Assembly: GCA_947494695.1 (NCBI GenBank)
Contig: CANLWB010000010.1
Coordinates: 124,001-188,000 of the forward strand
Direction: 5' to 3'
DNA: 64,000 nucleotides
From: an uncultured Flavobacteriaceae bacterium
GTDB lineage: Bacteria; Bacteroidota; Bacteroidia; Flavobacteriales; Flavobacteriaceae
The translations under genes were made by a program, and so were the position numbers. The notes under the pieces are model-generated. The model was not told the DNA's origin. It made no database searches and worked only from the letters and a program-made list of their open reading frames with translations. This document shows, piece by piece, positions 1-64,000 of this stretch. The stretch's first letter is position 1. Every line of letters begins with the position of its first letter.

Positions 1-973
1 AATCTAAAAATAGCATAGATGCCACGGCATCTACCCGCAATCCATCGGCATGGAACTGCTCCAGCCAAAAGATAGCATTACTTATAAGGAAAGACTTAAC
101 CTCACTGCGTTCGTAATTAAAAATTAAACTTTTCCAGTCTTGATGATATCCCTTTCTTTTATCGGGATGCTCGTATAAATTTGAGCCGTCAAAAAAGCCA
201 AGGCCATGAGCGTCATCGGGGAAGTGTGACGGCACCCAATCCAGGATAACACCTATATTACTTTGGTGTAACTTATCAACCAAATATTTAAATTCTTCGG
301 GATACCCGAAACGAGATGTTGGTGCAAAGTAACCCGTTAATTGATATCCCCAGGAGGGATCGTAAGGATACTCCATGATAGGCATGAATTCTACATGTGT
401 GAAATTCATGTCTTTTACGTAATTAACAAGCTCATTTGCTAATTCGAAATAGGATAAAAACCGATGTTCTTCAACGTGTCTTTTCCAGGACCCTAAGTGT
501 ACCTCATAAACAGAAAATGGTGCGTCTATGGCATTGTGCTTTTTACGTTTTTCCATCCATTTGGCATCCTTCCAAGAGTAATTGTCATCCCAAATTATGG
601 ATGCTGTAGCGGGTGGGTGTTCAGAACGTCGGCCATAAGGATCGGCTTTTTCAGCGGACACATTATCGTGATAACTTTCAATGTGGTATTTATAGATGTT
701 TCCTTTTCCAATAAGAGGAATAAAGCCCTCCCAAATACCACTAGAGTCCCAACGCACATGAAGTTTATGTTCACCAGCCGTCCAATAATTAAAATCGCCA
801 ATTACAGAAACCGATTTAGCACTGGGAGCCCAAACTGCAAAATACGTCCCTTCTACACCGTCAATAATGGTTAAGTGAGATCCAAATTTCTCGTAAAGAC
901 GATAATGTTTTCCTGTTTTAAAAAGACTAATATCAAAATCTGTAAATAAACTATAAGGTTTTACTTTTGCCAT
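1..973 (-). CDS. glgB: 1,4-alpha-glucan branching enzyme, C-terminus beyond window
   Basis: GlgB introduces alpha-1,6 branches into glycogen by transferring cut alpha-1,4 glucan chains. About 324 codons are visible, starting at ATG 973 (MAKVKPYSLFTDFDISLF) and running off the left edge. The N-terminal CBM48-type domain (GTYFAVWAPSAKSVSVIGDFN) is followed by the start of the GH13 barrel, with YEVHLGSWKR, MEYPYDPSWGYQLTGYFAPT and the substrate-binding DWVPSHFPDD. The last readable part approaches the DGLRVDAV nucleophile region. It lies 3 bp after the glgC stop codon, so it is the third gene of a glgA-glgC-glgB operon. Identity is secure; only the catalytic C-terminal half is unseen. Confidence 0.95.
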   Translation of the reverse strand, partial: MAKVKPYSLFTDFDISLFKTGKHYRLYEKFGSHLTIIDGVEGTYFAVWAPSAKSVSVIGDFNYWTAGEHKLHVRWDSSGIWEGFIPLIGKGNIYKYHIESYHDNVSAEKADPYGRRSEHPPATASIIWDDNYSWKDAKWMEKRKKHNAIDAPFSVYEVHLGSWKRHVEEHRFLSYFELANELVNYVKDMNFTHVEFMPIMEYPYDPSWGYQLTGYFAPTSRFGYPEEFKYLVDKLHQSNIGVILDWVPSHFPDDAHGLGFFDGSNLYEHPDKRKGYHQDWKSLIFNYERSEVKSFLISNAIFWLEQFHADGLRVDAVASMLFLD

Positions 974-976
974 ATA

Positions 977-2239
977 TTATAATATAAAACCATTAGGAAT
1001 AACTGCGCCTTTTTTAATGACCACTATACCATCTTTAATGGCGTAAGAGTCTGTTTCGTCAGGAGTCAAGTGTGTCCCTCCATTAATTCTAACGTCATCA
1101 CCTATGCTACAATTTTTGTCCAAAATAGCATTTTTTATAAAGCAACGCGCGCCTATTCCTATCGTATTTATTTGAGGGTTTTCAATATCTTTTAGCGTTT
1201 GGTAATGGTCGTTACCCATCATATAGGTATTAATTATTGTGGATTGATCTCCAATCCTGGAACGAATCCCTATTACCGATTTTTCAATTTTTGCAGCACT
1301 AATAATACAGCCTTCTGCGATGACAGTTTTATTGAGTGTCGTTCCCGAAATCTTTGTAGCAGGAAGCATTCGAGCTCTGCTATAAATACGTTTGGACTTA
1401 TCGTATAAATCGAAATCCGGAATACTTTTCGTGAGACCAATATTAGCGTCGAAGAACGAATCTATATTCCCTATATCGGTCCAATAGCCTTCGTATTGAT
1501 AGCTTAGTGTTTTGTGCTTGCCAACACTTTGTGGAATGATTTCCTTACCAAAATCAATGGTGTTGGGGTCGCTCATTAATTCAATTAATAAGTCCCGATT
1601 AAAAATATAAATTCCCATGGAAGCTAGATAATTTCTCCCCTCCTTTTTCATGTCCTTGCTTACCTCTGACTTCCAGTCTGGTAATAAACTGGCATCGGGT
1701 TTTTCAATAAAGGAGGTAATCACATCTTTATCGTTGGCTTTTAGAATACCAAACGACGTGGCGTCTTTTGCATTTACGGGAATGGTGGCAATAGATATTT
1801 TGGCCTTGCTTTTTATATGGCCTTCAATCATTAATTCGTAGTCCATTTGGTATAATTGATCACCAGAAAGTATTAATACATAATCAAAACTATGCCTCAC
1901 AACATGATGCATACTTTGTCGAACAGCATCTGCAGTGCCTTGAAACCAGGTTTTGTTATCGGGTGTTTGTTCTGCTGCCAAAACATCTACAAAGGCAGAG
2001 CTAAAAAAACTAAAATGGTAGGTGTTCTTGATATGACGATTTAAGGAAGCCGAATTAAACTGCGTTAATACAAACATGCGCTTTATGTTTGAATTGATAC
2101 AGTTTGAAATAGGAATATCTACTAATCTGTATTTTCCTGCTATAGGAACTGCGGGTTTCGATCTGGTTTCTGTTAATGGATATAATCTAGAACCTTGACC
2201 CCCACCAAGAATAATGGCTAAAACTTTATCGTTAATCAT
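977..2239 (-). CDS. glgC: glucose-1-phosphate adenylyltransferase
   Basis: Makes ADP-glucose from glucose-1-phosphate and ATP, the committed step of bacterial glycogen synthesis. The 420 residues match the family's usual length. The N-terminal nucleotidyltransferase signature GGGQGSRLYPLT starts at residue 12 and is followed by RSKPAVPIAGKYRLVDIPIS. The ILSGDQLYQMDY segment is the metal/substrate site. The C-terminal third is a left-handed beta-helix-like region with hexapeptide character (ISAAKIEKSVIGIRSRIG). The start ATG overlaps the glgA stop by 4 bp (2236-2239), so the two genes are translationally coupled. The visible N-terminus shows nothing unusual about the allosteric region. Confidence 0.96.
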   Translation of the reverse strand: MINDKVLAIILGGGQGSRLYPLTETRSKPAVPIAGKYRLVDIPISNCINSNIKRMFVLTQFNSASLNRHIKNTYHFSFFSSAFVDVLAAEQTPDNKTWFQGTADAVRQSMHHVVRHSFDYVLILSGDQLYQMDYELMIEGHIKSKAKISIATIPVNAKDATSFGILKANDKDVITSFIEKPDASLLPDWKSEVSKDMKKEGRNYLASMGIYIFNRDLLIELMSDPNTIDFGKEIIPQSVGKHKTLSYQYEGYWTDIGNIDSFFDANIGLTKSIPDFDLYDKSKRIYSRARMLPATKISGTTLNKTVIAEGCIISAAKIEKSVIGIRSRIGDQSTIINTYMMGNDHYQTLKDIENPQINTIGIGARCFIKNAILDKNCSIGDDVRINGGTHLTPDETDSYAIKDGIVVIKKGAVIPNGFIL

Positions 2240-3651
2240 GTGTTTTGTTTTATAGAGTTATATAATTTAATATATTCTTTTGCTGAGGCGTCCCAGGAAT
2301 GATCAATCTTCATAATGTACTTACCCAGTTTTCTGTAAGCACTTTGGTCTTTATAAAGAGACAAACCTCTATTTATGGCATGTATTATGTCTGAAACAGT
2401 AACATCATCATGGCAAATACCAAATCCGTTAGTTTCAGAAATATCAATAACAGTATCTTTAAGTCCTCCAATACGTCGTACTATTGGAATGGTGCCATAT
2501 CTTAAAGCATACATTTGGTTAAGTCCGCAAGGTTCTACTCGTGAGGGCATGAGTAAAAAGTCGGCTCCTGCATAAATAACATGAGACAGGGCTTCGTCGT
2601 ATCCTATAAAGTTGTTGTATGATCCTTCAAAATCACCTTTAAGTAGTTCTAATTGATGTTCAACTTGAGGCTGTCCCGAACCTAGTAACAGGATAGAAAC
2701 CTCTTCTTTTTGGAGAATAGCTCTAAATGCATCGGGAAACAGGTCTGAACCCTTTTCTCCAACCAATCTACCAATGAAGGCGAAAAGTGGTTTATTGATA
2801 TCTAAATTAAAAGTATCACACAGGTGTTTTTTATTGGTTTTTTTTCCTGAAATAATGGTTTTATCAGAGTAATTGGAGATTAGGAAATGATCTGTTTCGG
2901 GGTCCCATACCTTCCAATCGATGCCATTTAAGATGCCCGTACATTTAGTGCTTTCATTGCTTAACAGGTGTTCCAATCCGTTGGCAGATATCTTTAGTTC
3001 TTCCATATAACCAGGAGATACTGTATTAACCCTCCAGGCACATTTTATAGCTGCAGCTAAGGGATTTATACTACCACCCCAATCTAAGAGTCCTACCTTA
3101 TCGAAATCGAATTCAGGTATGAGATTTACCTTGTCGTGAGAAAACCAGCCCTGGTATTGAGCATTATGAATGGTTAAAACATTTGGTGTCTCTCTAAAAC
3201 GCTCATATTTAAAACTCTCTTGAAGCATAAATGGGATGAGTCCGGTATGATGATCATGACAATGGATGTAATCTGGAATAGTCTCCCATGAAAGTAGCCA
3301 ATCCAATGTTGCAATTTGAAAGGCTAAAAAACGCTCGGTGTCATCCATAGAATACACATAGTCTTTAAATAGTAAGTCAGGGACATCCACAAAGAAGATA
3401 TCGAAGTCCAAAAGGGGCTTTTTAAGGGTTAATATTTTAAAGTCGTATGAGGTGTCTCCCAGGGTTAACTGCGACTCATAAATAATTTTAAAAGCGTTAA
3501 CTCTGGTAAAAGTATTATCATAAAAAGGCATGATAACCTGAGATGTAGTTGCGGCACTGTTTTGATATTTAGGTAATGCTCCAACGACATCTGCTAAACC
3601 TCCTACTTTAGCAATGGGATAGCACTCTGCGCTTATGTGTACTAGATTCAT
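2236..3651 (-). CDS. glgA: glycogen synthase (ADP-glucose, GT5)
   Basis: Elongates glycogen with ADP-glucose in the cytoplasm. The 471-residue length is typical. The ADP-glucose-binding KVGGLADVVGALP motif lies at residues 15-27. The C-terminal GT-B half carries FIGRLVGEKGSD, and PSRVEPCGLNQMYALRYG holds the E-x7-E-type retaining-GT region. It is the first gene of the glg operon and is divergent from the kinase gene starting at 3916. The 150-bp upstream gap (3652-3801) shows no clear promoter that I would defend. Start chosen at ATG 3651 because MNLVHISAECYPIAKVGGL is the canonical N-terminus. Confidence 0.96.
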   Translation of the reverse strand: MNLVHISAECYPIAKVGGLADVVGALPKYQNSAATTSQVIMPFYDNTFTRVNAFKIIYESQLTLGDTSYDFKILTLKKPLLDFDIFFVDVPDLLFKDYVYSMDDTERFLAFQIATLDWLLSWETIPDYIHCHDHHTGLIPFMLQESFKYERFRETPNVLTIHNAQYQGWFSHDKVNLIPEFDFDKVGLLDWGGSINPLAAAIKCAWRVNTVSPGYMEELKISANGLEHLLSNESTKCTGILNGIDWKVWDPETDHFLISNYSDKTIISGKKTNKKHLCDTFNLDINKPLFAFIGRLVGEKGSDLFPDAFRAILQKEEVSILLLGSGQPQVEHQLELLKGDFEGSYNNFIGYDEALSHVIYAGADFLLMPSRVEPCGLNQMYALRYGTIPIVRRIGGLKDTVIDISETNGFGICHDDVTVSDIIHAINRGLSLYKDQSAYRKLGKYIMKIDHSWDASAKEYIKLYNSIKQNT

Positions 3652-3879
3652 ATATGTCTGCGTATTACATAAACTTACAAAATAAATGCCTAAATTTTTT
3701 AAGGGTTTTTTATTTTTAAAGAAATTGAAGTAAATACTATATTAATTGGGTTTATCCGTGATAAAGTCATAAAAAAATGAGAAATTTGTTGTAATTCTTC
3801 TATGATTACAATTAAATACTCAATATCTAAATTTCGCCTTTTAAGAGGAAAAAGCCCGAATTTAATTGGACAGAAATCA

Positions 3880-3887
3880 TATATTTG
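3880..3887 (+). promoter_or_regulatory. -7 promoter element for the TPR histidine kinase
   Basis: TATATTTG matches the Bacteroidota -7 consensus TAnnTTTG. It lies 28 bp before ATG 3916 and downstream of an earlier in-frame ATG (3802), so it supports 3916 as the real start. No good TTTG -33 element sits at the usual 19-21 bp spacing. Confidence 0.5.
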
Positions 3888-3915
3888 CTTTGCTGTTAAA
3901 AAACAGTTCTTAAAT

Positions 3916-5991
3916 ATGTTTAAAAGTTGTTTCTCTCTAGCTTGCTATCTTCTCTTATTTTTAAACATAAATGCTCAGAGTGATACTTTTAAGAAACGAC
4001 TCGATAGTATTCGGGAATTGAGGGTCTTATCTAAAAATCATGATTTGGATATTGAGACTAGGGTAAGATATGCAGAGAAGGCTTGTGAGTTGTCTTATGA
4101 AGTCGGTAAGGATACCACAATTTTGCACTCAAACGAAAGACTACAGGAACTTTATTGGAGAAAGAAGGATTTTAATAGCCTAAAAATGCTTTCTTATAAA
4201 AGTCTTAAAATAGCTGAAAAGACCAATGACTCCTTAAGCCTAGCTAGAAGCCATTATTATATGGGTGAATTTTACAGATATCGTTTTACCTATGATAGTG
4301 CGTATTATCACTACTTCAAAGCGAAAAGGTTTTATCAACGAAAAAGAAAAGTTTATAAAATAGCTCTGGTTTTGTACGGTTTAGCAGTAATTCAAAAAAA
4401 TGAAAGGGATTTAATAGGGAGTGAACTAACATCTATTGAGGCAATATCTCTAATGGAATCATTGTATGAAACCGATGATGTAAAGCGATTTAAATCATTT
4501 ACATATAATAATTTAGGAATGGTTTTGGGTCAGTTAAAACAATATGAAAAATCCATCGAATATTATAATTTTTCGTTGAAATTAAAAAGGGAGTTAAAAT
4601 TTGTGAATAAGTCATCTATTTATGCTACTTACAATAATTTAGGAAATATTTTTAAGTTTTCTGGCCAATATGATAAAGCTATAAAAATTTATAATAAGGT
4701 TTTAAATGACAAAGATTTCATTAATAGAAATTTAATTACATATGCCATTGTTTTGGATAATTATGCGGAAACACTTTATCTATCTGAAAACCACGAGCAA
4801 CTTCCAAAACTTTATTTAGAAGCTTTAGATTTATGTCACAGAACTAAGAATGATTACAGATCTATAATTATCCATCAACATTTGGCCACATATTATCATG
4901 ATTACAATCAAATGGACTCTGCTCTTTATCATGGCTACAAGGCTAAAGAACTTTCAGAGCAATTTTATAAGGACGATTTGTTAAAATCTATTCTGGTATT
5001 ATCAAAAATCGAAGAAGAGAGTATTGCCGTAAAGCATTATGACGCTTACATACGTTTAAACGATAGTATTCATAGAGAAGAACGTTTGAAAAGAAACAAA
5101 TATGCCCGAATCCAATTTGAAACGAATCAGTATATAAAAGAAACAAAGCGTTTAAACACACAAAACATATTAATTTCTGTTATTGGTGGTATATCCATAT
5201 TGGTATTAGGGCTTTTATATTTTATCAGGATTCAACGTTCTAAAAATCGTGACCTGGCTTTTGAAAGAGAACAAGAAAAGACAAATCAGGAAATTTATAA
5301 GTTAATGCTGCAGCAGCAGGTAAAAGAGGAAGAGGGCCGGCTTCTGGAACGACATCGGATTGCAGAAGATTTGCACGATGGTGTGCTTACAAGGTTATTT
5401 GGTACCAGAATGGGTATGGGGTTTTTAGACCTGAAAGGAGACAAAGAAACCTTAGAAAAGCTTGAGTCGTTTATCAATGAGATGCAAGATATTGAAAAGG
5501 ATATTCGTGACGTGTCCCATACCTTGAAAACAGAAAACCTGGTATCGAAAACCAACTTTTATTCGGTTATAAATGATTACCTGGAAAACCAAGGGCGCAT
5601 AGGTAATTTTGAATTTGAAATTAAAATAGAACCCGGTGTTGATTTTGAAGTGATCGATGATAATGTAAGAGTAGAAATTTACCGTATTATCCAGGAATCC
5701 ATACAAAATATAGTAAAACATGCCCGTGCAAAACATGTTTGGGTGTCTTTTTTTTGGAAAGAGACTGTTTTGTGTATGGAGATAGAGGATGATGGCATAG
5801 GCTTTGATGCGAATAAAAATTATAATGGCATTGGTCTAAAAAATTTGGCATCAAGGGTAGCGAAAATCGAAGGGGGCTTTGAGATTTCCTCAACCATAAA
5901 TGAGGGAACAAAATTATTAATACAGATACCTATAAATAAAGAATCCCACGTTTATGAATATTTTGATAGTAGAAGATCACCCATTAATTAG
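3916..5991 (+). CDS. TPR-containing sensor histidine kinase (HisKA_3)
   Basis: A membrane sensor kinase of the NarX/LiaS type typical of Flavobacteriia. Starting at 3916 gives a 691-residue protein with a signal peptide (MFKSCFSLACYLLLFLNINA). A large periplasmic block of tetratricopeptide repeats follows (for example TYNNLGNIFKFSGQYDKAI), then one transmembrane helix at about residues 418-437 and a coiled-coil linker. The HisKA_3 phospho-acceptor box HRIAEDLHDGVL is near residue 479, and the HATPase_c domain has an N-box (ESIQNIVKHA) and the DDGIGFD and GIGLKNLASRV glycine boxes. The start overlapping the -7 element upstream is rejected. It overlaps the regulator gene downstream by 38 bp, so the two form a cognate pair. 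The signal sensed is unknown. Confidence 0.88.
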   Translation: MFKSCFSLACYLLLFLNINAQSDTFKKRLDSIRELRVLSKNHDLDIETRVRYAEKACELSYEVGKDTTILHSNERLQELYWRKKDFNSLKMLSYKSLKIAEKTNDSLSLARSHYYMGEFYRYRFTYDSAYYHYFKAKRFYQRKRKVYKIALVLYGLAVIQKNERDLIGSELTSIEAISLMESLYETDDVKRFKSFTYNNLGMVLGQLKQYEKSIEYYNFSLKLKRELKFVNKSSIYATYNNLGNIFKFSGQYDKAIKIYNKVLNDKDFINRNLITYAIVLDNYAETLYLSENHEQLPKLYLEALDLCHRTKNDYRSIIIHQHLATYYHDYNQMDSALYHGYKAKELSEQFYKDDLLKSILVLSKIEEESIAVKHYDAYIRLNDSIHREERLKRNKYARIQFETNQYIKETKRLNTQNILISVIGGISILVLGLLYFIRIQRSKNRDLAFEREQEKTNQEIYKLMLQQQVKEEEGRLLERHRIAEDLHDGVLTRLFGTRMGMGFLDLKGDKETLEKLESFINEMQDIEKDIRDVSHTLKTENLVSKTNFYSVINDYLENQGRIGNFEFEIKIEPGVDFEVIDDNVRVEIYRIIQESIQNIVKHARAKHVWVSFFWKETVLCMEIEDDGIGFDANKNYNGIGLKNLASRVAKIEGGFEISSTINEGTKLLIQIPINKESHVYEYFDSRRSPIN

Positions 5992-6619
5992 CAACGCGTA
6001 CGAAAACACATTAAAACTGGTAGAATCTAAAAACCAAAATTTAAAATTTAAAATTGAAGTCGTTACAAACTGCGATGATGCCTATCTAAGAATAACAAAC
6101 GCTCGAAAAACAGAACGTATTGATCTCGTATTTTTAGATATTAAATTACCACCATCTAAAAATAGAGATATTATTTCGGGAGAGGACTTGGGGTTGCGAA
6201 TAAGAGCTCTTTTACCAAAAGCTAAAATAGTAATATCTACAACCTATAACGACAACTATCGAGTTAACAGTATTTTTAAAAGCCTAAACCCTGATGGATT
6301 TTTAATTAAAAATGATTTAAACCCAAAAGAATTGATTCTTGCCATTGAAAAAATAGTAGATAACACGCCGTATTATAGTAAATCTGTTGTTGAATTGATG
6401 CGCAAACAAACGTCTAATAATTTAATGATTGATGAGATTGATCGAAAATTACTATTTGAGTTATCTCGGGGCTCAAAAATGAGTGAGTTACCTGAAATAA
6501 TTCCACTATCTAAAGCTGCTTTAGAAAAAAGAAAGCGATTACTCAAAGAGCTTTTTAACGTTGATAAAAAAAGCGATAGAGATTTACTTGATGCTGCAGA
6601 GAAAAAAGGGTTTATTTAA
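5954..6619 (+). CDS. LuxR/NarL-like response regulator
   Basis: Partner of the upstream kinase. The receiver domain (residues 1-125) has the acidic pair in IVEDHP and a phospho-accepting aspartate at D62 (LVFLDIKLP), with a switch Thr/Ser in [10 protein letters not shown] and a lysine in DGFLIKND. The C-terminal portion (about 150-221) is a helix-turn-helix region ([20 protein letters not shown]) that is divergent from the usual GerE-type sequence. It therefore needs confirming as DNA-binding, although position and length fit. The gene overlaps the kinase by 38 bp and converges on lepA with a 4-bp overlap of stop codons at 6616-6619. Confidence 0.85.
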
Positions 6620-8412
6620 TCGTTTAGTTTTAATACGGCCATAAATGCTTCTTGCGGAATTTCTACATTTCCTACCTGACGCATACGTTTTTTACCTTTT
6701 TTCTGCTTTTCAAGAAGCTTTCGTTTACGAGAAATATCGCCTCCGTAACATTTTGCAGTTACATCTTTACGCAGTGCTTTGGTGGTTTCTCTAGAAATAA
6801 TTTTAGCACCAATGGCTGCTTGAATAGGGATATCAAATTGCTGACGAGGAATAAGTTCTTTTAATTTCTCGCACATTTTTTTACCAATAATAGCGGCATT
6901 ATCGGCATGTATTAATGCAGAAAGCGCATCTACAGGTTGTGCATTTAACAGAATATCTACACGAACCAATTTAGATTGCTTCATGCCCATTGGATGATAA
7001 TCGAAGGAGGCATATCCTTTAGAAACCGTTTTTAGACGGTCGTAAAAGTCGAATACAATTTCTGCCAATGGCATGTCAAATGTTAACTCAACACGCTCTG
7101 TTGTTAAGTAGGTTTGATTGGTGATCTGACCTCGTTTTTCAATACAAAGTGACATCACGTTGCCTACAAAATCGGCTTTCGTAATGATGGTTGCTTTAAT
7201 ATATGGTTCTTCCACACGATCCATAGTTGAAGGGTCTGGCAAATCTGATGGATTGTTTACAATGATGATTTCATCAGGGTGTTTTTTTGTAAATGCATGG
7301 TAAGATACGTTAGGAACCGTTGTAATTACAGTCATATTGAACTCACGTTCTAAACGTTCTTGTATAATTTCCATGTGTAACATACCCAAAAAACCACAAC
7401 GGAAACCAAATCCTAATGCAGCAGAACTTTCTGGAGCGAAGACCAATGAGGCGTCATTAAGTTGAAGTTTTTCCATAGAAGCTCTTAACTCCTCGTAATC
7501 ATCGGTGTCAACCGGGTAAATACCGGCGAAAACCATAGGTTTTACATCTTCAAAACCTGCAATAGCATTGGTCGTGGGGTTCTTAGAATCTGTAATGGTA
7601 TCTCCAACTTTTACTTCTTTGGCTTCTTTAATACCAGTAATAACATAGCCAACATCTCCGGCTTTTATGTCTTGTTTTGGTTGCTGTTTAAGTTTTAGTG
7701 TACCAACCTCGTCTGCAAAATAACTTTTATTGGTTGCAATGAACTTGATGCTCTGCCCTTTTTTAATCGTACCATTAATCACTCTAAAGTACGTTTCTAC
7801 ACCTCGAAATGGGTTGTAAACAGAGTCAAAGATCAAGGCTTGTAAAGGTTCATCTATATTTCCTTCTGGTGCCGGAATGCGTTCAATAATGGCTTTTAAA
7901 ATATTATCAACTCCAAAACCGGTTTTTCCACTGGCATGTATGACTTCTTCAGGGTCACAACCTAAAAGGTCTACGATGTCGTCTGTAACCTCTTCCGGAT
8001 TGGCACTTGGTAAATCAACTTTGTTAAGTACTGGAATAATTTCTAAATCATTTTCCAGAGCTAAATACAAATTAGAGATGGTCTGCGCCTGAATACTTTG
8101 CGCGGCATCAACAATAAGTAAAGCGCCTTCGCAAGCTGCAATAGATCGAGAAACTTCATAAGAGAAATCAACATGGCCGGGAGTGTCAATAAGGTTTAAA
8201 ACATATTCCTCACCTTCATGGACATATTCCATTTGTATGGCATGTGATTTTATGGTGATTCCACGCTCACGCTCTAAATCCATATTATCCAGAAGCTGAT
8301 CTTGCTTTTCTCTGGCAGTCACAGAACCCGTATAATCCAATAAACGATCTGCGAGTGTACTCTTACCGTGATCTATATGTGCAATAATGCAAAAGTTTCT
8401 AATGTGCTTCAT
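6616..8412 (-). CDS. lepA: elongation factor 4 (ribosome back-translocase LepA)
   Basis: A translational GTPase that acts on stalled or mis-translocated ribosomes. Starting at 8412 gives 598 residues, the family's normal size, with the canonical [20 protein letters not shown] start two codons upstream is possible but unlikely. The G1 motif is [10 protein letters not shown]2 is [10 protein letters not shown]3 is DTPGH and G4 is NKVD. The LepA-specific C-terminal domain ends with [20 protein letters not shown]. The gene is single and not in an operon: it converges with the response regulator on one side and a small membrane protein gene lies upstream on the same strand. Confidence 0.97.
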
Positions 8413-8441
8413 AGTCAAAAATCTCTGTAGAAAAGATTGTG

Positions 8442-8449
8442 CAAATATA
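8442..8449 (-). promoter_or_regulatory. -7 promoter element for lepA
   Basis: On the minus strand this reads TATATTTG, matching TAnnTTTG. It lies 29 bp upstream of the lepA ATG at 8412, consistent with a short leader. No matching -33 element is obvious. Confidence 0.5.
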
Positions 8450-8489
8450 GATGATTTAAATGAGCTTTTTCTCCTGAAAAGCTACTTAT

Positions 8490-8669
8490 TTAAGTCATCA
8501 TGCTCCCGCAAATACCTAGGCTAATTAAAACATAAACCGTGGCTAAAATAAATAGCACCTTCGATGCTTTTTTATTGTTGCCACGTACGGCAAGTCCAAT
8601 GATAGCCAGTAAAATGGCCGGACCAAACATGATAGCTAGAATGAGTATAATCAAGCCATCAAAATTCAT
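8490..8669 (-). CDS. small two-helix membrane protein
   Basis: A 59-residue hydrophobic protein starting MNFDGLIILILAIMFGPAIL. There are two predicted membrane helices (about residues 4-27 and 38-55) separated by a basic loop (RGNNKKASK), which favours a cytoplasmic loop. A longer start at 8708 would add 13 residues with no hydrophobic character; I prefer 8669. I do not recognise a family beyond small Bacteroidota membrane proteins and assign no function. It lies between lepA and the radical SAM gene on the same strand but is separated from both by about 80 and 220 bp. Confidence 0.6.
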   Translation of the reverse strand: MNFDGLIILILAIMFGPAILLAIIGLAVRGNNKKASKVLFILATVYVLISLGICGSMMT

Positions 8670-8798
8670 ATTTGCTTCTAAAAATATCATAGCGTTATAA
8701 TGCCTCAAGATCTGAGACGAATTGTTAAATAAATTGAGGTTATAATACCCGAAAATTTATCTGCCTTTAAGTTTTTTTGCCTTAAAACCAGGGTGATA

Positions 8799-8818
8799 AT
8801 TCCAGTGATAACTGGAAT
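8799..8818. repeat. perfect 8-bp inverted repeat
   Basis: ATTCCAGT-GATA-ACTGGAAT forms an 8-bp stem with a 4-base loop. It lies 70 bp past the end of the radical SAM gene (minus strand). It is not followed by a T-tract on either strand, so it is not a convincing intrinsic terminator. It may still stabilise the 3' end of that transcript. Confidence 0.5.
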
Positions 8819-8887
8819 ATCAAAGAATAAAAATAAAAAAAAATAATATAACGGCGGTGTAATTACCACCTTTACTTAGAAGTGTAA

Positions 8888-10282
8888 TCATGATATATCC
8901 TGTCTAAGTGCTTCTAATCGTACTTTTTTATCATCCCGATAAAAGAGATTCATAGTTTCGAAAGGAATGATCTTGTTGTCTTTGTCTACAATATGTACAC
9001 AGGATTTTTTAATAGCACGAACATCAAAATTATAGGCGTCTATAAATTGCATGATTATAACCCTAAACAGATTATCGTAACCCAAATTTGGTGCATCTAT
9101 ATTTGGGAGACAGCACATAATGGACTTTAGATTTTCTTCAGCAACTTCGACAGAATTCCCAGTACTAAATAGTTCTATCATTTTCCCTTTTATGTTTTCA
9201 TCCTGTTCGTAAATGATCGTATTTTTACTATTATCCAGTAAATCGTTAGGGTTTATATATCGGGTTAATGGAAATACATCTTCTCCAAGTTTAAGGGCAT
9301 ATCCCATAACCAGAGCATCTGGGTTGCAAGGTACAGGAAGAAGGTCGTCTGGATTAAAAATAGAAGTCTGCTCTAAAATCTTTCGTCGTACTTCGGTAAG
9401 GGTCATTCGATCTGTTTCCGGATTAAAGTGATCTAATCGTCCTGCTATTTGAGTGGGCTGAAAGGTGACGCCACGAAGACACTTTTGCTTTAATGCAAAA
9501 TCTATAATTTTACCAATTTCATGATCGTTTAAACCTTTTTGAAGTGTTACAACCAGTGTGGTAGAAAGATTTAACCTATTGAGGTTCTCAATAGCCTGGC
9601 TTCTAATATCGTTTAAGTCGGCACCCCGAAGTTCCTGTAAAACGGTATTATCAAAAGAATCAAATTGAAGGTAGATTTCAAAATCTGGGGCATAGCTTTT
9701 AAGCCGTTCCGCGAAAGCGAAATCTTTGGCAATTTTAATACCATTTGTATTTAACATTAAATGCCTTATAGGTAAGGACTTGGCGTAATCTAAAATGTCG
9801 AAGAATTGCGGATGAATAGTAGGCTCTCCACCACTAATTTGAACGACATCGGGTTCTTTTTCATTCTCAACAATAGTATCCAGCATGGTTTTTACCTCTT
9901 CTAAAGTACGATGTCTTCCGTAGCTAGGTGATGAACCGGCATAACAGGTGGGACAGGTTAAATTACAACGGTCTGTAACTTCGACCACTGTGAGACAGGA
10001 ATGCTGTTCATGGTCTGGGCATAAACCACAATCGTACGGACAACCATAATCGGTTTTAGTATTGAATTTATAGGGTGTTTCTGATGGTTTATTGTAATTT
10101 CTAATGTTTTTGTAATAGGCGATGTCGTCTGCAATTAAGACCTTAGAATTCCCATGTTCTGGACAACGCTTTAGCATATAAACGTTACCGTTTTCAAATA
10201 CGATTTTGGCATCAACCCGTTTTAGGCATTCTGGACAAAGACTTAAAGTAAAATCATAATAGGTATATTTTCTAACGGGCAT
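8888..10282 (-). CDS. radical SAM enzyme of the tetraether-lipid-synthase (MJ0619/Tes) type
   Basis: 464 residues. The N-terminus has a rubredoxin-like metal site (C16, C19, C40, H43 in LCPECLK and RCPEHG). A cysteine cluster C81-x3-C85-x2-C88-x7-C96 follows (GCPYDCGLCPDHEQHSC), and immediately after it the radical SAM motif TDRCNLTCPTCYA (C106, C110, C113) and VQISGGEPTIH. This architecture, with an auxiliary cluster directly before the SAM cluster, is the one I associate with archaeal Tes (MJ0619), which couples lipid chain termini. Bacterial homologues include candidate membrane-spanning-lipid synthases. The start overlaps the end of an Lgt-like gene by 11 bp, so a role with lipid substrates is plausible. 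The substrate here is inference. Confidence 0.8.
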   Translation of the reverse strand: MPVRKYTYYDFTLSLCPECLKRVDAKIVFENGNVYMLKRCPEHGNSKVLIADDIAYYKNIRNYNKPSETPYKFNTKTDYGCPYDCGLCPDHEQHSCLTVVEVTDRCNLTCPTCYAGSSPSYGRHRTLEEVKTMLDTIVENEKEPDVVQISGGEPTIHPQFFDILDYAKSLPIRHLMLNTNGIKIAKDFAFAERLKSYAPDFEIYLQFDSFDNTVLQELRGADLNDIRSQAIENLNRLNLSTTLVVTLQKGLNDHEIGKIIDFALKQKCLRGVTFQPTQIAGRLDHFNPETDRMTLTEVRRKILEQTSIFNPDDLLPVPCNPDALVMGYALKLGEDVFPLTRYINPNDLLDNSKNTIIYEQDENIKGKMIELFSTGNSVEVAEENLKSIMCCLPNIDAPNLGYDNLFRVIIMQFIDAYNFDVRAIKKSCVHIVDKDNKIIPFETMNLFYRDDKKVRLEALRQDIS

Positions 10283-11015
10283 ATTTTAAAGCGTTTAAAA
10301 TGGTTTTGTAATAGTAAAGCAGACAAATTATACATAATATTTGAATTGTACTAAGCCAAAGAATATAAAATGTATTGGGTTTTAGAAACTCAATAAAGAA
10401 CCGAAACAAAAAATAGGATATCATAAACCATTTAAATAAATCGCCATTTTCTAAAGTTTTTTTAAGCTTGATATACCTTAAACTTTGAAATAGGATACCT
10501 AAAAACACGAGTTCATATAAAGCCACAGGGTGACGCAACAGTCCGTCACCTAGGTCCATACCAAAAATCGAAGATGTTTCTTTTCCATAGGTAAATTCGT
10601 TTATTCCAGATAGAAAACACCCAACTCGTCCAATACTTATACCTAGTAGGATTGGAAATACAAATAAATCTCCGGAGGATTGTGTTTCTCCAATGCGTTT
10701 TTTTGCGATTTCAACTCCCAGGAGTCCTCCAAATAAGCCACCCATAATAGTTTTTGTGTTAAGTAACTCAATAATATTTTCTTGTGAGATATCAACTAAA
10801 GGATTTTCTAAAACCCCAATAACTCTGGAGCCAATAAGTGCACCCAGAGCTGCTCCTAAAATGATAGAAAGCCTGTTTCTGGATGAAATGATGTCGTTGT
10901 TTTTTCTTCTAAGGATGACATAATACCGAAACGCAATAAAGAATGCGAGGTATTCTAGAATAAGGTGGATGTTTATGGTGTATCCGAAAAGAATGGGTTC
11001 GTAAGGAATGTTCAA
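10272..11015 (-). CDS. prolipoprotein diacylglyceryl transferase-like membrane protein (Lgt paralogue)
   Basis: 247 residues, multi-spanning, with recognisable Lgt landmarks: GRVGCFLSG (compare GRIGNFING in canonical Lgt), RHPVALYEL (canonical HPSQLYE) and FRFFIEFLKPN near the C-terminus. The catalytic-site asparagine expected after GRxG is replaced by cysteine, and the conserved E after the loop is not evident. This is therefore likely a paralogue rather than the housekeeping Lgt. It is the first gene of a two-gene unit with the Tes-like radical SAM enzyme (11-bp overlap). The pairing suggests an enzyme moving or using diacylglyceryl groups from phosphatidylglycerol, but that is inference. 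Confidence 0.75.
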   Translation of the reverse strand: MNIPYEPILFGYTINIHLILEYLAFFIAFRYYVILRRKNNDIISSRNRLSIILGAALGALIGSRVIGVLENPLVDISQENIIELLNTKTIMGGLFGGLLGVEIAKKRIGETQSSGDLFVFPILLGISIGRVGCFLSGINEFTYGKETSSIFGMDLGDGLLRHPVALYELVFLGILFQSLRYIKLKKTLENGDLFKWFMISYFLFRFFIEFLKPNTFYILWLSTIQILCIICLLYYYKTILNALKYAR

Positions 11016-11084
11016 AAAGTTGTAAAATTTGAATCTAAAAATACAACAATATTGGAGTGAATGCTTAAATTCATTAAAAAACAG

Positions 11085-11092
11085 TAATTTTG
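11085..11092 (+). promoter_or_regulatory. -7 promoter element for dusB
   Basis: TAATTTTG matches TAnnTTTG and lies 15 bp before the GTG at 11108. An in-frame TTG at 11090 falls inside this element, so the GTG is the better start codon. No -33 match is visible at normal spacing. Confidence 0.55.
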
Positions 11093-11107
11093 CCCAAAAT
11101 TTTCAAC

Positions 11108-12103
11108 GTGGTAAAAATAGATCATATCGAACTTCCAAAATTCCCATTGCTTTTAGCTCCCATGGAAGATGTTAGTGATCCGCCGTTTCGTGCTTTGTGC
11201 AAAGAACAGGGGGCCGATGTTGTTTATACCGAATTCGTATCCAGCGAAGGTTTAATTCGTAATGCTGCTAAAAGTGTGATGAAGTTGGATATTTATGAAA
11301 AGGAACGCCCTGTAGGGATTCAGATTTTTGGAGCGAATCTGGATAGCATGCTACAGACTATTGATATTGTTTCGGCATCAAAACCGGATATTATCGATAT
11401 TAATTTTGGCTGTCCTGTAAAAAAAGTGGTGAGTAAAGGTGCTGGAGCGGGAATCTTAAAAGATATCTGCCTCATGGAAAAGCTTACTGCCGAAATGGTT
11501 AAGCGTACCAATATTCCCATTACAGTAAAGACCCGTTTGGGTTGGGATCATGACTCGATTAGAATTGTTGAGGTCGCCGAAAGGTTGCAGGATGTAGGCT
11601 GTAAAGCTATTGCCATTCACGGACGTACACGTGCGCAAATGTATAAAGGTAATGCAGATTGGAAGCCTATTGCAGCTGTAAAGAACAATCCGCGGATGCA
11701 TATTCCTGTTTTTGGAAATGGCGATGTGGATACTCCAGAAAAAGCAGCTGAAATGAGAGATAGTTACGGTTTGGACGGAGCGATGATTGGTCGTGCCACA
11801 ATAGGAAACCCCTGGTTTTTTAAGCAAGTGAAGCATTATTTTGAAACCGGAGAGCATTTGGCACCAATTTCGTTGGCCGAGCGTGTTGAGGCGGCTCGTA
11901 GACATTTACAAATGTCTATTGACTGGAAAGGCGAAGTTCTTGGTGTATTTGAAACACGACGACACTATACAAATTACTTCAAAGGTATTCCGCACTTCAA
12001 GGAGTACCGCATGAAAATGGTGACCAGTGATCATTCTGAAGATGTATTCGCAGCTTTTGATGAGGTGTTGGAGAAGTTTTCAGATTATCAGTTTACGGAA
12101 TAA
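11108..12103 (+). CDS. dusB: tRNA-dihydrouridine synthase
   Basis: A flavin enzyme reducing uridine to dihydrouridine in tRNA D-loops. About 331 residues from GTG 11108, giving the usual flavobacterial N-terminus M-VKIDHIELPKFPLLLAPMEDVS. Landmarks are the FMN-barrel opening LAPMEDVSDPPFRALC, INFGCPVKKV carrying the catalytic cysteine, the K-T-R-x-G motif (VKTRLGWDHDS), the AIHGRTRAQMY phosphate region and DGAMIGRATIGNPW. It runs into a convergent permease gene 14 bp after its stop. It is divergent from the Lgt-like gene. Confidence 0.95.
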   Translation: MVKIDHIELPKFPLLLAPMEDVSDPPFRALCKEQGADVVYTEFVSSEGLIRNAAKSVMKLDIYEKERPVGIQIFGANLDSMLQTIDIVSASKPDIIDINFGCPVKKVVSKGAGAGILKDICLMEKLTAEMVKRTNIPITVKTRLGWDHDSIRIVEVAERLQDVGCKAIAIHGRTRAQMYKGNADWKPIAAVKNNPRMHIPVFGNGDVDTPEKAAEMRDSYGLDGAMIGRATIGNPWFFKQVKHYFETGEHLAPISLAERVEAARRHLQMSIDWKGEVLGVFETRRHYTNYFKGIPHFKEYRMKMVTSDHSEDVFAAFDEVLEKFSDYQFTE

Positions 12104-12117
12104 GGTACAGGGGGGTG

Positions 12118-13323
12118 CTAGTAGGTTTTTACCAAGGATTTTGAAATTCTTACGGAAGCAATTTTTGAAGCAATCACTCCTAAAACGGAAATGGTTACAA
12201 AAACGACAAAGAAATTTTCAATTTTAATGGTCATGGGGTAAGGTAATGACGGTGTGATCATGACGAGGTCGAATCCTTTTTGAAGGCCTGTAATCACTAA
12301 GGCTACGGCCAAACCAATAAAACCTCCAATAATACTCATTAAACTACCCTGTAAAAAGAAAATTTTACGAATATCTTTTATCGTGGCTCCCATATTAAAA
12401 AGTGTGCTTAGACTTCGTTTCTTGTCCAGCATCATCATAATTAATGAGCCTATAACATTGAAGAAAGCAATGATGAGTACCAAAGTAAATATTAAGTACA
12501 CCGCCAGGTTTTCAGTATTTAACATTTTGTAAAGGGCATCATTAAGTTGAGCCCGGTTTTTTAAAATAACCTGATCTCCTAAAACGTGTTGAATTTTTTG
12601 CTTAACAAGCGTTTCATTAACATCTTCCTTGAGTTTAAATTCTATAGAGGATACCTGGTTAGGTTTGTAATTAAGAAGCTTTCTGGCTAAATCTACCGAA
12701 GCATATACGTAGGTGTCGTTAAGTGTTTCATTGATGTAAAACACACCAACATTTACAGCACTCACCATGCTGAAAGCATTTTTGGTAGATTTTATCTGTC
12801 CTGTTCCAGGTTTTGGAACATAAATGTTAATGGATTTTGTGAAATCTAAAAGACCAAGAGATAGATTGTTAGAAACCCCCCAGCCCACAACGATTTGATT
12901 AGATTTTTGTTCTAACCAATCACCGTGATCGATTTTAGATTTTATATTGACCACATGCTCATAGTGCTCATCTACACCTTTAATGGTAGCCAGGTAGTTT
13001 TTATCATCAGAGGCAATGGCAACACGATCTTCAACAATTTTAGAGTATAATACGATGTCTTCAATATGGTTTAGTTCGGACATGTCGTCTTCAGTCAAAA
13101 CAAACGATTTACCTACGGCTGGCTGCGCTTTTAAATCGGGATCAACAATGCTTGAAAACTCAAGAGTAAAATCCTTTAATCCAGCAAATCCAGATAAAAC
13201 AATAAACAGTGATGCGGCACCCAGTATGACCCCAATAATAGCAATTATGGTTATAAAATTAATAGCATTATTACTGCTTTTAGAGCGTAAATAACGTTTT
13301 GCTATGTATAGGGTGAAGTGCAT
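12118..13323 (-). CDS. ABC transporter permease of the LolC/LolE (FtsX) type
   Basis: An inner-membrane permease of the lipoprotein-releasing family. 401 residues. An N-terminal helix follows IAKRYLRSKSSNNAINFIT (the characteristic RYLR..N.I..I signature). There is a large periplasmic MacB-PCD-type domain (about residues 50-260) and then three C-terminal helices in the FtsX arrangement (LAVYLIFTLVLIIAFFNVIG; IIGGFIGLAVALVITGL; a last helix near IENFFVVFVTISVLG). No ATPase gene is adjacent, which is common for Bacteroidota LolCE-like permeases. It lies 61 bp downstream of rbfA on the same strand and may be cotranscribed with it. Confidence 0.88.
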   Translation of the reverse strand: MHFTLYIAKRYLRSKSSNNAINFITIIAIIGVILGAASLFIVLSGFAGLKDFTLEFSSIVDPDLKAQPAVGKSFVLTEDDMSELNHIEDIVLYSKIVEDRVAIASDDKNYLATIKGVDEHYEHVVNIKSKIDHGDWLEQKSNQIVVGWGVSNNLSLGLLDFTKSINIYVPKPGTGQIKSTKNAFSMVSAVNVGVFYINETLNDTYVYASVDLARKLLNYKPNQVSSIEFKLKEDVNETLVKQKIQHVLGDQVILKNRAQLNDALYKMLNTENLAVYLIFTLVLIIAFFNVIGSLIMMMLDKKRSLSTLFNMGATIKDIRKIFFLQGSLMSIIGGFIGLAVALVITGLQKGFDLVMITPSLPYPMTIKIENFFVVFVTISVLGVIASKIASVRISKSLVKTY

Positions 13324-13384
13324 GCCAGTATGAGGTGGTGAAACTAAGTTTTTGTTTTAAAAGTACATGACTTTTTTGAACGAA

Positions 13385-13780
13385 CTAAGACTTTTTTCTT
13401 TTATTTAGAATATCAGGATCTTTAATGGGGTTCTCCTTTCTTTTAAGAGACTGTTCAATTTGGTCAATATATTCTAAAGAATCATCTATAAAAAACTCCA
13501 AATTAGGCATACGTCGTAATTGGTTCTTGGTACGTTGCGCCAATTCATGTTTAATTAAAGGTTTATTAGATGTAATACCCTCCAGAAGCGTTTTACCTTT
13601 ATCGTTAGGAAAAATACTTAAATAGACTTTGGCTTCCGATAAGTCTACCGTGACTTTTACCTTGGTTACTGATATTAAAATACCCTGCATGCCTCCTTGC
13701 GTTGCAGCACCTTGAAGTACCTCAACTAAATCGCGCTGTAAAACAGATCCTACTTTTTTTTGTCTTTGACTTTCTTCCAT
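13385..13780 (-). CDS. rbfA: ribosome-binding factor A
   Basis: A 131-residue KH-type protein assisting 30S maturation and 16S 5'-end processing. MEESQRQKKVGSVLQRDLVEVL is typical of the family, with ILISVTKVKVTVDLSEAKVYLS and LRRMPNLEFFIDDSLEYIDQIE covering the rest of the domain. It ends with a basic tail (LNKRKKS). A TATTTTTG -7 element is only 4 bp upstream of its ATG, so the mRNA may have essentially no leader. The permease gene follows on the same strand. Confidence 0.93.
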   Translation of the reverse strand: MEESQRQKKVGSVLQRDLVEVLQGAATQGGMQGILISVTKVKVTVDLSEAKVYLSIFPNDKGKTLLEGITSNKPLIKHELAQRTKNQLRRMPNLEFFIDDSLEYIDQIEQSLKRKENPIKDPDILNKRKKS

Positions 13781-13784
13781 GTTG

Positions 13785-13792
13785 CAAAAATA
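13785..13792 (-). promoter_or_regulatory. -7 promoter element for rbfA
   Basis: Read on the minus strand the element is TATTTTTG (TAnnTTTG). It ends 4 bp before the rbfA ATG at 13780. If functional it implies a leaderless or nearly leaderless transcript. Confidence 0.45.
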
Positions 13793-13942
13793 ACGGATAT
13801 TTAAAGATTATCTTACTTTTGCTTTATATAAAAGCATTTACGCCTTAAATTTACCCAATAAATGTGTCTCATCTATCACAAAATTCGTCATGTTTTAAAA
13901 TGAACTTAAGACTATAACAGGTATAATTTAAATGTATTAGTA

Positions 13943-14347
13943 ATGAATAAAATTGAACACATAGGAATTGCCGTTAAAAGCTTAAGCGCGTCTAATGAAT
14001 TGTTTTCTAAACTATTTGGAGAACCACATTACAAAATAGAGGATGTTGAAAGTGAAGGTGTAAAAACCTCTTTTTTTAAGGTTGGAGAAAATAAGATAGA
14101 ATTGTTGGAAGCTACAAAAGAGGATAGTCCAATAGCCAAATTTATTGACAAAAAAGGAGAAGGGATTCATCATATTGCTTTTGATGTTTCGGATATTGAA
14201 TCGGAAATAGAACGCCTCAAAAAGGAAGGGTTTATCGTTTTAAATGAAATACCTAAAAAGGGAGCAGATAATAAGCTCGTCGCTTTTTTACATCCTAAAT
14301 CTACAAATGGTGTTTTAATCGAGTTATGCCAGGAGATAAAAGAATAG
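13943..14347 (+). CDS. mce: methylmalonyl-CoA epimerase
   Basis: Interconverts (R)- and (S)-methylmalonyl-CoA in propionate/succinyl-CoA metabolism. The 134-residue vicinal-oxygen-chelate protein begins MNKIEHIGIAVKSL, with the first metal histidine in EHIGIAV. EGIHHIAFDVSDIE carries the second metal site and LIELCQ the terminal glutamate ligand. It is a stand-alone gene between divergent rbfA and the tRNA; the mutase genes are not in this window. Length and motifs are ordinary. Confidence 0.93.
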   Translation: MNKIEHIGIAVKSLSASNELFSKLFGEPHYKIEDVESEGVKTSFFKVGENKIELLEATKEDSPIAKFIDKKGEGIHHIAFDVSDIESEIERLKKEGFIVLNEIPKKGADNKLVAFLHPKSTNGVLIELCQEIKE

Positions 14348-14397
14348 TATATCACACATTTTAATTTTGAAAATTTAAATTTATTACCACCCGTTTC

Positions 14398-14428
14398 TTG
14401 CTAAGAATTAAAATATGTAGTAATATTG
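14398..14428 (+). promoter_or_regulatory. promoter of the CAU tRNA gene
   Basis: A TTG -33 element (14398-14400) is separated by 20 bp from TAATATTG (14421-14428), one mismatch from TAnnTTTG. The tRNA begins 12 bp further on. Confidence 0.55.
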
Positions 14429-14440
14429 CACTCCAATTTG

Positions 14441-14514
14441 GGTCCCATAGCTCAGTTGGTTAGAGCACCTGACTCATAATCAGGTGGTCCTTGGTTCGAG
14501 CCCAAGTGGGACCA
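14441..14514 (+). tRNA. tRNA with CAT anticodon (Ile2 or elongator Met)
   Basis: A 74-nt cloverleaf. The acceptor stem GGTCCCA pairs with TGGGACC with discriminator A73, the D-arm is in AGCTCAGTTGGTTAGAGC, the anticodon stem/loop is CTGACTCATAATCAG with CAT, and the T-arm is TTGGTTCGAGCCCAA. CCA is not encoded. Position 4 and 5 C-G pairs in the acceptor stem are those used by lysidine-modified tRNA-Ile2 in E. coli (elongator Met has U-A and A-U there). I lean to Ile2, decoding AUA after TilS modification, but elongator Met cannot be excluded by eye. Confidence 0.9.
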
Positions 14515-14602
14515 CACTTAAAACCCTTCTTACAAGAAGGGTTTTTTGTTTGAAAATATTTTGGGCGAGAAGCCTGTATCGAGTGCAGTCGAGGTGCGCC
14601 CA
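14503..14602. repeat. 100-bp direct repeat, copy 1, spanning the tRNA 3' end
   Basis: Starts at the last 12 nt of the tRNA (CAAGTGGGACCA), continues through its terminator and ends in a 41-bp palindromic element (14562-14602) with 6-bp terminal inverted repeats TGGGCG/CGCCCA. Copy 2 is at 28606-28704. The first 28 bp are identical and I count 6 differences over the whole length. Confidence 0.85.
14521..14547 (+). terminator. intrinsic terminator after the tRNA
   Basis: AAACCCTTCTT-AC-AAGAAGGGTTT forms an 11-bp stem and is followed by a run of T residues. This is a strong Rho-independent terminator 6 bp past the tRNA. Confidence 0.85.
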
Positions 14603-14728
14603 CCTTATAAAGCCTGTATTATTTCTAGTTTGAGCTTTTTTTAAGTTCAAATAGATACTTAAACAAGTAACTTCATAATTTTTTCGGTTGAAGGTTTTAT
14701 TTTAAGTCGAAAAGTGTATTTTAGTCGC

Positions 14729-16750
14729 ATGCATCTTATTAAATATCAGACCATTTTATTACTTTTCATAGGGTTTTCTGTAAATTCTCAGCAGTTAGAA
14801 ATAGAAAAAATCATATCTGATTTAAATTCAAAAATCAAACAATCTGAAAAGAAAGAGCATTTAAAGTGGATGGACAGTTTATCTGCTGTAATAGAATTTA
14901 AAGATGTATATCATTACGATTCTATTGCCAACGGAACTATAAAACTGGCTCTGGAACTTGATAATTTAGAAGTTGCTGGCCGGAATACACATCAGCTTAT
15001 TTATTACAACAATAATATTTTAGGAAAAACCAAGGAGGCTCTTGGGGTATTTAATGGCTTTTTGGATTCCATTGAACGCGTGGGGGATTATAAAACAAAG
15101 TCATTGTTTTATATGCATGGTGCATTCTGTTATGATGATATGTATGAGTTGGAAGATGCTCTTAAGTATTACAACTTATCAAAAGAGAATGCCTTAAAAA
15201 CAGGGAATGAAAAACTGCTTGCAACTTTAGCTTTAAGAATGGGAAGTGTTAATATGGAGATGGGGGTATCTGATGAAGCATCACAGTTATTACAGGAAGC
15301 CATAAGAATGTTCTCTAAACAAAAGGATACTTTAAAGCTTATCGATGCGAAAAATGATATTTCCATTCTGTATAGTCAGCATGCTTTTTATAAAGAAGCC
15401 GAAAAAGAGCGTGGAGAAGCTATAGAACTTGCAAATACAGTTAAAGGAGGAGTTCCCAGTATAGCGTTATTATATTTTAATGCGGCGGCAGATTATCGAA
15501 TGATAAATGTGCAGGACAAACGGGTTGCCAATTTGAAGTTGGCTCTTAAAAATAACAACTCGGATCGCCGAGAGATTTATCACCCGGTTATTTTATGTGA
15601 TTTGATAATTGCTCTGGCGGAAAATGATAGTTTGGAGCAAGCTTTAACGTATTTTAAACAAGTCGAAAACGATCCGGATACCTATTCCGAAGGAATGGGT
15701 AAAGAGATGCGTATTGAAACCTTAAAACAGATATCTTTTGCAAAAAAGAATTATGAAAATGCCCTAAAATATGGGAAAGAGCATTTGAGCTTAAAAAAGC
15801 AATATCAGGGATTTGTAGAGATAATGAATGCTGAAAAGTTTTTGTCTGATGTTTATAATAAACTAAACGACGAAGCTAACTCTAAAAAGCATCTGATTAA
15901 TCATTATAAGATAAAGGATTCGATAACCAATGTGCAAAATACCAAGACGCTGTCCTTGTATCAAACACGCTATGAAACAGAGAAACGTGATTTAAAAATT
16001 AAAGCCCAGGAGACGGACATCGCATTATTGGATGAGAAGAACAAAGTAAAGAATCAGTGGTTACTATTTGGTGGTTTAGGTCTTTTGGGAGTATTTGGAA
16101 TCGTTTTATTATGGCGTTCGAGGAATACTGCCAGGAAGCGACAAGAACTTCAGGAACACTTTTCTCATGATCTTATTCAGGCTCAAGAGGAAGAGCGCAC
16201 ACGTATCTCTAAAGATCTGCATGATAGTGTGGGACAACAGCTTACACTTATTAAGAAGAAAGCACAAAATTTGGAACAAGGTGAATTATCAGAGCTTACC
16301 AATACAGCTTTAGAAGAGGTTAGAAGTATATCGAGAGGTCTCTTTCCCGCAACTTTAAAACAATTGGGAGTATCTGAGAGTATTGAGCAGTTGCTATTTG
16401 ATTTAGATAATGAAACCGATATGTTTTTTTCAGTTGAAATAGATAACATTGATGCGTATTTAAATGAGGATGAGACACTTAATTTTTATAGGTTTATTCA
16501 AGAATCTGTGAGTAATGCTTTAAAACATTCACAAGCAAAGACGCTTACGGTAAATATTAGCAAAGAGAAGGACATAATTAAAACAATTATAAAGGACAAT
16601 GGTGTTGGTTTTAACAATGCAGAGTCGCTTAAACAAAATAGTCTTGGGCTAAAAACAATAGAAGAGCGAATTAAAATATTAAAAGGAACATTAACTTTGA
16701 AAAGTAAAAAAGGGCAGGGCACAACAGTGCTGGCTCAAATACCTGTTTAG
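14729..16750 (+). CDS. TPR-containing sensor histidine kinase (HisKA_3), second copy of the type
   Basis: A membrane kinase of about 673 residues from ATG 14729 (MHLIKYQTILLLFIGFSVNS signal peptide); a GTG five codons earlier is less likely. TPR-like helices fill the periplasmic part (EDALKYYNLSKENALKTGN). A single membrane helix follows (LLFGGLGLLGVFGIVLLW, about residues 443-460), then the HisKA_3 box RISKDLHDSVGQQL near residue 493 and HATPase_c motifs ESVSNALKHSQAK, DNGVGFN and SLGLKTIEERI. It is separated by 1 bp from its NarL-type regulator. It shares the same architecture as the kinase at 3916. The operon it probably controls is directly downstream. Confidence 0.88.
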   Translation: MHLIKYQTILLLFIGFSVNSQQLEIEKIISDLNSKIKQSEKKEHLKWMDSLSAVIEFKDVYHYDSIANGTIKLALELDNLEVAGRNTHQLIYYNNNILGKTKEALGVFNGFLDSIERVGDYKTKSLFYMHGAFCYDDMYELEDALKYYNLSKENALKTGNEKLLATLALRMGSVNMEMGVSDEASQLLQEAIRMFSKQKDTLKLIDAKNDISILYSQHAFYKEAEKERGEAIELANTVKGGVPSIALLYFNAAADYRMINVQDKRVANLKLALKNNNSDRREIYHPVILCDLIIALAENDSLEQALTYFKQVENDPDTYSEGMGKEMRIETLKQISFAKKNYENALKYGKEHLSLKKQYQGFVEIMNAEKFLSDVYNKLNDEANSKKHLINHYKIKDSITNVQNTKTLSLYQTRYETEKRDLKIKAQETDIALLDEKNKVKNQWLLFGGLGLLGVFGIVLLWRSRNTARKRQELQEHFSHDLIQAQEEERTRISKDLHDSVGQQLTLIKKKAQNLEQGELSELTNTALEEVRSISRGLFPATLKQLGVSESIEQLLFDLDNETDMFFSVEIDNIDAYLNEDETLNFYRFIQESVSNALKHSQAKTLTVNISKEKDIIKTIIKDNGVGFNNAESLKQNSLGLKTIEERIKILKGTLTLKSKKGQGTTVLAQIPV

Positions 16751-16751
16751 A

Positions 16752-17396
16752 ATGTACGGAGATATTTCAATTGTGGCAGCAGACGATCACCCCATGTTAT
16801 TAAAAGGACTTGTTGACGAATTACATAATTACAATTATAATGTAGTTGCATCAGTTGGCAACGGGGCACAGGCTTTGGATAAAATTATAGAATTGCAACC
16901 TACTGTAGCACTTTTAGATATTGAAATGCCCTTACTTTCTGGATTTGAGGTCATTCAAAAATGTATTGAAAAAGCGCTGAAAACAAAATTTATCATCCTA
17001 ACTTCACATAAAGAGAAAGGCTTTGTTTTAAAGGCGAAAAAGCTCAATATTCAAGGCTATATTTTAAAAGACGAACCTGCCGTAGAACTTCATAAATGCA
17101 TTCAGGAAGTCGTTAAGGGCGGTACATATTTTAGTTCTGAATTTACCAAAATACTTCAAGATCAAGTATCACCAGAGGTTGAGAAAATAAAATTTTTAAG
17201 CCCCTCAGAGCGTACCATCGTGCGATTGGTAGCGCAAGGAAACTCATCTAAGGAAATAGGAGAGTTGCTTAGTATATCAAGCAGAACGGTCGAGAAACAC
17301 CGATCTAATATAATTTCTAAACTGGATCTCTCTCCCGAAATGGATGCGCTTACTACCTGGGCAATAGAACACAAAGAACTTATACTTTCTATTTAA
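16752..17396 (+). CDS. NarL-family response regulator
   Basis: 214 residues. The receiver domain has acidic residues in AADDHPML, the phospho-acceptor D55 (VALLDIEMP), a switch Thr in FIILTSHKEKG and the conserved lysine in GYILKDEP. The C-terminal GerE-type HTH (about 146-210) is intact: LSPSERTIVRLVAQGNSSKE, then SSRTVEKHRSNIISKL. Position, 1 bp after the kinase, defines the pair. A cluster of three phased TACGTA sites (17427-17462) lies between this gene and the surface-protein operon and is a good candidate target. That link is inference. Confidence 0.9.
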   Translation: MYGDISIVAADDHPMLLKGLVDELHNYNYNVVASVGNGAQALDKIIELQPTVALLDIEMPLLSGFEVIQKCIEKALKTKFIILTSHKEKGFVLKAKKLNIQGYILKDEPAVELHKCIQEVVKGGTYFSSEFTKILQDQVSPEVEKIKFLSPSERTIVRLVAQGNSSKEIGELLSISSRTVEKHRSNIISKLDLSPEMDALTTWAIEHKELILSI

Positions 17397-17425
17397 AATT
17401 TCTAAAAATTTTTCTTCTGCAATCA

Positions 17426-17462
17426 CTACGTAACCCTACGTAGTATTTGCAATGGTTACGTA
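17426..17462 (+). promoter_or_regulatory. three helically phased TACGTA sites, candidate response-regulator operator
   Basis: TACGTA occurs at 17427, 17437 and 17457, that is 10 and 20 bp apart, on one face of the helix. The first two form the perfect inverted repeat CTACGTA-ACCC-TACGTAG. TACGTAACC (17427) and GGTTACGTA (17454) form a second 9-bp inverted repeat. The cluster sits 80 bp upstream of the tail-collar gene and right after the regulator gene. Confidence 0.55.
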
Positions 17463-17542
17463 TTGTTATAAAATCGGTGTGCATGTAACTTGCGCTCAAA
17501 TTGCTAATTATTAACGATTTATTGACATAAAACATTATACCC

Positions 17543-18445
17543 ATGAGAACAAAATTTACATTTTTAAGCCTTATAATATTCCTTATATCGGCTATAAATC
17601 ACGCACAAACATCAGCAGAAATAGCCGATATTGCTGTACAAGGAATCGCTAGAGATAATAATAACACGGCAAGAGCAAACACCAATATCAATTTAACCTT
17701 TGAGTTGTATTATTTAGATGCCAATAATGGTAATGCCGAAGTTCGAGTTGGTAATTTAGAAACGGTGAGTGTGGCTACAGATGCTTTTGGGGTGTTTTCG
17801 CACGTGTTAAGTCCAGCGGCTACGAACGGTGCATTTTTCGCAAACCACCAACTCTATTTAAGAATTAGTGAAGGGAACACACCCATATCTGATGAAAAAC
17901 TAAAGCACGTGCCTTATGCCGTTGCTGCCAATAACGGTGTACCAACAGGAGCCATTATGCCTTTTGTGGGAGTAACGGCTCCAACAGGTTGGGTATTGTG
18001 TGATGGGCGTTCCTTAACCGGCATTAATGGTTCTGATAATTTAATAGCTTTATTAGGCAATAATAATGCCCCTGATTTAAGAGGGTTCTTTTTAAGAGGT
18101 GCAGGTGCTAGTGGGGTTAGCGGTTATACAACTAACTCAGGGCCAACATTAAATAACAGGCAGCAAGACGATAATTTAGCACATAATCATGCAGCGGGTA
18201 GTTTAGCTACGAATGCGGCTGGTGGGCATATTCATGCTATGAACTTTAAAAATGTTAATGTGGCCGCAGGGAATCTTGGTCAAAATCCAACAGCATTTAC
18301 AGTTGGAACTGCAACAGCCGGTACATCTACGGTTGTCACAAATTTTGGAGGAAACCACTCGCATACTATTTCCGGAACGGTTTCTACGGAAGGCACAGAG
18401 TCCCGCCCAATAAACTATGGGGTAAACTATATCATTAAACTATAA
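17543..18445 (+). CDS. secreted protein with phage tail-collar domain
   Basis: 300 residues with a signal peptide (MRTKFTFLSLIIFLISAINHA). An N-terminal beta-rich region (residues 30-130, with LRISEGNTPISDEKLKHVPYAV) is of the type that precedes collar domains in Bacteroidota. The tail-collar domain (about 135-190) contains GAIMPFVGVTAPTGWVLCDG and NAPDLRGFFLRGAG. The C-terminus is Gly/His-rich and ends RPINYGVNYIIKL, the usual collar-family end. No other phage structural genes are nearby, so I read it as a host surface or extracellular protein. It is the first gene of a four-gene run with the giant protein. Confidence 0.8.
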   Translation: MRTKFTFLSLIIFLISAINHAQTSAEIADIAVQGIARDNNNTARANTNINLTFELYYLDANNGNAEVRVGNLETVSVATDAFGVFSHVLSPAATNGAFFANHQLYLRISEGNTPISDEKLKHVPYAVAANNGVPTGAIMPFVGVTAPTGWVLCDGRSLTGINGSDNLIALLGNNNAPDLRGFFLRGAGASGVSGYTTNSGPTLNNRQQDDNLAHNHAAGSLATNAAGGHIHAMNFKNVNVAAGNLGQNPTAFTVGTATAGTSTVVTNFGGNHSHTISGTVSTEGTESRPINYGVNYIIKL

Positions 18446-18454
18446 AAGCTTAGG

Positions 18455-21400
18455 ATGATGAGAACAAAACTACTAACGCTGTGCCTAGGTCTTCTGGTTT
18501 CGGGGCTCTGGGCACAACAAGATGATGGTGCTAAGATGGTTACCACCTCACAGGCCATACAGGAAACCGTAAACAGCAATAACTACACCATCCAGGTGGG
18601 GGTACCCTATTTGGGAACAGACAATAATGTCACACCTACCGATATGCGTTTTCCATGGGACGTATTTTATATCTTCGGAACTTTTTCCGAAGATTCCTTC
18701 GATATCTCCAAGGGGTTCTTTGGCGATAAGGTGCTATTACAATGGGAAATCAGAAACAATTTTAATTTAATTACCTCTATAGAAATATCCCGTCGAGAAC
18801 TGGGAAGCACTGGTACCTTTCAATTTATTGGTAGTGTTGGGCCTAACGATACCCAATATGAAGATAAATATGTTGATGGCGGTGTCCTATATGAATATAA
18901 AGTGCTGGCAAAAGGCGTAAGCCAGACCGAAACACGATATACCAATTTTATTACGGGTATAGGATTTAGAAACCCAACAGCTATAGTTACCGGAAATGTT
19001 AACTTTAAAGGGGGCAATCCGGTAAAGAATGTAACCGTCATTGCAGAATCCGACGGTAGCGTTTCAAGCTATGGTAGCGCACTCATAATTCCGGCATCCA
19101 ATCAATTAGAAGTTAATAACCTAAATAAACTCATAGCTACCACGACTACTTTACAAGCCTGGGTTAGACCTGATTCGCCATATACAAGCGATAATGGAAA
19201 TGCCATTCGATTATTCCGGTTAAGCGAAAAGAACAGTAATAATCTTGATGTTACCATTAATTTAAAGGAAGCATCAAAAACTCTTGAAATTGATATAGCT
19301 GGGAGTTTGTTTGTTATTGAAAATGTATATCCTTCCGGAGATGTAAATACGCGCGGCGATGATGTTATGATTTCCGTATCGGATTTCAATACTAATTTCA
19401 CGCATATTACCGTACAAATGGAGGATAACACAGTGCCATCGTTATTCATTAATGGACGCCCAATGACAGTGGCTTACAGGGATGAGATACACGATATTAG
19501 AGCTGAGGATGACCCCATGAATACATCGCCCTATCTGGAAATTACCATGCCCACACAGACCACTAATTTTAATGTGGGTACTGGCAGCTGGACCAATGTT
19601 CATATAGGTGGTGGGAACACCGCAATAATTGATGAGATTCGGGTGTGGAAGAGTATAGAGGCAGCTTCCGATATTCGTACGGATTATAAGCGTTATATTA
19701 GCGGTAATGATCCAGATTTAATAGCCTATTTAAGTGCTAACGAAAATACTGGTAATTACGTTTATGACGCTTCCAGAAACGGATTCAACTACAATAAAAA
19801 TCACGGAAATCTAAACATTCAGAACATTAGCAACGATATTGCTTTTGTATCTGGAGCTGGGAATATTCCGTCATCCAGCCAATTGGGTATTTTAGGGGTT
19901 ACCGATGCCAATGGAAATTACGAAATCAATGCTATTCCTTATACGGGTACAGGAGAATCCTTTAAAATCACACCAGTATTTGGGCAGCATAAATTTGAAC
20001 CGAGTCAGCAACTCGTCTTTTTAGGAGAAGGCTCAGAAGTGGTAAATAAAATAGATTTTACCGACATTTCCTCATTTATTTTCAAAGGTAAAATTTTGTA
20101 TGATACCAGAGGTGTATTTCCGTCATTCGCAGAAGCAGACCAAAATACAGGTAATGGAAATACGATACCCGGAGGAGCGGCCATTGTTGATGAAACTTAC
20201 AATCAATACGAAATAAATGGAACCTTTTATAACAAAGCTCAATATTGGCTTAATGACTTAGGAACACCATCCGATAAATCAGACGACCGTCTGGACCTTT
20301 ATGCAAGTATTCCTGTAGCAGGGGCTCATATTTATATAGATGGAACCATTGTTTTAGATGAAAATAATCTTCCTGTAACATCTGATGATCAAGGTAATTT
20401 TGATATCAGCGTACCGATAGGGAATCATTTTATTCGTGTTGAGCAAAACGGGCATTCTTTTACCTATAATGGACGTTTTCCAGCCGAATCGGGGACCTTT
20501 TATGAGTTTTTTGAAGATGCTCAAGAACAAGTTGTTTTTATAGATGAAACGCGCGTAACCGCAGTAGGGCGCGTTGTTGGAGGTTCGGTAGAATCACAAA
20601 AAGCGATCGGATTTGGAGAAAATGGCCTGTTTGAGGTGTCCTATGAAGATAATCAAGGCAATACTAAAACAGTAGTGGTGAGTTCTAAAAATAATATTGG
20701 CGTGTCTAATATTACTTTAGACTATACTCCTACACAAGGCAGTGTTACAGATTACACACGATTTAACTTTCAAACGAATAATGATTCCGGGGAATATCGT
20801 ATCGATATTATGCCTCTGAATTATGAAATTGTGGGAGGTACCGGATTGCAAGTAACCAGTAATTCTGGTATTAATACTAGTATTATAGCTTCTGGAACTA
20901 AAGAAACCCTTAATTTTTCAAGTATTCCTCCGGAGAGTATACCAGAATTTCAAAGTCCCGATAATACTATTATACAAGGCGCGCCTTACCATTTCGAAAA
21001 AAGTTTTGTGTACCGTTCTACACCTGTGCTTCGTGTTGAGGAGCAAACGTCTGAAGAGGTGATAGAATTAGTGGATGAAAATGGTATAGAGCAACTCATA
21101 AGTACCACAGGGTTTGAACACCCGGATGGGAGTAATAGTGATGTCAAGATTTACAGACTAGCCAACGATTATGAAATTGTTTTAAGAACATTTGAACGTT
21201 ATGAAAATAATGATGATATCAATAATATCATAGAAGATATTGTACCTATAGTGGATGGCACACTAAGCATTACTAATAATTTAGCTTTAAATGGATCGGA
21301 AGTAACAGAACAAGATCCTAATGATGCCAGTATTACCAGATACACATTTAAAGGTGGTTTAGCGAATATTTTCTTTCCATATACGCGTAATATCAATATA

Positions 21401-24400
21401 CAATATGTTATTAATGGCGTACCTTATAATGCAGAAAACTATGTGCCAGATGGTATTATACTTGGAGGGGCACCAGATAACAGTGCAGCACCCCCATTAA
21501 CGGATGCACCAGATATCCCCGATATTATTCTTAGAGACCCTCCGGGAACCAATAGCTTTGCTTCCATAGAGAAAGGTCAAAGTATAAGTTTTACAACCAA
21601 TTCCAGTTTCACGAACGGAGGTGGCGGTAGTCAAAGTGTCACCTTAAGTTTGGGTGGGGAACAATCCATTGTTGTTGGGCCTCCGGGAGCAGGACTCATC
21701 ATAGATACAGAAGTTACCAATAGTCTTACAGGAGATATCTCGGTAGCGGCATCGTCAAAAGATGGTGAAAGTATTACAAAAACCTATACCTTCAATCAAA
21801 CCATTTCAACGAGTGATGACCCCGAATTTGTTGGTGCTGATGGTGATTTATACATTGGAAATTCTAAAAACTATTCTAAAAGCACCTGGGATGAATTTAA
21901 AGTGGCGTTACAGCCTGTAGGTGATCTGGCAGATAACCATCAGCTCACCAATGTCAATAATGAATCTGTGTATTTGTTTGACCAGAAAGGGTTTAACTTA
22001 GGTGAAGAACCCACCAGTACTTTCTTTATATACTCGCAAAAATTCATTTTAGACGATTTAATCCCCGAGTATCAAACCATTGTGGAGACTATAAATAATG
22101 GAGGTTCTGTGACTAATGCCAAACCTGTAGACTGGTATGTGCGTCAAATCGATTTATGGCGTACCATCATTTTACAAAACGAACAAAAAAAGTACGAAGC
22201 ATTAAATAATCCGCAAGCGGTTGTTAATAAAGCGTCACAAAATTTAGATGGTTTTATTGCAGAATTAGAAACTGAAATTAATAATACACAAGTTGGCTCA
22301 CCTTACCAGGAGTTATTACGAGAAAAACTAGAATTAGCTGAAGCTCAAAGAAACCTGGTATTATCTCAAGCCAGTGATAATATTACCTTCGATGCAGGTG
22401 TGGGCGAAGTATCGCGTAGTGTAGAAACCGCAGTTGTAAATTCTTCATCCATAGAGTTTGATATTGAGTTAGAAGAAAGTCTGCAGTTATCACTTGGATT
22501 TAGTGTGAATAAAATAGGTATACGTTCAGATACTAGAGTGTTTGCACAACAGGCATTTAATGCGTCTTTAACAGAAGAAGAAACAAAGACGACCAATATT
22601 AGCTATACGTTAAAGGATAATGACCCTACAAATGTTTTAAGTGTCGATATATTCAATTATTTTGATGGGTATGGTCCCATATTTTCCACCAAAGGAGGTA
22701 GGACCTCTTGTCCTTATGAAGGTGAAGAAAAGTCGTTGTTTTATAATAAACAAGATTATGATGTCTTTTTACAACAGGTAATTGATTATGAGTCTACTGT
22801 GCCTCAAGTAGGCGACAGACCTGAGTTTGTACCGGTAGTGCTGGCTGATGATAAAAGAGAAACCTTAAGTTTGGCAACAGAAAGAGCAGAAGACCCTAAA
22901 ATTACAGTTGAGGTTGCCGAGATTTTTAATATTCCTGAAAGCAATAAAGCAGAATTTAAATTAAAGTTTCAAAATTTAACAGATGCCACAAGTGACGCTG
23001 CCAGTTTTAACTATTTTGAACTTATTGTAGATAATACCACCAATCCCAATAATGCTCTAATAAACGTGAGTCAGAATGGTACGGTTGTATTTGTGCCTTA
23101 TGGACAAACTGTGGAGTATACGCTAACACTGGGTAAGTCGGTATCAGATGTTAATGACTATGAGGATATACGTGTTATTTTACAATCTCGATGCGACCCC
23201 GTAAATGTATTCGATGACGTTTTAATTTCAGCACATTTTGTACCGTCTTGTTCCCAGGTAGCTGTAAAAGCACCATTAGATAATTGGGTTTACAATGTAG
23301 ATGCAGCATTTAATAATGACGGTTCTACAAATCCATTATCTATCAATCTATCAGAATACAATCAAGCGTTTGATAATTTTGAGAAAATTGATTTGGAATA
23401 CCGTTTGGCAACGTCTCCTAATTGGACACGCTTACACACGTATTACAATACTCAAGACTTTTATGATGAGGCAGTTGCCAATAGTGAGTCTGAAATATCT
23501 TTAATCGAGTCGGCCGAAGTTATATTCCCATTTGATATCGCCGAACTGCAATTGCAAGATGGTAATTATGAAATACGGGCACGCAGTAGTTGTACTAATG
23601 GCACTGAGTTTATATCTGAAGTCATTTCAGGAAGTGTTGATTTAAAATCACCACAACAATTTGGCACACCATTACCTACTGACGGTATTTTAGGCCCAGG
23701 AGAAGACTTGCGCGTAAGTTTTAACGAAAATGTCTTTTACAACGGTGCAGTAAGCGCCATTGAGATAAAAGGTGAAACGAATCAATTACCAATAGACCAC
23801 AGCGTTTCTTTACGTTTTGAAGGGACTAATAATACAATGACTATTGAAAGTCCAAGATTGATATCTGGAGACTTAACCATAGAGTTCTGGATGAATAATG
23901 CTACTTCAGCATCAACAGCAACGATTATTAATCAACAAAATGGCTTAAATATCAGATTGGAAAATGGAGAGCTGTATACCGCTCTTGGAGATATTAATGC
24001 CAACGCACCTATTGCTAACGATGGTTTATTTCACCATTATACCATCACACATGATAATACTACAGGGAGTCTTAGTATATATGAAGACGATCGTGATATT
24101 GGAGGCGGAACAGGAACAGCAAATACCCAATTCACCAATAACAATCCTTTATTAGTTGGAGGTAACACCTTTATAGGAAACCTTCATGACTTAAGATTGT
24201 GGACAAAATCAGTTAGTCTGGGAGAAGCCTTTGCCAATATGTTTACCAAACTACTAGGAAACGAAAGAAACCTAATTGGGTATTGGCCCATGAACGAAGG
24301 ACGTGGTAATATTGCTAATGATTTGGCACGATTTAAACATGCAGCGGTATTAGCAGATTGGGATATAAAACCTAAAGGCACATCGTATGAGTTTGCCGGA

Positions 24401-27118
24401 GGACAGTATTTAGAACTCGATAATGTAGGGTTTGTACAATTAACCAACGCGATGGATGCGACCATATCTTTCTGGATTAAAACGGATACGCCTCAAGAAG
24501 CTACTATCTTTTCTAACGGAAGAGGAAAAGGCGGTGGTACCCCTCAAACAAACGATCCAGTACAGTCGAATGGATTTTCCAATAAATGGGCCATTAATAT
24601 GAACAGTTCGGGAGCCTTATCCTTTGCAAGTGAAGAAAATGAATATGTATTAACGGCTGAGAATGTAGCCGATAATAATTGGCATCATGTGGCCCTACTA
24701 TTCAATCGTAATGGGTCTTTAAGAACCTATGTTGATGCCCAACAAGTATCGTCTAATCCTATTGCAGACATTGGTGGTTTCTCAGGAAATCAAGCTTGGA
24801 TAGGCGCTCGAGGATTTAAAGATCAGGGTGGTGCAGAAACAGTAGACAGGGTGTTCACAGGTAGAATTGATGAATTCCGTTTGTGGAATACTTTAAGGAA
24901 TGTAGATCAGATTTCCAGAGACCGTTTTAATGAAATGGATGTTGAAAGTATCGGGTTATTATTATATGCAAGAATGAATGCGCCAGATCCGGTTACATCT
25001 AACGGACCACGATACTATCATGCCTTTACGAATCAAAGTGTAATTCCTTCAAATGCTGTATTGAATACGGGCAGCCTTAATTACTCAGATGATGTACCGG
25101 CTATTAAACCGGCACGTAAACTGATTAAATTCCAGGTAAATCATGTCATTAACGAAGATGATATGATTATCGAACCTGTTATTTCCGATTGGGCTGCATT
25201 AGAAGGTCAGATTCTCGATATCACAGTACATCGCATGTTTGATGCTTCAAACAATATCCAGCAATCACCCATTACCTGGACAGCCTTTGTTCAGAGAAAT
25301 GAAATGGATTGGTTTGTAGAAGGCTTTAATGAAACCGTAGATATTATTAAAACAGGGAATGAATCTCCTTCATTTGAAATCACCATTATTAACAAAGGAG
25401 GTATAATTCAACCATATAATATTGCCGGAGTACCTAATTGGTTATCATTGAGCAGCACATCGGGAAGCCTTGCACCAGATAGTAAAGTAACGATTACAGC
25501 TACAATCGATGCAAGCTTATCTGCCGGGGAATATATTGAAAATCTGTATTTACAAACTGATTTTGGTTTGGATGAAAAGCTACAGTTAGATGTTAGAGTA
25601 CTGGATGAAGAACCTGAATGGACTATCGACCCGAATGATTTTGATTTTAGTATGAATATTATAGGGCGTATTAGTATAGATGGTGTGTTTTCAGATGATC
25701 TATTTGATAAAGTCGCTGCCTTTTCAAATGGAGACTTAAGAGGAGTGGCAAATGTTATTTATGACGAAGCTTACCAGGAATATTTCGTATTCCTAACAGT
25801 ATACAGTAACAGGGTTTCGGGTGATCCTTTAAGCTTTAATATCTGGGATGCTACAACCGGACAGATTGTGCAGGCAACCATGGATGGAAATAGTTCGATA
25901 ACCTTTACAGATAACAGTGTGTTGGGAACTTTAACGAATCCATCCCTATTTGAAAATACCAATGTTGTCGAGCAGGAAGTAGATTTAAACGAAGGCTGGA
26001 CCTGGGTGTCATTTAATGTAAACGACACTAATTTTTCAAATTTAAATGCACTCATATCAAATACGAATTTGGAAACCTCAGATCGTATATTAAGTCATGC
26101 GCCGGCACTTTTAGATACCTATTTCAAAGATGAGAACTCACCCCGGAATAGTACCTGGAGCGGAACCATTACATCTAATGGCGGATTAAGTACAAACTTT
26201 ATGTATAAGATGAAATTCACGCAAGGACAAAAACTAGTCGTTAAGGGTAGTAAGGTAGATGTAAGTGCTTGGAGTTTTCTAATCAAACAAAACTGGAATT
26301 GGTTACCATATCCTTTAAGTAAAAATGTATCTGTTAATGAAGCTTTGTCAACATTTGATGCCGAAGATGGGGACATTATAAAATCTCAAAATCAGTTTGC
26401 GATTTACGATCCTATAAACGGATGGAGCGGTACACTAAATTACCTGGAAGAAGGTAGAGGTTATATGGTGAAGTCTAGTAAAGACCAAACTTTTAAATAT
26501 GCTAACCTTTTTAGTAAATCCTCCAATAAGAAGAAGTCTGGAGATAATAGCACTACAGGTCAGCAGCAACGAACAGAACCGGCATTTACCAAATATTCGG
26601 ATAATATGAATGCGGTGGTTCAACTGCCATCGGGCTATAACGAACTCTTTGTTTATGATGAAGATGGTGTAATAAAAGGTCGCGCGATAAATCAGGCTGT
26701 CGGAGACAAGGAGCTTAGTTTTATTACCATCTATGGAGAATTTGAAACGCCACTAACTTTTTATGTGGGCGATGGCATCACACAAAAATCATCACAAAAT
26801 GTATTCACGTTCAAAGGAAATCATATTCTCGGTACAGTGGCTAATCCTGTTGTGCTGGAATTAGAAACTTCAGAAAGTTTTAAGATGTATCCAAATCCAT
26901 TTAATAACGAGTTAACATTGCAGATTGGTTCAAATAAAGCGGATGCATTAGACGTAAAACTATTCAATATGGTAGGGCAATTAGTATACTCTAAAGAATA
27001 CACAATTGATAAAGGCCAAAATATCATAACGTTGACTCCGGATATTAGTAAAGGGGTTTACTTCCTGAAAGCAGGCCTTAACATGACAAGTACAACTTAT
27101 AAAGTAATTAAAAACTAA
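18455..27118 (+). CDS. giant secreted LamG-domain protein with T9SS sorting domain
   Basis: 2887 residues, exported by Sec (MMRTKLLTLCLGLLVSGLWA) and then by type IX secretion. Order of parts: a fibronectin-III-like domain (about 80-175), LamG/concanavalin-like domain 1 (about 205-420) and carboxypeptidase-regulatory-like beta domains (for example residues 615-690). A long alpha/beta middle includes a helical stretch near 1240-1310. LamG 2 is at about 1778-1928 and LamG 3 at about 1974-2150. A BACON-like domain (about 2302-2383) and a module shared with the next gene (about 2386-2500) come next. The C-terminal type A sorting domain starts at MYPNPFNNELTLQIG and ends in GVYFLKAG and YKVIKN. 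Likely a surface adhesin or glycan-binding protein; the ligand is unknown. Confidence 0.85.
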   Translation: MMRTKLLTLCLGLLVSGLWAQQDDGAKMVTTSQAIQETVNSNNYTIQVGVPYLGTDNNVTPTDMRFPWDVFYIFGTFSEDSFDISKGFFGDKVLLQWEIRNNFNLITSIEISRRELGSTGTFQFIGSVGPNDTQYEDKYVDGGVLYEYKVLAKGVSQTETRYTNFITGIGFRNPTAIVTGNVNFKGGNPVKNVTVIAESDGSVSSYGSALIIPASNQLEVNNLNKLIATTTTLQAWVRPDSPYTSDNGNAIRLFRLSEKNSNNLDVTINLKEASKTLEIDIAGSLFVIENVYPSGDVNTRGDDVMISVSDFNTNFTHITVQMEDNTVPSLFINGRPMTVAYRDEIHDIRAEDDPMNTSPYLEITMPTQTTNFNVGTGSWTNVHIGGGNTAIIDEIRVWKSIEAASDIRTDYKRYISGNDPDLIAYLSANENTGNYVYDASRNGFNYNKNHGNLNIQNISNDIAFVSGAGNIPSSSQLGILGVTDANGNYEINAIPYTGTGESFKITPVFGQHKFEPSQQLVFLGEGSEVVNKIDFTDISSFIFKGKILYDTRGVFPSFAEADQNTGNGNTIPGGAAIVDETYNQYEINGTFYNKAQYWLNDLGTPSDKSDDRLDLYASIPVAGAHIYIDGTIVLDENNLPVTSDDQGNFDISVPIGNHFIRVEQNGHSFTYNGRFPAESGTFYEFFEDAQEQVVFIDETRVTAVGRVVGGSVESQKAIGFGENGLFEVSYEDNQGNTKTVVVSSKNNIGVSNITLDYTPTQGSVTDYTRFNFQTNNDSGEYRIDIMPLNYEIVGGTGLQVTSNSGINTSIIASGTKETLNFSSIPPESIPEFQSPDNTIIQGAPYHFEKSFVYRSTPVLRVEEQTSEEVIELVDENGIEQLISTTGFEHPDGSNSDVKIYRLANDYEIVLRTFERYENNDDINNIIEDIVPIVDGTLSITNNLALNGSEVTEQDPNDASITRYTFKGGLANIFFPYTRNINIQYVINGVPYNAENYVPDGIILGGAPDNSAAPPLTDAPDIPDIILRDPPGTNSFASIEKGQSISFTTNSSFTNGGGGSQSVTLSLGGEQSIVVGPPGAGLIIDTEVTNSLTGDISVAASSKDGESITKTYTFNQTISTSDDPEFVGADGDLYIGNSKNYSKSTWDEFKVALQPVGDLADNHQLTNVNNESVYLFDQKGFNLGEEPTSTFFIYSQKFILDDLIPEYQTIVETINNGGSVTNAKPVDWYVRQIDLWRTIILQNEQKKYEALNNPQAVVNKASQNLDGFIAELETEINNTQVGSPYQELLREKLELAEAQRNLVLSQASDNITFDAGVGEVSRSVETAVVNSSSIEFDIELEESLQLSLGFSVNKIGIRSDTRVFAQQAFNASLTEEETKTTNISYTLKDNDPTNVLSVDIFNYFDGYGPIFSTKGGRTSCPYEGEEKSLFYNKQDYDVFLQQVIDYESTVPQVGDRPEFVPVVLADDKRETLSLATERAEDPKITVEVAEIFNIPESNKAEFKLKFQNLTDATSDAASFNYFELIVDNTTNPNNALINVSQNGTVVFVPYGQTVEYTLTLGKSVSDVNDYEDIRVILQSRCDPVNVFDDVLISAHFVPSCSQVAVKAPLDNWVYNVDAAFNNDGSTNPLSINLSEYNQAFDNFEKIDLEYRLATSPNWTRLHTYYNTQDFYDEAVANSESEISLIESAEVIFPFDIAELQLQDGNYEIRARSSCTNGTEFISEVISGSVDLKSPQQFGTPLPTDGILGPGEDLRVSFNENVFYNGAVSAIEIKGETNQLPIDHSVSLRFEGTNNTMTIESPRLISGDLTIEFWMNNATSASTATIINQQNGLNIRLENGELYTALGDINANAPIANDGLFHHYTITHDNTTGSLSIYEDDRDIGGGTGTANTQFTNNNPLLVGGNTFIGNLHDLRLWTKSVSLGEAFANMFTKLLGNERNLIGYWPMNEGRGNIANDLARFKHAAVLADWDIKPKGTSYEFAGGQYLELDNVGFVQLTNAMDATISFWIKTDTPQEATIFSNGRGKGGGTPQTNDPVQSNGFSNKWAINMNSSGALSFASEENEYVLTAENVADNNWHHVALLFNRNGSLRTYVDAQQVSSNPIADIGGFSGNQAWIGARGFKDQGGAETVDRVFTGRIDEFRLWNTLRNVDQISRDRFNEMDVESIGLLLYARMNAPDPVTSNGPRYYHAFTNQSVIPSNAVLNTGSLNYSDDVPAIKPARKLIKFQVNHVINEDDMIIEPVISDWAALEGQILDITVHRMFDASNNIQQSPITWTAFVQRNEMDWFVEGFNETVDIIKTGNESPSFEITIINKGGIIQPYNIAGVPNWLSLSSTSGSLAPDSKVTITATIDASLSAGEYIENLYLQTDFGLDEKLQLDVRVLDEEPEWTIDPNDFDFSMNIIGRISIDGVFSDDLFDKVAAFSNGDLRGVANVIYDEAYQEYFVFLTVYSNRVSGDPLSFNIWDATTGQIVQATMDGNSSITFTDNSVLGTLTNPSLFENTNVVEQEVDLNEGWTWVSFNVNDTNFSNLNALISNTNLETSDRILSHAPALLDTYFKDENSPRNSTWSGTITSNGGLSTNFMYKMKFTQGQKLVVKGSKVDVSAWSFLIKQNWNWLPYPLSKNVSVNEALSTFDAEDGDIIKSQNQFAIYDPINGWSGTLNYLEEGRGYMVKSSKDQTFKYANLFSKSSNKKKSGDNSTTGQQQRTEPAFTKYSDNMNAVVQLPSGYNELFVYDEDGVIKGRAINQAVGDKELSFITIYGEFETPLTFYVGDGITQKSSQNVFTFKGNHILGTVANPVVLELETSESFKMYPNPFNNELTLQIGSNKADALDVKLFNMVGQLVYSKEYTIDKGQNIITLTPDISKGVYFLKAGLNMTSTTYKVIKN

Positions 27119-27122
27119 AACC

Positions 27123-28043
27123 ATGAAAAGGATAACAATAAACTTAATAGCATTCTTTTTGATAGGAATCTATGGTTACGGACAAGCACCGACATGGTCT
27201 GTTAATGAAAATGATTTTGAATATACTATGTCGTTTGTAGCTTTTTTGAACGTTGATGGAATCACATTAACCAGTACGAATGATCAAGTCGCGGCTTTTG
27301 TGAATGATGAATGCCGCGGGGTCGCCAATTTAATTTATATAGCAAACAAGGACCGATACTATGCTTATTTTAATGTGTTTTCGAACACGAACGGAGAAAC
27401 TTTAAGTTTTAAAGTATATGATTCAACAAATAACAGGGTCGTAGATATTGTAAAAACAGTCAATTTTGAAATCAACGCGCTTTATGGGGATCTATCCAGG
27501 GCTTTTAGTTTTGCCAGTCCCGCGTTAAATAATGATGCAGAATTAGTGAATTTTAATTTTAAAGATGTGACTATTACCAATAAAGGGATTAACGGCAATA
27601 CTATGACCTTGTTTGTTGATAATGGACTTAACGTTTCAGCCTTAACACCTGTTTTCGAATTAAGCATAGGGGCAAAGTTACTTTATAATGGAGCAGAACT
27701 GATCTCGAATAGCAGTGTTTTAGATTTTGAAAAACCGGTCTTGGTTGAGGTTTTATCTGAAGATGAATCGACCCGAAATACATGGGAGATTATAGTACGA
27801 TACAATGCCGTAATAGGGAATTTAACCTTTTATAAAAAAGATGCTGTATGTTATAGTGGGGGCGCCATAAAGGTATTATCTACTGAAAACGGAAGTGAAG
27901 TTGTTTTGTTTAAAAATCAGGTCGCACAGGCGGCTCAAACTCTCGTAAATGGAGAAGTTGTTTTTAATAGCTTACAAGCAGGAGATTATGTGGTTCGTGT
28001 TAACGGGTTCGAAAAACCTATTAGTATTAATTTAAAAGAATAG
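27123..28043 (+). CDS. secreted protein sharing a module with the giant LamG protein
   Basis: 306 residues with a signal peptide (MKRITINLIAFFLIGIYGYG). Residues 22-115 (PTWSVNENDFEYTMSF, DQVAAFVNDECRGVANLIY, YAYFNVFSN, LSFKVYD) align by eye with residues 2386-2500 of the preceding protein (DFDFSMNIIG, DKVAAFSNGDLRGVANVIY, FLTVYSN, LSFNIWD). About 135-225 looks like a DUF5018-type beta-sandwich (LVNFNFKDVTITNKG, TWEIIVRYNA). The C-terminal 75 residues form another small beta domain. There is no T9SS tail. It starts 5 bp after the giant gene, so it is in the same operon and possibly acts in the same surface assembly. Confidence 0.75.
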   Translation: MKRITINLIAFFLIGIYGYGQAPTWSVNENDFEYTMSFVAFLNVDGITLTSTNDQVAAFVNDECRGVANLIYIANKDRYYAYFNVFSNTNGETLSFKVYDSTNNRVVDIVKTVNFEINALYGDLSRAFSFASPALNNDAELVNFNFKDVTITNKGINGNTMTLFVDNGLNVSALTPVFELSIGAKLLYNGAELISNSSVLDFEKPVLVEVLSEDESTRNTWEIIVRYNAVIGNLTFYKKDAVCYSGGAIKVLSTENGSEVVLFKNQVAQAAQTLVNGEVVFNSLQAGDYVVRVNGFEKPISINLKE

Positions 28044-28045
28044 AT

Positions 28046-28459
28046 ATGAAAACTAAATATTATTACATAATGGGGATGTGTTTATGTTTCATTATAAGTT
28101 GCTCCAAGAATGATGATGCAACAGCACCTCCACCTATTGAAGTTGAAAGCTTTGACCCTGTAGATATCAAATTTGTTCATGATGATGGAACCGATATCAT
28201 AGCCGGGGATTGTATTTCTCCTAATGAAGCTTATGCAATTCAGATTACAACCACAAGAAATAGTAATGGAACAACCAGTGTATCTAAGGTAGAATATACC
28301 ATAAATGGTGCCTTATATAGTATGTCATTTTCTGAAGCCGGAACCAAAAGGAACCCGATTACCCTGGTAGACGGAGGTAATATTGCAGAATTGACAGTAA
28401 CTGCCAAAGCAGATGAGGTTTTCTATGTTATTCAGGATGATTTTGAATTAGTAGATTAG
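28046..28459 (+). CDS. small lipoprotein
   Basis: 137 residues with a lipoprotein signal: hydrophobic GMCLCFIIS followed by the lipobox cysteine in ISCSKNDD. The mature part is acidic and beta-rich with no family I recognise. It begins 3 bp after the previous stop and is the last gene of the operon. Being SPII-anchored beside secreted partners, it could tether or chaperone them at the outer membrane; that is inference. Confidence 0.7.
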   Translation: MKTKYYYIMGMCLCFIISCSKNDDATAPPPIEVESFDPVDIKFVHDDGTDIIAGDCISPNEAYAIQITTTRNSNGTTSVSKVEYTINGALYSMSFSEAGTKRNPITLVDGGNIAELTVTAKADEVFYVIQDDFELVD

Positions 28460-28605
28460 AATTGTTTTACACGATGGAATAAGTTTTGATACTCAAACCT
28501 TTATAAATCTATTATATTCCATATAACCATTCCTTTGAGGCTTTATTGGAGTGAAAGCTTTATGTTACTGCGTAATACTCTCCATTGCTGTAACTACATG
28601 TAGAA

Positions 28606-28704
28606 CAAGTGGGACCACACTTAAAACCCTTCTAAAAAGAAGGGTTTTTTGTTTAAAATATTTTGGGTGAGAAGTCTGTATCGAGTGCAGTCGAGGTGAG
28701 CCCA
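28606..28704. repeat. direct repeat copy 2, truncated tRNA end
   Basis: Repeats 14503-14602 in the same orientation. The first 28 bp, including 12 nt of the tRNA 3' end, are identical, and about 94 percent of the whole matches. The rest of the tRNA is absent upstream (ACATGTAGAA precedes it). The palindromic element occupies 28664-28704. Confidence 0.85.
28625..28650 (+). terminator. terminator hairpin within repeat copy 2
   Basis: AACCCTTCT-AAAA-AGAAGGGTT is followed by T residues. It could end the surface-protein operon whose last gene stops at 28459. Confidence 0.75.
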
Positions 28705-29004
28705 AGCGCAACTACTTTTAATAGATTGATAAAGTGTTAATGGTCATTCGATTACTCAGGACTTTTTTATACACTTCAAAATATATACTCAAGCTAAATA
28801 GATATTTTAAGTTTCTATTAGTGCTCTATATGTCTTAATAATATTAGTATTCTTCTTGTGTAAACTATGACTAATTAAAAGCAAGTCTCAAATACACTTT
28901 TGATTAATCTTGCTGAAAGCTTTTTATATAACTATTCTTTTTAATTGTATTAATTACCAATATTCAAAATGAATCAAATTCGTATTAAAGTCTGTAGAAT
29001 CAAT

Positions 29005-29012
29005 TATATTTG
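29005..29012 (+). promoter_or_regulatory. -7 promoter element for the AAA/helicase operon
   Basis: TATATTTG matches TAnnTTTG exactly and lies 50 bp upstream of ATG 29063. No -33 element is at standard spacing. It is the only candidate promoter for the four-gene operon. Confidence 0.45.
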
Positions 29013-29062
29013 AGAGGACATAAAGAATTTTAGATCCTACTTTTTAAAATTAATTACAAACA

Positions 29063-30883
29063 ATGAATGACACCAAGGTGAGATGGTTACAGGATTTCAG
29101 AAGATTCCTTCCTTTAAAAAGTCAATTTATTCTATCAGGTAACATTAAAGATTTTCAGTTAATTAAAAATGATTTTGGCGGTTTTAGTTGGCACAGACTA
29201 GAAAATGCCATTGATGTCGAATTAAAAAATATAGGATACAAACACATTGCCTATTATAACCCTCTAGATGGTTTTGACATTCCATTTTATTCAGGAACCC
29301 CCGAAGAAAAAAAGGCATTATTTCAAAAATTACATATTCCACTTCAGCAGGATACAATTTACCATAATTTAGAAACCTTTAATAAGGTACTACAATCTAT
29401 AGTTAACCATCCTGATGAGCCTATTGCTTTAATTGTGGATTTTGCTTCTCAATTTTTAATGAATGCTGAAAATTTAATTAAAACAGAACATGACACCTTT
29501 AGTTTAGCGCATATTCTATCACAAACTACAGAAACCAGACCCTATGGAAACCCACCTAGCCCATTTTATAATACGGTTATTTGGATTGTAGACAAGGAAG
29601 GGGATTTGCCAGATTGGATGATTGTCAATAATCCTAAAATAAGACATATCCCTATAGGTAAGCCAGACTACATTGCTCGAAGAAGATTGGTTGAACCTAT
29701 TGTTGAAAACCTGTCTCAAAATAATGCTGAAGTAAGCAAGATAGTTACAGATTTTGTCGATGAAACCGAAGGGTTATTATTGTTAGATTTGGTAGCAATT
29801 ATAGAATTGGCCAGAGCAGAGTCCATTCCAATTTTGTTTATTGCCGATGCAGTGAGAAGATATAAAGTAGGTGTAACCGAAGACCCCTGGGTTAAAATTG
29901 ATAGAGAAAAAATAAAGAACGGAGAAACTTTTATAAGAAAGCGGGTAAAAGGGCAGAATCATTCGGTTCAACATATCATGGATATTGTAAAAAGAGCCAT
30001 AACAGGTGTTGGTTCTTCAAAAAGAAATAATCGTCCCAGAGGTGTTGTTTTCTTAGCAGGGCCAACGGGTGTGGGAAAAACAGAGTTAGCCAAAACACTC
30101 ACTAGTCTTTTATTTGGTGATGAAAGCGCATATATTAGGTTTGATATGTCTGAGTTTAGTGCTGAACATTCCGACCAAAGACTTATTGGAGCACCTCCAG
30201 GCTATGTAGGGTATGATGTTGGTGGTGAACTTACCAATGCAGTAAGGGAAAAACCTTTTAGCGTGGTATTGTTTGACGAAATTGAAAAAGCACATCCCAG
30301 AATATTAGATAAATTTCTACAGATTTTAGATGATGGTGTACTTACAAGTGGAAGAGGCGACAAGGTTTATTTTTCTGAAACTCTAATTATTTTCACTTCC
30401 AACTTAGGAATTTATAAAAAATCGCCAACAGGAGAGCGGTTTCCAAATGTGACCTTTGAAGATACATTTGAAACTGTAGAAAAGAAAGTGAAACACGAAA
30501 TTGAACGGTATTTTAAGTTGGATTTAAATCGTCCCGAACTACTGAATAGAATTGGGGATAATATTATTGTTTTTGATTTCATAAGAAATGATGTTGGCAA
30601 AATGATTTTTGATATGATGATGGAAAATCATATCAATGCCATTCAAAAACAACTGGGCATTTCACTTCATCTTCAGCAAGAAGTGATGCAAACGCTTAGG
30701 GAATTATCTATTGCCGATTTAAATAATGGTGGTAGAGGCATTAGAAATAAAATAGAATACCACTTTATTTCACCTATTTCCAGAGCTCTATTTTCATTAA
30801 ATCCAGCTAAAGGTGATGAGGTAGAAGCTTCAAGTATTTTATTAGAACATAGAAGTACTACGATTAATTTGATTAGAAAATAG
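29063..30883 (+). CDS. AAA+ ATPase with a ClpB-D2-like C-terminal half
   Basis: 606 residues. The C-terminal half is a complete Clp/Hsp100 second ATPase domain: Walker A GPTGVGKT at 333-340, pore-loop region GYVGYDVGGELTNAV, Walker B VVLFDEIEKAH with D405/E406, sensor 1 IIFTSNLG and arginine-finger region RPELLNRI. A D2-small domain has a sensor-2-like NGGRGIRNKIE. The N-terminal half (1-290) looks like a degenerate AAA module (IALIVDFASQFL, TVIWIVDKEGDLPDWM) lacking a P-loop. There are no ClpB N-domain or middle coiled-coil motifs, so it is not a housekeeping chaperone. It is the first gene of a four-gene operon and presumably unfolds or remodels a partner. Confidence 0.8.
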   Translation: MNDTKVRWLQDFRRFLPLKSQFILSGNIKDFQLIKNDFGGFSWHRLENAIDVELKNIGYKHIAYYNPLDGFDIPFYSGTPEEKKALFQKLHIPLQQDTIYHNLETFNKVLQSIVNHPDEPIALIVDFASQFLMNAENLIKTEHDTFSLAHILSQTTETRPYGNPPSPFYNTVIWIVDKEGDLPDWMIVNNPKIRHIPIGKPDYIARRRLVEPIVENLSQNNAEVSKIVTDFVDETEGLLLLDLVAIIELARAESIPILFIADAVRRYKVGVTEDPWVKIDREKIKNGETFIRKRVKGQNHSVQHIMDIVKRAITGVGSSKRNNRPRGVVFLAGPTGVGKTELAKTLTSLLFGDESAYIRFDMSEFSAEHSDQRLIGAPPGYVGYDVGGELTNAVREKPFSVVLFDEIEKAHPRILDKFLQILDDGVLTSGRGDKVYFSETLIIFTSNLGIYKKSPTGERFPNVTFEDTFETVEKKVKHEIERYFKLDLNRPELLNRIGDNIIVFDFIRNDVGKMIFDMMMENHINAIQKQLGISLHLQQEVMQTLRELSIADLNNGGRGIRNKIEYHFISPISRALFSLNPAKGDEVEASSILLEHRSTTINLIRK

Positions 30884-30886
30884 ACT

Positions 30887-31513
30887 ATGAAAATTGCTAT
30901 TTCTCGTTTACATTTTCCAGTCTCAACACTTGGCCCAGGAAAAAGAATAGGCATTTGGTTTCAAGGCTGTTCCATTCATTGCGAAGGTTGTATCTCTGCA
31001 GATACCTGGCAGTTTAATACGAATTTGGTGGATTTAGAAGAAGTGAAGAAAATGCTAAAAAAGTGGTTGCCAAAAGCAGAAGGGATAACCATTTCGGGAG
31101 GAGAACCTTTTGATCAACAACCAGCACTATTTGAATTGCTTGGTTTTCTAAGATCATATAATTTATCGGTCTTGGTTTATAGTGGTTATTCATTTCAAAA
31201 ACTTCAAAAGCAAAAAGAAATTCTGAATCTAATAGATGTTTTAATATCAGAACCATACGATTATAAAAAAACACAAACCAAAGCGTTATTGGGTAGTGAT
31301 AACCAAAAAATACATTTCCTATCTACCTTAGGAAAAGAGTCCTTTTCGGCTTATGCTGAAAAAGCACCAGAAAAAACACTAGATGTACAGTTTGATTCTA
31401 ATGAGGTATGGATGGCAGGAATTCCAATATCTGGAATGGAAAAAATATCTAAAGCGTTTAACCAAAACGGAGTTCACATTAAAAGTACTCAAGCTGTAAT
31501 AAAGAAAGAATAA
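30887..31513 (+). CDS. minimal radical SAM protein (NrdG-like, single 4Fe-4S)
   Basis: 208 residues. Residues 16-40 carry GPGKRIGIWFQGC and the CX3CX2C motif (C28, C32, C35 in CSIHCEGC) followed by DTW, a pattern typical of NrdG-type activases. ITISGGEPFDQQ is the SAM-binding GGE motif. There are no auxiliary-cluster cysteines. Class III ribonucleotide reductase is not adjacent. The gene lies 3 bp after the AAA+ ATPase and its stop overlaps the next ATG by one base, so it is an integral part of this operon. The target of its radical chemistry, perhaps a partner protein, is unknown. Confidence 0.8.
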   Translation: MKIAISRLHFPVSTLGPGKRIGIWFQGCSIHCEGCISADTWQFNTNLVDLEEVKKMLKKWLPKAEGITISGGEPFDQQPALFELLGFLRSYNLSVLVYSGYSFQKLQKQKEILNLIDVLISEPYDYKKTQTKALLGSDNQKIHFLSTLGKESFSAYAEKAPEKTLDVQFDSNEVWMAGIPISGMEKISKAFNQNGVHIKSTQAVIKKE

Positions 31514-34500
31514 TGAAGTATATAAGACTTTGCCCAGCTTGTAATAGCGAAAGACCTGTAAGCGAAATGTATTGTAAGAATGTTGTTGAAGATACAGCAT
31601 GTAGTTGGCTTCTCATGAACGTTAAACAAACACTAGTAGGCGGCAATGTAGACGTACATACAACTCTAGAGGAAAACAAACGCTACTGTGAAATGGGCCA
31701 TGAAGTGGGAGAATCTGACTTTATGTGTATGGAATGTGGAGCTGATATAAAAGAAGAGATAGCCGCAGAAGAAAAGATACAGCTTATAGATGAATATACC
31801 GTTATAGAATCTATACAAACGGCACAAGTAACCAAAGAATGCTTTCTGGTTAAGGACGATAAAGAAACGGTTTATTTTTTAACGCTATATCATGAAAATT
31901 GCGAACCCGATAAAGCAATTTACAATGTTTTAAGAAAGGCAGATGTAGACCATGTCGCAGAACTAATTAAAACAGGATATTGGAATGATCGCTTTTTTGA
32001 GGTTACCGAACAAATAAAAGGAGGGTCATTAGATACACTTGATTATCTCAATGAAGATCAACTAGAGAAGTTAGTTGACGAAATTGGAAGAGCGCTTCAC
32101 GATTTTTCAGAAGCAGGATTGCGTCATCGCGACTTATGTCCTTGGAATATACTTATTAGAAATAATCAAAATTTTGATCTGGTAATTATTGATTTGAGCT
32201 CTGCTCGTTTATCCGATTATGATTTAGATACCGATACCCCTTTAGAATTAACAAAATATACAGCTCCAGAAGCGATTATAGGTGGTGTTAGTCCGGCTTC
32301 AGACTGGTGGAGTCTAGGTATGATTATTTTGGAGCAAGCTACTAATGGGGAGTTTTTTAAGAACATAAATGATAAGGCTTTTATGATTCATTTAGTAACT
32401 AGAGGAGTTGAATTACCAACGAATCTAGACGAAAGGATCTTACTATTGCTAAAAGGCCTATTATGTAGAGACCCCTTAAAACGTTGGAATTGGGAACAGG
32501 TAAATAAATGGTTAAATAAAGAATATGTAGCTCCTCCCATAGAAACTTGGGTAGCCCCAAACCAAGGAAAGGAAAAAAAGATTGTTTTAGGAGGAGAAAC
32601 GTATACCAATATCAATTATTTTGCTCTTGCCGCAGCCGAGGAAAAAAACTGGGAAGAAGGGCTTTCCTTATTTACATCGGGAGCACTTTCAAACTGGGTA
32701 AATGAAATTCTAGGAGAAGATAAGATAAGTTCTTCCATTAAAAATTTACGTACCAAAGAGGATATTGATTTAGAGTGGCGTTTTTCCTTAGCATTAATGC
32801 ATTTAAATGAAGCACTGCCTTTAACCTGGAGAGGGCAAATAATCATTCCCGCTTGGTTATTGGGAAACCCTATCGCTGCTTCAAAATTAATAGACGGGGA
32901 AATTCCTAATTATTTAGGTCAAATTAATCGAGAAAAATGGCTGGTTAACCTAAAAGCCCGAAAACAAAATATAGTAGAAAAAGCGAAAAAGTTAGACATT
33001 GATATAGATAAGAATAAATTTGAGATAAATGTACTTAGCACTTCGAGAGTAAGGCTAAAATCTGAAATAGATTTACTCCGTCAAATTTATCCTGATGCTA
33101 ATAATGAAGGCTTATCCGGCTTAATGGGCGATATTAGACTAAATGAAGAAGACTTAATACTCATACTAAGTGCAGATAGCAGACAGTTTATACCATTAGA
33201 CGAATTGGTAAAAAAAGCGACCGATTTAGCAAAAAAAATCAAAATTGATGTAGACGTAAATTTTTATAGAGACCTGCTTATAAGGCCAATAATTGATATT
33301 TACAAACTTCTAAATTCACATTTAGAAGGTTTTTCCAATACGAGTAACGAATCTTTAAATCGTTGGGCAGATCGTTTTAGAATTGAAAAAAGACTTTCGT
33401 TGTTAAAATCGGTTTTATGTTTGTCATTACCTAAAGATAAGTGGATTACCCCGCCAAAACACGAATATGCGTCTAGCTTATTGCAGTTTTTTGAAAAGAA
33501 AATAGTTTATGCCTCTTCAAGAGGGCCTTTGGTTAGGTTAATTATTTCAAAACATTCTCCACGTCTCGACTTAAATGAGCTGGGTACTTCTCTAAAACCT
33601 TCAGAAAAATTACTACTTAAAATCATCAATCGGTATGCTGGCGCAGAGGCTGTAGACCCAAGGGTTTTTAGTGAAAACCCAATTTTGCAGTACAGAACTA
33701 GGCGTATGCTATTAAAAACGGCAAACCATAAGCGAGACACCGGTTTAGATTCATTGTATATGGGATTTCCGTTTTTAATTAATCAAGCCAAAACAACACA
33801 CAGACCACGAATATTGCCTATACTTTTATGGCCTGTAGCGTTAGAATTAAAGAATAGATCGGCGCCAGCATTAGAACTAGAATTTGATAAAATTCGTGAA
33901 GAAATACGGTTAAATCCTGCGCTTGCCAGTACTTTGGAGGTTGACGAATATAAAAAAATCAAACAGATCTATCGCGAAATCCTTGGAAGACAAACATTAA
34001 GTGTCTCAGATGTAATAAATGCATTTGGTTCTTTTTTTGAATTGAATACTTCAAAACTTAGCCCTCATCCCGAAAGTATTTATAAGATGAAAGATTTGGG
34101 AGTACAAATTCATTGTTCCGCAGTAATTTTTAACGCTAATTTTACGGGGCAGGCAATTAGCGAAGATTTACGCTTATTGCAAAAGTTACCACATACAGGT
34201 ACAGCAATGGAGCCTGTTTTAAAGATAAATATTCCTGAAATTCCTGAGTATAACCCTATAACTTCTGAAAACGACAGATACACTGTAGTACCTGTAGACC
34301 CATCACAAGAGAAAGCAGTAATGCACAGCAGATTAAGCCCTGGTATTGTAGTAGAAGGGCCTCCCGGTACGGGTAAAAGCCAGACCATAGTGAACATTAT
34401 TTCAGACTGTTTGGGTAGAAATGAAAAGGTGCTTGTCGTATCTCAAAAAAGAGCTGCTATTCAGGTGATTTTAAAGCGTCTGGAAGCTGCTGGTTTAGAA

Positions 34501-37500
34501 AAAAGAACTTTAACAATTACAGATATCACCAAGGATCGTCAAAGTATTATTAAAAATGTACGAGAGCATGTTTCCCATCATCTTAAAAAAACAGAGCAAC
34601 AAAACGCACTTGAAGAACTTCAATATAGGCGAAACAATTTAACTGGGCAAATAGATAGAATAGAGAGAAAACTAAATGTATTATCTGATAAAATACATGT
34701 ATTAGACCATACCGCAGGCCTAAGTTATCGAAATATATTATCCGAACTCATTCAAATTCAATCTGAAACATATATCGATGTTCCAGAAGTTAGAGGCATT
34801 TTAGAGAATACCGCTGCAAACGAACTAAATGTTATAGAAGAACAAACTAGAGCGTTAATTAATGATTGGTTACCCTCAAAATATGAAGAAAATGCACTTG
34901 CTCATCTTAAAGTATTACAACCAGATGAAGTTACACAAAATACTATTAGTAATGACTTAAAAGACTTTTATGAAATTGAAGAAAAAAGAGTTATCTGTAT
35001 TAAGCAAACCTCAAAGGTTTTTGATAATGAAAAAGCTCAATTTTATGAGAAATGGTTGATTGAAAATGAGAAGACACTACTGAAAATTACTGATGTAGAA
35101 GCAAGCAATGCCAGTAATTGGTCTGATTTAATCTATGATGAATTCAATGAAAAATCAATAGCTGAGGATATTTCAGAGAATCTGCTTCAATTATCAAAAA
35201 ACACATTAGCGTTACTCGAAGGGAGTAGAAATGAGGCGTTTTCTGAATGGGTAATCCAAACCTCAGATGATTTATTGTATAAAACCAAAAAAGCCTGTGA
35301 TAGTTATTTAAGAAAGTCAAAATTCAGGGTACTTAATCCCTTTTCTTGGGTTTACGATTATAGACTTAAAAAAGTTTTAGGAATTCATCAATTAAAATTA
35401 AACCATGAGAATGCAAATCAATTAAAAATAGCATTGGGTTATGAGTCTACCTTTAGAGATTATCGAAATCAATTTAAACTTCAGTTAAAGAAGTTAAACA
35501 TTAGTTTTGATCCGATTTTTGAAACAAAACTTCTGACAGTAAAAATTGGTAGTCAACTTAATGATCTTTCTTCATCCATTGAATTGGCGCAGGCTCTGAA
35601 AAGTTGCCCTTTAAAGAATGAAGCCAGAAATTTATTAAAGACAGGAGCAAAGAAAGAGTATCAGCAGTTTACTCAGGATTTAAAAGATGCTAGTGATAGG
35701 TTTAAGATTAGGCAAAAATCTAATAAAAAAATCAATGCGTTAAAGCAATGGCTTACCCCTGTTAGTTTTGCTAAATTTGAAGAGAACATTAGGAATAACA
35801 ATACTAGTTTAGAGCTTCTAAAAATGATGATAGCTGATATGGTTTACTATATACCTTATCAGAAATTTAGAATAAGATTAGGAGATGACAAACTCGTTGA
35901 TGATACATTAAAACTATTGGCACTAGTTAGAAAATATGATCATAAAATAAATGAGTTTCCCATTGGTAGTTGGAATGAGCTTATAGCAAAAACGATTAGG
36001 CGCGAAGGTTTGCTTGGATGGAAACAACGAATAGAAAAAGAATCGCCTGCCTTACTTATGGCAGAGAACAACATAGCGCAAAATATTAAGTCGTTAGATA
36101 AATCTTTGACTGAAGTTAAAGGGTTAAATAAGAAATTACTAAATCTTAATTATAACTTTAATGAAATTGGACCCAAATCGGATTGGAGTGCAATTACCAG
36201 ATTACGAGGAAAGAATTATAAAAAGCTTCGCGAATTTATCCATTTAGGAGAAGAAATAGGATTATTAAACTTAAGACCAATATGGTTAATGAGTCCCGAG
36301 GTGGTTTCGCAAGCATTGCCGCTACAAGCAGGTATGTTTGATGTGGTTATTTTTGATGAAGCTTCTCAAATGCTAATAGATCATGCTATTCCTTCTTTAT
36401 ATAGAGCCAAAAGGGTAATTATAAGTGGCGATGAAAAACAAATGCCTCCTGCAGATTTCTTTGCTCATAAAATAGAAACCGATGATGATGTAACGAATAC
36501 TGAATTAAGTGAAGACAATTCCGAAGAAGAATTAGTAAGTTTACAAGATGCCTGGAATAAACAAGAGGTAAAAGATTGCCCAGATTTATTAACCTTGGCT
36601 AAAACGGTATTGCCAACAACAACGCTTCAAATTCACTATCGCTCTCAATTTAAGGCTTTAATTAATTTTTCTAATCATGCCTTTTATAGCGGGCAATTAC
36701 ATATTCCAGCTTATCACCCTCTAAATGAAATAGAAAAGGCTAAACCTCTTGAAGTAATTCGAGTAAATTCAGTTTACAATGAACAGGCTAATGAAGGTGA
36801 GGCTGATAGCTTAATTGAATATTTGTGCAACCATTGGCAGTTGCCCGAAACCGAAAGACTAAGTACAGGTATTGTTACTTTCAATAAAAAGCAATCAGAA
36901 CTTATTGAAGAAAAAATAGAAGAAAGAGCTCTTGGTGATGAAGGTTTCATGGCAATTTTGACCAGAGAACGCAACAGACAACAAGAGGGTGAAGATATGG
37001 GCTTTTTTGTGAAAAATGTAGAAAACGTTCAGGGAGATGAACGGGATATGATTCTATTTAGTACCACTTTTGGGTACAACAATCACGGGGTTTTTCGTCG
37101 TAATTTTGGAGTCTTAGGTCATCGTGGAGGAGAAAGACGCTTAAATGTAGCGATTACCAGAGCCCGTTATAAAATTGTTATTGCTACTTCAATGCCTATT
37201 AGAGATATTTCAGATATGTTATCAACAGGAAGATCACCATCCAAACCGAGAGATTATATACAGAGTTATTTGAATTATGCCGAAAATCACTCTAATACGC
37301 ACATTGAAATAGCCGATAAGCAAATAAAAAAACTATCAGCAAACAGCACGTATCAAGACACAATTATAAAAAATGATGGTTTTAAAAATACGGTTAAAAA
37401 TTATATTGAAAGTATTGGTTACAATGTGGTAGAAAATAACGACTACAATGTATTTTATCTGGATTTGGCAATTGAGGATAAAGAAACTGGCAGATTTGTT

Positions 37501-37695
37501 ATTGGTATTGAATGTGATGTGCCAAATAATGAGTTACTGGCAAATGCTAGATATAGAGAATTATGGCGTCCATTGATACTTAAAAAATCTATTCCTGTGA
37601 TACATAGAACTACTTCTTATAGGTGGCTTCAGGATGAAGACGGGGAGAAAAACAGATTAAAAAGAACAATAGAAAATGTACTAAATACAAAATAG
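31513..37695 (+). CDS. zinc-ribbon / kinase-like / SF1 helicase / nuclease fusion
   Basis: 2060 residues. The N-terminus has two zinc ribbons (C7, C10, C21, C30; C59, H63, C72, C75). A Ser/Thr-kinase-like fold follows (about 85-330) with HRDLCPWN (H205-N212), IIDLSS in place of DFG (D227), YTAPE, and SDWWSLGMI; the beta-3 lysine is missing (YFLTLYH). The SF1 helicase has Walker A GPPGTGKS at 949-956, a helical insertion (about 1010-1560), motif II FDEASQM (D1615, E1616), IISGDEKQMPP, HYRSQ, VENVQGDERDMI and NVAITRARY (about 1878). The C-terminus resembles the MTES_1575/Vsr-like nuclease fold (D1984, E2000, D2002 in GIECD). Helicase plus nuclease implies action on nucleic acid, and the whole resembles defence effectors. 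Confidence 0.85.
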   Translation: MKYIRLCPACNSERPVSEMYCKNVVEDTACSWLLMNVKQTLVGGNVDVHTTLEENKRYCEMGHEVGESDFMCMECGADIKEEIAAEEKIQLIDEYTVIESIQTAQVTKECFLVKDDKETVYFLTLYHENCEPDKAIYNVLRKADVDHVAELIKTGYWNDRFFEVTEQIKGGSLDTLDYLNEDQLEKLVDEIGRALHDFSEAGLRHRDLCPWNILIRNNQNFDLVIIDLSSARLSDYDLDTDTPLELTKYTAPEAIIGGVSPASDWWSLGMIILEQATNGEFFKNINDKAFMIHLVTRGVELPTNLDERILLLLKGLLCRDPLKRWNWEQVNKWLNKEYVAPPIETWVAPNQGKEKKIVLGGETYTNINYFALAAAEEKNWEEGLSLFTSGALSNWVNEILGEDKISSSIKNLRTKEDIDLEWRFSLALMHLNEALPLTWRGQIIIPAWLLGNPIAASKLIDGEIPNYLGQINREKWLVNLKARKQNIVEKAKKLDIDIDKNKFEINVLSTSRVRLKSEIDLLRQIYPDANNEGLSGLMGDIRLNEEDLILILSADSRQFIPLDELVKKATDLAKKIKIDVDVNFYRDLLIRPIIDIYKLLNSHLEGFSNTSNESLNRWADRFRIEKRLSLLKSVLCLSLPKDKWITPPKHEYASSLLQFFEKKIVYASSRGPLVRLIISKHSPRLDLNELGTSLKPSEKLLLKIINRYAGAEAVDPRVFSENPILQYRTRRMLLKTANHKRDTGLDSLYMGFPFLINQAKTTHRPRILPILLWPVALELKNRSAPALELEFDKIREEIRLNPALASTLEVDEYKKIKQIYREILGRQTLSVSDVINAFGSFFELNTSKLSPHPESIYKMKDLGVQIHCSAVIFNANFTGQAISEDLRLLQKLPHTGTAMEPVLKINIPEIPEYNPITSENDRYTVVPVDPSQEKAVMHSRLSPGIVVEGPPGTGKSQTIVNIISDCLGRNEKVLVVSQKRAAIQVILKRLEAAGLEKRTLTITDITKDRQSIIKNVREHVSHHLKKTEQQNALEELQYRRNNLTGQIDRIERKLNVLSDKIHVLDHTAGLSYRNILSELIQIQSETYIDVPEVRGILENTAANELNVIEEQTRALINDWLPSKYEENALAHLKVLQPDEVTQNTISNDLKDFYEIEEKRVICIKQTSKVFDNEKAQFYEKWLIENEKTLLKITDVEASNASNWSDLIYDEFNEKSIAEDISENLLQLSKNTLALLEGSRNEAFSEWVIQTSDDLLYKTKKACDSYLRKSKFRVLNPFSWVYDYRLKKVLGIHQLKLNHENANQLKIALGYESTFRDYRNQFKLQLKKLNISFDPIFETKLLTVKIGSQLNDLSSSIELAQALKSCPLKNEARNLLKTGAKKEYQQFTQDLKDASDRFKIRQKSNKKINALKQWLTPVSFAKFEENIRNNNTSLELLKMMIADMVYYIPYQKFRIRLGDDKLVDDTLKLLALVRKYDHKINEFPIGSWNELIAKTIRREGLLGWKQRIEKESPALLMAENNIAQNIKSLDKSLTEVKGLNKKLLNLNYNFNEIGPKSDWSAITRLRGKNYKKLREFIHLGEEIGLLNLRPIWLMSPEVVSQALPLQAGMFDVVIFDEASQMLIDHAIPSLYRAKRVIISGDEKQMPPADFFAHKIETDDDVTNTELSEDNSEEELVSLQDAWNKQEVKDCPDLLTLAKTVLPTTTLQIHYRSQFKALINFSNHAFYSGQLHIPAYHPLNEIEKAKPLEVIRVNSVYNEQANEGEADSLIEYLCNHWQLPETERLSTGIVTFNKKQSELIEEKIEERALGDEGFMAILTRERNRQQEGEDMGFFVKNVENVQGDERDMILFSTTFGYNNHGVFRRNFGVLGHRGGERRLNVAITRARYKIVIATSMPIRDISDMLSTGRSPSKPRDYIQSYLNYAENHSNTHIEIADKQIKKLSANSTYQDTIIKNDGFKNTVKNYIESIGYNVVENNDYNVFYLDLAIEDKETGRFVIGIECDVPNNELLANARYRELWRPLILKKSIPVIHRTTSYRWLQDEDGEKNRLKRTIENVLNTK

Positions 37696-39036
37696 ATGAG
37701 TGGCCCTAAAGTTGTAAGAATTGTAACTCCAGAAGAACGAAGAATAATTAAGCAAAAATGGATTAGCAGATTAAAAAGTAAAATTGCTAATGTAGAATCA
37801 TATGCTTTAAAACATAATACGCTTAATGACGATTTGAAAACTGCATTACAAAAAACACTAAATCATTATCAAAATATTTCAGAAGACGATTACTCAAGAA
37901 TAGAAAGAGAAATACCTAATCAAATCAAATTTCTGGAAACAGAAAAGAAAAACTTAGTTAAAAAAGTTGTAAAAGAAAGAGCTTCAAAATGGGAAACATA
38001 TAAAAACCTAAAGAGCGCACATAACGAGTTGAGGTTTTTGCTAAAAAATAAAAATATAAAATTTAATGACTTTGATGCGCCATCAATAATTTCTGAAGAA
38101 CAGATAAAAACATACAGTAAACATATTGATGCTTTATATACCATCTTAAAAAATGCTACTTTTAATGAACAAAAACTAACAGGCGAACAGGTAGAAATTC
38201 AGAAGCGTTTATCCTCAGGCGATAGTTTACTTTCTGTTGAAAAATGGAAATCAAATCGTCCTAAAGTTATAACAAGACTTAAGAAGCTAGAAAACACTTT
38301 AAAAGAAATGTATGTTACGGATGTTTCTCAAGGTAAAATTCAGGAATTTATACAGCGCTGTAATGAACTTAACAGTAGCGATACTAATTATTCTCTCTTA
38401 TTAGATTCACTAACTATAGAGGCGGCAACGTTTTATAAAGAACAATTAGAGCTTAGAGAAATTAAGGAAAGTTTAGAGCATATAATTGCTCAATTGGAAA
38501 CATTAGAACTAAAAATTCAGTTTATAAATAAATGGAAAGCGTTACTTCAATCCGATAACTTAACCGATTTACAAAATGCATTAGAAAAGGCAACTAGGCT
38601 ATACGACGAAGAATCTCAAAGAATTATTACTGAAACTAGGCGAAAAGCCATTAAAAAAGCATTGAAAGATACTGGTTATGAGGTTAATGATGGTATGGAA
38701 ACCGCTTGGGTGGAGAATGGACGTTTAGTGGTAAAAAAAGCAAAAAACGCTCTTTATGGTGTAGAATTTATGAGTCCCAAAAATTTAAGTCGCATTCAAG
38801 CAAGGGTTATTGCCGATGAAAACAGAAAAAATGAAAGAACGCCGAGTCTCGATAAAAATCAAGAAGAGGTTTGGTGCGACGAATTCCATGAGATTAAAGC
38901 GATTTTGGAAAACGAAGATTTATCTATTATTGTTGATAAAATGAAAGAAGCGGGATCTGTTGAGCTTAAAGAAGCTCCTTTAGATGAAAGCTACGTAAGG
39001 AGCGAAAAGCATACGAAAAAAAGTAGGAAGCTTTAA
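37696..39036 (+). CDS. coiled-coil protein of the AAA/helicase operon
   Basis: 446 residues starting MSGPKVVRIVTPEERRIIKQ directly after the helicase stop codon with no gap. Long charged helices run from about 15 to 330 (coiled-coil heptads rich in K/E/L). A compact C-terminal region follows (about 345-420) with DTGYEVNDGMETAWVENGRL and LYGVEFMSPKNLSRIQARVI, which looks like a small beta domain. There are no enzyme motifs. I do not recognise the family. Its fixed place at the end of the operon suggests a structural, sensor or adaptor partner of the ATPase or helicase. The C-terminus is acidic then basic (KHTKKSRKL). Confidence 0.7.
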   Translation: MSGPKVVRIVTPEERRIIKQKWISRLKSKIANVESYALKHNTLNDDLKTALQKTLNHYQNISEDDYSRIEREIPNQIKFLETEKKNLVKKVVKERASKWETYKNLKSAHNELRFLLKNKNIKFNDFDAPSIISEEQIKTYSKHIDALYTILKNATFNEQKLTGEQVEIQKRLSSGDSLLSVEKWKSNRPKVITRLKKLENTLKEMYVTDVSQGKIQEFIQRCNELNSSDTNYSLLLDSLTIEAATFYKEQLELREIKESLEHIIAQLETLELKIQFINKWKALLQSDNLTDLQNALEKATRLYDEESQRIITETRRKAIKKALKDTGYEVNDGMETAWVENGRLVVKKAKNALYGVEFMSPKNLSRIQARVIADENRKNERTPSLDKNQEEVWCDEFHEIKAILENEDLSIIVDKMKEAGSVELKEAPLDESYVRSEKHTKKSRKL

Positions 39037-39048
39037 AAGTATACTAAA

Positions 39049-39072
39049 AAGCCTCCTTTTTTTCGGAGGCTT
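39049..39072 (+). terminator. hairpin after the AAA/helicase operon
   Basis: AAGCCTCC-loop-GGAGGCTT is an 8-bp GC-rich stem 12 bp after the stop codon, with T residues in the loop and only a weak T-tract after it on this strand. On the minus strand it is followed by TTTTT, so it may work in that direction as well. Confidence 0.6.
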
Positions 39073-39238
39073 GGTATTTGGCTATTTTCACTCAATAAAA
39101 TTGAATTGTCAATTTTGATTGCTCACAACCAAAAGGATATTTTAATAATGTTAGTTCGACGCAATGTAATTTATTAAAAAAAACTGACTATCAGTTAATT
39201 AGAAATAATGTTTGAAATTTGTATGTTCATTCCGATCG

Positions 39239-39288
39239 AAGCATGAGGAGGAATCTCATCTTACTGAGATTTCTCGTCACTCATGCTT
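39239..39288. repeat. REP-like hairpin element
   Basis: AAGCATGAG (39239) and CTCATGCTT (39280) form a perfect 9-bp outer stem. AATCTCA and TGAGATT form an inner stem around a TCTTAC loop. The flanks GATCGA and TGTCGA resemble Bacteroidota intergenic repeat ends. It abuts a truncated HTH gene. Confidence 0.6.
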
Positions 39289-39298
39289 CACCCTGTCG

Positions 39299-39454
39299 AA
39301 ATTATCAAAAGTTAAAAGTTATGCCTCGATTTCAGAAACTTTATTCATCAGCATAAATACTGTAAAAACTCATATTAAAAATATCTATGAAAAACTTCAG
39401 GTAACTAATAGGGAAGATGCGATTAAACTGTATGATAATAAGCATCTTCGTTAA
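39299..39454 (+). pseudogene. truncated LuxR-type HTH fragment
   Basis: About 51 codons reading LSKVKSYASISETLFISINT and VKTHIKNIYEKLQVTNREDA form the second half of a GerE-type helix-turn-helix, complete to a normal C-terminus. The region upstream in frame is translated REP-hairpin sequence, so no receiver domain or start of the original gene survives. Likely the stub of a response regulator destroyed by the repeat insertion or a deletion. It sits between the AAA/helicase operon and the NrtR locus. Confidence 0.6.
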
Positions 39455-39460
39455 CATCAT

Positions 39461-39502
39461 CATATAGGAAAGGCCGTTAATCGAAATTGTTATTCCTATA
39501 TG
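39461..39502. repeat. 10-bp inverted repeat
   Basis: CATATAGGAA (39461-39470) and TTCCTATATG (39493-39502) are perfect inverted copies around a 22-base spacer, just after the HTH fragment. There is no T-tract. It may be the old gene's 3' structure or another small repeat. Confidence 0.45.
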
Positions 39503-39641
39503 GATCATTGTATGAAGCCGAAATGCCGCTGCTGAGGGTCGTCATAGTACTTAGGGAAAACTAATAGGCGAAGCCTATCTCAATAACTCTATTTTGAGGA
39601 CAGTTTGTTTAAGAAATTCTTTATTTGATTTTTCAGTATTG

Positions 39642-39665
39642 TATCTTTGTGTTAAACATACGCAT
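39642..39665 (+). promoter_or_regulatory. nrtR promoter with NrtR-type operator
   Basis: The -7 element TATCTTTG (39642-39649) is overlapped by TTGTGT-N7-ACGCAT (39647-39665), which fits the TTGTGT-N7-ACGCAA dyad found at two other promoters in the locus. It ends 2 bp before the nrtR ATG, consistent with autoregulation. Confidence 0.65.
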
Positions 39666-39667
39666 AA

Positions 39668-40360
39668 ATGAAAGTCAGACAAGAGATAAAGGTAGCAGTT
39701 GATGCGGTTGTTTTTGGCTATGAGTCTAAGAACAATCTTTCTGTTTTATTAATTAAAAGAGGAATTGAACCTTTTAAGAATGAATGGGCTTTACCCGGAG
39801 GCTTGGTTTTAAATGATGAATCGTTAGAAGATGCTGTTGAACGAGAACTTAAAGAGGAAACCGGAATAACTATAGATTATTTAGAGCAGTTATATACATT
39901 TGGTTCGCCGAATAGAGATCCCCGAAATAGAGTACTGGCCGTGAGCTATTTTGGTTTGGTAAAACCCAATCATTTCAAAATTAAAGCGGATACCGATGCA
40001 GCCGATGTGCAATGGTTTCATTTAAGTGAATTGCCAAAATTGGCTTTCGATCATCAGGAAATTTTGGATATGGCACATCAACGCCTCAAAGCAAAATTGA
40101 GCTATGAACCCATTGGCTTTGACTTGCTAAATGACGAGTTTCCATTCTCAGACTTAGAGCATTTATATATGACCATTTTAGGGAAAGAAATAGACCGAAG
40201 GAATTTCAGAAAAAAAATGCTAAGCTTTGGTATTATTGAAGAAACCAATAAAATAGAAAAAATTGGTAGTGGTCGTCCGGCAAAACTTTTTAAATTCAAT
40301 AAAAAGAAATTCAAACAACTTACTGTAAATGATTTCCATTTTGAAATAAAGTTTGTGTAA
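39668..40360 (+). CDS. nrtR: NrtR-type Nudix transcriptional regulator
   Basis: 230 residues. The N-terminal Nudix domain (1-130) has LPGGLVLNDE and EDAVERELKEETGI. The Nudix box GX5EX7REUXEEXGU is complete, unlike many NrtRs in which it is degenerate. The C-terminal winged helix (about 150-225) contains DLEHLYMTILGKEIDRRNFR and IGSGRPAKLFKFN. NrtR proteins repress NAD metabolism genes and release DNA on binding ADP-ribose-type ligands (family knowledge). An operator lies at its own promoter and a perfect 21-bp palindrome overlaps its stop codon. Its neighbours are PRPP-synthetase-like, NADAR, KptA and NAMPT genes, which supports a NAD/ADP-ribose role over the sugar-metabolism role seen in some Bacteroidota NrtRs. 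Confidence 0.85.
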   Translation: MKVRQEIKVAVDAVVFGYESKNNLSVLLIKRGIEPFKNEWALPGGLVLNDESLEDAVERELKEETGITIDYLEQLYTFGSPNRDPRNRVLAVSYFGLVKPNHFKIKADTDAADVQWFHLSELPKLAFDHQEILDMAHQRLKAKLSYEPIGFDLLNDEFPFSDLEHLYMTILGKEIDRRNFRKKMLSFGIIEETNKIEKIGSGRPAKLFKFNKKKFKQLTVNDFHFEIKFV

Positions 40361-40372
40361 AAATTACACAAA
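40352..40372 (+). promoter_or_regulatory. perfect 21-bp palindrome overlapping the nrtR stop
   Basis: TTTGTGTAA-AAA-TTACACAAA includes the nrtR stop codon TAA (40358-40360). Its half-site TTTGTGTAA matches the half-sites of the NrtR-type operators. It lies 30 bp upstream of the next operator, so it may be an auxiliary binding site. Confidence 0.6.
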
Positions 40373-40374
40373 AT

Positions 40375-40421
40375 TTTGTTATATCATTTTGTCTTTATAC
40401 ATTTGTGTAAAATATACGCAA
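40375..40421 (+). promoter_or_regulatory. promoter and NrtR-type operator of the PRPP-synthetase-like gene
   Basis: The -33 element TTTG (40375-40378), 19-bp spacer and -7 element TACATTTG (40398-40405) form a textbook Bacteroidota promoter. TTGTGT-N7-ACGCAA (40403-40421) overlaps its -7 end and the start site and stops one base before the ATG at 40423. Confidence 0.75.
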
Positions 40422-40422
40422 T

Positions 40423-41274
40423 ATGATTTTGAATCTAGACCCCAGTTTTAATCCATTCGGCAAAGATGAAAGTATTGAATTTGAAAGCTTCACGTTTTCG
40501 GGAGGTGAACCTCATATCAAGATTTTAACTTCCATACATGAAGATCTAAGTGTGACGGTAACACACAGAATCCAGTCTTTTAATGATTTTGGGCTTTTAT
40601 TATTAGCTATTGATGCCTTGCAGAGAGTGGGAGTTAAAACCATAGATGTGCTAATTCCTTATTTTCCTGCCGCTAGACAGGATCGGGTTATGGTGCCGGG
40701 AGAATCGTTATCTGTGAAGGTATATGCAGAGCTATTAAACAACTTGAATTTGAATCGTGTCACAGTTTATGATCCGCATTCAGAGGTAACCCCAGCACTT
40801 TTGAATAACTGTAAGGTAGTTTCAAATTATAATTTTATTAAAGACGTGATCAAGGATATTGATAAAGAGATCATCCTTATTTCACCAGACGGAGGAGCTT
40901 TAAAGAAAATTTACAAATTATCCAGTGCATTGGGCGGGATAGATGTTGTAGAATGCTCAAAATCACGAGACGTAAAGACCGGGCAAATATCAGATTTTAA
41001 AGTATATGCTGAAGATTTAAAAGGAAAACCGTGTTTAATAGTTGATGATATATGCGACGGTGGTGGAACTTTTATGGGGCTGGCAAAAGAGCTTAAAAAT
41101 AAGCACGCAGGACAATTATACTTAGCCGTTAGTCATGGTGTTTTTAGCAAGGGTTTAACCGAGCTTAGTTCTTGTTTTGATAAAATATATTCCACAGATT
41201 CGTTTAGAAGTATTGAAAGTACAGAGCGGTTTAAGCAAATTGAATTAAAAGAGATAAGTAACAATGACATATAG
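40423..41274 (+). CDS. prs: PRPP-synthetase-family protein (NAD-salvage type)
   Basis: 283 residues, shorter than housekeeping PRPP synthetase (about 310). The ATP-site loop PYFPAARQDRV and the PRPP-binding loop CLIVDDICDGGGTF are present, with PDGGALKK and YDPHSE as further family motifs. Canonical activity is PRPP from ribose-5-phosphate and ATP, feeding the NAMPT-type enzyme at 45079. A pair of PRPP-synthetase-like and NAMPT-like enzymes is also the composition of phage NARP1 systems (ADP-ribose pyrophosphorylation, then nicotinamide transfer). An ADP-ribose substrate is thus an alternative I cannot exclude. The stop overlaps the NADAR gene by 11 bp. Confidence 0.85.
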   Translation: MILNLDPSFNPFGKDESIEFESFTFSGGEPHIKILTSIHEDLSVTVTHRIQSFNDFGLLLLAIDALQRVGVKTIDVLIPYFPAARQDRVMVPGESLSVKVYAELLNNLNLNRVTVYDPHSEVTPALLNNCKVVSNYNFIKDVIKDIDKEIILISPDGGALKKIYKLSSALGGIDVVECSKSRDVKTGQISDFKVYAEDLKGKPCLIVDDICDGGGTFMGLAKELKNKHAGQLYLAVSHGVFSKGLTELSSCFDKIYSTDSFRSIESTERFKQIELKEISNNDI

Positions 41275-41833
41275 TAGAAAACAGCTTATAACAGAGTTTG
41301 AAAAACAAAGAAAAATTAAATATCTATTCTTTTGGGGACATACCCCCAATAAAGATGGTAGCATTGGTAAAAGTTGTTTTAGTCAATGGTGGGTAGCGCC
41401 TTTTGAAGTAGAAGGAATAACTTATAAAACAGCAGAGCATTGGATGATGGCAGAAAAAGCACGATTGTTTGATAATGATGATATGGTAGATGAAATAATA
41501 AAATGTAAAACACCTGCTGAAGCAAAAAAATGGGGTAGAAAAGTAACAGGGTTTATTCCTGAAGAATGGGATAATACTAAGTACGAGATTGTTAAAAAAG
41601 GGAATTTATACAAGTTCTTACAAAATGATGATTTAAAAGATTTTTTGATTAGAACTAATGATAGAGTGCTTGTAGAGGCGAGTCCAGTCGATCCTATTTG
41701 GGGAATTGGTTTAGCTTCAGACCATAAAAATGTTGAAAATCCAAATTTGTGGAAAGGAGAAAATCTTTTAGGTTTTGCTTTAATGGAGGTGCGAGATCAA
41801 TTGAAAACGAATACATTAGATATAGGTCAATAG
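41264..41833 (+). CDS. NADAR (YbiA-like) ADP-ribose/NAD hydrolase family protein
   Basis: 189 residues covering the whole NADAR domain: FFWGHTPNKDGSIGKSCFSQ, the active-site helix TAEHWMMAEKARLF, PAEAKKWGRKVTGF, and a C-terminal PIWGIGLASDH and NLLGFALMEVRDQL. Members hydrolyse N-glycosidic bonds of riboflavin intermediates or remove ADP-ribose from nucleic acids (guanine-linked in known cases). The gene overlaps the PRPP-synthetase-like gene and is under the same NrtR-type operator. In this context reversal of ADP-ribosylation is the more likely role, as inference. Confidence 0.9.
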   Translation: MTYSRKQLITEFEKQRKIKYLFFWGHTPNKDGSIGKSCFSQWWVAPFEVEGITYKTAEHWMMAEKARLFDNDDMVDEIIKCKTPAEAKKWGRKVTGFIPEEWDNTKYEIVKKGNLYKFLQNDDLKDFLIRTNDRVLVEASPVDPIWGIGLASDHKNVENPNLWKGENLLGFALMEVRDQLKTNTLDIGQ

Positions 41834-41973
41834 AAGAAAAGGAACTTGTTCTAAGTATTGAAATCGGATTTAAAAATTTCCACCAAAGTTAAATTAGATA
41901 GGCAATATTATTTATAAGCAGGGAGATGCAACGCAACCCAGTTCTAATGGTAATAAAATCATATTGAATAAGC

Positions 41974-42531
41974 ATGAACATGACAGAACAACGAAAAAAA
42001 CAAATAAGTAAATTTCTAAGTTTGATATTAAGGCATCAACCTGAAACAATTGGACTAAAGCTAGATGAAAATGGGTGGGCTGTAATTCATGAGATCTTTG
42101 AGAAATCGAAATTACGATTTACGTTTGAAGAATTGGAGGAAGTAGTCGTTACAAGTGATAAACAACGATTCTCATTTAATGCCGATAAAACAAAAATAAG
42201 AGCAAACCAGGGGCATTCATTAAAAACAGTTGATTTAAACTTGAAGCCTCAAACGCCACCACCGTTTTTATATCATGGTACGGTAACAAAGTTTATGCCT
42301 GCCATAAAATTACATGGACTAAAAAAAATGAGTCGTCAACATGTGCATTTAAGTAAGGATAAAGATACAGCTATAAAAGTGGGTTCAAGAAGAGGAAAAC
42401 CAATTATACTGGGTGTTAGGGCAATGGATATGCAAAATGAAGGGCATCTGTTTTTTAAGTCCGAAAATGGTGTTTGGTTAACCGATCATATTCCCCTAAA
42501 ATTTATTGAGTTTAAACCAGTTCAACATTAG
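41974..42531 (+). CDS. kptA: RNA 2'-phosphotransferase (KptA/Tpt1)
   Basis: 185 residues. The N-terminal winged helix has the family opening KFLSLILRHQPETIGLKLDE and NGWAVIHEIFE. The C-terminal ART-fold domain has FLYHGTVTKFMPAIKLHGL, RQHVHLSKD and the trailing SRRGKPIILGV. Tpt1 enzymes transfer a 2'-phosphate from RNA to NAD+, and some ADP-ribosylate nucleic-acid ends. In bacteria without tRNA splicing the substrate is uncertain, so placement beside NADAR in an NAD locus is telling. ATG 41980 is an equally possible start. It is 140 bp after the NADAR gene. Confidence 0.9.
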   Translation: MNMTEQRKKQISKFLSLILRHQPETIGLKLDENGWAVIHEIFEKSKLRFTFEELEEVVVTSDKQRFSFNADKTKIRANQGHSLKTVDLNLKPQTPPPFLYHGTVTKFMPAIKLHGLKKMSRQHVHLSKDKDTAIKVGSRRGKPIILGVRAMDMQNEGHLFFKSENGVWLTDHIPLKFIEFKPVQH

Positions 42532-42680
42532 AATAATCGGATGAATGGATGGTATGGATAAGAATGAAGGACAGGGGTAATAAATAATTATAAATATTTA
42601 CATAAGTTTACCTTAAGTTAAAATAACGCGCTTCCGGGAGTTTTTATATAGAACCCCAATAATAAATAAAAACAAATAAA

Positions 42681-43016
42681 ATGAGTGAAGATTTAAAACC
42701 GCGATTCGTTGATGCTTTACGAAGAAACAATGATCAAATTAGAGAAGACCGGGCTAAAGTTATAGCCGAAGATTCTGAATTAATTTACAGAAGGAGAATA
42801 GAAGATATAGAGCTTAAAATTAAGCGTTTAAGCAGAGAGCAAGAAAGTGCGATAGATATAAGTCCTTTGGATAAAAACAGCTTGACTTTTGCAGATTTCA
42901 ATCCTGACAGTTTTGTTGAAAAAGATATTGAAATTTCTTTAAAAATAAGAAACCTGAAAATTCAGTTTGAGATCACTAAAAATAGATACGAATACTTATT
43001 TGGAAAAAAATACTAA
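42681..43016 (+). CDS. small helical protein paired with the vWA protein
   Basis: 111 residues, strongly charged and mostly helical (IYRRRIEDIELKIKRLSREQ is coiled-coil-like), with an internal DKNSLTFADFNPDSF linker and a second helix ending EYLFGKKY. No signal peptide and no known family. The stop is 2 bp before the vWA gene, so the two are probably a stoichiometric pair. An upstream gap of 149 bp carries no NrtR-type site that I can see. Confidence 0.6.
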   Translation: MSEDLKPRFVDALRRNNDQIREDRAKVIAEDSELIYRRRIEDIELKIKRLSREQESAIDISPLDKNSLTFADFNPDSFVEKDIEISLKIRNLKIQFEITKNRYEYLFGKKY

Positions 43017-43018
43017 TT

Positions 43019-43879
43019 ATGGGAGGAGCAAAATATAATATTGATGATAGGTTTTTAAGAGCAAAAAAGGCCGGTTACGCCAGTAAATCTGTGAATGATA
43101 TTTTCATACAAAACAGGGAACGAAGAGCTCACAATTCAATGATTCCAAAGAATATTGAATATAGAGAAGCAAGGGATTCAGAAGGGCACCCTAACTCATT
43201 TCCTGTTATTTTGGCCTTAGATGTTACGGGAAGTATGGGACACATACCCCATGATTTAATTAAAGAAGGTTTACCAAAATTGATGGGCGGAATTATTCAG
43301 GATGGCGTTCCAGATACGGCGTTGCTTTTTCTGGGAATTGGTGACCATGAATGTGATGGGTATCCGTTGCAAGTAGGTCAGTTTGAATCTGGAGATGAGG
43401 AATTAGATATGTGGCTTACCCGCACTTATATAGAATCCGGAGGTGGAGGAAACGCAGGGGAAAGCTACTTGCTGGCCTGGTATTTTGCAGCTTTTCATAC
43501 AAGAACAGATGCCTTTGAAAAAAGAAAACAGAAAGGTGTATTGATTACCATTGGTGATGAGCCTAATTTAAAGTCATTGCCCGCTTCTGCAATTAAAGAA
43601 ATTATGGGTGCGGGGCAGCAAACATATTCCGATATAGAATTGCTGGAAGAAGCCCAAAAGAAGTACGAGGTATTTCATGTGAGTGTTACGCATTCTCCAA
43701 GAGCCGTTGAAGCAGAAAAAGGCTGGAAAGACGTGTTGGGAAATAACTGTATTTCTGTAAGCGATTATAAAACCATACCAGAGGTTGTGAAAAATTTGGT
43801 ATGCGAAAAATATAAAACGAATAAGGATTTGAATACAGGCTCTTCAGAAACAAGCTATGATAACATTGATATGTTATAA
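43019..43879 (+). CDS. von Willebrand factor A-like protein of the NAD locus
   Basis: 286 residues. The MIDAS-type start LALDVTGSMGHIPHDLIKEG (DxTGSM form) is at about residue 69. Later metal/fold motifs are LFLGIGDHECDG, IESGGGGNAGESYLLAWYF and VLITIGDEPNL. The N-terminal 60 residues are basic and unassigned. DxTGS-type vWA domains in bacteria usually act as scaffolds with chaperones or enzymes. It lies 2 bp after the small coiled-coil gene and 3 bp before the PurA-like gene, so it is embedded in the locus. Function is not deducible. Confidence 0.7.
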   Translation: MGGAKYNIDDRFLRAKKAGYASKSVNDIFIQNRERRAHNSMIPKNIEYREARDSEGHPNSFPVILALDVTGSMGHIPHDLIKEGLPKLMGGIIQDGVPDTALLFLGIGDHECDGYPLQVGQFESGDEELDMWLTRTYIESGGGGNAGESYLLAWYFAAFHTRTDAFEKRKQKGVLITIGDEPNLKSLPASAIKEIMGAGQQTYSDIELLEEAQKKYEVFHVSVTHSPRAVEAEKGWKDVLGNNCISVSDYKTIPEVVKNLVCEKYKTNKDLNTGSSETSYDNIDML

Positions 43880-43882
43880 AGA

Positions 43883-44956
43883 ATGAAATCAGCTAAAATT
43901 GTTATAGGTTTAGGGTTTGGCGATGAAGGCAAAGGTATTACCACCGATTTTCTATGCAGCCAATACCCTGAAGCTATCGTTGTACGCTTTTCTGGAGGGC
44001 ATCAGGCAGCGCATACCGTATTGTTAAATGGTAAGAAACACATACATGCTAGTTTTTGTAGTGGTGCGTTAAGAGGAATACCGTCTTACTTTAGTGAGCA
44101 CTGCATAATACACCCTTCCTTTCTGTATAATGAAAAAAAAGAGTTAGAGAAAAAAAATGGTAATACAGAGCTGTTTATTCACCCACTAACCAAAGTGGCA
44201 ACACCTTTTGATGTTTGGCACAATCGTAAGGACAATAAAAACCTGGAACATGGGAGCTGCGGTAAAGGTATTGGGGCAACCATGAAAAGAAATGAAGGGG
44301 TTTATAAGTTGTACGCGATAGATCTATTAGCGCCTGAGGCTATACGTATTGAAAAATTAAAAGGTATTGCGAACTACTATGGCGTATCTAATACGGACGA
44401 ACTACGAAATGAAGTCGATTATTTTTTAGAATGTATCGATAAGCTAAACTGGAAAATAAGGGACTATTCGTTTTTAAAAACGTATGAGACCTTTATATTT
44501 GAAGGTAGTCAAGGGGTTTTGTTGGATATGGATCATGGTATATTTCCAAATGTTACTTATGCCAATACAACATCAAAGCATGCTATTGAAATTTGCAAAG
44601 AGCTCGATATAGAAGATGTAGAAACGTTTTATGTTTCGAGATCCTATGCAACTAGACATGGGAGCGGCTGGATGCTAAACGAAAGCGAAATTAAACTAAA
44701 GAATAATGAGGAAGAGACGTGCGTTTATAATGAGTTTCAGAAGGGTTTAAGGTTTGGGAAACTGGATCTTGATCTATTATTACATGCTAAAGAAACAGAT
44801 CAAATTTATAATATCTCAAAAAAGAGTCATATTGTAATAACGTGTTTAGACCAGTTTGAGCCGGCTGTTGATTGGCGCAAATTGAAAAACAATTTTGACA
44901 GCATTTATGGTTCTTATAGCCCCGAATCAAATACGTTTAAAGTATTAAACATATAG
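43883..44956 (+). CDS. short divergent adenylosuccinate-synthetase-like ligase
   Basis: 357 residues, about 70 shorter than housekeeping PurA. The P-loop is GLGFGDEGKG with catalytic D14 retained. GGHQAAHTV keeps the catalytic His (H44) but has Gln where PurA has the nucleotide-binding Asn. CGKGIGATMKR, FEGSQGVLLDMDHG and FPNVTYANTTS are further PurA motifs. The aspartate-binding GATTGRRRR loop is replaced by NEFQKGLRFGKLDLD, as in short archaeal/phage-type homologues. D14 argues against classical PurZ, but a PurZ0-like or new specificity is possible. It is 3 bp after the vWA gene. PurA chemistry (GTP-driven aspartate addition to a purine nucleotide) is the family baseline. Confidence 0.75.
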   Translation: MKSAKIVIGLGFGDEGKGITTDFLCSQYPEAIVVRFSGGHQAAHTVLLNGKKHIHASFCSGALRGIPSYFSEHCIIHPSFLYNEKKELEKKNGNTELFIHPLTKVATPFDVWHNRKDNKNLEHGSCGKGIGATMKRNEGVYKLYAIDLLAPEAIRIEKLKGIANYYGVSNTDELRNEVDYFLECIDKLNWKIRDYSFLKTYETFIFEGSQGVLLDMDHGIFPNVTYANTTSKHAIEICKELDIEDVETFYVSRSYATRHGSGWMLNESEIKLKNNEEETCVYNEFQKGLRFGKLDLDLLLHAKETDQIYNISKKSHIVITCLDQFEPAVDWRKLKNNFDSIYGSYSPESNTFKVLNI

Positions 44957-44975
44957 TTCTCACTTTTATAAAAAA

Positions 44976-45051
44976 TATATTTGTGTAAAAAATACGCAAA
45001 TTAATTTGCGAAATCAAATTTACTTTCTATATTTGTGTAATAATAACGCAA
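44976..45051 (+). promoter_or_regulatory. double NrtR-type operator and promoter of the NAMPT gene
   Basis: Two dyads TTGTGT-N7-ACGCAA lie at 44981-44999 and 45033-45051. Between them is the perfect palindrome CGCAAATT-AATTTGCG (44995-45010). The promoter is TTTG (45005-45008), 19 bp, TATATTTG (45028-45035), so the downstream dyad overlaps the -7 element as at the other two sites. A second TATATTTG (44976-44983) overlaps the upstream dyad. Confidence 0.75.
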
Positions 45052-45078
45052 ATCTAAATCAATAACACCAATAACACC

Positions 45079-46533
45079 ATGAACCCACTATTATTTACAG
45101 ACGGTTATAAGGTAGACCACAGGAGACAGTATCCCGAAAACACAACGTTAGTTTATTCCAACTGGACCCCTAGAAAGAGCAGAATCGATCATATTGATGA
45201 GGTTGTATTTTTCGGATTGCAATATTTCATTAAAAAATATATGATTGAAGACTTTCAAGATAATTTTTTTAATCAGCCAAAGGATGCTGTATGCGAAAGA
45301 TATGCTCGACGTATTAATAACTATTTGGGAGAAAATAAGGTGGGTGTTCAACATATTTCAGATCTGCATGATTTAGGATATTTACCTATGGTTATAAAGG
45401 CATTACCCGAAGGCGTATCCGTGCCTGTTCGTGTACCCATGTTTACCATGTATAATACAAAAGCTGAATTTTTCTGGCTCACGAATTATTTTGAAACCTT
45501 ATTGTCTACAACAGTTTGGTTACCATGTAATTCCGCAACCATAGCTAAGCAATATCGAGTGATTTTAGACGAATATGCTAAAGAAACATCATCAATGCCA
45601 GAATTTGTAGATTGGCAAGGACACGACTTCTCTATGCGAGGTATGGCCGGATTAGAAGCCGCTAAACTTAGTGCAACTGGACATTTATTAAGCTTTACAG
45701 GTACAGACACCATTCCTGCAATAGACTTTTTAGAGACCTATTACAATGCGAACTCAGATTCTGAACTGATAGGAGGCTCGGTTGCGGCTACAGAACATTC
45801 TGTGATGTGTATGGGGACAGACTCAGGTGAGCAAGACACCTTTAAACGATTGATAACAGAAGTTTATCCCGGTGGTATTGTTTCTATTGTTTCAGATACT
45901 TGGGATTTATGGAAAGTCTTAACCGAGTACTTGCCTAACCTGAAAGAAGAGGTTCTAAATAGAGATGGGAAAGTCGTTATTCGCCCAGATAGTGGAGACC
46001 CAGTAGATATTATTTGTGGTAATCCTAATGGCAAAACGGCAAAAGAGCAAAAGGGTGTCATAGAACTATTATGGGAAGTCTTTGGTGGTACGAGAAACAA
46101 TAAGGGGTATAAGGAGTTAGACTCGCATATTGGAGCTATTTATGGAGATAGTATCACTTTAGAGAGAGCCGTTCAAATTTGCGAACGTTTAAAACAAAAA
46201 GGCTTTGCTTCTACAAACGTGGTTTTAGGGATAGGTTCTTTTACTTACCAGTATAATACAAGGGATACATTTGGTTTTGCTATGAAGGCCACGTATGGAG
46301 AAGTGGATGGTGAAGGACGTGAAATATTTAAAGATCCTATTACCGATGATGGTACAAAAAAGTCAGCAAAAGGACTTTTAAAAGTTGTCAAGACAAATGG
46401 TGTCTATGAGCTTATAGACCAGGTAACTTGGGCTGAAGAAGAACAGGGGGAGCTAAAAGAGGTTTTTAGAGATGGAAAACTTATAATTGACGAGTCTTTA
46501 GCCGATATTAGACAGCGATTAAAGTCGGTTTGA
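45079..46533 (+). CDS. nadV: nicotinamide phosphoribosyltransferase family enzyme
   Basis: 484 residues, close to human NAMPT (491). Motifs: NPLLFTDGYKVDHRRQYPEN, the HDFSMRGMAG substrate loop, FTGTDT (aspartate that selects nicotinamide), the catalytic histidine H240 in ATEHSVMCMGT, VSDTWDLW and RPDSGDP for PRPP. The known reaction is nicotinamide plus PRPP to NMN. In the phage NARP1 pathway a related enzyme (Namat) uses ADP-ribose pyrophosphate and gives NAD+ directly; sequence reading does not separate the two. It has its own promoter with two NrtR-type operators. No NMN adenylyltransferase is in the window. Confidence 0.92.
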   Translation: MNPLLFTDGYKVDHRRQYPENTTLVYSNWTPRKSRIDHIDEVVFFGLQYFIKKYMIEDFQDNFFNQPKDAVCERYARRINNYLGENKVGVQHISDLHDLGYLPMVIKALPEGVSVPVRVPMFTMYNTKAEFFWLTNYFETLLSTTVWLPCNSATIAKQYRVILDEYAKETSSMPEFVDWQGHDFSMRGMAGLEAAKLSATGHLLSFTGTDTIPAIDFLETYYNANSDSELIGGSVAATEHSVMCMGTDSGEQDTFKRLITEVYPGGIVSIVSDTWDLWKVLTEYLPNLKEEVLNRDGKVVIRPDSGDPVDIICGNPNGKTAKEQKGVIELLWEVFGGTRNNKGYKELDSHIGAIYGDSITLERAVQICERLKQKGFASTNVVLGIGSFTYQYNTRDTFGFAMKATYGEVDGEGREIFKDPITDDGTKKSAKGLLKVVKTNGVYELIDQVTWAEEEQGELKEVFRDGKLIIDESLADIRQRLKSV

Positions 46534-46682
46534 TACCGCTTCGAATCAAAGTAAAAATTGAAAAGTAGCTTGGTGTATGTTCCTTTGAATCGTTAAGGTT
46601 ACTATATTTATTCAAAGAAACATCTAATAGTATGCGATAAATTACACTTGCCATATGCTCTATATGCCACGCTTTGTCAAGT

Positions 46683-47249
46683 CTAACTTTTAAAATCGAA
46701 AAAGAAAAAAGTAATGACAGCCCATTCTTTTTTAATGTCTTTAGCATAGCCAATGATGCTTCTGTGGCTATTTAGAATGGTGCCGTCATCTTCAATATAG
46801 CCCATAGTACTTCGACTACTGTTTTGAACGGTGCCATCTTTTTTAATATAACCAATGGTCGTTTTACTGCTATTTTGAATAATCATATGATCTGTAATAT
46901 AACCAGCAATAATGACATCACTATCTTGAATAGTCACATTGCTTTTAATATAACCCATAGTATGTCTGCGGCTATTTTGAATGGTTCCATGATCTGTAAT
47001 GTAGCCCATAATACTTCGACTTCTATTTTGGACAATACCACGGTCTGTGATATAGCCAATAATACGGCGGCTGTCATTTTGAATAGCATCAGACGAATCT
47101 TGATTATATCTGGTTATTAAACGACTTTTATTTGGAACGGTATCATTGGTTTTTATATAACCTGTTGTAGAGCGATTACCGAAATGAATCGGTTGTGAAC
47201 TGAAAAATGTAGTGTATATAAAAGCTACGATAAAGAGGCATTTTTTCAT
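46683..47249 (-). CDS. secreted beta-repeat protein (5-fold beta-flower type)
   Basis: 188 residues with a signal peptide (MKKCLFIVAFIYTTFFSS). The mature part is tandem repeats of about 17-18 residues with the pattern GYI-x2-D/H-G-T-I/V-Q-N-S-S/R-R-x2-M, at least six copies (for example IMGYITDHGTIQNSRRHTMG). A final GYAKDIKKEWAVITFFFFDFKS caps it. The repeats and terminal hydrophobic strand match what I know as flavobacterial beta-flower proteins. Function unknown; location is periplasm or cell surface. It is a single gene, convergent with the NAMPT gene. Confidence 0.7.
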   Translation of the reverse strand: MKKCLFIVAFIYTTFFSSQPIHFGNRSTTGYIKTNDTVPNKSRLITRYNQDSSDAIQNDSRRIIGYITDRGIVQNRSRSIMGYITDHGTIQNSRRHTMGYIKSNVTIQDSDVIIAGYITDHMIIQNSSKTTIGYIKKDGTVQNSSRSTMGYIEDDGTILNSHRSIIGYAKDIKKEWAVITFFFFDFKS

Positions 47250-47620
47250 GTATTGAGGCTTATAAAAATAAACTAAACATACAAAATTTAATTAACGAAG
47301 TGATTTAAACTTCTTTGGTTAAGGTAAAAAATAGCAATTTTATTCCCAAATAAAGCCAATTTTGAAGGGTACCCGTCTGATTGATAGTTAGGTGTTGTCT
47401 CTGTGGCTTAATAAAACGGCAAAATAATAGGGTAAAAGAGAATTTTGCAGCCAATTTTGAAAGCTTAAATTGCTTTAACATATAAACCAATTAAAAGCTA
47501 AAGGGGCAAGAACAAATATGATTTTCACTTTGCCTGGCCCCTTAAGTTTTTGTTTTTAGTGTTTTTTACTTTTTTTTTAACGCGATTTTTTTAAATGCTT
47601 TATGATCCCCTATATTTAAT
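47250..47620. other. gene-free stretch
   Basis: 370 bp between the beta-flower gene and the broken GH5 gene. A 61-codon open frame on the minus strand (47305-47490) has no start context or recognisable family and I do not call it. GCCAATTTTGAA occurs twice (47355 and 47450), 95 bp apart. Nothing else is seen. Confidence 0.5.
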
Positions 47621-48920
47621 TCAATAGTAGTAATGTTTACTTGCTGCAGATTTTATGTTGTTAGATGTACCACTACCGTATAAATGATGCCCAGCCGAAG
47701 TATAATCCCAATCTAAATCACCTTCGTAATTTGTTATTAACTCGTCCATATAATTGTGATGTGGAGCACTAAATACAATAAGTTGCTTGTTAGGGGTAAG
47801 GATTCTTACCATATTATAAATTTCTAAAAACCTTGATTTACAGGATGTTGTGAGGTATCTGCTTAAAGAAAAACAAGGTTCATTCTGAAGCTCATAAATA
47901 ACATGGTCGTTGTCTTTATAGCGAGGAGCAATGTGTGTCCAAAATTGCTCCAGCCAATTCATGGTATAATCGGTTCCGCCTCCTTTAGTAGGGTCTTGTT
48001 CTCCAACATTATGGTAGTCAATAATAACAGTCATACCCGTAGCGACTGCATTGGCAACGACTTTATCCTTTTCAACACCCAATTCATCCCAGGTCCAAAC
48101 ATCTAAATGAGGTTGCAACGATTTAAGTGCTCCAACCCAGTTTAGTCTCACCGCGTTGTAATGGTTATCTTTTAAAGCCCACCAGGTATTTATATCTTGG
48201 GCATAAATTAAGGGCCCTGGATATCTCTTTGCAAATGTCATGGGAGCTGCTCTAAGGTTTTCATCATATTTATCCTTTAAAGTTCCCTTTAAAACACCTT
48301 GTCTTTCAATAGTTAAACGATTCCATACCCATTCTGGATTTGTTCCGCCATTATCGCTTAATTCTATGGTCAATTCTCCGCCAGTTACCGTTACAGTTCC
48401 TCTTACATAGGGGTAAGATCCAGCAGGAGAATACAAACCACTAGTAAGTGTAATCCCTTCTGCAACTACCACCGTATTATCATGGACCGTTGTTCTATCT
48501 CCCATGTTCATAATAACGTCCCAATCGCCATTTTTTATTTTATGTCTAAAGGTGGTTGTGACACTGCTATGACAAAAATCACGATTGTTATCGTTTGTTC
48601 GGGATGCGGTACCCCTGTCGGTTGCATTAGGTTGTATGCTCCAAGAAATATCTCCAGTTGTTTCTGGAGATATACGTGTCCATCCGTTTAAAACTGGAGA
48701 CGTTGCTGTCCCCAAGTCGTAATCATATCTGCTTCTATTTATGTTTACAACAACATCGGCTAATGGTATTTTATTCTGATTATGCCGTCTTGCTTCTAAT
48801 GTATCAGCTTCAAGATTATAGTTGTATTCCTTTTTGCTCGAATCTGTAGTGGTACCAAATAGGCTAGTCATGCAAAAACATAATGGAATGATTAGAAAGT
48901 TTAGTATTTGTTTTTTTCAT
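47621..48920 (-). pseudogene. GH5-like glycoside hydrolase, frameshifted and truncated
   Basis: The readable frame (ATG 48871 to 47621) has a galactose-binding-like N-terminal domain (about residues 45-190, LNGWTRISPETTGDISWSIQ and WVWNRLTIERQG). A GH5/cellulase barrel follows with the acid/base Glu in VIYELQNEP, NAVRLNW and TVIIDYHN. No signal peptide is present in that frame. Upstream, ATG 48920 is followed by seven A residues; with six A the reading becomes MKKQILNFLIIPLCFCMTSL and joins the frame as a clean signal peptide. The 3' end stops at GHHLYGSG shortly before the expected nucleophile Glu. It is either a double-broken pseudogene or a homopolymer error plus truncation. Confidence 0.7.
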
Positions 48921-49129
48921 ATGTCTTAGTAATGATGTTAGGTGTATAATTTACAGTAGATTAACGTCTCGTAGGTTAGCTGTTTTGTCCTAATTGGTGT
49001 ACAATTTGTTCAGGTAGAACTATTAAATCATTATTTTTTTGTTTTGAATATTGATAAACAAGACCGATAATGGATGCCTTTGCATATTTTGAAAATTATA
49101 GAAACACCCTACATATAATAAGGCAAAAC

Positions 49130-49163
49130 CTTACTTTTAACACGAAAAGTAAGAATATATTTG
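49130..49163 (+). promoter_or_regulatory. perfect inverted repeat beside a -7 element
   Basis: CTTACTTTT (49130-49138) and AAAAGTAAG (49145-49153) form a 9-bp dyad with a 6-bp spacer. The -7 element TATATTTG (49156-49163) starts 2 bp later. This arrangement suits a repressor or activator site for the tail-fibre-like gene. Confidence 0.5.
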
Positions 49164-49325
49164 TTTACGAAAATTTCAGCGAATAATATGTTGAGATATC
49201 TCTTGTTGATAACTGTTTTAGCCTTAATCATCGTAGGTTGTAAATCAACTTTATCTTTAAATCACAGATTGACACTCAGAAACAGTTGTCTTTATTTTAT
49301 ATGTAAAATAATTAATATAGTCCCC

Positions 49326-50282
49326 ATGAAAAAAGCAACAATCATTTTAAGTTTAATATTTAGCCATTTAGGGTTTTCACAAATTATAACCGATACCGGT
49401 ACTAATGTTGGAATAGGAAATACGGCACCAACATATAAATTGGATGTAAATGGTACAGGAAGGTATACAGGTAACTTGTTAATTGGAGACCCAAGTGGAG
49501 CGAGAACAGAGATTAATACTAGTACAAACCATAAAATATATGCACCAACCAATAATAAAACGATTGATTTAGATGGCAATTTTGAGGGCGGTGGATTTGT
49601 AGGAGTTTATCGTGCAGATAATGGAAAGAATGGTGTTTCTATGGTATGTAAGCCTGATCCAGGACACTATAATAATAGCTTGTCAATTCGACAACTTAGA
49701 CTTGATAATATAGACAGGGAGTCAATAAAACTTAGTTCTGCAATATTATCCGGGGATACCGAACCAACTAATTTTATGCACATGCCTTATCAAAATTCGA
49801 CAATAGTTGTTGGCGAATGGGGAGAATATAAAAAAGGGTTAGGCTATGGTTTAATAAACAAGTTTAAAACGAGTTTCGAAAATGATGTTTACGTTGAAAC
49901 TGGAAATGTAGGGATTGGAACGATCACACCCGATGCAAAACTCACTGTTAAAGGTAAAATACACACAGAAGAAGTTAAAGTAGAGCTATTAGAGTCAGTT
50001 GCTCCAGACTATGTTTTTTATAAGGACTATGACTTAAAAACATTAGATGAGGTCGAAAACTATATTTTAAAAGAAGGTCATTTGCCGAATATCCCATCAG
50101 CAAAAGAAATGGCAGAAGCAGGCTTAAATCTTAAAGAAATGAATTTAAAACTACTTGAGAAGATCGAAGAATTAACTTTATATACTATTAATCAGGAAAA
50201 ACGGATTGAAAATTTAGAAACTAAAAACAAAAAACTTACGTTTCTGGTCGAAAAGTTATTAGAGAAATCGGGTGAAGAATAA
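49326..50282 (+). CDS. secreted tail-fibre-type protein with C-terminal coiled coil
   Basis: 318 residues from ATG 49326 with a signal peptide (MKKATIILSLIFSHLGFSQ). Typical Bacteroidota tail-fibre features: VGIGNTAPTYKLDVNGTGRY, a second GNVGIGTITPDAKLTVKGKI, the conserved YVFYKDYDLKTLDEVENYIL with HLPNIPSAKEMAEAGLNLKE, and a trimeric-looking coiled coil (EELTLYTINQEKRIENLE). The frame continues open upstream, and from ATG 49188 it would begin MLRYLLLITVLALIIVGCKS, a lipoprotein signal. The true N-terminus is therefore uncertain. Likely an extracellular or surface protein; there is no phage context. Confidence 0.75.
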   Translation: MKKATIILSLIFSHLGFSQIITDTGTNVGIGNTAPTYKLDVNGTGRYTGNLLIGDPSGARTEINTSTNHKIYAPTNNKTIDLDGNFEGGGFVGVYRADNGKNGVSMVCKPDPGHYNNSLSIRQLRLDNIDRESIKLSSAILSGDTEPTNFMHMPYQNSTIVVGEWGEYKKGLGYGLINKFKTSFENDVYVETGNVGIGTITPDAKLTVKGKIHTEEVKVELLESVAPDYVFYKDYDLKTLDEVENYILKEGHLPNIPSAKEMAEAGLNLKEMNLKLLEKIEELTLYTINQEKRIENLETKNKKLTFLVEKLLEKSGEE

Positions 50283-50673
50283 AACAAAAACCTTTGTCAA
50301 GCATATAAAGTGATGAAGTAAATGTGAGAAGTATTGAGGTTCTTTATGAAATTGTAATACGAAAAATGTCCCATGCATCAGCTTCGTTCAACATAAACCT
50401 AAGCCGAGATACTAATTTTATTCATTTCAATCTTAAGATTCACTAACTGCCATTAACAGCGTTTTATAAAAGCACACAACAGGTTAATAATATAATTTTA
50501 ATATGACATAGAACGAAACCTGTATTTTATATACTATTTTAGGGGTTGAATACATATATTGTGTTTGAACAATGAATAATGTAATTATTTAAGAATTTTT
50601 AACATAATTTCGTGTTTCGTCGACAATTTAAGTCGCTTCGTAGATGTTTTTTTATGAATAATTGCAATTTTTT
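50283..50673. other. gene-free stretch
   Basis: About 390 bp between the tail-fibre-like gene and the PID-CTERM promoter. AT-rich with no open frame, hairpin with T-tract, or repeat that I could support. Confidence 0.5.
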
Positions 50674-50703
50674 TTTGTTGGCTCACTTTTTTTAATACAT
50701 TTG
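50674..50703 (+). promoter_or_regulatory. promoter of the PID-CTERM gene
   Basis: TTTG (50674-50677), 18-bp spacer, TACATTTG (50696-50703), matching the TTTG/TAnnTTTG pattern. The ATG at 50711 is only 7 bp after the -7 element, implying a leader of a few bases at most. Confidence 0.65.
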
Positions 50704-50710
50704 TGACCCC

Positions 50711-50896
50711 ATGAAGATAGGAAACAAAAGCATATTTGCCTCAGTATTATTTATCTTAATAAGCTGTATTTGTGTGGCTCAAGGTCCGCCACCACCTGGA
50801 CCGCCAGCTCCAGGACTTCCTATTGACGGAGGTCTTTTATTTGGTATTGTTTTCGCTTTATATTATGGAGTAAAGAAATTAACCAAGAGTGAATAG
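50711..50896 (+). CDS. PID-CTERM small sorted protein
   Basis: 61 residues: a signal peptide (MKIGNKSIFASVLFILISCI), a short mature part of PPPPGPPAPG, then PIDGGLLFGIVFALYYGVKK, a C-terminal helix followed by a basic tail. The PID-G-G-L plus helix plus basic tail is the PID-CTERM sorting signal of Bacteroidota, thought to be handled by an exosortase-like enzyme elsewhere. Almost nothing is left between signal and sorting tail, so the mature product would be a tiny proline-rich peptide. It converges with ribE with only 2 bp between stops. Confidence 0.75.
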   Translation: MKIGNKSIFASVLFILISCICVAQGPPPPGPPAPGLPIDGGLLFGIVFALYYGVKKLTKSE

Positions 50897-50898
50897 CG

Positions 50899-51495
50899 TT
50901 AGGCCTGTTTATTCAACTCTACTAGTCTGGCAACGTACTTTCCTAAAACATCAAATTCTAAATTTACTGTTGTACCTATTTCAAAGGTATTAAAGTTTGT
51001 ATGGTCGTAGGTATATGGTATTATAGCAACACTAAATGTGTCTTTTTTAGAGTTGACAACGGTTAGACTCGTTCCATTTACCGTGATAGATCCTTTTTCT
51101 ATGGTTATATTGTTAAGGGATGTATCGTAGTTAAAAGTAAAGATCCAGCTGCCATTAGCTTCTTCAATATTTGTGCAGGTTGCCGTTTGATCCACATGCC
51201 CCTGTACAATATGTCCATCCAATCTATCGCCAAGTTTCATAGCGCGCTCCAGATTTACCCTGTCGTTAACTTTTAAAGTTCCAAGACTCGTTTTATCAAG
51301 AGTTTCTTTTATAGCAGTAACCGTATATTCGTCATTATTAATATGAACTACTGTTAAACAAACACCATTATGTGCAACACTCTGGTCAATTTTTAATGCG
51401 CTTGTTACGTTGCTTTTTATTGATATGTGAAGATTATCTAACTCTTTATTTAAATGCGTTACAACTCCTATATCTTCAATTATTCCTGTAAACAT
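50899..51495 (-). CDS. ribE: riboflavin synthase alpha subunit
   Basis: Dismutates two lumazines to riboflavin. 198 residues with two tandem lumazine-binding repeats: the first begins MFTGIIEDIGVV and has SVAHNGVCLTVV, and the second has GHIVQGHVDQ and GSITVNGTSLTVV. Length and N-terminus are canonical. Divergent from pdxA with overlapping promoters (51517-51538). The partner lumazine synthase is not in this window. Confidence 0.95.
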   Translation of the reverse strand: MFTGIIEDIGVVTHLNKELDNLHISIKSNVTSALKIDQSVAHNGVCLTVVHINNDEYTVTAIKETLDKTSLGTLKVNDRVNLERAMKLGDRLDGHIVQGHVDQTATCTNIEEANGSWIFTFNYDTSLNNITIEKGSITVNGTSLTVVNSKKDTFSVAIIPYTYDHTNFNTFEIGTTVNLEFDVLGKYVARLVELNKQA

Positions 51496-51516
51496 ATTAT
51501 TGTCTGTTTATTTAGT

Positions 51517-51538
51517 TAAATTTGCAATACCAAAATTA
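51517..51538. promoter_or_regulatory. divergent -7 elements for pdxA (+) and ribE (-)
   Basis: TAAATTTG (51517-51524, plus strand) serves pdxA, with ATG 39 bp further. TAATTTTG on the minus strand (51531-51538) serves ribE, whose ATG is at 51495. The two promoters overlap, so expression of the two vitamin genes may interfere. The plus element lies inside the apparent upstream extension of pdxA and supports the 51563 start. Confidence 0.55.
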
Positions 51539-51562
51539 CAAACAAAAGTTGTTATTTTAAAG

Positions 51563-52600
51563 ATGAAAGCAGATAATATAATAGTTGGGATATCCATAGG
51601 TGATTTAAACGGAATAGGTGGTGAAATTGTTCTAAAAGCATTTGAAGACGCTAGGATTCTTGACTTTTGTACTCCGGTAATCTTTGCTTCGGCGAAAACA
51701 ATGAATTTTTTTAAAACACATTTTAAGTCCGAAATCAACTTTCATAATGCCAATAATATAAAGCAATTGGCAAAGGGGAAAGTTAATGTTTTTAATTGTT
51801 GGAATAATCCCGTTAAGATTGAGTTTGGTAAAGAGGATACTAAAATAGGCGAGTATGCCATAAAATCTTTGGAAGCGGCAACAGAAGCATTAAAACATAA
51901 GAATATAGATGTTTTGGTTACGGCACCAATAAATAAACATAACATTCAATCTGAAGCATTTAAGTTTCCAGGGCATACCGATTATCTGGCTCAGGAGTTG
52001 GAAGGAGAGAGTTTGATGTTTATGGTAACCGAATCTTTAAGAGTTGGTTTGTTAACAGACCATGTTCCCGTAAAAGATATTGTGGAACAGATTTCAGAAG
52101 ACCTTATAACTAAAAAAGTAAATACGGTTTACCAGTCTCTTAAAAGAGATTTTAGAATTAGTAAACCCAAAATAGCTATGTTGGGAATTAATCCGCATAC
52201 TGGAGATAATGGCGTGATTGGCAATGAAGATGATGTTGTATTAAGACCAACCATTAAGAAAATTAGAGAAGAAGGGACATTGGTTTTTGGCCCATATGCA
52301 GCAGATAGCTTTTTTGGTTCTAACAACTATAAGAACTTCGATGCCATTATAGCGACTTACCATGACCAGGGTTTAATTCCTTTTAAAACGTTGTCGTTTG
52401 GTAAGGGGGTTAATTTTACGGCAGGGTTAAACGGAATAAGAACTTCTCCAGACCATGGTACCGCTTATGAAATAGCTGGAAAAGGCCAAGCCGATGAAGG
52501 GTCGTTTAAGGAAGCCATTTTTACAGCCATGCAGATATATAGAAATAGGTGTGATTATGAAGAACTTACTTCAAATCCGCTAAAAAAGATGGCCAAATAG
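51563..52600 (+). CDS. pdxA: 4-hydroxythreonine-4-phosphate dehydrogenase
   Basis: A pyridoxal-phosphate biosynthesis enzyme. About 345 residues from ATG 51563 (MKADNIIVGISIGDLNGIGG). Motifs are VTAPINKHNI, FPGHTDYLAQ (metal His), GINPHTGDNG with catalytic metal ligand, YHDQGLIPFK and SPDHGTAYEIAGKG. The upstream in-frame extension to 51500 contains a promoter -7 element and is unlikely to be translated. Followed after 77 bp by the DUF177-rpmF unit. Confidence 0.95.
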   Translation: MKADNIIVGISIGDLNGIGGEIVLKAFEDARILDFCTPVIFASAKTMNFFKTHFKSEINFHNANNIKQLAKGKVNVFNCWNNPVKIEFGKEDTKIGEYAIKSLEAATEALKHKNIDVLVTAPINKHNIQSEAFKFPGHTDYLAQELEGESLMFMVTESLRVGLLTDHVPVKDIVEQISEDLITKKVNTVYQSLKRDFRISKPKIAMLGINPHTGDNGVIGNEDDVVLRPTIKKIREEGTLVFGPYAADSFFGSNNYKNFDAIIATYHDQGLIPFKTLSFGKGVNFTAGLNGIRTSPDHGTAYEIAGKGQADEGSFKEAIFTAMQIYRNRCDYEELTSNPLKKMAK

Positions 52601-52648
52601 ATATGAACAAAAAAATGTTTATAAATATGTTGCGTAAATAAAAATTCA

Positions 52649-52656
52649 TATATTTG
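52649..52656 (+). promoter_or_regulatory. -7 promoter element for the DUF177-rpmF operon
   Basis: TATATTTG lies 21 bp before the ATG at 52678, with a TTG at 52630-52632 (16-bp spacing, shorter than ideal). Confidence 0.55.
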
Positions 52657-52677
52657 CAGGCTCAAAATAGATGAGGA

Positions 52678-53214
52678 ATGAAGCCATTGAAAGCGTTTAA
52701 TATACCTTTTACAGGGTTAAAAATAGGAAAGCATCATTTTGAGTATAAGATAGAAGAAGCGTTCTTTGAACATTTTGAGTATACCGAGTTTAATGATGTA
52801 AACATCGATGTAAATGTTGAGCTTGAAAAAAAGACAACATTACTGGAATTACATTTTAAAGTTTCCGGATGGGTTAACATTCATTGCGATTTAACAAACG
52901 AACCCTTTAATCAAGCTATAGAAAATAAGTTTGATTTGGTAGTGAAGTTTGGAGATGAATTTAACGATGAGCATATTGATATCTTGATTATTCCCCATGG
53001 AAGTCATGAAGTCAATATACAACAATACATTTACGAATTGATCGTGCTGGCTGTTCCAACGAAACGAGTTCATCCAGGTGTTGAAGATGGAACTTTAGAT
53101 TCAGACATACTTAAAAAACTAGAAGAATTAAGCCCCGAGCTTAAAGAAAATAAAGAAAAAGAGGATATTGATCCTCGTTGGAATACATTAAAAAAACTAT
53201 TAACGGATAAATAA
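52678..53214 (+). CDS. DUF177 (YceD) family protein
   Basis: 178 residues. [20 protein letters not shown] is a usual start, with [18 protein letters not shown] and [11 protein letters not shown]-like acidic strands in the middle ([19 protein letters not shown] near 115-135). It ends in a helix around [17 protein letters not shown], the conserved YceD end. YceD is a 23S rRNA-accumulation factor almost always next to rpmF, as here (8-bp gap). There are no zinc cysteine pairs (only one C). It is the first gene of the rpmF-fabH-accB-accC group. Confidence 0.85.
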
Positions 53215-53222
53215 CATATAAC

Positions 53223-53423
53223 ATGGCACATCCTAAGAGAAAAATATCTAAAACGAGGAGAGATAAGAGAAGAACTCATTATAAAGCAACTGCGCCACAG
53301 ATTGCTACATGTCCTACAACAGGAGAAGCTCATTTATATCACAGAGCACATTGGCACGAAGGAAAGTTGTATTACAGAGGTCAAGTTTTAATTGACAATA
53401 CCGAAGTAGAAAACGTAGCATAA
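53223..53423 (+). CDS. rpmF: 50S ribosomal protein L32
   Basis: 66 residues: [40 protein letters not shown] and YRGQVLID. Only one of the usual zinc cysteines is left (C in ATCPTTGE), so this is the zinc-independent (C-minus) L32 form. It follows DUF177 by 8 bp and is closed by a strong terminator at 53444, so fabH is transcribed separately. Confidence 0.95.
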
Positions 53424-53443
53424 TAGCATACATGCACTTATAG

Positions 53444-53470
53444 AAACGCTCACCTGTGAGCGTTTTTTTT
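53444..53470 (+). terminator. intrinsic terminator after rpmF
   Basis: AAACGCTCAC-CT-GTGAGCGTTT is a 10-bp stem with a 2-base spacer and eight T residues after it. Confidence 0.9.
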
Positions 53471-53601
53471 ATAACATGTTTTTTCAAAGACAAAAACAAC
53501 TAAAAATGTGTGTTATTAAGTGAAAATTTAGTAGTTTTCACCAAATTTCGAGCGTTTTTGTCCGATTTTAATGATTTTTTGGTCGAATTAACTATAAAGT
53601 T

Positions 53602-54603
53602 ATGAGTAAAATTTCAGCAGCGATTACGGCTGTCGGCGCATACGTGCCAGATTATGTATTAACCAATCAAATCCTTGAGACTATGGTTGATACTAATGAT
53701 GAATGGATTACCACACGAACAGGGATTAAAGAGCGCAGAATTCTTAAAGACGAAGGAAAAGGAACCTCTTATTTAGCAATTAAAGCAGCCCAGGACCTTA
53801 TTAACAAAAAAGGTATAGATCCCAAAGATATTGAACTTATTATTGTTGCGACAGCAACTCCTGATATGAAAGCGGCTTCAACTGCAGCTTACACAGCCTC
53901 GGAAATTGGAGCAGTGAATGCGTTTTCATTCGATATGGATGCCGCATGCTCAAGTTTCTTGTTTGGGATGTCTGTAGCAGCCGGTTATATCGAATCTGGA
54001 AGGTATAAAAATGTTTTATTAATTGGGGCAGATAAGATGTCTTCAATTATAAATTATAAAGATAGAGCTACTTGTATCATCTTTGGAGACGGTGCAGGAG
54101 CTGTGTTGTTCGAGCCGAATGATGAGAATTTAGGCCTAATAGACGAATATTTGAGAAGTGACGGTACAGGTAGAGAGTTTTTACAAGCGACCTATGGAGG
54201 ATCGTTATACCCTTTAACGCCAGAGTCTATGGAGAAAGGCGGACAGTATGCGCATCAGGAAGGAAAGACCGTATTTAAAAATGCAGTCTTCAATATGGCA
54301 GATGCCACAGCTAAGGTGTTAGAAAGAAATAACTTAAATAAAGATACCGTTTCCTGGTTAGTAGCACACCAGGCAAACAAACGTATTATTGATGCTACAG
54401 CGCAACGCATAGATTTAGCAGAGGAAAAGGTTATGATGAATATCCAAAAGTACGGTAACACAACCTCTGCGACCTTACCTTTACTCTTACACGATTACGA
54501 ATCAAAACTAAAAAAAGGAGACAACTTAATTTTCGCGGCCTTTGGAGGCGGATTTAATTGGGGGTCCATTTACTTGAAATGGGCATATAATTCAGTAAAC
54601 TAA
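53602..54603 (+). CDS. fabH: beta-ketoacyl-ACP synthase III
   Basis: Starts fatty-acid synthesis by condensing acyl-CoA with malonyl-ACP. 333 residues: DTNDEWITTRTGIKER, the catalytic Cys in FDMDAACSSFLFGM, the catalytic His in VAHQANKRIIDA, and the Asn in YGNTTSATLP with FGGGFNWGSIYL. It is followed by accB after 21 bp. The 131-bp region after the rpmF terminator (53471-53601) should hold its promoter, but I see no clear TAnnTTTG. Confidence 0.96.
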   Translation: MSKISAAITAVGAYVPDYVLTNQILETMVDTNDEWITTRTGIKERRILKDEGKGTSYLAIKAAQDLINKKGIDPKDIELIIVATATPDMKAASTAAYTASEIGAVNAFSFDMDAACSSFLFGMSVAAGYIESGRYKNVLLIGADKMSSIINYKDRATCIIFGDGAGAVLFEPNDENLGLIDEYLRSDGTGREFLQATYGGSLYPLTPESMEKGGQYAHQEGKTVFKNAVFNMADATAKVLERNNLNKDTVSWLVAHQANKRIIDATAQRIDLAEEKVMMNIQKYGNTTSATLPLLLHDYESKLKKGDNLIFAAFGGGFNWGSIYLKWAYNSVN

Positions 54604-54624
54604 CCATTAACTAATTAGCAAATT

Positions 54625-55107
54625 ATGGATATAAAAGAGATTCAAAACTTAATCAAGTTTGTAGCCAAATCTGGTGCAAGTGAGGTTAAACTAGAAATGG
54701 ATGATATTAAGATCACGATTAGAACGGGATCAGAATCCGATACAACTATTGTACACCAGGTTCCTGCTGCTATACCACAAGCTGCTGCTCCGGTTGCTCC
54801 ACAGGCTCCGGTTGTAACAGAGATTAAAGCAGAAACAGGTCAGCCAGCGGCATCCGATGAGTCAAAATATATTACAATAAAATCTCCTATAATCGGAACA
54901 TTCTATAGAAAACCTTCTCCAGATAAACCATTATTTGTTGAGGTTGGACAAACAATTGCAGAAGGAGATGTACTATGTATTATCGAAGCTATGAAACTTT
55001 TCAATGAAATCGAATCTGAAGTTTCTGGAAAGGTAGTAAAAGTGTTGGTTGACGATTCTTCACCTGTAGAATTTGATCAACCATTATTTTTAGTAGACCC
55101 GTCATAA
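54625..55107 (+). CDS. accB: acetyl-CoA carboxylase biotin carboxyl carrier protein
   Basis: 160 residues. An N-terminal domain (MDIKEIQNLIKFVAKSGASE) and an Ala/Pro linker (about 52-80, AAIPQAAAPVAPQAPVVTEI) precede the C-terminal biotinyl domain with the biotin lysine in IIEAMKLFNEIESEVSG. Ends SSPVEFDQPLFLVDPS. It carries the carboxyl group from AccC to the carboxyltransferase. AccC follows after 86 bp that include a TTGGAATTT repeat element. Confidence 0.95.
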   Translation: MDIKEIQNLIKFVAKSGASEVKLEMDDIKITIRTGSESDTTIVHQVPAAIPQAAAPVAPQAPVVTEIKAETGQPAASDESKYITIKSPIIGTFYRKPSPDKPLFVEVGQTIAEGDVLCIIEAMKLFNEIESEVSGKVVKVLVDDSSPVEFDQPLFLVDPS

Positions 55108-55113
55108 CCTATT

Positions 55114-55181
55114 AAAAATTCCAAGATACAAATCTCAAAATCCAATGTTTGGAATTTGGCGATTGGAATTTGTAATTTTTA
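55114..55181. repeat. TTGGAATTT inverted-repeat element between accB and accC
   Basis: AAATTCCAA (55116-55124) pairs with TTGGAATTT at 55149-55157 and 55163-55171. The whole 68 bp folds on itself. It resembles the intergenic TTGGAATTT repeats that flavobacteria carry in many copies, here inside an operon. Confidence 0.5.
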
Positions 55182-55193
55182 ATTCAACAAGTT

Positions 55194-56549
55194 ATGTTCA
55201 AAAAAATATTGATTGCCAATAGAGGCGAAATAGCGCTACGTGTTATTAGAACCTGTAAAGAAATGGGTATTCGAACAGTGGCGGTTTATTCGACAGTAGA
55301 CCAGGAAAGTTTACATGTGAAGTTTGCAGATGAAGCAGTTTGTATTGGTCCTGCAGCGAGCAGTGAGTCCTATTTGAAAATGTCAAATATTATTGCAGCA
55401 GCAGAAATAACGAATGCGGATGCAATTCATCCAGGATATGGATTCTTATCTGAAAATGCTAAGTTTTCCAAAATTTGCGATGAACACGGGATAAAGTTTA
55501 TTGGAGCCTCTTCGGAGATGATCGATAGAATGGGAGATAAATCGAATGCCAAGGCTACTATGAAGGCGGCCGGTGTTCCGTGTGTCCCCGGAAGTGAAGG
55601 GATTATAGAGTCCTTCGAAGAATGTGAAAAAATAGCAGTAGAAACTGGGTATCCGGTCATGCTAAAAGCGTCTGCCGGTGGTGGAGGTAAAGGTATGCGA
55701 GCGGTATGGAAACCAGAAGATCTAAAAGATGCCTGGGATTCTGCAAAACAAGAAAGTAAAGCTGCTTTTGGAAATGATGATATGTATATGGAAAAGCTTA
55801 TTGAAGAGCCAAGACATATCGAAATTCAGGTTGTTGGAGATTCTCGTGGTAAAGCTTGTCATTTATCTGAAAGAGATTGTTCTGTACAACGTCGCCACCA
55901 AAAGCTTACAGAAGAAACACCATCTCCTTTTATGACCAATAAGCTTCGTAAAGATATGGGAGAAGCTGCAGTTAAAGCGGCAGAATATATTAAATACGAA
56001 GGTGCTGGAACGGTTGAGTTCCTGGTAGATAAACACCGTAATTTCTATTTCATGGAAATGAATACACGTATTCAAGTTGAACACCCCATTACAGAGCAGG
56101 TGATCGATTTCGACTTAATTCGTGAGCAAATACTAGTAGCAGCAGGCGTGCCAATTTCAGGAAAGAACTATACGCCTAAATTACACTCTATAGAATGTCG
56201 TATTAATGCGGAAGATCCGTTTAACGGATTTAGACCATCACCAGGCGTGATTACTACCTTGCATGCTCCCGGAGGTCATGGTGTACGTCTAGATACTCAT
56301 GTATATGCAGGTTATGCAATACCTCCTAACTACGATTCTATGATTGCTAAACTAATTACAACAGCTCAAACCAGAGAAGAGGCTATCAATAAAATGAAAC
56401 GCGCTTTAGATGAGTTTGTTATAGAAGGTATTAATACAACGATTCCTTTCCATAGACAACTTATGGATCACCCTGATTATTTAGCAGGTAATTATACGAC
56501 TAAGTTCATGGAAGACTTCGTTATAGAAAAAGAAGTAGAAGAAGAATAA
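55194..56549 (+). CDS. accC: acetyl-CoA carboxylase biotin carboxylase subunit
   Basis: 451 residues of the ATP-grasp carboxylase. [20 protein letters not shown], the glycine-rich loop [15 protein letters not shown], the [20 protein letters not shown] region, the active-site [15 protein letters not shown] and [10 protein letters not shown] are all intact. Carboxylates the biotin on AccB with bicarbonate and ATP. A terminator follows 6 bp after the stop. Start chosen at the canonical [12 protein letters not shown]. Confidence 0.97.
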
Positions 56550-56554
56550 TGAAG

Positions 56555-56582
56555 AACTCCGAAAGCAATTTCGGAGTTTTTT
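56555..56582 (+). terminator. intrinsic terminator after accC
   Basis: AACTCCGAAA-GCAA-TTTCGGAGTT forms a 10-bp stem with a tetraloop and a T-tract. Confidence 0.9.
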
Positions 56583-56930
56583 GTTTTAAATCACTTTGAA
56601 ACTTAATTGTTGTTTAGATTTATGCCTGGAAATGATTACTAGTTTAAGCGTGACCTGTCCCTCATGGCGTTTTTTATTCAGACTTATCTTCAAATAGAGA
56701 GACTCAATAATGATAACATTTAAACGTTTACGATCTCACGTTTTTATTTTAAAAAAAGGTATATTGCATTAGGGTGACAGGGCGAGAAATACTATATATT
56801 CCTATGCTATTACTCTAAATAGCATCATTGATGATTTAAGGTTTTGGGAATCTTAATCTCGTGAAAAATGTATGGGACATTTTAGCTGTAGAGAAAGGTA
56901 CAAGTAGATTTAAAGTGTAAATTATTTAGA
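56583..56930. other. gene-free stretch
   Basis: 348 bp between the accC terminator and mtgA. No open frame, repeat or RNA gene seen. It presumably holds the mtgA promoter, but there is no exact TAnnTTTG near the start. Confidence 0.5.
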
Positions 56931-57644
56931 TTGATAAGGAGGTTTCTAAAATTCATATTTAAAATCACACTGTGGTTTGTTATTTTATCCGTAATCTGGG
57001 TGTTTGCTTATAAATGGATAGCAGTACCGGTCACACCGCTCATGTTTATACGTAGTTCTCAAAGCAAAGGCGGTGTCAAGGATGTAAAGTGGAAACATAG
57101 TTGGGTGCCAATCGAAGAAATTTCTGTGAATTTACAGCTAGCCGTTATTTGTAGCGAAGATCAAAACTTTTTAAATCACAAAGGGTTTGATATGAAAGCC
57201 ATAGAAAAAGCACTTAAGCATAACAAAAATGGTCAAAAATTAAGAGGTGCTAGTACGATATCTCAGCAAACGGTTAAAAATGTTTTTTTATGGCCAGAAC
57301 GTAGCTGGTTCCGTAAAGGGTTGGAAGCTTATTTTACGTTCTTAATTGAGCAAATTTGGTCTAAAGAGCGCATTATGGAAGTGTATTTAAACAGTATTGA
57401 AATGGGTGATGCTATTTACGGGGCCGACGCGGCGGCAGAATACTGGTTTAAACAATCGGCGGGAAACCTATCAAAATTTGAAGCCGCAGCTATTGCAGCT
57501 ATTTTACCAAATCCTAGAAAGTATAGAGCTAATCCGGCATCGGAATACATTGAATCTAGAAAAACTTGGATTGTTAGACAAATGGGTTATTTTGGACCCT
57601 TAGATTATACAAATACTCATGAAAGAGAACCTTCTGGAAATTAA
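56931..57644 (+). CDS. mtgA: monofunctional peptidoglycan glycosyltransferase
   Basis: 237 residues from a TTG start at 56931. An N-terminal membrane anchor (FIFKITLWFVILSVIWVFAY) precedes the GT51 domain: AVICSEDQNFLNHKGFD carries the catalytic Glu, and RGASTISQQTVKNVFLW, IEQIWSKERIMEVYLNSIEM, YGADAAAEYWF and EAAAIAAILPNPRKYRAN follow. Polymerises lipid II in the periplasm without a transpeptidase domain. The 3' end overlaps the GreA-like gene by 26 bp. Confidence 0.93.
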   Translation: MIRRFLKFIFKITLWFVILSVIWVFAYKWIAVPVTPLMFIRSSQSKGGVKDVKWKHSWVPIEEISVNLQLAVICSEDQNFLNHKGFDMKAIEKALKHNKNGQKLRGASTISQQTVKNVFLWPERSWFRKGLEAYFTFLIEQIWSKERIMEVYLNSIEMGDAIYGADAAAEYWFKQSAGNLSKFEAAAIAAILPNPRKYRANPASEYIESRKTWIVRQMGYFGPLDYTNTHEREPSGN

Positions 57645-58083
57645 GAAACATCTGTATTTACAATGTCAGGATGCTGTAAATAATAGATTTGAAACGGTGC
57701 AACGTACCATGAAAGAAATTCAGGAGTCGTTACTTTCGGAAACCAAAAGTACTGCTGGAGACAAGCATGAAACCGGACGAGCTATGTTGCAATTAGAACG
57801 GGAAAAAGCCGGTAATCAGTTGGCCGAAATTCAAAAAATAATAGAGGTTTTATCTAAAATAGACGTTTCTAAAACTTTAAATGTAGTCGGTTTGGGAAGT
57901 TTGATCTATACATCGCAAGCCAATTATTTTATTGCGGTGAGTACTGGAGAATTAATAGCTGAAAGCCGTAAATTTTATGCCATTTCTCCCAATACCCCAA
58001 TTGGCAAATTATTGCTTGGGAAAAGTGTTGGTGATACGATAGAATTTAGAGGGCAGAGGATATTGCTCAATGAAATTATTTAA
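57619..58083 (+). CDS. GreA/GreB-like protein
   Basis: 154 residues. The N-terminal half is a coiled coil (FETVQRTMKEIQESLLSETK; RAMLQLEREKAGNQLAEIQK). The C-terminal half matches the GreA FKBP-like domain (LGSLIYTSQANYFIAVSTGE and AISPNTPIGKLLLGKSVGDT). It overlaps mtgA in a different frame by 26 bp. Transcript-cleavage factors of this short flavobacterial type are often annotated as fatty-acid proteins by mistake. The acidic tip residues of GreA's coiled coil are not clearly present, so activity on RNA polymerase is uncertain. Confidence 0.7.
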   Translation: MKENLLEIKKHLYLQCQDAVNNRFETVQRTMKEIQESLLSETKSTAGDKHETGRAMLQLEREKAGNQLAEIQKIIEVLSKIDVSKTLNVVGLGSLIYTSQANYFIAVSTGELIAESRKFYAISPNTPIGKLLLGKSVGDTIEFRGQRILLNEII

Positions 58084-58113
58084 AAATTTTATGATGTTAA
58101 GTTTGAAGAATGT

Positions 58114-58410
58114 CTATGACATTGGTAATATCTCTATTACTTTTCCATAAACATGTTTAGTCCATCCGTTAATTCTACCGTGATTATTACCAATTAACAA
58201 TCCACGTTTGTTATTTTTTCCTTTCACAAGATGTGTAAAACAACGGCCCCTAACTTTACAATAAACAAGATCTCCCACTTCACAGTCTTCCCACGTAATG
58301 GGCTTTAGTTTAACAGGTTGTTTAGACTTTAGCAGAGGTAACATAGAATTACCAGGTTCTTTTGAAACAATGGTTTCACCATGTTGTAGTTTTTGAATTT
58401 TCCAATTCAT
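58114..58410 (-). CDS. S24/S26 peptidase-like protein without DNA-binding domain
   Basis: 98 residues covering only a signal-peptidase-like fold: GNSMLPLLKSKQPVKL with the serine of the GxSMxP motif, EVGDLVYCKVRGRCFTHLVK and GNNHGRINGWTKHVYGKVIE. The usual catalytic lysine and an HTH are not visible. Similar minimal proteins occur in phages and plasmids. It stands alone on the minus strand between the GreA-like and ABC ATPase genes. Whether it is proteolytic is unknown. Confidence 0.65.
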   Translation of the reverse strand: MNWKIQKLQHGETIVSKEPGNSMLPLLKSKQPVKLKPITWEDCEVGDLVYCKVRGRCFTHLVKGKNNKRGLLIGNNHGRINGWTKHVYGKVIEILPMS

Positions 58411-58510
58411 TATATATAATTTTAAACATTATGTAAGACACTATTATCTTACATAGCCTTTAAAATGTATAAAAGAACCTTTTCAATGAACTTGAGCAAA
58501 GATATATAAA

Positions 58511-59425
58511 TTATTTCACAATGCTTAACGAGACGATGTCTTCTAAAGGAATTGAAGTATCATTTTCAAAGAATATCATGTCTCCATTCAAATCGGCTTC
58601 AATTAAATAGTAGTAACCTTTGTAATATGATCGTTTTACGGTTGCCTTTAAGCTGGAGCTATCGTCTAATTTGATTTGATGAGCATAAACAATACCGTGA
58701 TTAGGGATCTCATTAAATTCTCCAAAAAATGAAGCTACTAATTTATGCTTCGGATGATTGTATAAATGCTGGGGTGCAGCGTTGACTAATATGTTATGGT
58801 CATGAAGTACGATCATGTCATCTGAGAAGGACAACACATCGTCTTTATCATGGGTAGCCACAATACAGGTGATGTTTTTTTCTTTTAGGTACTTGAAGAG
58901 ATTTCGACGTAGTGACTGCTTTTTAAAATTATCGATATGACTAAAAGGCTCATCCAGTAAAATAATTTCAGGTTGCCTCGCAATGGCTTTGGCTAAGGCA
59001 ACACGTTGTTTTTGTCCGCCGCTTAACTCCTTTACTTTAATATTAGCAAAAGGCCTTAGTTCTACAACATCTAATAATTCGTTAATACGTTCCTGTTTTT
59101 CTTCTGGAAAGAAGTTAGAAAGAAAGGTTCCTATGTTTTCGGCAACAGTTGTGAAAGGCATGAGATCGAACTCCTGGGCTACATACTTCATAAAGTCTGG
59201 ACCGATAATGAGATTATATTTGGGCCCCAAAATTTTGGAGTCTTTCCAGAAAATATGACCTTCATCTAAATCGTAAGTCCCATAAAGTAACTTTAAAAGG
59301 GTACTTTTCCCAGATCCACTTTCTCCTATAATTGAAAAATGTGCTCCTGCGGCAACATCAAAGCTTATGTTCCTTAAAATGGCTTGCTTTTTATAACGAA
59401 ATGATATGTTTTTTACTTGAAGCAC
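58511..59425 (-). CDS. ABC transporter ATP-binding protein
   Basis: 304 residues. Walker A GESGSGKST, Q-loop in YVAQEFDLMPF, signature LSGGQKQRVALAKAIARQ, Walker B IILLDEPFSHID and switch His in VATHDKDDVL. The C-terminal 70 residues (KLDDSSSLKATVKRSYYKGY, FFENDTSIPLEDIVSLSIV) form a TOBE-like beta domain, as in importer ATPases for ions or polyamines. No permease or binding protein is adjacent, so the substrate cannot be assigned. Confidence 0.88.
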   Translation of the reverse strand: MLQVKNISFRYKKQAILRNISFDVAAGAHFSIIGESGSGKSTLLKLLYGTYDLDEGHIFWKDSKILGPKYNLIIGPDFMKYVAQEFDLMPFTTVAENIGTFLSNFFPEEKQERINELLDVVELRPFANIKVKELSGGQKQRVALAKAIARQPEIILLDEPFSHIDNFKKQSLRRNLFKYLKEKNITCIVATHDKDDVLSFSDDMIVLHDHNILVNAAPQHLYNHPKHKLVASFFGEFNEIPNHGIVYAHQIKLDDSSSLKATVKRSYYKGYYYLIEADLNGDMIFFENDTSIPLEDIVSLSIVK

Positions 59426-59543
59426 GATTCTTTTCGAAATGCAAAAATAGCATAAAAAATCTCCCCGGATTGAAATCGATATTTATAACCGCTATTGCGA
59501 TTAATTTTTTTCTTTTATTGTGTTCTCAAAATGTATCTGGGAG

Positions 59544-59897
59544 CTATTCGATGACAAAGCAGGATAGAACATTTTCTTTTAAATAAGGTTCTTGATTGAC
59601 CCAAAATAAATAATCTACCTTTAAAAAGTTTTTTGCAAACCCATAAAGTAAAGTCACTTTGCTTTTTCGCGTTTTACCAATATAATTAGCATCCTGAATT
59701 GCTATTCCAATTGGGATATTAAAACGCCCTTCATGCATCATAGCCATAGGATGGTTGAACTGGGCTTTTCTAAGTACCATCAAATCGGGTGCTCCAAGCC
59801 CAACTCCAATATCGTTCCCATAATTTATAAAAACCTCTAATGATATAAAAATATATGCTTGCGTCTTCAGATACATCTTTATTTCGAAATATATCAC
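59544..59897 (-). pseudogene. 3' fragment of a larger flavobacterial gene
   Basis: 117 codons. The readable end (LEVFINYGNDIGVGLGAPDL; AQFNHPMAMMHEGRFNIPIG; IAIQDANYIGKT; FAKNFLKVDYLFWVNQEPY) looks like the C-terminal part of a larger hypothetical or glycosidase-like protein rather than a complete small protein, and the N-terminal 12 residues look like accidental coding. It starts 22 bp beyond the end of an immunity gene. I cannot name the parent family with confidence. Confidence 0.5.
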
Positions 59898-59919
59898 TGC
59901 ATTTATACTTTTATTTGTT

Positions 59920-60486
59920 TTAAGAAGTCATTTCAAATACTAAACTTTGGTATGTCTGAGCATGTCCTTTCTTTAAATATTCAAGGGCTTCGGCACCACC
60001 TAAACCCAGAATAGGTGCAAATGTAAATATATCGTTATGGGGTAGAACGCCTTGTTCAATAATGACTTGTTTAAACAAAGATTCTCTTAGCCAAAATTCT
60101 CTTTCCTTAGGTGAAGTAAGAAACCTTTCGAAGAAGGATTCCAGGCTCCACGCGACGGTTTCAGTTTTTCGGTATTGAATATCGATCATACAAACGTCCT
60201 CGTCTGTTTCACTCAGTTTTCGATAATAAAACAATTCGCCAAATCCCGAAATGGCAAAGGGGACATAATGTTCGACAGTTTGCCCTAGCCAGGTCCAAAG
60301 CACAGACTCAAAATCCTTTGGGTTGACAGTTTCAAATAATCCGTCATTATACTTTCCAAATCCATCAGATGTCCAGAGGTCAATCATTAGTTTAGGCACT
60401 TTTTCCTTATACGCTTTAATTACGTTATTGGGAGCGGGAATTGCATTGGTCTGAATTTTAAAAGTTTCCTTAAATACGTTCATCAT
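59920..60486 (-). CDS. GAD-like/DUF1851 (Tdi1-type) immunity protein
   Basis: 188 residues. The GAD-like N-terminal part (NVIKAYKEKVPKLMIDLWTS; DGFGKYNDGLFETVNPKDFE) is followed by a DUF1851-type domain with VPFAISGFGELFYYRKLSET and a terminal DIFTFAPILGLGGAEALEYL, close to T6SS immunity protein Tdi1 and relatives. It shares 17 bp with the upstream gene and comes last in the pair. Immunity function is inferred from the family; no toxin gene is near. Confidence 0.65.
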   Translation of the reverse strand: MMNVFKETFKIQTNAIPAPNNVIKAYKEKVPKLMIDLWTSDGFGKYNDGLFETVNPKDFESVLWTWLGQTVEHYVPFAISGFGELFYYRKLSETDEDVCMIDIQYRKTETVAWSLESFFERFLTSPKEREFWLRESLFKQVIIEQGVLPHNDIFTFAPILGLGGAEALEYLKKGHAQTYQSLVFEMTS

Positions 60487-61171
60487 GTATGCCTTTAATT
60501 ACAGAAGTCCTGTCGTTTTGTAATATATTATAGTTTGTTTGTTCTAAAAGTTTCTCTGCGACTTCTATTCTGCCTTTAGCACCATGTTCCATAATATATT
60601 CCAGTTCTTCAGGTTTTAACAAAATAACATTAACCATTAGAATGTTTTCAATACTGAGTTCGAGATCTTTTGGCACGATACGGTTTTCTAAGCCTAATAA
60701 CACGCAACAAGCTCCGTTTTGGTCGATAAAACTTTTAGGAATACCGTTCCCATCAACAGTTAGAGATATGTACCGATATTTGTTTAACGTGCCTATTACA
60801 TTGGGGTTTGACGCTGCGGTGCTACTTACCTGTTGAAGTAGTTTAAACTCCCATGAATCTATTATAGAGGGAATGTCATGGTATTTATTTGGGGTTATTG
60901 TATATAACTCCAGACCCAATCCGTTGTATTTTTGATTGTCTTCATTCGAATCGAAATCATCATAGGGATCACTTAAGCCATCGGTGGCAATAATGGTATG
61001 CGTATTTGTTTTTATTCCTATATGGGCTTGTCTTAGTGACGGCCATTTAGGTCCTCCCATGAATGTGGGGTTAATTAAATTTGAAATGACATCGGGATAT
61101 AATTCTCCAATCGATTTCCAAAATGTTTCTCTTTTTTTGCATGAAAGGTCAAAGTGTTCCTGATAATGCAT
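60470..61171 (-). CDS. SUFU-like immunity-type protein
   Basis: 233 residues, no signal peptide. The N-terminal KKRETFWKSIGELYPDVISN and HIGIKTNTHTIIATDGLSDP, NGLGLELYTITPNKYHDIPS and CVLLGLENRIVPKDLELSIE suggest the suppressor-of-fused (SUFU) fold, which serves in immunity genes of polymorphic toxin systems. The match is by eye and moderate. It overlaps the GAD-like immunity gene by 17 bp, so the two are made together. No toxin is present within the window. Confidence 0.5.
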   Translation of the reverse strand: MHYQEHFDLSCKKRETFWKSIGELYPDVISNLINPTFMGGPKWPSLRQAHIGIKTNTHTIIATDGLSDPYDDFDSNEDNQKYNGLGLELYTITPNKYHDIPSIIDSWEFKLLQQVSSTAASNPNVIGTLNKYRYISLTVDGNGIPKSFIDQNGACCVLLGLENRIVPKDLELSIENILMVNVILLKPEELEYIMEHGAKGRIEVAEKLLEQTNYNILQNDRTSVIKGIHDERI

Positions 61172-62150
61172 TGTGTGTTTTTAAAAGTTATAGAACTAAG
61201 ATGTCATTACAAATAGTGTTCCATATGGTGAATGGTTATGTTAAACTAATATTAATGTTAGGTAGTTCTAATAGGTTTTAAAAAAACAAACTAACAACCA
61301 CAAAATCATCAAATAACATAAGAAGTTATGTTTTTAGGCATAGTTTTGCTTATTATTTTAAATGAAAATGGCTGTGACTCGCGTTGTTGATAGGGCTCTG
61401 AGGTATCAAAATTTGATCGTTATCAAAACCTATTTATTAAGATATTCATATATAAATGGGTAGAATTTTTATTTAGCTTTCTATGTCCATTGTGTTACTC
61501 CGCCTTGTTGAGAATATTAAGCTACTTATCAATGGAAACTAATTAAATACGGTCTCCCAATTACGCGGGTTTACCACTACTTTGCCTCCCTTCTAAGATG
61601 TTGAGATCGATATCAAAATCTAAATTAAGCCCATTTATGTAAAAAAACGGGTTGTATTTAACAGTTTTGGTTATGTGATTCTCAATAAATATCGAAATTC
61701 ATTGTCATGTCGATGGGCTAGAATTATAAGAGAGAGAAAGCTCTTTTTTAAAAAATAAGATGCTAAACAAAAACTGAACACGCCTTTTTATTTAATAGAC
61801 CAGACGATCTTCTTCGAATTTTGGTAATTCCACTGAAATTCTATTAAATGCTGTAATTATTGACAATACCAGAAATTTATAATGATAATAAAAACTTAAC
61901 ATAATAAATTTTTTTAATAAAAAATAATACTTGATGAAATACATGAATGAACATCTATGCTCTAATGATAAAGGCCAGATGAACGAAACAAAAAGTTTTG
62001 TGTCCAGTTTTTATTGAGGGTGTGTTTTGCTAGCTATGATTGGTAATTTGATAATTTTATCTCTGCATAATTATTAAAAACTAAATATTAAACCTGTTTT
62101 GATATCATATTCTTACTGATATTAAAATACTAACTACCTAATTCATTATT
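61172..62150. other. 979-bp gene-free stretch before the SusC-like gene
   Basis: No convincing gene, RNA or terminator is seen. At 61405-61427 ATCAAA, TTTGAT and ATCAAA occur within 23 bp, a small dyad cluster. The length suggests a complex regulatory region for the receptor operon, but no exact TAnnTTTG lies near 62151. Confidence 0.5.
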
Positions 62151-64000
62151 ATGAAAGGACAAAAACTAAGATTGATTAAAGTAAACGCCTTGCTGCTATT
62201 CCTAACTTTTGGGATGGGCTGGGCGCATGCACAAGAAGCTATTTCAGGTATGGTTTCAGATGAGCAAAAAATGCCCTTAGGGGGAGTTTCCATTATTGTT
62301 CAAGGTACCAAAAAAGGGACGGTGACAGATTTTGATGGTAAATATTCCATTTCTGCAGCGGCTGGCGAAACCTTATTGTTTTCATATCTGGGCTTTAAAA
62401 GTGTAAAGCGGGTTGTTACTGCAAACAACAACACCATAAACGTGCTACTGGAGGAAGACTCACAAATTTTGAGCGAAGTTGTAGTCGTGGGTTATGGAAC
62501 ACAAAAGAAGAAAGAAGTCACAGGAGCTGTCGCCAAAGTTACCGCAGCAGAGATTGCTGAGTCGCCGGTATCAGATGTTGTTGCGGCACTTCAAGGTCGA
62601 GTTGCTGGTGTTAACGTTCAAGCTGCCAGTGGTCGCCCTGGAGAGGCGGCGAATATTCAAATTCGTGGATTACTAACGCTAAGCGGAGAGGGAGGCGAAC
62701 CACTATATGTTGTGGATAATATTCCTCAAGAAGGTAATCCTAATATTGCACCCGAGCAGATTGAGTCCATAGACATCTTAAAGGATGGTGCTTCGGCTTC
62801 TGTTTATGGTGTACGAGCTGCTGGTGGTGTAATCTTAATTACCACTAAACGAGGTAAAGCTGGAAAAATGCAAGTGGATATTTCTACGTATACTGGTATC
62901 CAAAACATTACTTCTGGACCAGCGCTGGCAAATACAGCAGATCACCTTTACATTAGAGAAACAACGGCTGAAGCAGCTGGGGGTGAGCCAATCACATTTT
63001 TCCTAGATGCTAATGCATTAGATTGGGATACGAATTTTGTGGAAGAAGTAACAAATAATAATGCTATAATTCAAAATGTCACTGCCAATATCTCTGGTGG
63101 TGCTGAGAATTTGACATTTAATTTTAACACCAATTATTTTAAACAAGATGGTGTAATTAAAGGTTCAGACTTCGATAGATTAACCAATAGATTAACGGGG
63201 CAATTTACTAAAGGGAAATTCAAAGCTTTCGGATCTATAAGTATGACTCAAGAAAATAGAAACCAAGAACCTTTCAATTTTTATCAACTTGGAGTTGGTC
63301 AATTACCTCATACTAGACCGTTTGGTGAAATAGAGTCTCGAGGTAATGCCGTCGTGCTGGATGCTGAAAACGAAGTGTTTTTTAGTTTCTTATCCAGGCA
63401 ATTGGATAATGTAGATGAAAGAGAAAACGATAATTATAGTTTGGCGCTTAACCTAGAATATGAAATTGCAAATGGGTTAAAGTACAAGTTAAATATGGGG
63501 CGTAACCAATTTAACTTTTTTAGAAAGTTCTTTCAACCACAATATTTAGCTGTTGATAGAAATGGAGAGCTTAATGAATCGGCTTCCAGACTCAATGCGT
63601 CTTTACAGGAATTTTACAATTTCGCCAAAAGAGAAACCATTGAACATATCTTAAATTATAAGAAATCATTTGGTAAGCATAACTTAGACCTTTTAGCGGT
63701 TGCTTCTTATGAAAGGTTTGAAAATAGGAATATTTCTGTGGGCGTATTGTTTGACGATATAGCTTCTAATGACGTTCAAGTATTATCAAACGGGGCAGAC
63801 GGAATTAAACCTACAGGTGTTAATTTTAAAAATACCATTGCAGGTAAACTAGCAAGGGTTCAGTATAATTATGATGGTAAATACCTGTTATCGGCAAGTT
63901 ACAGGAGAGATGGCTCTTCAAGATTCCCTAGTAATAACAGGTATGCTGATTTCTTTGGGGTATCTGCAGGTTGGAATGTAAGTGATGAAGATTGGTTTAA
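62151..64000 (+). CDS. SusC-type TonB-dependent receptor, incomplete at right edge
   Basis: 616 codons are visible from ATG 62151. A signal peptide (MKGQKLRLIKVNALLLFLTF and GMGWAHA) precedes the carboxypeptidase-like CNA-B/DUF4480 domain (GMVSDEQKMPLGGVSIIVQG; GTVTDFDGKYSISAAAGETL). The TonB box region (LSEVVVVGYGTQKKKEVTGA) and plug (VVAALQGRVAGVNVQAASGR; QIESIDILKDGASASVYGVR) follow, and the beta-barrel begins after about 240. Imports oligosaccharides or similar ligands through the outer membrane with a SusD partner expected just beyond the window. The substrate is unknown; no sugar enzymes are adjacent upstream. Confidence 0.93.
   Translation, partial: MKGQKLRLIKVNALLLFLTFGMGWAHAQEAISGMVSDEQKMPLGGVSIIVQGTKKGTVTDFDGKYSISAAAGETLLFSYLGFKSVKRVVTANNNTINVLLEEDSQILSEVVVVGYGTQKKKEVTGAVAKVTAAEIAESPVSDVVAALQGRVAGVNVQAASGRPGEAANIQIRGLLTLSGEGGEPLYVVDNIPQEGNPNIAPEQIESIDILKDGASASVYGVRAAGGVILITTKRGKAGKMQVDISTYTGIQNITSGPALANTADHLYIRETTAEAAGGEPITFFLDANALDWDTNFVEEVTNNNAIIQNVTANISGGAENLTFNFNTNYFKQDGVIKGSDFDRLTNRLTGQFTKGKFKAFGSISMTQENRNQEPFNFYQLGVGQLPHTRPFGEIESRGNAVVLDAENEVFFSFLSRQLDNVDERENDNYSLALNLEYEIANGLKYKLNMGRNQFNFFRKFFQPQYLAVDRNGELNESASRLNASLQEFYNFAKRETIEHILNYKKSFGKHNLDLLAVASYERFENRNISVGVLFDDIASNDVQVLSNGADGIKPTGVNFKNTIAGKLARVQYNYDGKYLLSASYRRDGSSRFPSNNRYADFFGVSAGWNVSDEDWF

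Follow-up and report, generated by a model that had tools for sequence, protein, structure and literature searches.

What do four adjoining genes do that code for an AAA+ ATPase, a radical SAM protein, a 2060-residue kinase-fold/helicase/nuclease fusion and a mostly helical protein, and do these genes belong together at all? This question is raised by a locus in a 64,000-nucleotide stretch of DNA from an uncultured Flavobacteriaceae bacterium (contig CANLWB010000010.1), which is called the window here and to which all coordinates refer.

The four-gene cassette

A preliminary description of this DNA had reported four tightly packed genes, and intact open reading frames were indeed found for all of them on the forward strand, with intergenic gaps of 3, -1 and 0 bp.

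29063 to 39036, forward strand: cassette A-D, four intact open reading frames
29063 to 30883, forward strand: gene A, a 606-residue AAA+ protein
30887 to 31513, forward strand: gene B, a 208-residue NrdG/PflA-type (Fer4_12) radical SAM protein
31513 to 37695, forward strand: gene C, a 2060-residue fusion of zinc ribbons, kinase fold, an uncharacterised region, SF1 helicase and MTES_1575 nuclease
37696 to 39036, forward strand: gene D, 446 residues, mostly helical by prediction
29005 to 29012, forward strand: TATATTTG, a Bacteroidota-type -7 box, 58 bp 5' of gene A

The four genes stay together in other genomes, which the preliminary description had named as a check. A search of genome contigs gave 10 flavobacterial loci, and all 10 have the genes in the order A-B-C-D (in one of these, L023, gene A is cut by the contig end), with 60-98% identity in C. 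Additionally, all eight proteobacterial plasmid records in which C was at least 80% covered also match A, B and D; gene order was examined in four of the eight. The hosts are Flavobacteriaceae and Alpha- and Betaproteobacteria. All four genes are under purifying selection, with dN/dS values of 0.04-0.06 for A, 0.11-0.20 for B, 0.07-0.09 for C and 0.12-0.17 for D. The kept order together with these dN/dS values argues that the arrangement is not due to chance, and the data support the view that A-D are one system. The -7 box upstream of gene A was present in two of the nine upstream stretches examined (the window and L016).

Mobility and neighbourhood

The cassette is mobile: of 12 genomes examined in the genus, three carry it, two of them with a tRNA-Met no more than 450 bp away, and at the tRNA-Met hotspot genome G007 has an empty site and genome G003 a type I R-M system in the same slot. 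The landmarks of this region in the window are as follows.

14441 to 14515, forward strand: tRNA-Met, landmark of the insertion hotspot
28606 to 28698, forward strand: second, imperfect (95%) copy of the 3' end of tRNA-Met with its terminator, in direct orientation, between a 14-kb insert and the operon
39045 to 39071, forward strand: inverted repeat GCCTCC...GGAGGC, terminator-like, 3' of gene D, read by eye

The inverted repeat also occurs at the G007 empty site and so may be part of the flank. Among 14 loci scanned, a tRNA stands beside the cassette only in L016 and L017, which are of the same genus, and in L025 a tRNA-Pro lies about 8 kb away. This restricted tRNA association was counted against a defence function, as was the L061 copy, in which A and C look broken.

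Defence genes lie near several copies. The neighbours include an AriA-like gene (L022), a DNA methyltransferase (L061) and SIR2 with a type I restriction gene (L060), and other neighbours match reverse-transcriptase and PDC families. The preliminary description had pointed to integrase, R-M and CBASS genes as neighbours to look for; several copies or slots do lie near defence genes, but integrases were not generally seen in a non-systematic look. When proteins were scanned singly, only 3 of 10 flanking proteins matched a PADLOC model, as did 4 of 10 hotspot proteins, all four in G003, and these low numbers were counted against defence. The window copy has upstream the 14-kb insert, three open reading frames of which gave no match when scanned, and downstream an NAD/RNA-related gene cluster whose NADAR protein matches an anti-phage model below its cut-off. 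No recognised complete defence system adjoins the window copy, which was likewise counted against.

The A N-domain profile matched 67 of 395 phylum genomes, the window's own included. The other 66 matches were weak (E 9e-13 to 7e-6, over the first ~150 positions). Of 12 such loci inspected, 11 had an A-like open reading frame by profile and none had homologues of B, C or D within ~10 kb, so these loci were not counted as a wider spread of the system in Bacteroidota. In the class sample, 35 of 295 genomes gave a match to the kinase part of C, with E below 1e-20 for the window's own only. Viral contigs scanned with C alone gave no match, and with A they gave at least 80 loci; among the matches listed, all start at residue 181 or later of A, as would be expected for ClpB-type chaperones. 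Further viral-contig scans yielded one relative of A at a contig edge (L184), one locus in which a truncated C is accompanied by D (L185) and a pair of distant helicases (L186 and L187), and the A N-domain was not found in phage records.

Proteins A and C and a proposed function

The features of protein A are these.

A residues 1-262: N-domain without Walker A
A residues ~278-590: Hsp100/ClpB D2-type ATPase
A 333-341, 376-384 and 403-412: Walker A, pore loop GAPPGYVGY and Walker B
A 445-447, 490-498 and 556-559: sensor-1 TSN, RPE.L.RIG and GGRG

The motifs are invariant in 12 of 12 aligned sequences, apart from V337, V382 and I497, which are nearly so. A has the Hsp100/Clp features of a D2-type AAA+ domain, Walker A and B, a GYVG pore loop, an arginine finger and sensor 2. 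It matches AAA_2 at 3e-49, and its best NCBIfam models are ClpB/ClpV/ClpA chaperones (ClpB 1.5e-75 over residues 260-588, far below the model cut-off). The earlier assignment of A as a Clp-D2-like ATPase is upheld by the AAA_2 match, the ClpB-type D2 and the conserved motifs. Two PADLOC models, PDC-M37B (1.4e-29, residues 329-448 only) and DolB (1.3e-19, residues 269-448 only), match the AAA core and nothing outside it. At a guess, the N-domain might be a degenerate AAA+ domain. The predicted structure of A was poor (pLDDT 52.5), for which reason A was left out of the fold search, and this poor model was counted against a defence function.

Protein C is built as follows.

C C7/C10/C21/C30 and C59/H63/C72/C75: two N-terminal Cys-rich zinc ribbons
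C residues 90-340 (31780 to 32532, forward strand): kinase fold, probable pseudokinase
C residues ~919-1910 (34267 to 37242, forward strand): SF1 (COG1112/UPF1-like) helicase with a long insert
C 949-958, 1615-1618 and 1639-1646: helicase motifs GPPGTGKSQT, DEAS and GDEKQMPP
C 1836-1845 and 1878-1885: helicase motifs VENVQGDERD and NVA(I/V)TRAR
C residues 1955-2053 (37375 to 37671, forward strand): REase-fold nuclease of the MTES_1575 family

Both ribbon residue sets, the helicase motifs (the I/V position excepted) and the nuclease residues D1984 and IECD 1999-2002 are invariant in 10 of 10 aligned sequences. The helicase matches AAA_12 at 5e-17 and AAA_11 at 6e-17, and the nuclease matches MTES_1575 at 4e-15, above the gathering cut-off.

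No model in PADLOC-DB 2023 or NCBIfam June 2026 fits the whole cassette, in agreement with the earlier statement that no named defence system with this combination was known, and no NCBIfam defence equivalog exceeded its cut-off for A-D. The nearest relatives cover the helicase-nuclease part of C. The PADLOC candidate PDC-S37 matches C 732-2057 at 3.8e-138 (model positions 109-1342 of 1550) and ProA (NCBIfam NF058533) matches C 913-2058 at 3.4e-143, with 479 bits against a cut-off of 1500; however, both leave the zinc ribbons and kinase fold uncovered and A, B and D unaccounted for. Hhe, a DUF4011 helicase-nuclease and a single gene, resembles the same half of C (286 bits, cut-off 2000), but DUF4011 is not among the Pfam matches of C. 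Mokosh type I combines a COG1112-type helicase with a serine-threonine kinase domain (PMC11672841, as far as available), both of which also occur in C, and its MkoA matches C at 6e-50. However, Mokosh has a PLD nuclease whereas A-D gave no PLD match and the cassette nuclease is MTES_1575, and the available part of that source names no AAA+ or radical SAM partner. These closest relatives, ProA below its cut-off, were counted in favour of defence. Hachiman (HamAB) is an analogy by description only, its helicase being the sensor and its nuclease the effector, with HamA a separate DUF1837 nuclease protein (available part of PMC12278908). FtsH ternary conflict systems share with the cassette AAA+ proteins and a radical SAM gene, the latter thought to modify a peptide effector, but have a vWA protein and an FtsH-type AAA+ (Kaur et al. 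2020, PMC7159879, in the part available), and A-D gave no vWA match.

Phage defence by helicase-nuclease proteins is already known. The mobile cassette A-D is rather likely to be a not-yet-named anti-phage or anti-plasmid system, as judged from its sequence, and from context and parts we infer the defence function, the target of each part and the order of events. C would be the effector: its SF1 helicase would load on nucleic acid that is foreign or damaged, and cutting would be done by the C-terminal REase-fold nuclease. The remaining domains of C, zinc ribbons and pseudokinase, would act together with the helical D as scaffold or sensor. A, predicted to be an Hsp100-type threading ring, would remodel or release the C-D complex and so set the trigger. 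B would be a dedicated radical SAM modifier that licenses or arms the complex, its substrate most likely being a cassette protein (D or C), though it could act on a target outside the cassette. The preliminary description had proposed a conflict system; a single mobile system, with defence genes near several copies, stood, and the reading was refined in that the kinase is probably a pseudokinase, that B is dedicated and that A and B also occur elsewhere. As far as searched, the profile libraries and literature describe no helicase-nuclease that travels together with an Hsp100 unfoldase and a dedicated enzyme of the glycyl-radical-activase type, and a radical-chemistry enzyme is not usual in such systems. 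If the proposal is true, a nuclease can be armed or held back by means of protein unfolding and radical chemistry.

It is unlikely, though worth weighing, that the cassette is instead a mobile stress or repair operon, in which damaged DNA or RNA is the substrate of C, with A as a chaperone and B as a repair-type radical enzyme, serving upkeep of genome or proteome rather than immunity. The chaperone models that rank first for A and the metabolic genes 3' of the cassette in the window fit such a role. However, the occurrence in only 3 of 12 genomes of the genus and 1 of 395 in the order sample, plasmid carriage, the tRNA hotspot with its empty site and with R-M in the same slot, and the defence proteins that are the nearest named relatives of C argue against it.

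Another reading, and a distinctly improbable one, is phospho-signalling defence, in which the kinase of C would be active and have D or phage proteins as its targets, much as in abortive infection of the kinase type. The kinase fold of C matches Pkinase at 1e-22 and the mad6 and PD-T4-6 kinase models, keeps HRD in 10 of 10 aligned sequences and keeps the DFG aspartate (227) in all seven flavobacterial members, and a split relative (L062) encodes two kinases with DFG in genes of their own (DFG and APE being the only motifs scored), as well as an FHA protein and an annotated phosphatase. However, an active kinase would conserve the N-lobe lysine and both the HRD and DFG aspartates; the 10 aligned sequences have no invariant lysine in the N-lobe, and the DFG aspartate is Gly in all three proteobacterial members aligned. 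The domain is therefore probably a catalytically dead pseudokinase, which qualifies the fusion that the preliminary description had given for C; its zinc ribbons, kinase fold, SF1 helicase and nuclease were confirmed.

Proteins B and D and related clusters

Protein B has the following motifs.

B 28/32/35 and 16-20: CX3CX2C and GPGxR
B 71-74 and 136-140: GG(E/D)P and GSxNQ

All are kept in 15 of 15 aligned sequences, including the CX3CX2C cluster motif of the radical SAM superfamily. B matches Fer4_12 at 7e-29, its best NCBIfam models are NrdG (2e-25, score 89 against a cut-off of 126) and PFLA (score 62 against 232), and the nearest solved structures are PFL-activating enzymes. A viperin-like role, in which B makes an antiviral nucleotide, is very improbable: both are radical SAM enzymes and PADLOC pVip gives a weak match (1.6e-4), but the NrdG match is far better than that to NCBIfam viperin (0.039; 13.1 bits against a cut-off of 180), and the nearest solved relatives are PFL activases, so B was rejected as a viperin. 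A passenger role for B, as the housekeeping activase of either a class III ribonucleotide reductase or pyruvate formate-lyase, is hardly credible despite its top models. Both cut-offs are missed, no NrdD was found in the host genome by a search whose control was positive in 6 of 14 genomes, a separate host PflA, over cut-off, adjoins the sole glycyl-radical enzyme found, and B is kept in the operon in 10 chromosomal loci and matched in 8 plasmids. The lack of an NrdD match and the separate PflA mean that B is dedicated to the cassette and is not a stray NrdG or PflA; the earlier label of a minimal NrdG-type protein holds for the fold family, but not in the sense of a host-type NrdG.

Protein D begins with MSGPK and has a GY in its C-terminal part, both invariant in 14 of 14 aligned sequences. 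Its predicted structure (mean pLDDT 71) has a helical body at ~12-325 and a low-confidence C-terminal part, mostly below 50, and gave no PDB match at E<=0.001, which was counted against a defence function. Family profiles, PADLOC and NCBIfam gave no credible family match for D, and profile tests gave no support for a C-terminus of DUF1257 (Ycf35) plus DUF2997. The lack of a match to any specific defence family for A, B and D was also counted against.

Different partners accompany A and B in two further settings, in a PIN-type plasmid cluster (L066, L149, L150 and L151) and in a split Aristaeella cluster (L062). Both cluster types have an A homologue (32-38% over nearly full length), a B-type radical SAM protein with the same motifs as B, a gene annotated as helicase-like (that of L066 gives a weak blastp match to C) and a hypothetical protein in the position of D. 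Where the cassette has the MTES_1575 fusion, the PIN-type cluster has a PIN protein; SF1 helicases accompanying PIN domains are noted elsewhere in Kaur et al. 2020 (PMC7159879, available part). In the L062 cluster, unlike the fused C, separate genes encode the kinase, a DUF4011 protein, an FHA protein and a phosphatase. The L062 protein resembles D in its MSGPK start and gene position, the PIN-cluster protein in gene position and general look, and neither gave a significant hhalign score against D. The PIN-cluster protein matches DUF2997 weakly (Pfam E 0.018 in one of four; hhalign probability 38%), and the Pfam model found DUF2997 in 0 of 21 relatives. No name was found for either cluster within the search scope. 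In E. coli, 0 of 5426 genomes had the PIN cluster at 80% coverage, and 1459 had short matches, of which those listed were Clp ATPases.

This recurrence of a full-length A and a B-type protein with a PIN protein or a split kinase and helicase makes the pair look like a modular core. A tentative and rather doubtful extension is that the cassette represents a single branch within a class of modular conflict systems, with a fixed core of Hsp100 unfoldase, dedicated NrdG/PflA-like radical SAM enzyme and helical D-type adaptor, and with interchangeable nuclease modules (a kinase-helicase-REase fusion, a helicase plus PIN, or a split kinase and helicase). Immunity would then be licensed by radical SAM modification of the adaptor, perhaps as a glycyl radical or its product at the conserved C-terminal G(Y/F) pair, whose likeness to glycyl-radical motifs is short and may be chance. 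If so, the A and B pair would be a marker for finding related systems; it was seen in Bacteroidota, Pseudomonadota and Bacillota.

The four genes and their conservation

The cassette formed by genes A to D is real, conserved and mobile, and it is a candidate defence system that is unnamed as far as searched. Its effector half, the helicase-nuclease of C, is of an already known kind; what is new lies in the unfoldase and radical SAM partners joined to it. The four open reading frames and the gaps of 3, -1 and 0 bp between them, as claimed in the preliminary description, were recovered at the same coordinates:

29063-30883, + strand, A, 606-residue AAA+ protein
30887-31513, + strand, B, 208-residue radical SAM protein
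31513-37695, + strand, C, 2060-residue zinc-ribbon/kinase/helicase/nuclease fusion
37696-39036, + strand, D, 446-residue protein

Family scans agreed with the domain architecture that had been proposed. A is an AAA+ protein of the Hsp100 D2 type whose N-domain lacks a Walker A, B is a minimal, NrdG/PflA-like radical SAM protein, and C unites zinc ribbons, a kinase fold, an SF1 helicase and an MTES_1575 nuclease in one protein. D, to which the same scans assigned no family, is predicted to be mostly helical. Compared with two near-identical copies and a third that has 71-87% protein identity, A-D show dN/dS values of 0.04-0.20, and each of the genes is under purifying selection.

The motifs are well kept. 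All 12 aligned A proteins retain Walker A, the GYVG pore loop, Walker B, sensor 1, the RPE.L.RIG arginine-finger region and GGRG, with three positions nearly invariant rather than invariant, and CX3CX2C, GPGxR, GG(E/D)P and GSxNQ are found in 15/15 aligned B proteins. Among ten aligned C proteins the helicase motifs are invariant except for one I/V position in motif VI, as are D1984 and IECD of the nuclease and HRD of the kinase domain. This kinase domain is probably a pseudokinase, since no lysine of its N-lobe is invariant and the DFG Asp, present in the 7 flavobacterial members, is Gly in the 3 proteobacterial ones. In D, MSGPK at the N-terminus and a GY within the C-terminal part are kept in 14/14 aligned proteins.

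Linkage, spread and insertion at tRNA-Met

Whether the four genes stay together elsewhere had been left to database searches by the preliminary description, and they do: A-D occur jointly in 10/10 flavobacterial loci, with further hits in 8 plasmids. The flavobacterial loci are the 10 distinct ones, every title flavobacterial, that a scan of genome contigs with C returned, and the A-B-C-D order is identical in all of them, A being cut by a contig end in one (L023). Among plasmids, 409 records gave some match to C, and in 8 of them (seven from Rhizobium, one from Caballeronia) the match spans 80% or more of C, with an identity of about 38%. The same 8 match the A N-domain, B and D; because several of the Rhizobium records come from near-identical strains, the number of independent events is below eight. 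Gene order was examined in four of them. All four frames are open in three (L056, L057, L058), and the copy on Rhizobium plasmid pRL1 (L061, 7535-16259) looks broken in A and C, since its C is split between two annotated ORFs and its A carries no annotation and has a reduced open frame. Plasmids of Roseomonas and Microvirga retain D together with just the end of C, a transposase gene immediately preceding the C remnant in Microvirga. In the order sample, 1 of 395 genomes matches, namely the window's own.

On an IMG/VR viral contig (L185, 7598-14165) the match to C starts only at residue 790 and is followed by D; an ORF named by eye as integrase-like adjoins it, and C may have been interrupted by an inserted element. 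In other Bacteroidota (L207-L217), AAA-like proteins of about 570-700 residues have an N-terminal region related to the A N-domain, with ILHGNVxD and a conserved surrounding gene row each seen in several.

The tRNA-Met locus (window 14441) was matched in 12/12 same-genus genomes, and A is present in 3/12. In two of these genomes, G002 and G006, the operon starts less than 450 bp from the tRNA. In the window the two lie 14 kb apart, and the segment between them contains a 2887-residue ORF and is closed by an imperfect 93-bp repeat of the tRNA-Met 3' end and terminator (28606-28698). By eye, the ORF of this insert is surface protein-like. Other members of the genus carry different sequence at this site, and the tRNA-Met region (14441-28698) is an insertion hotspot. 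The empty site is seen in G007, where the sequence located downstream of the operon in G002 and G006 resumes 80 bp past the tRNA; this junction gives a cassette of about 10.4 kb. In G003 (L174, 1541-10642) the same tRNA is followed at 1.3-10.4 kb by a type I R-M system (R, M, S and a PtuA-like AAA gene). G009 was not counted for the content of the slot, as its contig ends there. PADLOC on 71 hotspot ORFs chosen from 119 matched 160 families, the best 25 of which include type I R-M, mad and PtuA, each matched in a single member; when ten hotspot proteins were scanned singly only four matched, all in G003. The tRNA placement is not general, as among 14 loci examined only L016 and L017, two of the ten flavobacterial loci and taken as G002 and G006, have a tRNA beside the cassette. 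A fragment at the cassette border in the window (39326-39454) resembles, by eye, the end of a LuxR-type DNA-binding domain and is perhaps a gene remnant.

Known systems, the role of B and neighbouring genes

The preliminary description knew of no named defence system with this combination, and comparison with the PADLOC and NCBIfam profiles agrees with this. The PADLOC model PDC-S37, the NCBIfam models ProA and Hhe, and the Mokosh component MkoA are closest to the helicase-nuclease half of C; none of them fits the whole protein, and the curated ProA and Hhe cut-offs were missed. PDC-M37B and DolB match A over the AAA core only. Mokosh type I shares the helicase-kinase pairing with C, but its nuclease is a PLD instead of MTES_1575 (PMC11672841). 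FtsH ternary systems contain radical SAM genes as presumed effectors (PMC7159879). Genes described as core genes of an aeruginosa defence hotspot are a possible comparison for C and B (PMC10250203), and Hachiman is a mechanistic analogue with a sensor helicase and an effector nuclease (PMC12278908). No description of the A-D combination was found in the open-licence literature searched.

B probably has a job of its own. No class III ribonucleotide reductase was detected in the host genome by PF13597 (control positive in 6/14 genomes), the one glycyl-radical enzyme of the host has an adjoining PflA over cut-off, and B scores below both the NrdG and PflA cut-offs. Because the nearest families of B act on proteins, a protein of the cassette would be its likeliest substrate.

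PADLOC on 84 flanking ORFs, hand-picked from 168 listed around cassette copies, gave matches to 83 families, the best 25 of which include reverse transcriptases, PDC candidates, AriA and type II methyltransferases. Scanned singly, 3/10 flanking proteins match: an AriA-like protein (L022), a type II methyltransferase adjoining the pRL1 copy, and a reverse transcriptase whose best fit is a generic model (L023). By annotation, the Microvirga remnant adjoins SIR2 and a type I restriction gene. An NAD/RNA-related cluster lies downstream of the cassette in the window, and its NADAR-type protein matches an anti-phage NADAR model below cut-off:

39668-46533, NrtR-like regulator, PRPP synthetase, NADAR-type protein, RNA 2'-phosphotransferase, PurA-like protein, nicotinate phosphoribosyltransferase

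A and B with other partners

A and B are also found together in the absence of C, A nearly full-length (32-38%) and the B-type protein carrying the same motifs. One such arrangement, a candidate system of its own, has five genes in the order helicase-like protein, PIN protein, hypothetical protein, A and B, and is found on plasmids of Moellerella, Acinetobacter, Leisingera and Polaromonas (L066, L149, L150, L151). The PIN domain is confirmed by Pfam in Moellerella and annotated in the other clusters, and the helicase assignment comes from annotations and, in Moellerella, also from a weak match to C. Exact-string tests on three of the A proteins found Walker A in 3/3 and the Walker B and pore-loop strings in 2/3 each. 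An A gene is also present in Photobacterium. One of the PIN-type clusters sits on Acinetobacter plasmid pNDM1_010055. A split relative is found on an Aristaeella lactis plasmid (L062):

1790-19652, DUF4011 protein, kinase, MSGPK protein, FHA/zinc-ribbon protein, B, A, phosphatase, second kinase

Profiles did not establish homology among the D-like proteins of these variants. B-type radical SAM genes also lie near a different AAA gene and small genes of the DUF1257/DUF2997 type; these loci were selected by annotation and prove only that such an arrangement exists. The proximity of all three was seen on plasmids of Paenibacillus and of actinobacteria (L063, L065, L067, L068), and DUF2997 shows a weak likeness to the hypothetical protein of the PIN-type cluster.
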